Shown here: one piece after another, positions 1 to 34,891 of the stretch
How the letters are laid out: each line of letters begins with the position of its first letter
How positions within the stretch are numbered: position 1 is the stretch's first letter
Made by a program: the position numbers and the translations under genes
From: an uncultured Bacteroidales bacterium
Lineage (GTDB): Bacteria; Bacteroidota; Bacteroidia; Bacteroidales; Bacteroidaceae
Direction: 5' to 3'
Assembly: GCA_902774335.1 (NCBI GenBank)
Contig: CACYHW010000022.1
Span: 1 to 34,891, forward strand
Length of the DNA stretch: 34,891 nucleotides
Notes under the pieces: generated by a model
Told to the model about the DNA's origin: nothing
The model's database searches: none
Seen by the model: the letters and a program-made list of their open reading frames with translations, nothing else

Positions 1-42
1 CTTTGCGCCCGCTAAACGAGTTTTCACATTATTTTTAAGAAA

Positions 43-312
43 ATGTATTTAGACAAAGAGAAAAAACAAGAGATCTTTGGACAATACGGAAAGTCCAACA
101 CGGATACTGGCTCACCCGAAGCTCAGATAGCCTTGTTCTCATACCGTATTTCCCATTTGACGGAACATCTTAAGGAGAACCGTAAGGATTATAGCACTGA
201 AAGGGCACTGACCCAGCTGGTAGGTAAGCGTCGTAGACTGCTCAACTACCTCAAGGAGAGAGACATCGAGCGCTACCGCGCTATCGTTAAGGCTCTCGGT
301 CTGCGTAAGTAA
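43..312 (+). CDS. rpsO: 30S ribosomal protein S15
   Basis: This 89-residue protein has the length and sequence of bacterial S15, the small-subunit protein that binds the central domain of 16S rRNA early in 30S assembly. The family core is visible: the stretch around residues 18-30 with GSPEAQIA, the [13 protein letters not shown] helix, and the [10 protein letters not shown] segment near residues 61-70. The ATG at 43 gives the usual N-terminus and is preceded by an A/T-rich stretch rather than a Shine-Dalgarno site, as is normal in Bacteroidota. It stands alone, with its own terminator just after the stop codon. The window opens with CTTTG, which could be the tail of a TAnnTTTG promoter box, but the first bases lie outside the window. 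Identification is secure. Confidence 0.97.
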
Positions 313-324
313 GGCTAGAAATGA

Positions 325-364
325 AAAAAGAAGGGTTGACCAAATGGGCAACCCTTCTTTTTTT
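325..364 (+). terminator. Rho-independent terminator of rpsO
   Basis: GAAGGGTTG (330-338) pairs perfectly with CAACCCTTC (349-357), and a run of seven T follows. It lies about 15 bp after the rpsO stop codon. Upstream A residues opposite the T run could make it partly bidirectional. Confidence 0.92.
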
Positions 365-369
365 ATGTA

Positions 370-487
370 GAATTGAAAATTGAAAATTGAAAATTGAGAA
401 TAAAAAACGCTTTGCGTTTTTATGTCGCGGGCTATACGCAGGTTCGAACGTATTAATTTTCAATTCTCAATTTTCAATTCTCAATTA
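370..487. repeat. Inverted pair of heptanucleotide arrays (AATTGAA type)
   Basis: At 370-401 a 7-bp unit of the form GAAAATT repeats about four times. At 452-487 the reverse-complement unit (TTTTCAA/TTCTCAA) repeats about four times. The two arrays can fold on each other into a long A/T-rich stem around a roughly 50-bp centre. That centre contains a perfect small hairpin, AAAAACGC (403-410) with GCGTTTTT (414-421), which could act as a second terminator. No convincing gene lies between rpsO and ahcY. Related repeats recur at 4783-4838. Confidence 0.75.
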
Positions 488-491
488 TCAG

Positions 492-499
492 TATCTTTG
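492..499 (+). promoter_or_regulatory. Probable ahcY promoter -7 box (TATCTTTG)
   Basis: TATCTTTG matches the Bacteroidota primary sigma -7 consensus TAnnTTTG and lies 32 bp before the ahcY start. No clear TTTG-type -33 box is seen at the usual 19-21 bp spacing. Transcription would start near 506. Confidence 0.6.
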
Positions 500-531
500 C
501 GCTTTGAATATTCAATTCTACTCATTTGACT

Positions 532-1947
532 ATGGATTTATATACAAACCTGCCGTACAAGGTGGCAGATATCAAGCTGGCTGATTTCGGCCGTAAGGAG
601 ATTGAGATGGCCGAGAAGGAGATGCCGGGTCTGATGGCTCTCCGTGACAAGTACCGTGATTCAAAACCGCTCAAGGGTGCCCGCATCATGGGCTCTCTGC
701 ACATGACAATCCAGACAGCAGTCCTTATTGAGACACTTCACGAGCTTGGCGCCCAGATACGCTGGTGCTCATGCAACATATATTCAACCCAGGATCATGC
801 CGCCGCAGCCATTGCCGCCGCAGGCAGCGCCGCCGTGTTTGCATGGAAGGGTGAGACCGCACAGGAGTACTGGTGGTGCACACTTCAGGCCATGAACTTC
901 CCTGAGGGAGGTCCCAACATGATAGTCGACGACGGCGGTGACGCCACACTCATGATACATCTGGGAGTAAAGGGCGAGAAGGATCCCAAGGCTCTGGAGT
1001 ACAATGCCGAGTCGGCCGATGAGCGTGAGCTTCTGAACGCGCTCAAGGAGGTTGCCAAGGTTAAGGGCAACTCATACTGGCAGAATATTGCCAAGAACAT
1101 CAAGGGTGTAAGCGAGGAGACCACCACCGGTGTACACCGCCTGTACCGCATGCAGCAGAACGGCGAGCTCCTGTTCCCCGCCTTCAACGTGAATGACTCC
1201 GTAACAAAGAGCAAGTTCGACAATCTGTACGGCTGCCGTGAGTCGCTGGCCGACGGTATCAAGCGCGCTACCGACGTGATGATTGCCGGTAAGGTATGCG
1301 TGGTATGCGGTTACGGTGAGGTAGGTAAGGGCTGTGCCCAGAGCATGCGCTCATACGGAGCCCGCGTGCTGATTACCGAGATTGACCCCATCTGCGCCCT
1401 GCAGGCTGCAATGGAGGGATACGAGGTTGTAACAATGGAGGAGGCAGCTCCCCTTGGAAATATCTTTGTGACCACAACAGGCAACATAGATGTCATAACC
1501 ACCGAGCATATGAAAGCCATGCCCGATCAGGCTATCGTCTGCAATATCGGCCACTTTGACAGCGAGATTCAGGTGGACAAACTCAAGAAGATACCGGGCA
1601 TCAAGTGCCAGAACGTAAAACCTCAGGTAGACCGTTATTTCTTTGAGGACGGACACAGCATAATCCTTTTGGCCGATGGCCGACTGGTAAACCTGGGTTG
1701 CGCAACCGGTCACCCCAGCTTTGTAATGAGCAACAGCTTCACCAACCAGACTCTGGCTCAGATCGAGCTTTTTGGCAAGCAGTATCCGGTTGACGTGTAC
1801 CGCCTGCCCAAGCATCTTGACGAGGAGGTGGCCCGCCTGCACCTGGAGCGCATCGGCGTTCATCTGTCCAAGCTCACTCAGGCTCAGGCAGACTATCTTG
1901 GTGTACCTGTGGAGGGTCCCTACAAGGCTGAACACTATCGCTATTGA
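532..1947 (+). CDS. ahcY: Adenosylhomocysteinase (SAH hydrolase)
   Basis: The enzyme reversibly splits S-adenosylhomocysteine into adenosine and homocysteine in the cytoplasm, relieving product inhibition of methyltransferases and feeding homocysteine back to methionine. Visible marks are the N-terminal substrate region SLHMTIQTA (residues 55-63), [11 protein letters not shown] (195-205), the NAD-binding GYGEVGKG (260-267), and the canonical C-terminal YKAEHYRY tail. The 471-residue length is that of the longer bacterial form. An in-frame TTG at 526 would add two residues, but the ATG at 532 is the better start because it gives the usual N-terminus. The gene has its own TATCTTTG box and no close upstream partner. 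Identification is very secure. Confidence 0.97.
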
Positions 1948-2036
1948 TGCAATTGGGGTCAGACCCCTTTTGCACGGGGTAAAGTGGTTACTAATTTTAA
2001 TATTTTCACGTGACAAAAGGGGTCAGACCCCTGCAC
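1948..2036. repeat. REP-like palindrome pair between ahcY and the LOG gene
   Basis: The 13-bp palindrome GGGGTCAGACCCC occurs twice, at 1955-1967 and 2019-2031, separated by 51 bp. The first copy is followed by TTTTG and the second is preceded by CAAAA, so the pair is arranged head to head as an imperfect inverted repeat. The first copy is also framed by TGCAA and TTGCA, making a longer stem. This resembles repetitive extragenic palindromes in general layout. The first copy with its T run may also serve as the ahcY terminator. Confidence 0.7.
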
Positions 2037-2038
2037 AA

Positions 2039-2626
2039 ATGGAGAGAGAAACTATAGTTGTTTATGGCGCGTCCAGTGCGGAGGCCGAGAAGGTTTTTGT
2101 GGATGCGGCTTTTGAGCTTGGCGGGCTTATCGCCAAGTCCGGCAAGAGACTTGTGTCGGGTGCGGGAAGCACCGGACTGATGGCTGCTGTGGAGAACGGC
2201 GCCCTGGATGCCGGCGGTGTTTCGATAGGCATCATACCGCAGTTCATGGTTGATAACGGCTGGCTGCACGAGGGGCTGACCGAAGTCATCATCACTCCTA
2301 CCATGCACGAACGCAAGAACCGCATGGCAAAGATGGCCGATGCCGTCATAGCCCTGCCCGGCGGAACGGGAACTTTCGAGGAACTCTTTGAAATAATTAC
2401 CTGGAAGATGCTGGGGCTCTTTGTCAAGCCCATCATCATACTCAATACGGACCATTATTACGATCCTCTGCTTGAGATGCTGGAACGTACGGCTCAACGT
2501 CACTTCATGAATCCCGTATTCAAGAGCCTGTGGGCAGTAGCCCAGACTCCGGAGCAGGCGCTCAGCCTTGTGGATTCATTATCTGACTGGAACGATCTTA
2601 CAAGTAAAGTAAACATAGATAAATGA
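2039..2626 (+). CDS. LOG family protein (TIGR00730-type nucleotide 5'-monophosphate phosphoribohydrolase)
   Basis: The 195-residue protein carries the LOG (Lonely Guy) signature PGGTGTFEELFE at residues 107-118, together with the Rossmann-like start IVVYGASS (6-13), GAGSTGLMAA (41-50) and MHERKNRM (89-96). Members cleave nucleoside 5'-monophosphates, classically cytokinin ribotides, to base and ribose 5-phosphate. The physiological substrate in gut-type bacteria is not known. The open frame reaches back into ahcY, but the ATG at 2039 gives the family N-terminus and lies just after the palindrome pair. Its stop overlaps the next start by four bases (ATGA), indicating translational coupling with the DUF4271-like gene. 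The family call is secure and the exact substrate is not. Confidence 0.92.
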   Translation: MERETIVVYGASSAEAEKVFVDAAFELGGLIAKSGKRLVSGAGSTGLMAAVENGALDAGGVSIGIIPQFMVDNGWLHEGLTEVIITPTMHERKNRMAKMADAVIALPGGTGTFEELFEIITWKMLGLFVKPIIILNTDHYYDPLLEMLERTAQRHFMNPVFKSLWAVAQTPEQALSLVDSLSDWNDLTSKVNIDK

Positions 2627-3315
2627 AGTCCTTTCCGTTTTTAAGCATTACCGACGGCCTGCTGGTCAACGACTGGTTCCTGTCGGTCATGATAATTGTT
2701 TTTCTGCTCATGCTCGTTGTCATGGGCCCCTACAGGTATGCTTTTGCCGAGTCAATTTCGGCTATGTTCAGGTTCAGAAACCCGGATGGTGATGTAAGCT
2801 ATCCCTTCATGTCCACACTGGAGTATGTGCTGGTGTTCATACTGGCCTGTCTGGGTGTGGGAATATCGGTGAGCATCTACTCGCACGATATGATGCAGGA
2901 GGGTTTCTCGCAGGTTTTCTTCCTGTTGTGGTATACTTCGCTCATGGTGGTGTTCTTCCTTGCCAAGCTGTTGCTTTATACCATAGTGAACAAGTATCTC
3001 TACAAAAGACAGATCATCACCATAAAACCCAGCCGGTGGAATTGCTTCTTCGTAATGTCCTTCGCAGTGGCCGGATTCCTTATCCTGTTGTTCTCTTTTG
3101 CGGTGTTATTCCTTAATATACATCTTATTGTTCTGCTTATTTTTGCATATCTGATGCGACTTTTGGTTGTTGCGGGCAGAATTTTCAAGATAAAAACCAC
3201 CTTATTCAAGAATAAGCGTTCCAATTCAGGATTTATTGTGTACCTTTGTGCGTTCGAAATTATACCCATCTTAGTGGAGTATTTAGTATCGGGCAGATTA
3301 TTAGGTCTAATTTAA
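2623..3315 (+). CDS. DUF4271-like integral membrane protein
   Basis: This 230-residue protein has about six hydrophobic segments (roughly residues 16-37, 66-86, 100-125, 143-165, 165-188 and 206-226) joined by short basic loops, and no signal peptide beyond the first segment. Its size, pattern and position directly before hemD fit the DUF4271 family of Bacteroidota, whose function is unknown. The assignment rests on remembered gene order and protein pattern, not on a search. The start overlaps the LOG gene stop. The gene probably shares a transcript with hemD, though a promoter-like box lies inside its 3' end. Confidence 0.72.
   Translation: MKSFPFLSITDGLLVNDWFLSVMIIVFLLMLVVMGPYRYAFAESISAMFRFRNPDGDVSYPFMSTLEYVLVFILACLGVGISVSIYSHDMMQEGFSQVFFLLWYTSLMVVFFLAKLLLYTIVNKYLYKRQIITIKPSRWNCFFVMSFAVAGFLILLFSFAVLFLNIHLIVLLIFAYLMRLLVVAGRIFKIKTTLFKNKRSNSGFIVYLCAFEIIPILVEYLVSGRLLGLI
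3241..3248 (+). promoter_or_regulatory. Possible internal promoter for hemD (TACCTTTG)
   Basis: TACCTTTG matches TAnnTTTG inside the end of the DUF4271-like gene, about 80 bp before the hemD start. No good -33 box is seen, and the match could be chance within coding sequence. Confidence 0.3.
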
Positions 3316-3326
3316 ACCGTACAGCC

Positions 3327-4076
3327 TTGAAAGTTAAGAAGGTTCTCATATCCCAGCCGCAGCCTACAACAGGCAAGTCTCCCTATTTTGACTTGGCTGA
3401 GAAGTATGGCGTTGAGTTCGTGTTCAAGCCTTTTATCCGTGTTGAGCCGCTCACAGCCAAAGAGTTCAGACAGCAGCATGTAAACATACTTGACCATACA
3501 GCTGTAGTGTTCACATCACGTCACGCTGTAGATCATTTCTTCCAGCTTTGTGCCGAGATGCGCGTTGCAATCCCCGAGGACATGAAGTATTTCTGCATTA
3601 CGGAGACTGTTTCCCTGTACATCCAGAAGTACGTCCAGTACCGCAAGCGCAAGGTATTCTTCGGTAACACCGGTAAGGTGGACAGCCTGATGGCTCCCAT
3701 CCTCAAGCACAAGACCGAGAAGTATTTCATTCCTATGTCAAACGTGCACACAGGCGAGCTCAAGGCTCTGCTTGACGCCAACAACATTGCTCATACCGAG
3801 GCTATCATGTACCGCACCGTAAGCAACGAGTTTGCAGCAGGTGAACTGGATGATTTTGATATGCTGGTATTCTTCAGCCCTGCAGGAATTGAGTCTCTCA
3901 AGGAGAATGCTCCTGATTTTGTTCAGGGTGAGAAGATTATCGGTTGCTTTGGCGGTACTACAGCCAAGGCTATCCGCGATGCAGGCCTGCGTCTTGATAT
4001 CGAGGCTCCGGTTCCCGGAATCACCTCCATGTCAGCCGCTATCGACGCCTGGTTCGCTGCCAACCAGAAGAAGTAA
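3327..4076 (+). CDS. hemD: Uroporphyrinogen-III synthase
   Basis: The 249-residue protein matches the Bacteroidota form of HemD, which closes hydroxymethylbilane to uroporphyrinogen III, the branch point to haem, sirohaem and cobalamin. Recognisable stretches are the N-terminal KVLISQPQPTTGKSPYFDL, FTSRHAVDHFF (about residue 61), MYRTVSN in the middle, and the diagnostic FFSPAGIESLKEN followed by GCFGGTTAKAIRDAGL. I chose the TTG at 3327 because homologues begin with the KVKKVLISQ segment. The in-frame ATG upstream would lie inside the preceding coding region and add unrelated residues. It lies 11 bp after the DUF4271-like gene and is followed by a terminator. Confidence 0.9.
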   Translation: MKVKKVLISQPQPTTGKSPYFDLAEKYGVEFVFKPFIRVEPLTAKEFRQQHVNILDHTAVVFTSRHAVDHFFQLCAEMRVAIPEDMKYFCITETVSLYIQKYVQYRKRKVFFGNTGKVDSLMAPILKHKTEKYFIPMSNVHTGELKALLDANNIAHTEAIMYRTVSNEFAAGELDDFDMLVFFSPAGIESLKENAPDFVQGEKIIGCFGGTTAKAIRDAGLRLDIEAPVPGITSMSAAIDAWFAANQKK

Positions 4077-4093
4077 TATAAAAGTCATATTTA

Positions 4094-4140
4094 CGGGACC
4101 CTGCATTGCCGGCTGTATGCCTGTGCGGGATCCCGTTTTT
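4094..4140 (+). terminator. Terminator after hemD
   Basis: CGGGA (4094-4098) pairs with TCCCG (4131-4135). The adjoining CCC-T-GCA pairs with TGC-GGG around one bulge, and five T follow. It lies in the 69-bp gap before rnpA, so hemD and rnpA are probably only partly cotranscribed. Confidence 0.75.
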
Positions 4141-4145
4141 GTTTT

Positions 4146-4547
4146 ATGAATACCGGATTCACATTTACCAAACAGGAGCGTCTATGCGGCGACACGCAGG
4201 TTGACAGGCTCTTTACTCAGGGAAACCGACAGATAGCGGTGTTCCCCGTGCGTTTGGTGTGGATTCCGTCCGATGCTCCCGGGGTGCGTGTTCTGATAAG
4301 CGCCCCCAAGCGTAAATTCCACCATGCCGTTGACCGCAACCGCATCAAGAGGCAGATAAGGGAGTTCTACCGTCTCCACTCCGCTGCTCTCAAGGAGGCT
4401 GTCAAATCCAAAGGCATGGGTCTGGATGTGGCTTTTCTCTTCCTGGACAACCGTCTTTGGGAGAGCACTCCGTTGAACGACCGGCTCTTGACAGCAATGG
4501 ATCGCCTGGTCGCCGAGGTTGTGAACCTGCCCTCCAAAGATGCGTAA
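4146..4547 (+). CDS. rnpA: Ribonuclease P protein component
   Basis: This 133-residue basic protein is the protein subunit of RNase P, which helps the catalytic RNA cut the 5' leader from pre-tRNA. The family signature is the RNR motif [14 protein letters not shown] at residues 63-76, preceded by the conserved [10 protein letters not shown] strand and helix. The ATG at 4146 directly follows the hemD terminator. The 3' end overlaps yidD by eight bases, and rnpA-yidD is a pairing found across bacteria. Identification is secure. Confidence 0.95.
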
Positions 4548-4782
4548 TCTGTTGAATATTTTTACCAAATCGTTAGGGTGGTTGCTCATGCTTCCCATAC
4601 GGTTTTACAGGACGTTCATATCGCCTCTTACCCCGCCTTCCTGCCGCTTTACCCCCACCTGTTCCCAGTATGCCATCGAGGCTATAACCAAGCACGGTCC
4701 CTTTAAGGGAACATGGCTGGCTGTCAAGCGTGTGCTGCGCTGCCGTCCGGGCGGCGGGTCGGGGTATGATCCGGTTCCGTGA
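4540..4782 (+). CDS. yidD: Membrane protein insertion efficiency factor YidD
   Basis: This 80-residue protein has the YidD hallmark [12 protein letters not shown] (about residues 34-45), then the amphipathic segment and the basic [19 protein letters not shown] tail. YidD lies at the inner face of the membrane and assists YidC in inserting proteins. The gene overlaps rnpA by eight bases, so translation is likely coupled. Its stop codon runs directly into a tandem heptanucleotide array. Confidence 0.95.
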
Positions 4783-4838
4783 GAATTGGGAATTGAGAAT
4801 TGGGAATTGAGAATTGAGAATTGAGAATTGAGAATTGA
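4783..4838. repeat. Eight-copy heptanucleotide tandem array (GAATTGA)
   Basis: Eight consecutive 7-bp units run without interruption from the yidD stop codon to 3 bp before the start codon of the next gene. Six units are GAATTGA and two (first and third) are GAATTGG. The array therefore occupies the whole translation-initiation region of the TatD-type gene. The unit is of the same type as the arrays at 370-401 and 452-487. Confidence 0.93.
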
Positions 4839-4841
4839 AGC

Positions 4842-5468
4842 TTGGGGATTATTGATATACATACTCATGTTTTGCCGGAGGAACCGGGCTCAGCACTGGT
4901 TTGCATAGGTTGTGGCCCTATTCCTGATGCCCATGCTCACTTCTACAGCGTGGGTCTTCATCCATGGGATGTTACGGGTAATGATGAGGAATCTTTCCGT
5001 TCAATCGAGTCTCTGGTTGCGAACCCCCGGGTACTGGCGGTAGGAGAGTGCGGCTTCGACACCCTAAAGCGTCCGTCGCACGAAATACAGGAGCAGGCCT
5101 TTGTCCTCCAGGTGGAGATATCGGAGCGTTACGGCAAGCCCATGATAATTCATGTTGTAAGGGATTTTGACAGTGTGATACGCCTGCGTAAACAACTCAG
5201 GCCCAAGCAACCCTGGCTTGTCCACGGCTTCCGCGGAGGCCCCGTCCAGATGGCCCAACTCCATTCAAACGGCATCCTTGTTTCGTTGGGTCTTAAAGCG
5301 GATCCGCTTACAATCAAACAGGTCCCGCAGGAGCGTCTTTTCCTTGAAACCGACGGAAATACTTTGATCAGTCAAGTGATAGAACTCGCTGCCACTGTGC
5401 GAAATGAGAGTATCAGTACCATACAAAACCTAATAATACGGAATAACCGCAATCTTCTGTCTTTATAG
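4842..5468 (+). CDS. TatD family metal-dependent hydrolase
   Basis: The 208-residue protein has the TatD amidohydrolase metal ligands in order: DIHTH (His7, His9), GECGFD (Glu69), IHVV (His104), VHGF (His128) and ETDGN (Asp171). It also has the GLHPWD segment at 38-43. TatD proteins are cytoplasmic metal-dependent nucleases reported to act on DNA ends or as D-aminoacyl-tRNA deacylase-like enzymes. The role here is not settled. It is slightly shorter than E. coli TatD. The start must lie after the in-frame TGA at 4836-4838, so the TTG at 4842 is the earliest and most likely start. It probably follows yidD on the same transcript, separated only by the repeat array. Confidence 0.88.
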
Positions 5469-5500
5469 TTTGTGCCTTTCGTCAAAGAATTGTACATTTG
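5469..5500 (+). promoter_or_regulatory. tyrS promoter (TTTG ... TACATTTG)
   Basis: A -33 TTTG (5469-5472) and a -7 TACATTTG (5493-5500) are separated by 20 bp, fitting the Bacteroidota consensus. The box lies 30 bp before the tyrS ATG. It is the best-formed promoter in the window. Confidence 0.75.
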
Positions 5501-5530
5501 CGCACTTTTGAGCAAAATCCGATACTTATT

Positions 5531-6829
5531 ATGACTAATTTTGTTGAAGAACTTACCTGGAGAGGCATGATCCACCAGATGATGCCCGGTACCGATGAAT
5601 TGCTGAACAAGGAACAGGTTACAGCCTATGTGGGTTTTGATCCCACCGCCGATTCCCTTCATATCGGGCATCTGTGCAGCATAATGATACTCCGTCACTT
5701 CCAGCGCTGCGGTCACAAGCCCTTGGCGCTCATTGGTGGTGCAACCGGTATGATTGGCGACCCCAGCGGCAAGTCGCAGGAGCGCAATCTGCTGAACGAG
5801 GATACCCTCAAGCATAACGTGGAGTGCATCCGCAAGCAGCTGGCCAAGTTCCTGGATTTTGACAGCGACGCCCCCAACAAGGCTGAACTTGTAAACAATT
5901 ATGACTGGCTTAAGAATGTCACTTTCCTTGACTTTTCACGTGACATCGGTAAGCATATCACCGTCAATTACATGATGGCCAAGGACTCCGTCAAGAAGCG
6001 TCTTAACGGTGAGGCCCGTGACGGTCTTTCATTCACTGAATTCACATATCAGCTCCTTCAGGGCTACGATTTCCTCTACCTGAACGAGCATAAGAACTGC
6101 AAGCTGCAGATGGGAGGTGCCGACCAGTGGGGTAACATAACCACCGGTGCCGAGCTTATACGCCGTATCAACGGAACCGAGTGCTTTGCACTTACATGCC
6201 CGCTTATCACCAAGTCCGACGGAACCAAGTTCGGTAAGACCGAGGGCGGCAACGTATGGCTCAATCCCGAATATACCTCACCCTACAAGTTCTACCAGTT
6301 CTGGCTGAACGTAAGCGACGAGGATGCCAAGCGTTACATCAAGATCTTCACCAACATCGAAAAGGAGGAGTGCGAGGCTCTGATTGCCGAGCATGACGCC
6401 GCTCCCCATCTGCGTCTGGTCCAGAAGCGTCTTGCCAAGGATGTAACCTGCATGGTTCACAGCGAGGCCGACTACAAGTCTGCCGCCGAGGCATCGGACA
6501 TCCTGTTCGGCAACTCAGCAAGCGCCGATGACCTCAAGAACATTGACGAGAGCATGCTCCTGTCGGTGTTTGACGGTGTTCCCCAGTTCCGTTTCAGCCG
6601 CGACCTGCTCAAGCAGGAGATCAAGGCATCGGACTTCCTGACCGATGTATGCCCGGTGTTCTTCAGCAAGAGCGAGGCCCGCAAGATGATGCAGGGCGGC
6701 GGCGTTTCCGTGAACAAGGAAAAGACCTACGACCACTCACGCATCTTTACCGAGGCCGACCTGGTTGACGGCAGGTATATCGTGCTTCAGCGAGGCAAGA
6801 AAAACTACTATCTGCTCATTGCCGAGTAA
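5531..6829 (+). CDS. tyrS: Tyrosine--tRNA ligase
   Basis: The 432-residue enzyme charges tRNA-Tyr with tyrosine in the cytoplasm. Class I marks are the HIGH motif in SLHIGHL (His44-His47) and the KMSKS equivalent KFGKT (233-237). The tyrosine pocket segments GFDPTADS and YQLLQGYDF are present, and an S4-like RNA-binding domain fills the last 70 or so residues ([13 protein letters not shown]). An in-frame TTG at 5498 lies within the -7 box, so the ATG at 5531 is the real start. The tRNA-Gln promoter begins only about 12 bp after the stop. Confidence 0.97.
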
Positions 6830-6848
6830 CCGGCTTTGAGTATCTTTG
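6819..6848 (+). promoter_or_regulatory. tRNA-Gln promoter (TTG ... TATCTTTG)
   Basis: TATCTTTG at 6841-6848 matches the -7 consensus, and a TTG at 6819-6821 lies 19 bp upstream, inside the end of tyrS. The tRNA begins 25 bp after the box. Confidence 0.65.
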
Positions 6849-6873
6849 CAAGCCCCTTGAGGGCATAGGCGAT

Positions 6874-6944
6874 TGTCGTATGGTGTAATGGTAGCACAAC
6901 AGGTTTTGGTTCTGTTTGTCCTGGTTCGAATCCGGGTACGACAG
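6874..6944 (+). tRNA. tRNA-Gln (anticodon TTG)
   Basis: The acceptor stem TGTCGTA (6874-6880) pairs exactly with TACGACA (6937-6943), followed by discriminator G at 6944. The D-arm TGGTGTAATGGTAGCAC, an anticodon stem ACAGG/TCTGT with a 7-base loop holding TTG at 6906-6908, and a T-arm with GGTTCGAATCC are all present. U1-A72 and G73 are the classic glutamine identity elements. The CCA end is not encoded. A terminator follows four bases later. Confidence 0.96.
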
Positions 6945-6947
6945 CTG

Positions 6948-6977
6948 GCAGGGAAGTTGCTCTTCCCTGCTTTTTTT
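6948..6977 (+). terminator. Terminator of tRNA-Gln
   Basis: GCAGGGAAG (6948-6956) pairs perfectly with CTTCCCTGC (6962-6970) around a 5-base loop, followed by seven T. Confidence 0.92.
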
Positions 6978-7085
6978 ACGATTTGAGAACCCCATAATGG
7001 GTAAAATGTGGCCAAAAAAGGGGATTATGGCACAAATCTTAATCTCAATGGCACGTCCGGGAAACCCCCGTATCGAAACCCTCCA

Positions 7086-7093
7086 TATCTTTG
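7086..7093 (+). promoter_or_regulatory. SRP RNA promoter -7 box (TATCTTTG)
   Basis: TATCTTTG fits the -7 consensus and would start a transcript near 7100. No convincing -33 box is seen. The 108 bp between the tRNA terminator and this box show no gene. Confidence 0.6.
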
Positions 7094-7096
7094 CAG

Positions 7097-7210
7097 TGTA
7101 AGTTTTCATGCACATATTTGGTTAGTAATTGACTTTCGTGAAGTCTTTCCTCAGGTCTGGGAAGATGCAGGGGACAGATCAAAGGAGCCGCTCAGATGCG
7201 GCTCTTTTTT
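7097..7210 (+). ncRNA. ffs: Signal recognition particle RNA, small bacterial form (4.5S)
   Basis: The core at 7148-7174 matches SRP RNA domain IV. CAGG is followed by TCT, a GNRA tetraloop GGGA, and AGA, then TGCAG, which corresponds to the CAGGTCC-GGAA-GGA-AGCAG core of E. coli 4.5S RNA. The outer helix TCCTC (7148-7152) with GGGGA (7170-7174) also forms. This RNA binds Ffh and targets nascent membrane proteins to the translocon. The 5' end is inferred from the -7 box and the 3' end from the terminator, so both ends are approximate. Short open frames across the region are not genes. Confidence 0.85.
7185..7210 (+). terminator. Terminator of the SRP RNA
   Basis: GAGCCGC (7185-7191) pairs with GCGGCTC (7198-7204) around a 6-base loop, followed by six T. 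The 128 bp after it, up to the next promoter box, show no gene. Confidence 0.88.
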
Positions 7211-7313
7211 GTTTGCAATACCAATCTCAGAGCCCTCTGTCGCTGTGTGAAGTGTTAAAACATACCTCAGACCTCAATTTTTCCTCACTTTTATTAAAAA
7301 AAAAGAGTGAAAC

Positions 7314-7346
7314 TTTACCCCAGTAGCCAAAAAAGACTTAACTTTG
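7314..7346 (+). promoter_or_regulatory. Probable promoter of the FAS1/SusCD operon (TAACTTTG)
   Basis: TAACTTTG at 7339-7346 matches the -7 consensus, and a near-consensus TTTA (7314-7317) lies 21 bp upstream. It precedes the GH43 start by 47 bp and is the only promoter-like box I see before the operon. No operator site for a SusR or hybrid two-component regulator is recognisable. Confidence 0.55.
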
Positions 7347-7393
7347 GCCGCTAACTGATTTTTTAATAAGATAAAATATTAACCAATATTCTT

Positions 7394-8422
7394 ATGAAGA
7401 AGCGTTATCTCTTCCCCTCCGACTACATGGCGGATCCCTCAGTACATGTATTCAACGGCAGGGTTTACATCTATCCTTCACACGACTGGGAATGCGAAAA
7501 CGTTGAGAACGACAACGGTGACCAGTATGTCATGAAAGATTATCATGTCCTTTCCACAGACGACATCATGAACGGTCAGGTAGTTGACCATGGTAAAGTG
7601 ATCGGCCTTGAAGATATTCCTTGGGCAGGCCGTCAGCTTTGGGACTGCGACGTACAGGAGTACGAGATCGAGGTTCCCACTAATGCAGAAGAGCAGGCTA
7701 AGGGCCTGGGTTACAGCAAGAAAAAGAAACGTTACATCATGTACTTCCCCATGAAGGACCGCAACGACGTGTTCCATTGGGGTACTGCCATCGCCGACCG
7801 TCCTGAGGGTCCGTTCATTCCTCAGCCTGCCCCGGTTCCCGGCAGCTACAGCATCGATATGTGCGCATTCCGCGATGATGCAGACGGTGAAGTTTACGTA
7901 TACTTTGGCGGTCTCTGGGGCGGCCAGCTTCAGCGCTATAAGGACAACATCCATCTGGAGACTCCGTATCTTCCCGAGGGCAAGGAGGATTCACTCCCCA
8001 GCCGTTGCGTACGCCTTACCAAGGACGGTCTGAACTTTGCAGAGGCTCCGCGCCCCATTCAGGTCGTTGACGAGAAGGGCAATCCGCTCAAGGCCGATGA
8101 TCCCCACCGTTTCTTCGAGGCATCATGGATGCACAAGTACAAAGGCAAATATTACTTCTCATATTCAACAGGTGACAGCCATCTGCTTTGCTACGCCACA
8201 GGCGACAATCCTTACGGCCCGTTCACCTATCAGGGTGTCATCCTGACTCCCGTAGTGGGTTGGACCACCCATCATTCCATTATCGAGTACAAGGGAAAGT
8301 GGTATCTTTTCCATCATGACAGCGTGCCTTCGGGCGGCAAGTCATGGCTCCGCAGCCTCAAGGTCTGCGAACTTGAGTACGACTCAGAGGGCCGTATCAA
8401 GACAATCGAGGGAATAGACTGA
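7394..8422 (+). CDS. Glycoside hydrolase family 43-type enzyme, cytoplasmic
   Basis: The 342-residue protein has the GH43 five-bladed propeller pattern with the catalytic set in order: base Asp14 in YMADPSV, pKa-modulating Asp155 in SYSIDMCAF, and general acid Glu242 in FFEASWM. The HHS segment (293-295) is also typical. Family members mostly remove arabinofuranosyl or xylosyl units from plant glycans or oligosaccharides. The sequence does not tell me which. There is no signal peptide: the protein begins MKKRYLFPSDYMADPS and goes straight into the first blade. It would therefore act on imported oligosaccharides in the cytoplasm, which is unusual for a lone PUL enzyme. It lies 47 bp before the first FAS1 gene and is taken as first gene of the operon. 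Confidence 0.85.
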   Translation: MKKRYLFPSDYMADPSVHVFNGRVYIYPSHDWECENVENDNGDQYVMKDYHVLSTDDIMNGQVVDHGKVIGLEDIPWAGRQLWDCDVQEYEIEVPTNAEEQAKGLGYSKKKKRYIMYFPMKDRNDVFHWGTAIADRPEGPFIPQPAPVPGSYSIDMCAFRDDADGEVYVYFGGLWGGQLQRYKDNIHLETPYLPEGKEDSLPSRCVRLTKDGLNFAEAPRPIQVVDEKGNPLKADDPHRFFEASWMHKYKGKYYFSYSTGDSHLLCYATGDNPYGPFTYQGVILTPVVGWTTHHSIIEYKGKWYLFHHDSVPSGGKSWLRSLKVCELEYDSEGRIKTIEGID

Positions 8423-8469
8423 GCCTTTAAAATAAGGAACAAATTAAATAAATTAAATAATTAACCCTA

Positions 8470-11400
8470 ATGAAAAAATCAAAATCTCTGACGAACCACT
8501 CAGGATTCAAGGGATTCGTAATGATGGCTCTGGCCGCAGCTTTCGGCCTGTCGTCCTGTACGGATTATGATCTTGACAAGAAATTCCCTGACTGGCTCGG
8601 CACCAGTATCTATGAGACCCTTAAGGAAGGGTTTGAAGGTGACAACGGTGAGTTCTACACCTTCAACTATTATGTAAGGTTGATTGATTCACTCGGTCAG
8701 AAAGAGGTTCTTGCCAAGACTGGTAGTAAGACCCTTTTCGTGGCATCCGACGCAGCTTTCGAGCGTTTCTTCGGACCCAACTGCCCGTTTAAGAACAACG
8801 GTAAGCCTGTAACTCGTTTCGAAGAGTTGACCAAGGCCCAGATGGCCATGATTATGAACGGTTCGATGCTTAACAACGTTTACCAGGTTGCTTCTCTTTC
8901 AACCAGTGGAGGTTCCAACAACTCGGATCCTATCATAGGTGACTGTATGCGTCGTTCTTCGGCATCTTCGGCCTATGACACAATTCCTATCCTGTTTGGC
9001 AAGGACATGCCTATCACTACCTCAGGTGTTGAGGATTCATGGGCACGTCACAAGAAAAAGGCTGCCGGTATTCCTATCCTTCAGGACGGTACCATCAGAC
9101 CTATCGTATTCTTTGTTCCTAAGTTCCTTACCGCAAAGAAGATCCAGGCCGATGACTACGACTTCCTCTTTAACCAGGGTAAGTATGACAAGTTAGGCAA
9201 GAGACCTGGACGTACTGAGGAAGAGGCTAGCGTAAACGGTGTTAAGATCGAATTCCAGAACAAGAAGTGCTTCAACGGATTCGTTCACGTAATGGAGGAT
9301 GTTATCTACCTTCTGCCTAACATGGCCGAGTACCTGGCATCTTCAAACAACGCCAAGATATACAGCTCTATTCTGGACCGCTTCTGCGCTCCTTTCCCCG
9401 ATATGAGCTATTCTCAGACTGTAAGCAAACTTATTGATCAAGGTGAGTTGAAAGATCCCGCTCTCATCAATGCTTTCCACGCATCTGACGATACAATTTA
9501 TGTAAAGCGTTACTATTCCGAGGCTAACAAGGATTACACAAGCGCTAATCCTACCCGTAAGGACCGTACTCCCGGTAACAAGCTGTTCGGTCAGCCCCAC
9601 GAGCTCCTTAAGTTCGATCCGGGATGGAATGCTTACTTTACTCCCGTTCCTGCATCACAGGAGGGTAACACTGCCCTTATGCAGCACAATATGAGTGTTA
9701 TGCTGGTTCCTGATGACGCTACCATGACTAAGTGGTGGCTGACCGGTGCCGGTAGCTCACTCCGTGAAAGATACGGTAGAGCCAAGTACCGCAACAGAAT
9801 CCCTGCTACTCCCGAGGAGGTTGCCGAGGATATGGATAGCGTAGATATCAAGGTTATCGTGAAGCTGTTGAACAACAACATGCTTTCATCACTTGTAGGT
9901 TCTGTTCCCAGCAAGTTCTCAAGCGTGCTCAACGATGCCAACGATCCTATGTTCGATCATCCTGAGGAGGCTATCGGAACTGTAGACTCTGTTGTTATGT
10001 GCTGTAACGGTGCCATCTACTTCACTCACGCCGTATATGCTCCTACCGCTTATAAGTCAGTTGCATATCCTACTCTTGTAAACGAGAAACTTCAGATCAT
10101 CAATACCGCCATTGAGAATAAGAACTACGCTTTCAACGCTTACCTGAACTCAATGTCAGTTCCCTGCTACAGTTTCTTTGTTCCTGTAGTAAGAGATACC
10201 CTGGGCATTCTCAACAACAAGCTCATGTGGGTTGATCCCGTTTCATTCCCGCTCTATCACGCCGGAAACAACATGCAGGCTGTAGTATTCAGCTTTGATA
10301 ATGTTGAAAAGACCGTTAAGGCCGACTGGTACGCTTACGATTACGCAACCGGTAAGATTTCGGGCAACTCTCTCAAGCAGCTCAAGTATACCGCTCCTTC
10401 CGGTAACAATGACCTTGACGGACCGAGCCAGATTATCATGAACCGTCTGAGCGACCTCCTCAACTACCATATTATAATAGGTGATATCGAGGCTACTTCA
10501 ACACAGACCGATTACAGCGACTACCGCTACTTCCCCACAAAGGGCCGCGGTACCGTACGTTTCAAGACCAAGTATAATCCTGCAGAAATGATACCTTCCG
10601 ATATCAACGATCCCGGTTACGACGCTGCTGTAGCTCAGGTTCTTGAGGGTATGGAGGTTGCCGGTGGCTGGCAGATCGAGAAGGGCGAGAAGATCAAGAT
10701 CCTTCAGCGCTTCGACTTTGCCCGTGGTACCGCAACAAACGGTAACGGTAGAACTTACCTGATTGACAAACCTCTGCAGACTTCACTGCTTTCAGTTTAT
10801 GATATCCTCTCCGATAACGAGAAGTATCCTGAGTTCAAGGGATTCTTTGATCTCATGAAGAATGCCAGCGGTCGTACCGTAGACGTTAAGGAGGGTAAGA
10901 AGGTTATCATCAAGAAGGATGGCAAACCTATGTTCGCAGGCAGCATGAATAACCATGCTATCGGTTCGCAGAGTAACGTTTCCACACTCAACTCTTATCA
11001 CTACACTATCTACGTTCCCACCAATGAGTCCATTGACTCACTGATCAGAGCCGGTTACATCCTGCCTGAGACTCGTCTGACCGCAATCAACAAGAGCCTG
11101 GATTCTCTCTACAAGGCTATCCTTAAGAAACGTCAGGATGAGCTGGGCAAGCGTCCGGGTCAGGCTCAGGCCGATCTTGACTTCCGTGATTCAATGATCA
11201 TCTATCACAGGAACCTCCGTGGAGCTCTTGCTTCAGATCCCAATACACACGAGGACAGTGTATTCAACTATACCGCTTATGTTGAGGATATGCGTGCAAG
11301 ACTTAAGAACTTTATCAAGTACCACATTCAGGATAACGCAGTATTTACAAATGCTGAGTTCAAGGTTGGTAAGCTTGATGACGGAACAGACGCTCCTAAC

Positions 11401-11778
11401 GCAAGTTATGAGACAGCCTTCATGGACGCTGACGGACAGTTCACCAAACTGGATGTAACAGGTGGTCAGAACATCACCGTTACCGACCAGATGGGTAAGA
11501 CTCACAAGGTTCTCAAGGTTCATAAGGGTTATACAATTGCCAAGGATGCAGCCGATAAACCGGTATTTGACGATAATTTCAATATATCAGTCGAGGCTGA
11601 CGCTCCCGCAACAAATGCTCCTCTGTGGAACATCATGTGCCGTGAGTATGAGTACAGCACTGCAACTGTCGCTACGGCCGCTGCTGTCAACAGTGCCAAT
11701 ATCGAGACATCGTCTTATGTGGTTATCCACCAGATTGACGGTCCGTTGATGCACGAGAGCTTTATTGCAAAACCCTAA
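8470..11778 (+). CDS. Large fasciclin (FAS1) repeat lipoprotein
   Basis: The 1102-residue protein begins with a lipoprotein signal ending in LSSC (Cys30), followed by TDYD, so it is predicted to be lipid-anchored and probably surface-exposed. It shows about four FAS1-like modules. Each has a strand such as TLFVASDAAFERFF (about residue 88), MSVMLVPDDATM (408), YSFFVPVV (567) or TIYVPTNESID (846). Matching closing segments include NGFVHVMEDVIYLL (271), CNGAIYFTHAVYAPT (512) and VVIHQIDGPLM (1084). FAS1 modules mediate adhesion or binding, and no catalytic motif is seen. It sits 12 bp before a SusC gene, so it probably forms part of a glycan-capture complex. The ligand is unknown. The module count is estimated by eye. 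Confidence 0.83.
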   Translation: MKKSKSLTNHSGFKGFVMMALAAAFGLSSCTDYDLDKKFPDWLGTSIYETLKEGFEGDNGEFYTFNYYVRLIDSLGQKEVLAKTGSKTLFVASDAAFERFFGPNCPFKNNGKPVTRFEELTKAQMAMIMNGSMLNNVYQVASLSTSGGSNNSDPIIGDCMRRSSASSAYDTIPILFGKDMPITTSGVEDSWARHKKKAAGIPILQDGTIRPIVFFVPKFLTAKKIQADDYDFLFNQGKYDKLGKRPGRTEEEASVNGVKIEFQNKKCFNGFVHVMEDVIYLLPNMAEYLASSNNAKIYSSILDRFCAPFPDMSYSQTVSKLIDQGELKDPALINAFHASDDTIYVKRYYSEANKDYTSANPTRKDRTPGNKLFGQPHELLKFDPGWNAYFTPVPASQEGNTALMQHNMSVMLVPDDATMTKWWLTGAGSSLRERYGRAKYRNRIPATPEEVAEDMDSVDIKVIVKLLNNNMLSSLVGSVPSKFSSVLNDANDPMFDHPEEAIGTVDSVVMCCNGAIYFTHAVYAPTAYKSVAYPTLVNEKLQIINTAIENKNYAFNAYLNSMSVPCYSFFVPVVRDTLGILNNKLMWVDPVSFPLYHAGNNMQAVVFSFDNVEKTVKADWYAYDYATGKISGNSLKQLKYTAPSGNNDLDGPSQIIMNRLSDLLNYHIIIGDIEATSTQTDYSDYRYFPTKGRGTVRFKTKYNPAEMIPSDINDPGYDAAVAQVLEGMEVAGGWQIEKGEKIKILQRFDFARGTATNGNGRTYLIDKPLQTSLLSVYDILSDNEKYPEFKGFFDLMKNASGRTVDVKEGKKVIIKKDGKPMFAGSMNNHAIGSQSNVSTLNSYHYTIYVPTNESIDSLIRAGYILPETRLTAINKSLDSLYKAILKKRQDELGKRPGQAQADLDFRDSMIIYHRNLRGALASDPNTHEDSVFNYTAYVEDMRARLKNFIKYHIQDNAVFTNAEFKVGKLDDGTDAPNASYETAFMDADGQFTKLDVTGGQNITVTDQMGKTHKVLKVHKGYTIAKDAADKPVFDDNFNISVEADAPATNAPLWNIMCREYEYSTATVATAAAVNSANIETSSYVVIHQIDGPLMHESFIAKP

Positions 11779-11790
11779 TCAGCAATTCAA

Positions 11791-14700
11791 ATGACAATGA
11801 CAATGAAGAGTAATATATTTAAGAGGGTGGCTTGCGTATTGTCAATCGCCTCTCTGCCCGGCTTGCTTATGGCTCAGAAAGCCGGTGATGTCATAAGTGG
11901 TGTCATTGAGGATAATGAAGGACCGATGATGATGGTTAACGTAACGGAAAGAGACGCTTCGGACCGTATCGTTGCTCATGATATTACAAACATCAACGGT
12001 GAGTTCTCATTCACACTTCACAACCCCAAGGACCGCATCCAGATTACATATGTAGGTTATGAGACCGTAGACCTGCCTATCGATAAACTCTTTTTCGAGA
12101 TCAAGATGAAGGAGCAGGGCATGCTTGACGTGGTCGAGATCGTTGCTGACCGCGTTCAGGAGACTTCAGGTCTGCCCATTCCTCTGCGTGAGGCCTCAAA
12201 CTCAGTACAGACCATCAACATGGAGGAGTTCGAGGGACTTGGTATTACAACAGTCGACGAGGCCCTTCAGGGACGTATCGCCGGTCTTGATATCGTATTC
12301 GACTCAGGTGACCTGGGTGCCCGTTCAACAATGCACCTTCGTGGTGTTGCTACCCTTACCGGTGATGCCAACCCGCTTATCGTAGTGGATGGTAACATCT
12401 GGCAGGTAGAGAGCAACCTGGTCAACAACTTCGACTTCACCAACAACTCAAACGACTCCGAGAAGGTATCTGAGTTGTTGAACATCAACCCTGAGGATAT
12501 CGCTTCAATCTCCGTACTTAAGGATGCCGCCGCAACCGCCATCTGGGGTTCACGTGGTTCTAACGGTGTTATGGAGATTCGTACCAAGCGTGGTTCACGC
12601 GGTAAGACCCGTGTAAACTACTCATACCGCTTTAACGGAACCTGGCAGCCCGAGGGCTACAAGCTCCTTAACGGTGACCAGTACACCATGTTCCTCAAGG
12701 AGTCATTCTTCAATCCTAAGATGAATGATATCGAGACTGACCAGATCTGGGAGATCCAGTACGATCCCAAGCAGCCTCTGTACAACATGTACAACAACAA
12801 CACCGACTGGGTTGCCGCTGTTAAGAAGTTCGGTATGCAGCACTCTCACAACGTATCCGTATCTGGTGGTGGTGACAAGGCTAACTTCCGTATTTCTGCC
12901 GGTTTCGATACCCAGACAGGTTCTGTAATAGGTCAGAAGATGAACCGTTTCACCACACGTGTGGCATTCGACTACTTCATTTCAGACCGTATCAAGGTTG
13001 TTACCAACTTCTCCATGACATATACCAAGAACAAGCGTAACTCCGCTGCTATCGGTACAGCCATGAGGATGATGCCTAACCTTGCCATCTACTACGAGGA
13101 TCGTAACGACCAGCCCACTGGTGAGTACTTCATCGTTCCTACCACACAGTCCAAGCAGCTTCCCACCGACACCAACCCGTTGGCCGAGGCAGACTATCAC
13201 AAGAACTACAGCACTTCACTCAACGTGAACCCTGAGTTCCAGATCGTTTACAACCTGCTGGGTCTGGACAATGACAAGACACGTCTTACCTATGACGCCC
13301 GCGTAACATTCGGTGTATCGAACAACGACGGTGACGAGTACAATCCTCAGATCCTGTCACGTGACGGTTGGAAGGCCGACGGTACATCAAATGATACCAA
13401 GCACAACGTGAGCAAGAACTCACAGATAGGTACAACCCATTCACTGACATTCATACCTCACCTCAACAACAGGAACCATTCATTCATGGCCATGGTGAGA
13501 TATCAGCTCAACACCAGCAACGGAAAGAGCCAGAATACAAACACTTCAGGTGCTCCTTCACCCATCGAGTCAATCTCAGCCGAGGGTAAGATCAAGGATA
13601 TGAACACCAGTGCAAGCCGCAGCCGCAGCATGAACGTAACGTTCACAGCTCACTACTCATACAAGAGTAAGTACTCATTCGACGTTACAACCCGTTCCGA
13701 TGGTAACACCCGTTTCGGTGATGCCAAGCGTTGGGGTACATTCCCTGCCGTATCAGGACGTTGGAACGTAAGTGATGAGCCTTGGTTCGACAATCTGCGT
13801 AACGCAGGTGTGCTCGACATGATGGCTGCACGTATAAGCTGGGGTATTACAGGTAACGCTCCGGGCGGTGACGGACTGTTCTACAGTAAGTACTCAACCG
13901 GTGACTCTTACCTGAGCACCACAACAATCCATCCCAACAACATCCGCATGAGTAGCATGCAGTGGGAGGAGACCACATCATGGAACCTCGGTTTCGACTT
14001 CGGTCTTTGGAGAGACAAGCTGACATTGAATGTCGACCTGTATACTCGTCTCACAGAGAGCCTTCTTAACAGTGACTACGCCATTCCTTCATCATCAGGT
14101 TTCTCAAGCCTGCCTTATGTGAATGACGGTTCAATGAAGAATGAGGGTTGGGAGTTGAACCTTAACCTGAACCGTATCTACTCAACCAAGATCATGGGTA
14201 AGGACTTCAGCGTTAACGGTAACATTTCGTTCTCCGATAACACCAACCAGATTCTGGAACTCAACCCCACAATTCTTGAGAAGCGTAACAGAGACTTCAA
14301 CTTCAAGAACGGTTCATACCTTTCTTATATAGCACTCAAGAACGCATTCGGTTCAATCTACGGATTCAAGTTCAAGGGCGTTTACCAGTATAGCGACTGG
14401 GGCGGCTTTGTAACCGACAAGAAGGGTAACTACCTGAATGCTGACGGAACACCCATGTTCCCCGATGCTAACGGTAAGCCCATGGAGAAGGAGGTTCCCG
14501 GTGTTGCCGGTTCCAATGCTCCTATCGTAAGAGATGCCGATGGCAATCCTATCCTCAACCAGAAGGGTAAGCCCAAGGCTGTTATGTTCGCTTACGGTAC
14601 AACTAACGCTTATGAATTCAAGGGTGGTGATGCCATCTACGAGGATATCAACCATGACGGTAATATCAACGAGCTTGATATCGTTTACCTGGGTAGCTCT

Positions 14701-15192
14701 CTGCCTAAACTGAATGGTGGTTTCGGTGTACGTCTCTCATGGGGCCGTCTCTCATGGAACAACCAGTTCAACTTCCGTTGGGGTAACAAGATCGTCAACG
14801 GTTCACGCATGAACGCTGAGTGCATGTACAACACTAACAACACATCAGCCGCTGTCAACTGGCGTTGGCGTGTTGAGGGTGATGAGACCGTTATGCCTCG
14901 CGCACTCTACAACTACGGTTACAACTACCTGGGTAGCGACCGCTACGTAGAGGACGGTTCATTCCTGCGTTGGAACTACACTGCTTTGAACTACTCTCTT
15001 GATCCTTCAGTGAGCAAGAAACTCCATGTAAGCAGCGTAAGCTTCAACTTCAACCTCAACAACGTTATCTGCTGGACCAAGTATTCAGGTATGGACCCGG
15101 AGGTTAGTTCCGGTGCCGGTAGCGTGGCTACGGATAATGCCCAGACACCTCGTTCAAGACAGGTTACATTCGGTGTTTCCGTCCAGTTCTAA
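11791..15192 (+). CDS. SusC/RagA-type TonB-dependent outer-membrane transporter
   Basis: The 1133-residue protein has a Sec signal peptide ending near LLMAQ and a carboxypeptidase-regulatory-like beta domain (about residues 30-110, with ITYVGYETVDLP). A plug domain follows, with ALQGRIAGLDI (about 158) and GSRGSNGVMEIRTKRG (about 253), then a long beta-barrel with many aromatic strands ending in phenylalanine (GVSVQF). SusC proteins import oligosaccharides across the outer membrane under a SusD lid, driven by TonB. Three tandem in-frame ATGs (11791, 11797, 11803) are possible starts. The third gives the most typical signal peptide, so the exact start is uncertain. It is followed after 21 bp by its SusD partner. 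Confidence 0.95.
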   Translation: MTMTMKSNIFKRVACVLSIASLPGLLMAQKAGDVISGVIEDNEGPMMMVNVTERDASDRIVAHDITNINGEFSFTLHNPKDRIQITYVGYETVDLPIDKLFFEIKMKEQGMLDVVEIVADRVQETSGLPIPLREASNSVQTINMEEFEGLGITTVDEALQGRIAGLDIVFDSGDLGARSTMHLRGVATLTGDANPLIVVDGNIWQVESNLVNNFDFTNNSNDSEKVSELLNINPEDIASISVLKDAAATAIWGSRGSNGVMEIRTKRGSRGKTRVNYSYRFNGTWQPEGYKLLNGDQYTMFLKESFFNPKMNDIETDQIWEIQYDPKQPLYNMYNNNTDWVAAVKKFGMQHSHNVSVSGGGDKANFRISAGFDTQTGSVIGQKMNRFTTRVAFDYFISDRIKVVTNFSMTYTKNKRNSAAIGTAMRMMPNLAIYYEDRNDQPTGEYFIVPTTQSKQLPTDTNPLAEADYHKNYSTSLNVNPEFQIVYNLLGLDNDKTRLTYDARVTFGVSNNDGDEYNPQILSRDGWKADGTSNDTKHNVSKNSQIGTTHSLTFIPHLNNRNHSFMAMVRYQLNTSNGKSQNTNTSGAPSPIESISAEGKIKDMNTSASRSRSMNVTFTAHYSYKSKYSFDVTTRSDGNTRFGDAKRWGTFPAVSGRWNVSDEPWFDNLRNAGVLDMMAARISWGITGNAPGGDGLFYSKYSTGDSYLSTTTIHPNNIRMSSMQWEETTSWNLGFDFGLWRDKLTLNVDLYTRLTESLLNSDYAIPSSSGFSSLPYVNDGSMKNEGWELNLNLNRIYSTKIMGKDFSVNGNISFSDNTNQILELNPTILEKRNRDFNFKNGSYLSYIALKNAFGSIYGFKFKGVYQYSDWGGFVTDKKGNYLNADGTPMFPDANGKPMEKEVPGVAGSNAPIVRDADGNPILNQKGKPKAVMFAYGTTNAYEFKGGDAIYEDINHDGNINELDIVYLGSSLPKLNGGFGVRLSWGRLSWNNQFNFRWGNKIVNGSRMNAECMYNTNNTSAAVNWRWRVEGDETVMPRALYNYGYNYLGSDRYVEDGSFLRWNYTALNYSLDPSVSKKLHVSSVSFNFNLNNVICWTKYSGMDPEVSSGAGSVATDNAQTPRSRQVTFGVSVQF

Positions 15193-15213
15193 TCTTAAAA
15201 GAAAGGAGTTAAT

Positions 15214-16920
15214 ATGAAAAAGATAAAATTGGCCCTTAGCGTTTTACTGATGGGACTGGGTGTCTCCTCATGTAATGATTTCCTTACGCTCATGCCTTTG
15301 AACGATATCGTCCTTGAAAATTACTGGACCAATAAGGACGATGTTGAGAGCGTGCTCCTGGGTGCTTATGCATCACTTGAGAGCAATGACTGCCTTACCA
15401 GAATGTCAATCTGGGGTGAGATGCGTTCCGATAACATCACTATCGGAACAAGCACTCCGGATGATATTCTCCAGATATTGAGAGACAATATCCTCTCAAC
15501 CAACTCTTACACACAGTACAAGTGCTTCTATGAGGTAATCAACAATGCCAACACCGTTCTTCACTTTGCGCCCGGTGTCAGCAAGATTGATCCTAACTAT
15601 ACCAGAGGTCAGCTCAATGCCGATATGGCCGAGGCCAAGGCAATCCGCGCCCTCGCTTACTGGTACCTTATCCGCGCCTATAAGGATGTTCCCTTTGTAA
15701 CGGAGCCCTCTATAGACGATACCAAGGATTTCTTTATCGGTCAGACCTCATTTGACAGTATCCTTAACTTCCTGATTGCTGATATGGAATCAATCACCGA
15801 TCAGATCAAGCCCAAGTACCTTAAGGAACTGGAGAATACCGGTAGATTCACCACAACCGCCATCTATGCAATGCTGGCCGATATGTACCTTTGGAAGGGC
15901 GATTGGGAGAATTGCGTAAGATGCTGCGAGAAGGTTACCACAATCAAGGTGGATACCGACCTCAAGGAACTTATTGACAAGGAGGGTAAGGCTATCACCG
16001 TTACACTGTACAGTGATAAGTATCCTCTCTATAAGGAAGATTTCCAGAGCCAGAACGGTAACCGTGTAGGTAACGCCTACAACATGAACTTCGGTGAAGG
16101 TAACTCGTTCGAGGTTATATTTGAGCTTCCTTATGACCAGAAGAGCAAACCGGACTTCATCAGCAAGTACTACAGCCCCAAGGAGGTTAACGGCGGCTAT
16201 CTGAAGGCTACCAACGAGGCAGCCAAGAAGGCCTTCACTCAGGAGTACGATGTACGTTTCTTTGAGTGCATCCGTTCCAACTCTGATGAGAACTACATTA
16301 TCAAGTATGCTTATCAGGATATGGAGTGCAACCTTGGCGAGGGTAAGTCAAACGTGAAATTGGACAACAAGCGTTATTTCAATTATACTGCCAGAGAGTC
16401 AACAAAGCCTAACTGGATTATCTATCGTTACTCTGATGTCCTCTTGATGGAGGCTGAGGCCAAGACAATGCAGGCTAAGGAACTGGCAGCCGAGTATCCT
16501 GATTCGGCCGATGTTACAACCCTGCTCCAGGAGGCCTTCAAGATCGTTGATGCTGTCAACAAGCGCGCCCTTGGCGGATATGCCGGTGCAGCTTCAGAGT
16601 ATCTTGTTGAAGGTACATACACTGCCGATGCCGAAAAGATGGAGGAGCTTGTTCTTGACGAGCGCCGTCGCGAACTTATGTTCGAGGGCAAGCGTTGGTT
16701 CGATCTTTGCCGCAAGTCACTCCGTGACGGCAACACAAATTATCTGTGGGGCAAGATCGAGGATAAGTTCGACTCCAACGCACGCAGTGCCGTACGTATT
16801 AAGATGACAGATCTGGATGCTCTCTTCTTCCCGTTCTACAGGGACGAGATCAAGATCAATCCTCTCATCAAGCAGAATCCTGTTTACGTCGAGGATGAGT
16901 TCATCCAGAAGGCTCAGTAA
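15214..16920 (+). CDS. SusD/RagB family glycan-binding lipoprotein
   Basis: The 568-residue protein has a lipoprotein signal with VSSC (Cys20), followed by NDFLTLMPLNDI, a typical SusD start. The TPR-like helical region carries the conserved segment AEAKAIRALAYWYLIRAY (about residues 140-157). The C-terminal half has the family block LDERRRELMFEGKRWFDLCR (about residues 480-500). SusD proteins form a hinged lid on SusC and bind glycan at the cell surface. It pairs with the SusC gene just upstream. Identification of the family is secure, but the bound glycan cannot be read from sequence. Confidence 0.95.
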   Translation: MKKIKLALSVLLMGLGVSSCNDFLTLMPLNDIVLENYWTNKDDVESVLLGAYASLESNDCLTRMSIWGEMRSDNITIGTSTPDDILQILRDNILSTNSYTQYKCFYEVINNANTVLHFAPGVSKIDPNYTRGQLNADMAEAKAIRALAYWYLIRAYKDVPFVTEPSIDDTKDFFIGQTSFDSILNFLIADMESITDQIKPKYLKELENTGRFTTTAIYAMLADMYLWKGDWENCVRCCEKVTTIKVDTDLKELIDKEGKAITVTLYSDKYPLYKEDFQSQNGNRVGNAYNMNFGEGNSFEVIFELPYDQKSKPDFISKYYSPKEVNGGYLKATNEAAKKAFTQEYDVRFFECIRSNSDENYIIKYAYQDMECNLGEGKSNVKLDNKRYFNYTARESTKPNWIIYRYSDVLLMEAEAKTMQAKELAAEYPDSADVTTLLQEAFKIVDAVNKRALGGYAGAASEYLVEGTYTADAEKMEELVLDERRRELMFEGKRWFDLCRKSLRDGNTNYLWGKIEDKFDSNARSAVRIKMTDLDALFFPFYRDEIKINPLIKQNPVYVEDEFIQKAQ

Positions 16921-16959
16921 ACATGACACACCTAACGTTAGATAATAAATAAAGAAGAT

Positions 16960-18714
16960 ATGAAACAATATTTCAATTCAATTAGAAAGACCGCTTGGGC
17001 TGTGTCAGCTCTTCTGATGCTGGCTTCCTGTAATGATTGGAACGATCACTACAGCTACAAGCCCCAGCCCGGTACTTCTGTAAAGACTCTTGCCGAAACT
17101 ATACAGGAGTTGTCCGGTACGGCAGAGTTTGAAGCAGCCAAGGATGATTTTGTGCTGGTTCTGCAGAGAACTAATCAGTTGAACGGTGAAAAGATTGTAG
17201 AGGGTCTTTCATACTGGGATCTGCTCGAAGAGGATCAGTTCCTGACTGTATGGATTCCTACCACCGTTACCGCTGAGGAGTGGGAAGAATATCTGAATCC
17301 TCAGACCAATGCCGAGAAGAAGAAGGTTGCACGTGAGTTCGTAATGAACCACATAGCACGTTTCAGACACTCTGTAAACTCAGTTACCAACGAGGCTGTA
17401 TATATGCTCAGTGACAAGTCATTCAAGTCTCTTCCCAAATCAATCGGAAGCATAGCTTACAGCAATGATCCTGAGAGACAGAATACCAATATCCACTGTT
17501 CAAACGGTATTATACATATCCTTGACGGAAAGATGGAGTATCTGCCCAGCATCTACGACTATCTGACACTTACCTCACCTTATACAAAGCTCCGCAAGCA
17601 CCCCAACGAGATGTACGACTACCGTACAGTCATGGGTGACTGGTTCGCCAAGTATACCGAGGAGAAGATCGATGAGGAGAAGAGTGTGGATGCCGGTTAT
17701 GATGAAAAGACCAACGAAATCAAGTGGGCTGACTCAGTTCTTATCAAGAGCAGCATCCTGATGGATGACTTCGGTTTCATCAGCGAGGAGGACAGTAACT
17801 ATGCAGTAGTTCTTCCCACACCCGCTCTTTGGATCCAGATGTACGACTCCATTACCCAGTCATTCGAGTTCGGACCCCTTGAGGCCGATGCCGACTCTCT
17901 GCAGGAGTTCTACACCAACTACTTCATGCTCACTGATATGTTCTTCAACATGAACATTCAGAAGAACAACGGTAAGGATTCAGTCACTTCCACAAGATTT
18001 GACAAGAATTATAACCTCAAGTACAAGAAGGCCTACAACACCTACTACAAGCCTTACGATGCAGGTGGTCTGTTCGCAGACCGTTATGACTCCGTTCTCT
18101 GCAGTAACGGTATCATCTACATCCGCGACAAGTGGCCTTTCACAGATGATATGCTTCACCGCAGACCCATCGTAATTGAGGCCGAGACATATTCATATGA
18201 CGGTGACGATATACGTCATCCCCGTCGTCTTATCTCTACCTTCCAGGGTAAGGAGCTTGACAACGTGTTCGTAGCTCAGCTGAGCCAGAAGAACAGTTCA
18301 CCCAGATGGAAAGTCGAGTTCAATATCCGTAACAACCTTAAGGGTAAGTACAGGGTTAAGTTTGTCATCTTCCCGAGTGAGACTCAGAAGAATGCTCAGA
18401 CCAAGCTGACCAAGCCTAACCTTTTCCACCCGATTGTTAAGTACATGCCGGAGAAGAAGTATGATGTTCTTATCGACTCTATCGAGGAGATTGACGTAGC
18501 TCCGTTCGTGACACCGGCCTTGTTCCGAAACAACGTAAACAAGATTGATACTATGGATATGGGTGTCGTAAACTTCTCAACCTGCAACTATGACAAGGCA
18601 GAGAAGAACTCACCGCGTATTACCATAGAACTCAGCAGTGAGGTGGATAGTGCCGAAGTTTACAGCTCAGAGATCTGGCTTGACTGCATTATCCTGGATC
18701 CGGTGTTTGATTGA
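16960..18714 (+). CDS. Second fasciclin (FAS1) domain lipoprotein
   Basis: The 584-residue protein has a lipoprotein signal with LASC (Cys24), followed by NDWNDHY. A FAS1-type region spans about residues 40-205, with the strand LTVWIPTTVTAEEW (about 96) and the closing segment CSNGIIHILDGKMEYLPS (about 181). A second, less regular module closes with CSNGIIYIRDKWPF (about 381). The last 185 residues, from RPIVIEAETYSY on, form a separate beta-rich domain that looks like a jelly-roll binding module, but I cannot name it. It lies between the first SusD (39 bp upstream) and the second SusC (15 bp downstream), repeating the FAS1-SusC-SusD order of the first half. Confidence 0.82.
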   Translation: MKQYFNSIRKTAWAVSALLMLASCNDWNDHYSYKPQPGTSVKTLAETIQELSGTAEFEAAKDDFVLVLQRTNQLNGEKIVEGLSYWDLLEEDQFLTVWIPTTVTAEEWEEYLNPQTNAEKKKVAREFVMNHIARFRHSVNSVTNEAVYMLSDKSFKSLPKSIGSIAYSNDPERQNTNIHCSNGIIHILDGKMEYLPSIYDYLTLTSPYTKLRKHPNEMYDYRTVMGDWFAKYTEEKIDEEKSVDAGYDEKTNEIKWADSVLIKSSILMDDFGFISEEDSNYAVVLPTPALWIQMYDSITQSFEFGPLEADADSLQEFYTNYFMLTDMFFNMNIQKNNGKDSVTSTRFDKNYNLKYKKAYNTYYKPYDAGGLFADRYDSVLCSNGIIYIRDKWPFTDDMLHRRPIVIEAETYSYDGDDIRHPRRLISTFQGKELDNVFVAQLSQKNSSPRWKVEFNIRNNLKGKYRVKFVIFPSETQKNAQTKLTKPNLFHPIVKYMPEKKYDVLIDSIEEIDVAPFVTPALFRNNVNKIDTMDMGVVNFSTCNYDKAEKNSPRITIELSSEVDSAEVYSSEIWLDCIILDPVFD

Positions 18715-18729
18715 TAAAAAGAAGACGTT

Positions 18730-21700
18730 ATGAATATATTAAACAGAAAAAGGTTATTGCCTTTGGGGCTGATCAGTCTACTGCTGCTTTCCGCTCCTGT
18801 TTCAGCACAGAGAAACAATGATGAGGCCACAGTTGTAGTGACCGGTGTTGTTACCAACGCCGCTCTGGGCAACGCCATGGCCGGTGTCAAGGTTCAGGCT
18901 TACAACAATTCCGTATACTCAGCCATGACACGTGAGGATGGTTCCTTCTCAATAAAGGTTCCCTATTATGTGTCATCACTGACTTTCCAGCTTGACGGAT
19001 ACAATACAATAGTACGTTCACTCAGCGACGGTACCGAAGGTGTCAATGTCAAGATGTTCTCAGACGTATTCTCTGAGATTTATGACCGTAAGACAGTTTC
19101 CGGTATCTCATCGACCGCTACACTTATGGATGTCAATGCCGATATCTCGGTTGACAACCAGGTGCAGCAGTCCCTGCAGGGAAACATACTGTCCAACATC
19201 CGTTCAGGTCAGATCGGCGTAGGTTCCGCTCTTCTGATTGACGGTATAAGCTCCATCAACATCAACACTCAGCCCCTTATCGTGCTGGACGGTGTTATCA
19301 TGGACATGGGATTTGACAATGTTTCAGTGCATGACGGTTTCTACAACAACCTGCTTGCCAACATTCCCGTGGAGGATCTGGAGTCGGTTACAGTGCTCAA
19401 GAACGGTTACGGTATTTACGGTCCTAAGGGAGCCAACGGTGTTATCCTTATCCAGACCAAGCGTAACAAGAGCATGGCTACCAAGATTGATGTGAACATT
19501 TCCGGTAACTATCAGGCTATGCCCAAGACTCTGCAGATGATGAATGCCGATCAGTATCGCACTTATGCATCTGAGCTTCTGGGTTCAACTGGTACCAAAC
19601 TGTCAACCTTCAAGTTCCTGCAGTCTGACCGCGACTATCACTACTACAAGATGTTCCACAATGATACAGACTGGTCTAAGGTTTCTTATAGAGACGCCTT
19701 TATCCAGAACTACAATGTGAACGTACAAGGTGGTGATGACATCGCCAACTACAACCTCTCTGTAGGTTTTGCTCTGGGCGATGCCACTCTGGTTGAGAAT
19801 GACTTCTCACGCTTCAGCCTCCGTCTGAACTCAGACATCATCCTGGCTGACAAGCTGTCTCTGCGCTTTGATGCCGCATACAGTGATGTAACCCGTGACA
19901 TGCGTGATGACGGAACTCCCGATGACATTGACAACTCAATGATCAACTCTCCCGGTTTCCTGGCTCTTGCCAAGGCTCCGTTCCTTTCACCGTATGCATT
20001 CGACGTTGACGGTAACCCCACCAAGTTCCTCTCCAACGAGGATGACTATCTGGATGAGGTCCTCACTCCCGAGGCTTCACTGTCCAACCCGCTCTCAATT
20101 CTTGTGAACGGTGACGGTATCAACAAGAACTATTTCGGTAACCGCCTTATCACTCTGGCCGTTACTCCCAAGTATGAGTTCAACCGTTATCTCTCACTGA
20201 GCGAGCACTTCACTTACACTCTGGCCAATGCCGACGAGAACTACTATACTCCTATCTTAGGTACTCCTAACTTCAAGATCGAGGGTATCGGTACTATCGA
20301 CAACAAGGCTGCTGCCATGAATGCCAAACAGGACGGCTTTATGAGTAACACTTTCCTTACCTATGCAAGACATGCCGGTTCACACGACATCAATGTACAG
20401 GGCGGTATGCGTTACATCAACAACTCTCTGGTACAGACTATCATGGTTGGTTACAACTCCGGTAACGATAAGACTCCTAACATCACCAAATCACTTAAGT
20501 TCAAGGATACCGACGGCCGTGAGACCAAGGATATCACCATGACATGGTGGGCTCAGGGTAACTACAACTACCGTGAGAAGTATTATCTGTCAGCCAGCCT
20601 GGGTATGACTTCATCATCCAGATTCGGTACCAACGTATCAAACGGTGTGAACATGTTCAGGGTACCCTGGGGTATCTTCCCCTCTGTATCAGGTGCATGG
20701 ATTATGTCTGCCGAGCCTTGGTTCAAGGTTCCCTTCATAGATTACCTGAGAATCAATGCAGGTTATGACCTGACCGGTAACGACGGTTTTGATGACACTG
20801 CTTCCAAGACCTTCTTCTCATCAGTCAAGTTCCTGCAGGTAACCGGTCTTACAATGACCAATATCGGTAACAGTTCACTGCAGTGGGAGACCACCAACAA
20901 GCTGACCGCAGGTATCAACATGAACCTGTTCGGTAACCGTCTGGCTATCGACGCCAATGTATTCAAGAGCAACACCGACAACCTGCTCTCCATCAGTGCC
21001 CTCTCATTCCTGACAGGTATTGAGACCTCATGGACCAACGGCGGTTCTCTGACAAACAGCGGTTTTGATGCATCATTCAACCTCAAGCTTCTCAACACCA
21101 AGCAGATCAAGTGGGAGGCCGGTGCTTCTATAGGTGCTTACAAGAACGAGATTACCAAACTTCCCGGACGTCCTATCGACAACGAGTTCTACGGAGCTAC
21201 TGTCAGGACAGCTGTAGGCGAGCCTGTAGGTATATTCTACGGATACCGTACCCAGAGCACCAACGGCAGCAAGGTATATGCTACCACCGAGGAGGCTCTT
21301 GCTTCAGGTCTTGAGGTATTCACAACCTATGGAAACGAGAAGGTTCAGGCCGGTGACTTCAAGTTTGTCGATGTTACTCCCGACGGTGTTATTGACGATA
21401 AGGACCGTGTAAAGATTGGTGATCCCAATCCTGATTTCTACGGACGTATCTTCACAAAGGTTGGTATGGGTAACTTCTCTCTGAGCGCAACCATGACCTA
21501 CTCTGTAGGCGGTGACATCTACAACTACCAGCGCATGATCCTTGAGAGCGGTTCACGTTTCATGAACCAGACTCTTGCAGTGACCAACCGTTGGATGGCC
21601 GAGGGTCAGGTAACCGATGTTCCCAGAATTGATTTCGATGATCCTCACGGCAATGCCCGCTTCTCGGACCGTTGGATTGAGGACGGATCATATCTGCGTC

Positions 21701-21918
21701 TCAAGAACGTCACCCTGAGCTATAGGATTCCTATTATGTCTACCTATCTGCAGGGTATCACCCTTTGGGGTTCTGCCAACAACCTGTTCACTCTGACCAG
21801 ATATCTCGGCTCAGATCCCGAATTCTCTACCAGTAACAATGTCCTGATGCAAGGAATTGACCGTGGACTGCTCCCGCAGTCAGCCAATTTCTCATTGGGT
21901 ATAAAGATTAACCTGTAA
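18730..21918 (+). CDS. SusC/RagA-type TonB-dependent outer-membrane transporter, second copy
   Basis: The 1062-residue protein has a signal peptide ending in PVSAQ. A carboxypeptidase-regulatory-like domain (about residues 35-105) is followed by a plug with SLQGNILSNIRSGQIG (about 148) and GYGIYGPKGANGVILIQTKR (about 227), then a barrel ending in NFSLGIKINL. It is clearly diverged from the first SusC: the N-terminal domain, plug and length all differ, so it is not a recent duplicate and may import a different part of the glycan. The plug segment before the barrel has the less usual QSLQGNIL in place of the common ALQGRVAG pattern. Its SusD partner starts 3 bp after the stop. Confidence 0.94.
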   Translation: MNILNRKRLLPLGLISLLLLSAPVSAQRNNDEATVVVTGVVTNAALGNAMAGVKVQAYNNSVYSAMTREDGSFSIKVPYYVSSLTFQLDGYNTIVRSLSDGTEGVNVKMFSDVFSEIYDRKTVSGISSTATLMDVNADISVDNQVQQSLQGNILSNIRSGQIGVGSALLIDGISSININTQPLIVLDGVIMDMGFDNVSVHDGFYNNLLANIPVEDLESVTVLKNGYGIYGPKGANGVILIQTKRNKSMATKIDVNISGNYQAMPKTLQMMNADQYRTYASELLGSTGTKLSTFKFLQSDRDYHYYKMFHNDTDWSKVSYRDAFIQNYNVNVQGGDDIANYNLSVGFALGDATLVENDFSRFSLRLNSDIILADKLSLRFDAAYSDVTRDMRDDGTPDDIDNSMINSPGFLALAKAPFLSPYAFDVDGNPTKFLSNEDDYLDEVLTPEASLSNPLSILVNGDGINKNYFGNRLITLAVTPKYEFNRYLSLSEHFTYTLANADENYYTPILGTPNFKIEGIGTIDNKAAAMNAKQDGFMSNTFLTYARHAGSHDINVQGGMRYINNSLVQTIMVGYNSGNDKTPNITKSLKFKDTDGRETKDITMTWWAQGNYNYREKYYLSASLGMTSSSRFGTNVSNGVNMFRVPWGIFPSVSGAWIMSAEPWFKVPFIDYLRINAGYDLTGNDGFDDTASKTFFSSVKFLQVTGLTMTNIGNSSLQWETTNKLTAGINMNLFGNRLAIDANVFKSNTDNLLSISALSFLTGIETSWTNGGSLTNSGFDASFNLKLLNTKQIKWEAGASIGAYKNEITKLPGRPIDNEFYGATVRTAVGEPVGIFYGYRTQSTNGSKVYATTEEALASGLEVFTTYGNEKVQAGDFKFVDVTPDGVIDDKDRVKIGDPNPDFYGRIFTKVGMGNFSLSATMTYSVGGDIYNYQRMILESGSRFMNQTLAVTNRWMAEGQVTDVPRIDFDDPHGNARFSDRWIEDGSYLRLKNVTLSYRIPIMSTYLQGITLWGSANNLFTLTRYLGSDPEFSTSNNVLMQGIDRGLLPQSANFSLGIKINL

Positions 21919-21921
21919 TAC

Positions 21922-23910
21922 ATGGGAACTATGAAATCCAAAACAATATTTTCAGTCATTCTGACAGCCGTTCTGGCTGGGGCTGCGGTTTCATGCGAGG
22001 ATATGCTTAGCGTTGACTCCAGTTCAGTGATCTATGCTAAGGACAATACCCTCAACCATACCTATGATACCATCTACTCGTACTTAGGTATTCTTCAGCG
22101 TTTGCAGAGCATCGCTGACCGCACCGTCGTTCTCGGTGAGATCCGTGGTGACCTTGTCGCCCTTACCGGCAGGGAGACCGACGATCTTCGTGAACTCTAC
22201 GCTTATGATTTTGCCAAGGTCAAGGAGACCAACAAGTACAATGATCCTCTTGACTACTATGCGGTAATCAATAACTGTAACTACTTTATTGAGAACGCCG
22301 ATACATCATTCTACCGTAATCAGGAGAATGTGTTCCTCAAGGAGTATATCGCAGTGCTGTCACTTAGAGCATGGACTTACCTCCAGCTTGCTCAGGTTTA
22401 CGGTAAGGTATACTTTGTCGACAAACCTATCACAAGCGGTGATCAGGCCGATGAGTCCAAGTGGGACTATGTTGACATCAAGGAACTGGCTGCCCGTCTG
22501 GCCAAGGATATCGTAGACCGTTTCCCTGATGAGAAGTTCCTGGACTACAGAGCTCCTCACTTCAGCCTGGGCGGTAACGACAATGACGACGGTTCAAAGT
22601 CACAGAAGCACAAATCAGAGAACCTGGTTATCCCCGTAAGACTTATCCTGGGTGACCTCTATCTCTGGTCTGAGGATTATGCAAAGGCTGCCAAGTACTA
22701 CTACGAGTACCTTTATCACAACACCACTTTCCATCCCGCAGGTATCAACACCATCCTATGGAACGGTTACTCATTCATGAACCTGGGTGATGATACATAC
22801 GCCGGCGGTTTCGGTGAAAAGGCTAATCCTATCTCATACATTCCTATGGAGTCCGAGGAGTATGCCGGTATCATCTCTGACCTGCCCAATGTATTCAACT
22901 CAACCAAGAAGAATGACTACTGGCCGCAGCTTACATATTCAAAGGCTATGCTCTATCAGAGCGCTCGTCAGGAGTACTGCTACCACAGAATAATTGCTTC
23001 TTCGGGTGTATCCACTCCGGTATACATGGACAAGAGACTTCAGGACAACTATCTGCTTAAGGGTGACCTGAGACTTCAGTCAATCTTCGAGGTTAAGGCA
23101 GCTAAGGATGGTGACAAGAAATCAACCACTCTGAACTCTTCAAGACAAACGTTAAAGAAAATTAATTCCGAAAAAATTTGTTTATATCGTACAGACCTTG
23201 TATATTTGAGGCTCGCTGAGGCATTGAACAGAGCAGGCCTGCCCCATATGGCGTTTGGCATACTCAAGAACGGCCTCACACAGACGTTCATTGTAGACAG
23301 TATCAGTCAGTACGAGAGAGACAAAGTGGTGGAACTGGGTATATCAACATCGGATATGTTCCCGGATTCATATTTCGAGCAGACCTACTTCCAGGCATAC
23401 CAATTCCCCACCGACGGTTCAGGCAGTTATATCAACAATGATAAGAGCAATCCTATCAGTGCCGATTATACCAAGCCTGTTGCCGGTCAGAGATCTGAGT
23501 ATTACAACACAATGGGTATCCATACACGTGGTTCAGGTGATGCCGCAATTAATGACTACTATGTAATCACTGTTAACGAGCCCACAGGTGGTGATCCCAT
23601 GCAGGATACTATCCGTGCTGTCGAGGAACTGATTCTGAACGAGATGGCGCTTGAGACATGCTTTGAGGGATACCGCTTTGGTGACCTGATGAGAATCTCA
23701 ATGCACCGTGCCAAGGATACAGGTTATCCCGGAACAGGAGGTTGGGCCGACAACGCCTTCCTTGCTGCCCGAGTTGCTTCAAGAGAGGGTGCCACAATGG
23801 AGAATCCTTTCGCAGGCAGGGATGAGGCTCTGTACCAGAGGCTTGTAGGTAGTAATGCTACCCAGTATAATGTTAACTGGTTCTTAAGAATGAGAGATAC
23901 AAAAGACTAA
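21922..23910 (+). CDS. SusD/RagB family lipoprotein, second copy
   Basis: The 662-residue protein has a lipoprotein signal with AVSC (Cys25), followed by EDMLSVDSSS. The conserved SusD helix appears as AVLSLRAWTYLQLAQVYG (about residues 144-161), and the C-terminal block as ILNEMALETCFEGYRFGDLMR (about 572-592). It is about 100 residues longer than the first SusD, with insertions in the middle. The start could be ATG 21922 or ATG 21931. The second gives the cleaner signal peptide, while the first leaves only a 3-bp gap to SusC. It is the last gene of the operon, with a strong hairpin 14 bp after the stop. Confidence 0.93.
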   Translation: MGTMKSKTIFSVILTAVLAGAAVSCEDMLSVDSSSVIYAKDNTLNHTYDTIYSYLGILQRLQSIADRTVVLGEIRGDLVALTGRETDDLRELYAYDFAKVKETNKYNDPLDYYAVINNCNYFIENADTSFYRNQENVFLKEYIAVLSLRAWTYLQLAQVYGKVYFVDKPITSGDQADESKWDYVDIKELAARLAKDIVDRFPDEKFLDYRAPHFSLGGNDNDDGSKSQKHKSENLVIPVRLILGDLYLWSEDYAKAAKYYYEYLYHNTTFHPAGINTILWNGYSFMNLGDDTYAGGFGEKANPISYIPMESEEYAGIISDLPNVFNSTKKNDYWPQLTYSKAMLYQSARQEYCYHRIIASSGVSTPVYMDKRLQDNYLLKGDLRLQSIFEVKAAKDGDKKSTTLNSSRQTLKKINSEKICLYRTDLVYLRLAEALNRAGLPHMAFGILKNGLTQTFIVDSISQYERDKVVELGISTSDMFPDSYFEQTYFQAYQFPTDGSGSYINNDKSNPISADYTKPVAGQRSEYYNTMGIHTRGSGDAAINDYYVITVNEPTGGDPMQDTIRAVEELILNEMALETCFEGYRFGDLMRISMHRAKDTGYPGTGGWADNAFLAARVASREGATMENPFAGRDEALYQRLVGSNATQYNVNWFLRMRDTKD

Positions 23911-23924
23911 AAAAATATCCGCTG

Positions 23925-23973
23925 CGTCAGTGTGGACGGTCAACCGTCTGCACTGACGTGTCGGGTTTTGTTT
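23925..23973 (+). terminator. Terminator of the FAS1/SusCD operon
   Basis: A 15-bp stem (23925-23939 with 23944-23958, including two adjacent G-T wobble pairs) closes a 4-base TCAA loop. A T-rich tail TTTTGTTT starts at 23966, 7 bp after the stem. It separates the operon from the secreted-protein genes. Confidence 0.82.
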
Positions 23974-24015
23974 AACCTTATAAATAATTTATTAACCGAG
24001 AGTATTTTCAACTTT

Positions 24016-24025
24016 TTTATTAATC
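24016..24025 (+). promoter_or_regulatory. TTTATTAATC motif before paralogue 1
   Basis: The 10-mer lies 13 bp before the ATG at 24039. Nearly the same motif, TTTATTAACC, precedes the starts of paralogues 2 (28295-28304) and 3 (32510-32519) by 15 and 14 bp. A further TTTATTAACC is at 23988-23997. The role is unknown; it may be a translation-initiation or start-region element. No TAnnTTTG box is visible before this gene. Confidence 0.4.
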
Positions 24026-24038
24026 AATTTTTTACGTT

Positions 24039-27000
24039 ATGAAAAAACGAGACTTTTTGTTTTTGGGTCTTATTCTGGCCGCTGTTCCTGTAGGCGCTCA
24101 GAGACCCGTAGAAACTCCTCAGGATGCCAAAGTGATCTTTACACAGAACTTTGAGCCGGAGGATGAGACTATGTCTGCCGAGGAGGCTTGGGATGCATGG
24201 CAGGCTAAGGTTTGGGATACTATTACGTCTCTCAACTTCTACAACAGGGCATCTAGCGGTAACATCAATCCTAGTGCTGACATTAACATCTATGATGGTT
24301 CTGATGACTGGAAGATAGGTTATGTAAGAACCGACTCTATCATACCTCTTAAGAATGGTGTGGTAATAACCGATGCAAACGTTGCTGATTGGCCTGAGGA
24401 TCTGGCCAAGATCGTAACTGATGAGACTTCTGAGCGTGCACAGGCTTTTGATAAATATGGTGAGGATGGTGGTAAGTATGTATTCCGCTATATCTCAGGT
24501 AAGCCTACCATAGCTTCTTCACAGTATGGTGAGTATTATAACAATGTTTCTGCTGCTTACCGTCGTAACCTTTTTGTACGTGGTCTTGATATTGAGGATA
24601 ACACCTCTTATCGTGTAACATTGTTCATCAAGGGTAAGGCTCAGGGTACCACAAAGCCTAAGTTCTACCTTAACATGATGCGCGGTTACTTCAACTCAGA
24701 GTGCGACTTCTCAATGGGTTATGTTGATAATAACAAGGATAATCATCCGCTGGAGTACAGTACTGCATTCAGCCTTACAAAGGAGGACTTTACCGGTGAG
24801 TGGGAGAAGGTTACCTTCATGACTCACTATCTGACTGACTCTATCTCTAACGCATATATCTTCACCAAGAACGGTTACTGGTGGAGCGGACGTTGGTGGG
24901 CTACAGATGCTGAGGGTAAGACCTATGACTACATCCAGCAGCCTGACAAGTTCTTCCTGCGTCTTTCATTCGCATCCGATAGTACCACTTTTGATGTTGA
25001 TAACATCGCCATCACAAAGTCTACAATCGGTGGTGTTGAGCATGATGGAACAATGATCCGTGTGAACTTCGGTTATGACACTAACCTCAAGACTCTTGCT
25101 GACAATGCTTATAAGTCTACAGGTGTTGCCGCTATCGAGCTTCCCGGTCAGTACTTCTCAGTATTCGGCAAGGCTAAGGCTAACGGCAGATGGGTGCCCA
25201 TTGAAATCAACTCAGCTGAATATCATGATGACGGTTACATGTACATGTGGTCAAAGGATACTCAGGGAGCAGGTGGTGCAATCTATCAGAACCCCTTTAC
25301 ATCCTATGATTCAGTATTCGTATCATTCACCAATCCCGTGGATGACGATGCTATCTGCCTCAAGTACTCAGGCGAAAAGTTCCCCTATGCACTTGACACC
25401 ACTTGGATCAAGGAGGGCAAGAAGCTGAGAGGTTTCAGCAACGAGCTTTCAGTTCCTAACCCCAACATCATCAGAAACCAGTATGGCAAGCGCGTTTACT
25501 CAATGAAGATGTTGCCCCCTGTACTTGTTGATCAGCAGTATGAGAAGAATTCATTCCAGCTGGATGGTTCTATCACATCTATGGACTTCAAGTTCTCACG
25601 TCCCGTTATGTTCGACGAGGTTCCCTCAACCACAACTGAGGAGGCTCTTCTTAAGGTTACCAAGGGTGGTGTAACTGAGTTCTGGTTCGCTAGCTCTGCT
25701 ACCGGTCAGGCCGATTCAACTATCACCTTTACCCGTCAGCAGGCCGATATCACCAAGAACGGCGCTCTGATTGGTGACTACACCTTCGAGCTTTGCGGTA
25801 TCCAGGGTATTGGTACTGACTACGCTGAGAACGAGATTATCGACTATTCATTCGGTAATACCATCATGGCTACCGATGTTGCCAGCATCGACTTCAGTTC
25901 ACTTGACGAGTCTGCAGGTTATACTCAGAATCTCTCAGAGCTTGGCATCGAGGGCCTGTCAGGTGACAGATGCGCTGCTAAGATCAAGTCATTCACCGGT
26001 GCATACACCACTGGTATCATGTGGGGTCTCTATGGACAGAACACCGGTGCTGAGAACAATAAAGATAAGTGCTGCAAGCTTATCTATTCATTCGAAGCTC
26101 CCGCCGATGGCAAGTATGCCGTTGCATTTGATATGACCGGTTGCCAGAAGGGTTCATGGAACGATGATGCCAACATGGTTGTATTCCTCCGTGATGCTGA
26201 TGGCAATGATCTTGCCAAGGAGTCTTATGGAGGTACCGGAATTAAACCCAATGAGGGTGGCGATGTTAATGAGGTTAAGTCTTATACAATCTCCGCTAAT
26301 CTTAAGGCTGGTGTAAACAAGCTGGTTATCACATTGCCTAACGAAGGTTCATGGGGTGGTGGTCACAAGGGTGGTAAGATCCTGTTCGGCCTCTCAATCC
26401 AGTCTAACTTCACAAACGGTTATCCTTATGTTAAGAGCCTGAACGCCGCTATGGCCGGTCTTAACTCTAAGATTGAGTTTGCTGAGGACGATGAGGATAA
26501 GTACACAGGTGCCGCTTATGACAACGCTGTCGCTGTTGCTGAGTTCTATGAGGACTTCACCGATACAAAGCCCAGCCGTTACAACACTGTAACTGATAGC
26601 CTGAGCAAGGCTGCCAGCACACTGCAGGCTCGCTTCGATCTCGTTGCTGCTCTTGACAAGGAGTATGACAGAGCTATCGACACCATCGCTTCGTTCGAGG
26701 ATGATGATGAGCGTGCAGATTTCACTGACATGGTAGTATTCGATGAACTTTACGATCTCGTTAGCGAGGTTGAGGAGCTCATCTACTCTGACATGACTGA
26801 TGATTCTATCAAGGGTGTCACCAAGATGGTTCAGGATGCTCTGACCGCTATTGACAACCGCATGAAGCTCATCGGCACATTCAACAGCCAGCTCGCTGCT
26901 ACTGAGAAATCTATCGACGATGCTAAGTTCGATGGCATCCAGCAGTATGCAGACATGGTTGCAGTATACAACAACTATAAGAACTTCGACCTTGTAGGTT

Positions 27001-28073
27001 CAACTGACGATGAGATCACTGCTGCTACAAAGGCAGTTCTGGATGGAACCATGCCGTATGATTCATACGTTGCAGGTGTTGAGTCATCAACCGTAGGTCT
27101 GAAGGCTCTTGTTGAGCTGGCTGACGAGCTTGAGGTTGTAGTTTACGAGGACGAGGATCTTGAGGCTGCTCTCAAGGCTCGCGTTGAGGCTACCATCTCT
27201 GATGATCAGGATCTTGCCGCTATCTACAAGCAGGCTATTAAGATTGCTCTCTATCAGATGATTGCTGACGGCGACTTCAAGGAGAACGATGAAATCGACC
27301 TGACTGGCTTCATCCGCAACTTCAACCTGTACGGTGCTGCTATCCTTGACGAGGATGTTGAGCATTACAACTACCAGTGGGGTACTCCTCACGATCGTTG
27401 GAGAATGATCGCTAACCACGAGTCAACTGATGCATTCCCCGGTTGGACAACAACTGCAGCTGGCGGTAACGTTCACGTAGGTAGCGAGGCAATCGACTGG
27501 AATTCACCTAAGGCTCCTGTTTACGAGGCTTACATCGGTTCAGACTGGTCTTCAGCTGTAACCATCAAGCAGACTCTTGCTGATCTGCCCGCAGGTCTCT
27601 ATCAGCTCGGTGCCGGATTCAACTTTGATCAGGATGCCGGTAAGGACAAGAGCAAGCTCTATGCAATCAATGACACTGTAACCTATCAGAATGTTATCAC
27701 TTACAGCTCTAAGAGTTCTGAAGTTCCTTCAGCTGCTAACCAGTTCGTTGACAGCATCAAGGTTGCCGATGGTGACGTTGTTGTAATCGGTGCTGAGATT
27801 GGAAGCTACAACTCATGGACCAGACTTGATAACTTCGAACTGAAGTTCATCGGTAAGGATGCTGATTTCAACTATGCAGCTGCTATTGACGCCGAGAAGG
27901 CTAAGCTGGCTACTCTGTTGACATTCGTTGAGGCTGCCGGTCAGGATGCTTCTGTAAGCTACTACGGCATCGACGGTGTTCCTGTTGCAGCTCCTAAGGC
28001 TGGTGCTATCACAATCAAGGTTACTGACCTTGGCGGTGGCAAGCTCCAGGTAGAAAAGATACTTGTAAAGTAA
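24039..28073 (+). CDS. Large secreted multidomain protein, paralogue 1 (intact)
   Basis: I do not recognise this 1344-residue family by name. A Sec signal peptide (MKKRDFLFLGLILAAVPVGA) has no lipobox. The order that can be seen is: an N-terminal beta domain, probably of jelly-roll type, from FTQNFEP to FDVDNIAITKS (to about 335); a region with the YHDDGYMYMWSKD block (about 395) and an Ig-like strand set; and a second beta domain (about 625-800). A helical acidic region follows (about 800-1100), rich in Asp/Glu with FIVAR-like repeats, then a third beta domain with FPGWTTTAAGGN (about 1130). A short C-terminal tail (YYGIDGVPVAAPKAG ... VEKILVK) resembles the end of surface-sorted Bacteroidota proteins. 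There is no catalytic motif. A binding or adhesion role is only an inference. It is the intact reference for the two broken copies downstream. Confidence 0.8.
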   Translation: MKKRDFLFLGLILAAVPVGAQRPVETPQDAKVIFTQNFEPEDETMSAEEAWDAWQAKVWDTITSLNFYNRASSGNINPSADINIYDGSDDWKIGYVRTDSIIPLKNGVVITDANVADWPEDLAKIVTDETSERAQAFDKYGEDGGKYVFRYISGKPTIASSQYGEYYNNVSAAYRRNLFVRGLDIEDNTSYRVTLFIKGKAQGTTKPKFYLNMMRGYFNSECDFSMGYVDNNKDNHPLEYSTAFSLTKEDFTGEWEKVTFMTHYLTDSISNAYIFTKNGYWWSGRWWATDAEGKTYDYIQQPDKFFLRLSFASDSTTFDVDNIAITKSTIGGVEHDGTMIRVNFGYDTNLKTLADNAYKSTGVAAIELPGQYFSVFGKAKANGRWVPIEINSAEYHDDGYMYMWSKDTQGAGGAIYQNPFTSYDSVFVSFTNPVDDDAICLKYSGEKFPYALDTTWIKEGKKLRGFSNELSVPNPNIIRNQYGKRVYSMKMLPPVLVDQQYEKNSFQLDGSITSMDFKFSRPVMFDEVPSTTTEEALLKVTKGGVTEFWFASSATGQADSTITFTRQQADITKNGALIGDYTFELCGIQGIGTDYAENEIIDYSFGNTIMATDVASIDFSSLDESAGYTQNLSELGIEGLSGDRCAAKIKSFTGAYTTGIMWGLYGQNTGAENNKDKCCKLIYSFEAPADGKYAVAFDMTGCQKGSWNDDANMVVFLRDADGNDLAKESYGGTGIKPNEGGDVNEVKSYTISANLKAGVNKLVITLPNEGSWGGGHKGGKILFGLSIQSNFTNGYPYVKSLNAAMAGLNSKIEFAEDDEDKYTGAAYDNAVAVAEFYEDFTDTKPSRYNTVTDSLSKAASTLQARFDLVAALDKEYDRAIDTIASFEDDDERADFTDMVVFDELYDLVSEVEELIYSDMTDDSIKGVTKMVQDALTAIDNRMKLIGTFNSQLAATEKSIDDAKFDGIQQYADMVAVYNNYKNFDLVGSTDDEITAATKAVLDGTMPYDSYVAGVESSTVGLKALVELADELEVVVYEDEDLEAALKARVEATISDDQDLAAIYKQAIKIALYQMIADGDFKENDEIDLTGFIRNFNLYGAAILDEDVEHYNYQWGTPHDRWRMIANHESTDAFPGWTTTAAGGNVHVGSEAIDWNSPKAPVYEAYIGSDWSSAVTIKQTLADLPAGLYQLGAGFNFDQDAGKDKSKLYAINDTVTYQNVITYSSKSSEVPSAANQFVDSIKVADGDVVVIGAEIGSYNSWTRLDNFELKFIGKDADFNYAAAIDAEKAKLATLLTFVEAAGQDASVSYYGIDGVPVAAPKAGAITIKVTDLGGGKLQVEKILVK

Positions 28074-28097
28074 TCTATATAAGTATTCCCTAAATCG

Positions 28098-28137
28098 ACC
28101 GGCGGATGGCGTAGGCTGTCCGCCGGTTGTGTTTTTT
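28098..28137 (+). terminator. Terminator after paralogue 1
   Basis: ACCGGCGGA (28098-28106) pairs perfectly with TCCGCCGGT (28119-28127), followed by TGTG and six T. Confidence 0.88.
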
Positions 28138-28210
28138 AATAACACAGTTAAAGATTGATAAATGATTGTGAATAGCGGATTGCTGCAGTCTATCCATTCT
28201 GAAATAATCT

Positions 28211-28218
28211 TACCTTTG
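28211..28218 (+). promoter_or_regulatory. Probable promoter -7 box of paralogue 2 (TACCTTTG)
   Basis: TACCTTTG matches the -7 consensus and lies 101 bp before the ATG, implying a leader of about 95 nt that ends in the TTTATTAACC motif. No clear -33 box is seen. The rest of the 28138-28319 gap holds no gene I can support. Confidence 0.5.
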
Positions 28219-28319
28219 CTCTTAGCAAGTTTTAGTAGAATAGTCCTTTGGAACACCCTTTATTTATGCTTAACATACGTATTTTTAATACTTTTTTATT
28301 AACCTAAAAACTTTTTCTA

Positions 28320-30359
28320 ATGAAGAAATTTTACTTGTTGTTAACGGGTGCCCTGTTAACGACCTTAAGTGTCGTATCCCAGCGCCCGCAATCTACGGAC
28401 AATGATCCGAAATTGATCTTTACCCAAGACTTTGAGCCTTCAAGTGAAGGTTTGTCTGCCGAGGATGCATGGGCAGAATGGCAGGCCACTCCGGTAGATA
28501 CCATTAAAGAACTCTATTATTACAACCGTACCGGAAGCGGTAACGTGAACAAGGTTGATATCTATGACGGCACATCCGATTGGAACCTTGGCGTTCTGAG
28601 AACAGACTCAACTACTGTCGGCTACGAGGCAGGCAGCGGTATCATTCTTTTGAACGGTGTTGTTGTTACAAACAATAAGGATGATAAGGCTAATGGATAT
28701 TATGATGGTGATACATATGGAATCAAGGCTGACGGTTCAGAGAGCGAGCGCGCCAAGGCATTTGAGAAATATGCCGAGGATGGTGGCAGCTACTACTTCT
28801 CTTATACCTCAGGTAATGCCGACGGTGCCGACGGTTACAGCAGCGGTGTAGTTCCCAACTACCGTCGTGACCTGTTCGTACGCGGTCTTCCCATTGAGGA
28901 CAACTCTTCATATCGTCTTACCTTCTTTATCAAGGCCAATAAGCTGGGTAGCACAAAGCCTACCTTCTATGCTGATGTAATGCGTGGTTACTACAACTCT
29001 GAGAAGCCTTTCTCACTGGGTCTGGCCAGTGACGCTGCCACATTTGAGTACAAGAAGGAGAAATTCAACGGTCAGTGGGAGAAGGTTACCTTCATGACCT
29101 ACTACCTGAACGACTCCATTGCCGACGCATTTGTTTACGCCGCCGGTTATTGGTGGGGTTCAAGCTGGACATACAATTACAACGGTCGTGACTATAACTA
29201 CATTAAGCAGCCCGACAAGTTCTTTGTACGTTTGTCATTTGCATCCGATAGTACTGCTTTCGAGCTTGATAACCTGACACTTACCAAGTCATGGATCGGC
29301 GGTGTCGAGCATACCGGCAACATGATCCGTGTAGACTTCGGTTACGAGACCAACCTGCTTGAGCTGGCTGCAGCCGCCGAGGCTGAGACCAACATCGCAG
29401 CAGTTGAGCTTCCCGGTCAGTACTTCAGCGTATCAGGTTATATCAAGAACCGCGGCTGGTATCCCATCGAGATCGAGTCGGCCGAGTACCACGATGACGG
29501 TTACATGTACATGTGGTCAAAGGACAGTGAGTCAGGCGGAAAGAAGTATCCTAACCCCTTCACTTCTTATGACACCGTGCTTGTAAGCTTCATCAACCCC
29601 GTTGACAACGAGAAGATTTGCCTTAAGTACGACGGTTCAACCTATCCCTGCGCTCTCGACAAGGAGTGGGTTGATGCCGGCAAGACAGTCAAGAACTTCA
29701 CCAACGAGCCTTCAAAGCTGAACCCCAATATCGAATATAACCAGTTCGGCAAGAAGGTTTACTCCTTCAAGCAGCTTCCTCCTGTTATCCAGTCTTATCC
29801 TTTCGAGAAGGGTTCATTCGGTCTGGAGGCCTTCAACCAGATTACCGTTGGTATGTCAAGAGTAATCGAGTATGAGGAGAACGCCACCGAGCAGTCAGAG
29901 AAGGCATTCCTTCGCGTTACCAAGGCCGGTGTCAAGGAGATATGGACTGTAAGCGAGTCAACCGATAACAGTGCAACATTTGTTCGCAGCACTGCCGATA
30001 TCAACAAGAACGGCGCCCTGGTTGGTGACTACAAGTTCGAGTTCATGAACCTTAAGGGTATCGGAACCGATTATGCCAAGACCCAGACTGTTGAGTACGG
30101 CTTTGGTCACTTTGACCATAATCCCAAGATTGAGGCTGTTTTCCAGTCTGACTTCAAGGAGAGTAGTAATGCTACCCAGTCTGTTCCTACCGGTGCTGCT
30201 ATCTGGAACGGTAAGGATGCGTTTACCGTTGGTGACGGATCGGCTATGGGTACCAAGAGCCGTCTGTTCTGGACAAATCCCGCTTCGGGCTTCACCTCAG
30301 GTTTCTATATCTCAGGTCGTGCCGAGGGACGGTCACATGGTATATGGTGTAGATGCTAA
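28320..30359 (+). CDS. Secreted multidomain protein, paralogue 2, 5' part of a frameshifted gene
   Basis: This frame encodes a signal peptide (MKKFYLLLTGALLTTLSVVS) and the N-terminal half of the same family as paralogue 1. Shared blocks include QDFEPSSEGLSAEDAW, YRRDLFVRGLPIEDNSSYR and YHDDGYMYMWSKD. Homology runs to SGFYISGRAE, then the frame reads 11 unrelated residues to a stop at 30359. Dropping one G from the GGG at 30326-30328 would give RAE-DGHMVYGVDAND and join it cleanly to the following frame. The repaired protein would have 1315 residues, close to the 1344 of paralogue 1. The break may be a true mutation or an assembly error. Confidence 0.8.
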   Translation: MKKFYLLLTGALLTTLSVVSQRPQSTDNDPKLIFTQDFEPSSEGLSAEDAWAEWQATPVDTIKELYYYNRTGSGNVNKVDIYDGTSDWNLGVLRTDSTTVGYEAGSGIILLNGVVVTNNKDDKANGYYDGDTYGIKADGSESERAKAFEKYAEDGGSYYFSYTSGNADGADGYSSGVVPNYRRDLFVRGLPIEDNSSYRLTFFIKANKLGSTKPTFYADVMRGYYNSEKPFSLGLASDAATFEYKKEKFNGQWEKVTFMTYYLNDSIADAFVYAAGYWWGSSWTYNYNGRDYNYIKQPDKFFVRLSFASDSTAFELDNLTLTKSWIGGVEHTGNMIRVDFGYETNLLELAAAAEAETNIAAVELPGQYFSVSGYIKNRGWYPIEIESAEYHDDGYMYMWSKDSESGGKKYPNPFTSYDTVLVSFINPVDNEKICLKYDGSTYPCALDKEWVDAGKTVKNFTNEPSKLNPNIEYNQFGKKVYSFKQLPPVIQSYPFEKGSFGLEAFNQITVGMSRVIEYEENATEQSEKAFLRVTKAGVKEIWTVSESTDNSATFVRSTADINKNGALVGDYKFEFMNLKGIGTDYAKTQTVEYGFGHFDHNPKIEAVFQSDFKESSNATQSVPTGAAIWNGKDAFTVGDGSAMGTKSRLFWTNPASGFTSGFYISGRAEGRSHGIWCRC

Positions 30360-32268
30360 CGATCCTATCACTCTTAAGGCCGGTGTAACCTATTCTATCA
30401 CCTTCAGTGCCGCATATTGGGATAACGCTTGTGAGACCAACCTCTACATCTATCCTAACACATTTGCTGCCGATAAGCTGTCGGAGATCAAGAGCCTTTC
30501 TACAGAGAACAAGACTCTGATAGCAACATTCACTCCCAGTGTAAAGGCTCCTTACAACACCATTCAGAAATATGATCCTCCTTACGGAAGCTGGCCTAAC
30601 GGAACCGAGTCATTCTCATTCCAGTTCACTGTTCCTGCCAACGGAAACTATCTGCTGGAGTGGGAGGTAATGAAGAACAGCACCAACGGTCTCCTTCTGA
30701 GTGACTTTAATGAGATGTACTACGGTACTCAGTATGACGCTCTTTCCGCAGTAGCCGAGGAATACTTCTATGAGAACTGGGAGAGCACCAAACCCAGCGA
30801 CTATGATGCTGCCACCGCAGTCGTTGACAACGAGCTCAAGCTGATGCAGCTTCGTGTTGATACAGTTGACCTGTACTATACAACCGAGAACAAGGCTTAT
30901 GACAAGCTCGCCGAGTTTGACGGTGACACCGAGGGCTTAACCGATCTTGAGGCATTCGTAGCCCTTGACGATATGGTTTACGATAATGAGGATCTTGACA
31001 TCACCGAGCTCACCAACTCCGAGATAACTGCCGCCATCAAGGCTTACGAGGATGCTATCAAGGCTCTTGACGACAGAATTGCCCTGATGGAGAAGTTTGA
31101 TGCCAAACTCAAGGAGGTCAAGGCTCTTGTTGAGGCTGATGATGCCCGTACAGAGTATGCCGAGTATGCAGTAATGGTTAGAGCTTACAACACTGCCGAT
31201 GCATATGACCAGATTACTCCGACCGATGCCGAGTACACTGAGGCTTACAACGCTCTTTGCGAGGGTGAGAACGCCTATGTATTCAAGGTTGACGGTGTTG
31301 ACGCTCTGAGCAGACAGGCCAAGGAACTCTATGCTCTTGCCGATTCATTGGGTTATAAGTTCAGTGATGATATCAAGGCTCGTGTTGCAGCTCTTACCTT
31401 CAAGGATGAGGCTCTGGAGAATGTTCTCCGTGAGGCTGCAGTTCTCCAGATCTACAAGATCTTTGCATCGGACGACGAGGAGAAGAAGGCTGCTCTTGCC
31501 GATAACTTTGATGTAAGTGCCCTTGTTCCCAACTACTTCCTCTATAACGATGCTCAGGTTGGCCGCGATATGGAGGACAACAGCGGTACATGGGGTATCA
31601 AGAAGGAGGCTAACTCAACTGCATTCCCGGGTTGGACCATCACTCCTACCGGCGGTAACTGGTATCCCACCAAGGAGGCTGACGTAGCTAACGAAGGCAA
31701 GGTGGCATGGGATGTTGAAGGTCATATCTATGCCGGCGGCCTGAGATGCGGAAAGCAGACTCAGGGTAATATTGATGCTGTAATTGAGGGTCTTCCCCAG
31801 GCATTCTACTGGTTCGGATTCTATGGTTCTAACCAGACTTCGAATGTAAGTGCTGTTGTTGAGGGTGATACAATTTTCTACAATGACAACATCAAGTACA
31901 TGGAAAATGCCGGTGGCAACAAGTTCAACAACAAGACTGTCGGTGTTGACTCTGTCAAGGTATCCACAACTCTCAAGTTCTCTCTCAAGCAGACTTCGGG
32001 CAGTAGCAGTATGTTTGATATCAGATACTTTGTACTCTATCTGCGCGGTCAGCAGCAGGGTGTTGACTATGCAGCTCTTGTAACTGCTCAGGAGGCTAAG
32101 GTTGCCGACCTGCTTACATTCGCTGATGCTCCTGCAGCTGAAGAGAGTGTACAGTACTTCAACCTGGGCGGTGCTCCTATCGCCGCTCCCAAGGCTGGTG
32201 ACATTGTAATCAAGCGCACTGTTCTGAGCAACGGAACGGCTGTTGTTGAGAAGGTTCTTGTAAAGTAA
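30337..32268 (+). CDS. Secreted multidomain protein, paralogue 2, 3' part of the frameshifted gene
   Basis: This +1 frame continues the family homology from GHMVYGVDANDPITLKAGV. It covers the second beta domain (YWDNACETNLYIYPNTF), the acidic helical region (KPSDYDAATAVVDNEL onward), the third beta domain with AFPGWTITPTGGNWYP, and the C-terminal tail QYFNLGGAPIAAPKAG ... VEKVLVK. The given start is the first in-frame ATG after the break and is only nominal. On its own the fragment has no signal peptide and would not be exported, so it is best read as the second half of one gene starting at 28320. The open frame extends upstream to 30073, but that stretch overlaps the 5' part in another frame and shows no homology. 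Confidence 0.75.
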   Translation: MVYGVDANDPITLKAGVTYSITFSAAYWDNACETNLYIYPNTFAADKLSEIKSLSTENKTLIATFTPSVKAPYNTIQKYDPPYGSWPNGTESFSFQFTVPANGNYLLEWEVMKNSTNGLLLSDFNEMYYGTQYDALSAVAEEYFYENWESTKPSDYDAATAVVDNELKLMQLRVDTVDLYYTTENKAYDKLAEFDGDTEGLTDLEAFVALDDMVYDNEDLDITELTNSEITAAIKAYEDAIKALDDRIALMEKFDAKLKEVKALVEADDARTEYAEYAVMVRAYNTADAYDQITPTDAEYTEAYNALCEGENAYVFKVDGVDALSRQAKELYALADSLGYKFSDDIKARVAALTFKDEALENVLREAAVLQIYKIFASDDEEKKAALADNFDVSALVPNYFLYNDAQVGRDMEDNSGTWGIKKEANSTAFPGWTITPTGGNWYPTKEADVANEGKVAWDVEGHIYAGGLRCGKQTQGNIDAVIEGLPQAFYWFGFYGSNQTSNVSAVVEGDTIFYNDNIKYMENAGGNKFNNKTVGVDSVKVSTTLKFSLKQTSGSSSMFDIRYFVLYLRGQQQGVDYAALVTAQEAKVADLLTFADAPAAEESVQYFNLGGAPIAAPKAGDIVIKRTVLSNGTAVVEKVLVK

Positions 32269-32289
32269 TTTACTGAATACTATTTAGTT

Positions 32290-32330
32290 GAACCGGCAGG
32301 GGAATTATAACCCCGTGCCGGTTCTTTTTT
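32290..32330 (+). terminator. Terminator after paralogue 2
   Basis: GAACCGGCA-GGGG (32290-32302) pairs with CCCC-G-TGCCGGTTC (32311-32324) with a single bulged G, followed by six T. Confidence 0.88.
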
Positions 32331-32452
32331 ATTCCTGGCCCTTTTTACCCCCGATGTGCCCTCTGATACCTTCACGTCCGTTTTTCCTGTTAAAATATGT
32401 TAATATCAAAATAATTCTTAAACTGTCATAAACCTTTTAACAATTAAATCGA

Positions 32453-32460
32453 TACTTTTG
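32453..32460 (+). promoter_or_regulatory. Probable promoter -7 box of paralogue 3 (TACTTTTG)
   Basis: TACTTTTG fits TAnnTTTG and lies 73 bp before the ATG at 32534. The leader contains two ATTAACCTAAT-type repeats (32497-32506 and 32510-32519). The gap 32331-32452 shows nothing else I can support. Confidence 0.5.
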
Positions 32461-32533
32461 AGTTCTTGAAGAACTGAAATCAGACAAGTTAAATACATTA
32501 TTAACCTAATTTATTAACCTAATTCAAATCCTT

Positions 32534-34570
32534 ATGAAGAAATTTTACTTGTTTTTATCAGGTGCAATGCTGATGTCACTGCCCGTGATGTCTCAGCAGA
32601 AGCCTGCAGCAACTGAAAATGACCCTAAGGTTATTTTTGTCCAGGACTTTGAGCCTTCAAGCAGTGGTTTGTCGGCCGAGGATGCTTGGCAGGAATGGCA
32701 GACCACCCCGGTGGATACCATCCGTGAACTTTACTATTACAACCGTATTGCTACCGGTACAGTAAGCAATGCTAACATCTATGACGGTACCGATGACTGG
32801 AATATTGCTTTCGTGAGAACAGACTCTACTACCGAAGGTTATGAGCCCGGAAGCGGTATTATCCTTAAAAACGGTGTTGTTGTAACAAACAACAAGAATG
32901 ATAAGGCCAATGATATTTACAACGAGGAGGTATATGGTATCAAGGCTGACGGTGATAACATTGAGCGTGCTCAGGCATTTGAAAAGTACGGTGAGGATGG
33001 TGGTGATTACTACTTCTCCTATACTTCAGGTAATGCCGACGGTGCCGACGGTTACAGCAGCGGCGTAGTTCCCAACTACCGTCGTGACCTGTTCGTACGC
33101 GGTCTGCCTATTGAGGACAACTCATCTTACCGTCTGACATTCTACATCAAGGCAACCAAGCTTGGTAGCACAAAGCCTACCTTCTATGCCGATGTAATGC
33201 GTGGTTACTATAACTCAGAGAAGCCTTTCTCTCTTGATCTCACCAACGGTGCTGCCACCTTCGAGTACAAGAAGGAGAAGTTCACCGGCGATTGGGAGAA
33301 GGTTACCTTTATGACTTACTACCAGAATGACTCTATTGCCGATGGTTATGTTTATGCAAAGGGTTACTACTGGTACAATGATTGGAACTATACCTACAAT
33401 GGTAAGGGATATACCTGCATCAAGCAGCCTGACAAGTTCTTTGTACGTCTGTCATTTGCTTCCGATAGTACTGCATTCGAACTTGATAACCTGTCACTTA
33501 CCAAATCATGGATTGGCGGCGTCGAGCATACCGGTAACATGATCCGTGTAGACTTCGGTTACGAGACCAACCTGCTTGAGCTGGCTGCAGCCGCCGAGGC
33601 TGAGACCAACATCGCAGCAGTTGAGCTCCCCGGTCAGTATTTTGAAGTATCAGGTTATGTAAAGGGTCGTGGATGGTATCCTATAGCCATTGAGTCTGCA
33701 GAGTACCACGATGACGGTTACATGTACATGTGGTCAAAGGATGTTGATGCTGGTGGTGGCAGATTGGTTCCCAACCCCTTCACATCTTATGATACCGTGC
33801 TTGTAAGCTTCATCAACCCCGTTGACAACGAGAAGATTTGCCTTAAGTACGATGGTTCAACTTATCCCTGCGCTCTCGATAAGGAGTGGGTTGATGCCGG
33901 CAAGACAGTCAAGAACTTCACCAACGAGCCTTCAAAGAAGAACCCCAACATCACAGTTAACCAGTTCGGAAAGAAGGTTTACTCAATGAAGCAGCTTCCT
34001 CCTGTAATCCAGTCACTTCCCTTCGAAAAGGGTTCATTCGGTCTGGAGGCCTTCAACCAGATTACCATTGGTATGTCAAGAGTAATCGAGTACGAGGCAA
34101 ACGCTACCGAGCAGTCAGAGCTTGGATTCCTCCGCGTTACCAAGGCTGGTGTCAAGGAGATCTGGACTGTAAGCGAGTCAACCGACAGCACAGCAACATT
34201 TGTACGTAGCGCTTCCGATATCAACAAGAACGGCGCCCTGGTTGGTGACTACAAGTTCGAGTTCATGAACCTTAAGGGTGTCGGAACCGACTATGCCAAG
34301 ACTCAGACCATTGAGTACGGCTTCGGTGACTTCAATCATAACCCCAGCATCGAGGTTGTATACGCTACCGACTTCAAGGAGAGCAGTGTTGCCACACAGT
34401 CTGTTCCCACCGGTGCCGTTATCTGGAACGGTAAGGATGCATTCACCATTGGTGACGGATCGGCTATGGGTACCAAGAGCCGTCTGTTCTGGACAAATCC
34501 CGCTTCGGGCTTCACCTCAGGTTTCTATATCTCAGGTCGTGCCGAGGTATTGCTCTCACTGCAGGTGTAA
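32534..34570 (+). CDS. Secreted multidomain protein, paralogue 3, 5' part of a broken gene
   Basis: A signal peptide (MKKFYLFLSGAMLMSLPVMS) is followed by the N-terminal half of the family, very close to paralogue 2 throughout and identical to it at the DNA level in some stretches (92 bp at 33536-33627, 99 bp at 34449-34547). As in paralogue 2, homology ends at SGFYISGRAE. The frame then reads VLLSLQV and stops at 34570. Compared with the repaired paralogue 2, about 37 bp is missing between the G at 34547 and the T at 34548, and this shifts the frame. The gene has its own promoter-like box. It is not known whether the break exists in the living genome. Confidence 0.8.
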   Translation: MKKFYLFLSGAMLMSLPVMSQQKPAATENDPKVIFVQDFEPSSSGLSAEDAWQEWQTTPVDTIRELYYYNRIATGTVSNANIYDGTDDWNIAFVRTDSTTEGYEPGSGIILKNGVVVTNNKNDKANDIYNEEVYGIKADGDNIERAQAFEKYGEDGGDYYFSYTSGNADGADGYSSGVVPNYRRDLFVRGLPIEDNSSYRLTFYIKATKLGSTKPTFYADVMRGYYNSEKPFSLDLTNGAATFEYKKEKFTGDWEKVTFMTYYQNDSIADGYVYAKGYYWYNDWNYTYNGKGYTCIKQPDKFFVRLSFASDSTAFELDNLSLTKSWIGGVEHTGNMIRVDFGYETNLLELAAAAEAETNIAAVELPGQYFEVSGYVKGRGWYPIAIESAEYHDDGYMYMWSKDVDAGGGRLVPNPFTSYDTVLVSFINPVDNEKICLKYDGSTYPCALDKEWVDAGKTVKNFTNEPSKKNPNITVNQFGKKVYSMKQLPPVIQSLPFEKGSFGLEAFNQITIGMSRVIEYEANATEQSELGFLRVTKAGVKEIWTVSESTDSTATFVRSASDINKNGALVGDYKFEFMNLKGVGTDYAKTQTIEYGFGDFNHNPSIEVVYATDFKESSVATQSVPTGAVIWNGKDAFTIGDGSAMGTKSRLFWTNPASGFTSGFYISGRAEVLLSLQV

Positions 34571-34891
34571 CCTACTCAATCAGTTTCAATGCCGCATATT
34601 GGGATAACGCTTGTGAGACCAACCTCTACATCTATCCTAACACATATACTAAAGAGACGTTGAGTCAGATTAAGAGCCTCTCAATGGAGAGCAAGACTCT
34701 GATTGCAACATTCACTCCTGGTGTAAAGGCTCCTTACAACACCATTCAGAAATATGATCCTCCTTACGGAAGCTGGCCTAACGGAACCGAGACATTCTCA
34801 TTCCAGTTCACTGTTCCTGCCAACGGAAACTATCTGCTGGAGTGGGAGGTAATGAAGAACAGCACCAACGGTCTCCTTCTGAGTGACTTTA
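34549..34891 (+). pseudogene. Paralogue 3, 3' part, out of frame and cut by the window end
   Basis: From ATT at 34549 this frame reads IALTAGVTYSISFNAAYWDN and on through YIYPNTYTKETLSQIKSLS, matching paralogue 2 from ITLKAGVTYSITFSAAYWDN. It stays open to the end of the window. It has no start codon near the break and would not be made as a separate exported protein. It is the continuation of the gene beginning at 32534, in a -1 frame relative to it. The last 99 bases are identical to 30611-30709 of paralogue 2. Confidence 0.7.

Follow-up and report, generated by a model that had tools for sequence, protein, structure and literature searches.

Frame breaks at one codon in two tandem Bacteroidales paralogues coincide with the contig-end overlap length of their metagenome assembly

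Two tandem paralogues in the genome of an uncultured Bacteroidales bacterium leave their reading frames at the same codon. Judged from the deposited sequence, these breaks are very probably local misassemblies introduced during metagenome assembly and not real gene damage. Each break lies at the right edge of an exact 99-bp tract that the two copies have in common, and the same length recurs wherever contig ends of this assembly overlap in their usual way. The window analysed here is contig C22 in its entirety (34,891 bp), and the genome comprises 29 contigs and 2.35 Mb at ~87% completeness. The right end of C22 encodes three tandem paralogues, designated copies 1, 2 and 3, which are laid out as follows (R1 is the first of the two exact tracts listed further below).

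24039-28073, plus strand: copy 1, an intact open reading frame of 1344 aa, with 33% identity to the C-terminal half of copy 2
28320-30327, plus strand: left arm of copy 2, the N-terminal ~669 residues; its right limit is the end of R1
30328-32268, plus strand: right arm of copy 2, open up to its own stop codon
32534-34547, plus strand: left arm of copy 3; its right limit is the end of R1
34548-34891, plus strand: right arm of copy 3, severed by the contig end; the C-terminal half lies on contig C3, minus strand

Copy 2 therefore spans 28320-32268 in total, in two frames. The preliminary description of this DNA had placed the exit from frame in copies 2 and 3 directly after the codons for SGFYISGRAE, and so it stands: the open reading frames at 28320-30359 and 32534-34570 stop a few codons later, and homology resumes immediately in another frame, over 30328-32268 in copy 2 and from 34549 to the contig end in copy 3. 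Its account of 'one extra G' in copy 2 holds in part. The frame is indeed shifted by +1 at 30325-30328, but an extra G is one notation among others, and a loss of 3n-1 bases is equally possible because several relatives have a few more residues at this site (~1 to 8, counted by eye in the alignment rows). The absence of ~37 bp after 34547 in copy 3 is borne out and appears as a 38-column gap relative to the right arm of copy 2 as assembled. The lesions of copies 2 and 3 differ from one another and fall at the same codon. A search of the genome for further members of the family, as a source of the absent pieces, retrieved copies 1 to 3 only, with copy 3 running onto C3.

Two exact tracts, R1 immediately left of the breaks and R2 farther right, are each present once in copy 2 and once in copy 3. 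The tracts and the lesions at their edges are listed here.

30229-30327, plus strand: R1 in copy 2, 99 bp, exact, identical to 34449-34547; its right edge is the copy 2 break
30325-30328, plus strand: copy 2 break, +1 relative to the frame, interpreted as a bad join
30611-30709, plus strand: R2 in copy 2, 99 bp, exact, identical to 34793-34891
30709-30710, plus strand: third scar, in frame, 90 bp absent from copy 2 relative to the continuation of copy 3 on C3, at the right edge of R2
34449-34547, plus strand: R1 in copy 3, 99 bp, exact; its right edge is the copy 3 break, where ~37 bp are absent
34793-34891, plus strand: R2 in copy 3, 99 bp, exact; its right edge is the contig end

At the breaks, copies 2 and 3 are identical over 99 bp leftward and 0 bp rightward, and all four right edges of R1 and R2 are abnormal: 30327, 30709 and 34547 are damaged, and 34891 is the end of the contig. 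When the left arms of the two copies are aligned, an upstream identical run of exactly 99 occurs at one of 2015 columns, and this is the break column. The probability of finding a lesion exactly 99 bp past the last difference between two paralogues is at most 0.0037 at any divergence, and 1.4e-5 for two independent sites; the actual figure is much smaller still because 1685 of 2007 aligned bases of the left arms (84%) agree.

The third scar emerges from the continuation of copy 3 on another contig. The end of C3, taken on the minus strand, overlaps the end of C22 by 50 bp, flush, and C3 carries 90 bp directly after the R2 tract that are absent from copy 2 at 30709|30710. This 90-bp segment is also found in copy 1 and in all 18 of the aligned relatives, which were picked as long open reading frames, so that their openness is partly selected, unlike in the count of 20 loci given below. 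The loss is invisible to a scan for open reading frames because it is in frame. An overlap of 50 bp between C22 and C3 is what would be expected if the true common tract were 148 bp long (99 + 49).

The significance of the 99-bp length becomes apparent on the scale of the genome. A comparison of 400 bp from each of the 58 contig ends, covering overlaps of 25 bp and longer, identified 17 end pairs (34 of the 58 ends) that have exactly 99 bp in common, flush, 12 of them in opposing and five in the same direction. The other flush overlaps are three, of 50 (C22 with C3), 34 and 55 bp, and 99 bp accounts for 17 of the 20 flush pairs. A repeat survey covered 462,902 of 2,348,358 bases (~20%; C22, C3, 100 kb of C6 and the ends of other contigs) and passed over words occurring more than 20 times. 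Within this scope it lists 19 exact repeats of 99 bp, namely the 17 end pairs and two repeats in C22. The sole listed repeat exceeding 99 bp in the surveyed bases measures 100 bp and connects positions 307-406 of C5 with the last 100 bp of C28, again a contig end; a chance match of one added base would account for it, and R1 and R2 are unaffected. The next lengths listed below 99 bp are 92, 89 and 87 bp. Thus, 99 bp is the usual graph overlap in this assembly, exceeded in one case by a single base, and the exact repeat at the breaks equals the contig-end overlap length of the same assembly, as misassembly at the k-mer limit requires. R1 is the sole one among the 19 exact 99-bp repeats that does not touch a contig end, and both of its copies are broken there; R1 would thus act like a pair of hidden contig ends that have been joined onward.

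A plausible course of events can be outlined. Copies 2 and 3 would have in common tracts too long for the assembler to resolve, presumably from short reads. In the k-mer graph, the left-hand contig of each copy would have stopped 99 bp into such a tract, and a later step, paired-end scaffolding or local gap closing, would have added the right-hand pieces with a wrong overlap length, the right-hand piece probably being trimmed by a misestimated overlap. This further joining step must be assumed because a plain k-mer graph contig cannot traverse one 99-mer twice. The join at 30327 in copy 2 would have gained one base or lost 3n-1 bases, the join at 34547 in copy 3 would have lost ~37 bp and the join at 30709 in copy 2 would have lost 90 bp, while the fourth such end, at 34891, would have been left unjoined as the contig end; the true genes would presumably be intact. 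Three observations support misassembly: the 99-bp overlap length, its coincidence with all four edges, and the whole genes of relatives. The suggestion in the preliminary description that the assembly failed twice at one repeat edge is strongly supported by the fact that R1 measures 99 bp, the overlap of most paired contig ends. Its reservation about a mere exchange of arms was also well founded: each join seems to have cost sequence or added one base, the outcome to be expected if pieces were scaffolded with a misjudged overlap. A swap of arms between the copies is ruled out by the identical codon phase at the junction and by the sequence absent at the joins.

Which software produced the joins is a separate matter. 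The default k of IDBA-UD is 100. In a congeneric MAG (G008), the 32 ends of 16 contigs (of ~20) include nine flush 99-bp pairs, alongside six other flush overlaps of 76-92 bp. G008 is taken to be RUG476, which its name series would place in the rumen study PMC5830445; the main text of that study does not name RUG476. PMC5830445 describes assembly by MEGAHIT with k up to 87 and by idba_ud, so that the 99 bp of G008 point to idba_ud. According to sections of PMC7111523, the overlap between contig ends equals n for IDBA-UD and n-1 for metaSPAdes, where n is the largest k. Combined with the default given above, this rule lets IDBA-UD fit 99 bp only if the overlap were k-1, and the software behind the present genome is therefore not fixed by the 99-bp length. 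The same sections of PMC7111523 report local errors of assembly that lack read support and are suspected to feature prominently in IDBA-UD assemblies. Among known phenomena, the present case comes closest to local misassembly at k-mer-length repeats in metagenome assemblies, where exact repeats of a single length likewise mark contig ends and joins; its peculiarity is that one codon is struck in two tandem paralogues, so that it mimics parallel gene inactivation.

The preliminary description had proposed comparing the locus in related genomes, and this comparison shows a full-length single open reading frame at 17 of 20 loci. The right arm of copy 2 was matched in 29 of 61 genomes (its own, which is counted among the 29, and 60 others), all of one genus; a locus search with this arm alone as the query confirmed no relative. 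The 20 loci were found in Bacteroidales MAGs by a separate scan that used the alignment as the query, and some of them are contigs already contained in the 61-genome search. Their titles refer to water buffalo, yak, horse, red deer, reindeer, Ca. Colenecus caballi or RUG isolates. The three remaining loci have different histories. L156 remains open up to the limit of its stretch, and the longer stretch L109, taken as the same locus, has it whole at 1364 aa; L160 is severed by its contig end; and L161 is broken without an internal repeat of at least 25 bp, its only match being one of 26 bp to L158 of the same MAG. The state of L161 indicates that breaks of other causes exist in the family. None of the 60 relatives was near enough to serve as a same-species genome; the DNA to the left of the break matched in one of them, with 73% identity across 161 bp. 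In genome G014 (locus L114), two open tandem copies have exact tracts of 928, 322 and 264 bp in common, and exact tracts of more than 99 bp between tandem copies therefore do occur in the family.

It is important to weigh the breaks against genuine biology. If copies 2 and 3 were real pseudogenes, each damaged in its own event where a hotspot of mutation or recombination borders a conserved tract, the frame breaks would simply stand as they do in the deposited sequence, the long common tracts of G014 would favour recombination, and L161 would provide an example of a broken orthologue. The surroundings of the three junctions were scanned for repeats, inverted or direct, that might have provoked the lesions; neither 30327 nor 34547 is crossed by a hairpin or a direct repeat. 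At the third scar, in favour of such an origin, 30709|30710 falls within one arm of an imperfect inverted pair whose 12-nt arms are 83% complementary and separated by 78 nt. A perfect inverted pair of 8 nt and some short direct repeats lie off the junctions, and repeats near the junctions are not thought to have caused the lesions. Genuine pseudogenes also leave unexplained why the common tract should measure exactly 99 bp both at the breaks and, separately, at the contig end, and why a third scar should sit at the same kind of edge; this origin is very unlikely. The hotspot raised in the preliminary description finds no support, given that no repeats span 30327 or 34547 and that most of the relatives read have an open frame at the homologous site, and two independent biological lesions, as also considered there, are not needed once assembly explains the breaks. 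There is a similarly small probability that the tandem genes are truly interrupted at a hotspot tract in a population with many junction variants, so that real variation would have tripped the assembler.

Tandem paralogues with near-identical islands at a SusC/SusD locus also bring to mind a programmed or phase-variable switch, in which the tract would be a recombination cassette and tandem surface proteins would trade their C-terminal parts. The codon phase at the junction is identical in both copies, sequence is absent at the joins, most of the relatives read are open at the corresponding position and contig ends throughout the genome repeat the 99-bp length; against these observations, a switch is scarcely credible. 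Just as improbable is a contig that is a chimera of strains, with the joins lying between strains and not between paralogues. The many flush 99-bp end pairs reflect graph branching, which strain variation may also cause; however, the 99-bp tracts are common to two paralogues of C22 itself and suffice for such branching, and a strain chimera would still be an assembly artefact, compatible with explaining the breaks by misassembly.

The neighbourhood of the three copies offers an indication of their function, and comprises the following features.

11791-15192: TonB plug
15214-16920: SusD
18730-21918: SusC
21922-23910: SusD-like

Rfam and tRNA scans of the DNA returned one tRNA, which bears no relation to the breaks. 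Copies 1 to 3, which lie beside SusC/SusD genes, probably encode secreted or surface glycan-binding proteins used with SusC/SusD-type importers, akin to the SusC/SusD-linked surface glycan-binding proteins of Bacteroidota polysaccharide utilisation loci. In sequence comparisons, no Pfam family reaches its cut-off in the tandem-copy proteins, NCBIfam gives no match for copy 1, the right arm of copy 2 or the left arm of copy 3, a PDB sequence search with copy 1 has no match at E up to 0.1, and no lipobox cysteine is seen by eye at the N-termini of copies 1 to 3. The fold of the copy 3 left arm was predicted at a mean pLDDT of 30 without an alignment and 80.8 with one of 21 rows. The predicted layout probably runs from a CBM4-like jelly roll through a CopC-like domain to a low-confidence region that contains the breaks; residues 601-678 fall below a pLDDT of 50, and the model therefore gives no structure for that region. 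Foldseek alone yields low TM-scores over the whole query (0.08-0.18 among the rows listed), and its best rows include an arabinoxylanase, BT_4411 and CBM4 entries, intermixed with unrelated beta-rich proteins.

The break common to two copies is almost certainly ordinary once explained, and not a real biological feature of this bacterium. It illustrates that a MAG can mimic parallel gene inactivation, with false lesions appearing at one codon because the paralogues have the same k-length tract. The in-frame loss of 90 bp is a more insidious form of the same error, which a check of open reading frames does not flag. Whether the exact tract at a break equals the contig-end overlap length is a cheap, read-free test that separates artefact from biology, and it is applicable to pseudogene calls in MAG collections.

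Copy 2 of the tandem family of glycan-binding-type surface proteins carries a third scar at 30709-30710, at the right edge of its second 99-bp tract, where 90 bp have been lost in frame, a loss to which the ORF scan is blind. Copy 3 runs to the end of the contig, and its C-terminal half is probably located on contig C3 of the same genome. A flush overlap of 50 bp joins the two contig ends (window 34842-34891 against the end of C3), and on the strength of this shared sequence the two contigs are likely to be adjacent in the genome. Elsewhere in the assembly, positions 307-406 of L195, a stretch of contig C5, match the end of contig C28 exactly over 100 bp; this is the sole such case in the 462,902 of 2,348,358 bases compared, exceeding the other contig-end pairs (99 bp) by one base.

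Two proteins with fasciclin matches lie at the SusC/SusD locus of the window:

8470-11778, 1102-aa protein with a fasciclin match, ahead of SusC/SusD-type genes
16960-18714, second protein, flanked on each side by a SusC/SusD pair, whose fasciclin match falls short of the Pfam threshold

Such proteins among SusC/SusD genes are an uncommon composition for a polysaccharide locus.

Relatives carry both broken and open family members. In a red deer MAG (Red_deer_4_mag_217; L161, 3953-8135) one member is split into two ORFs of 507 and 697 aa; a search for internal repeats of at least 25 bp within it found none, and the break represents either a genuine pseudogene or an error of another kind. The relative G014 harbours two open tandem copies (L114), and the exact tracts of 928, 322 and 264 bp that these genes have in common suggest recent duplication or gene conversion.
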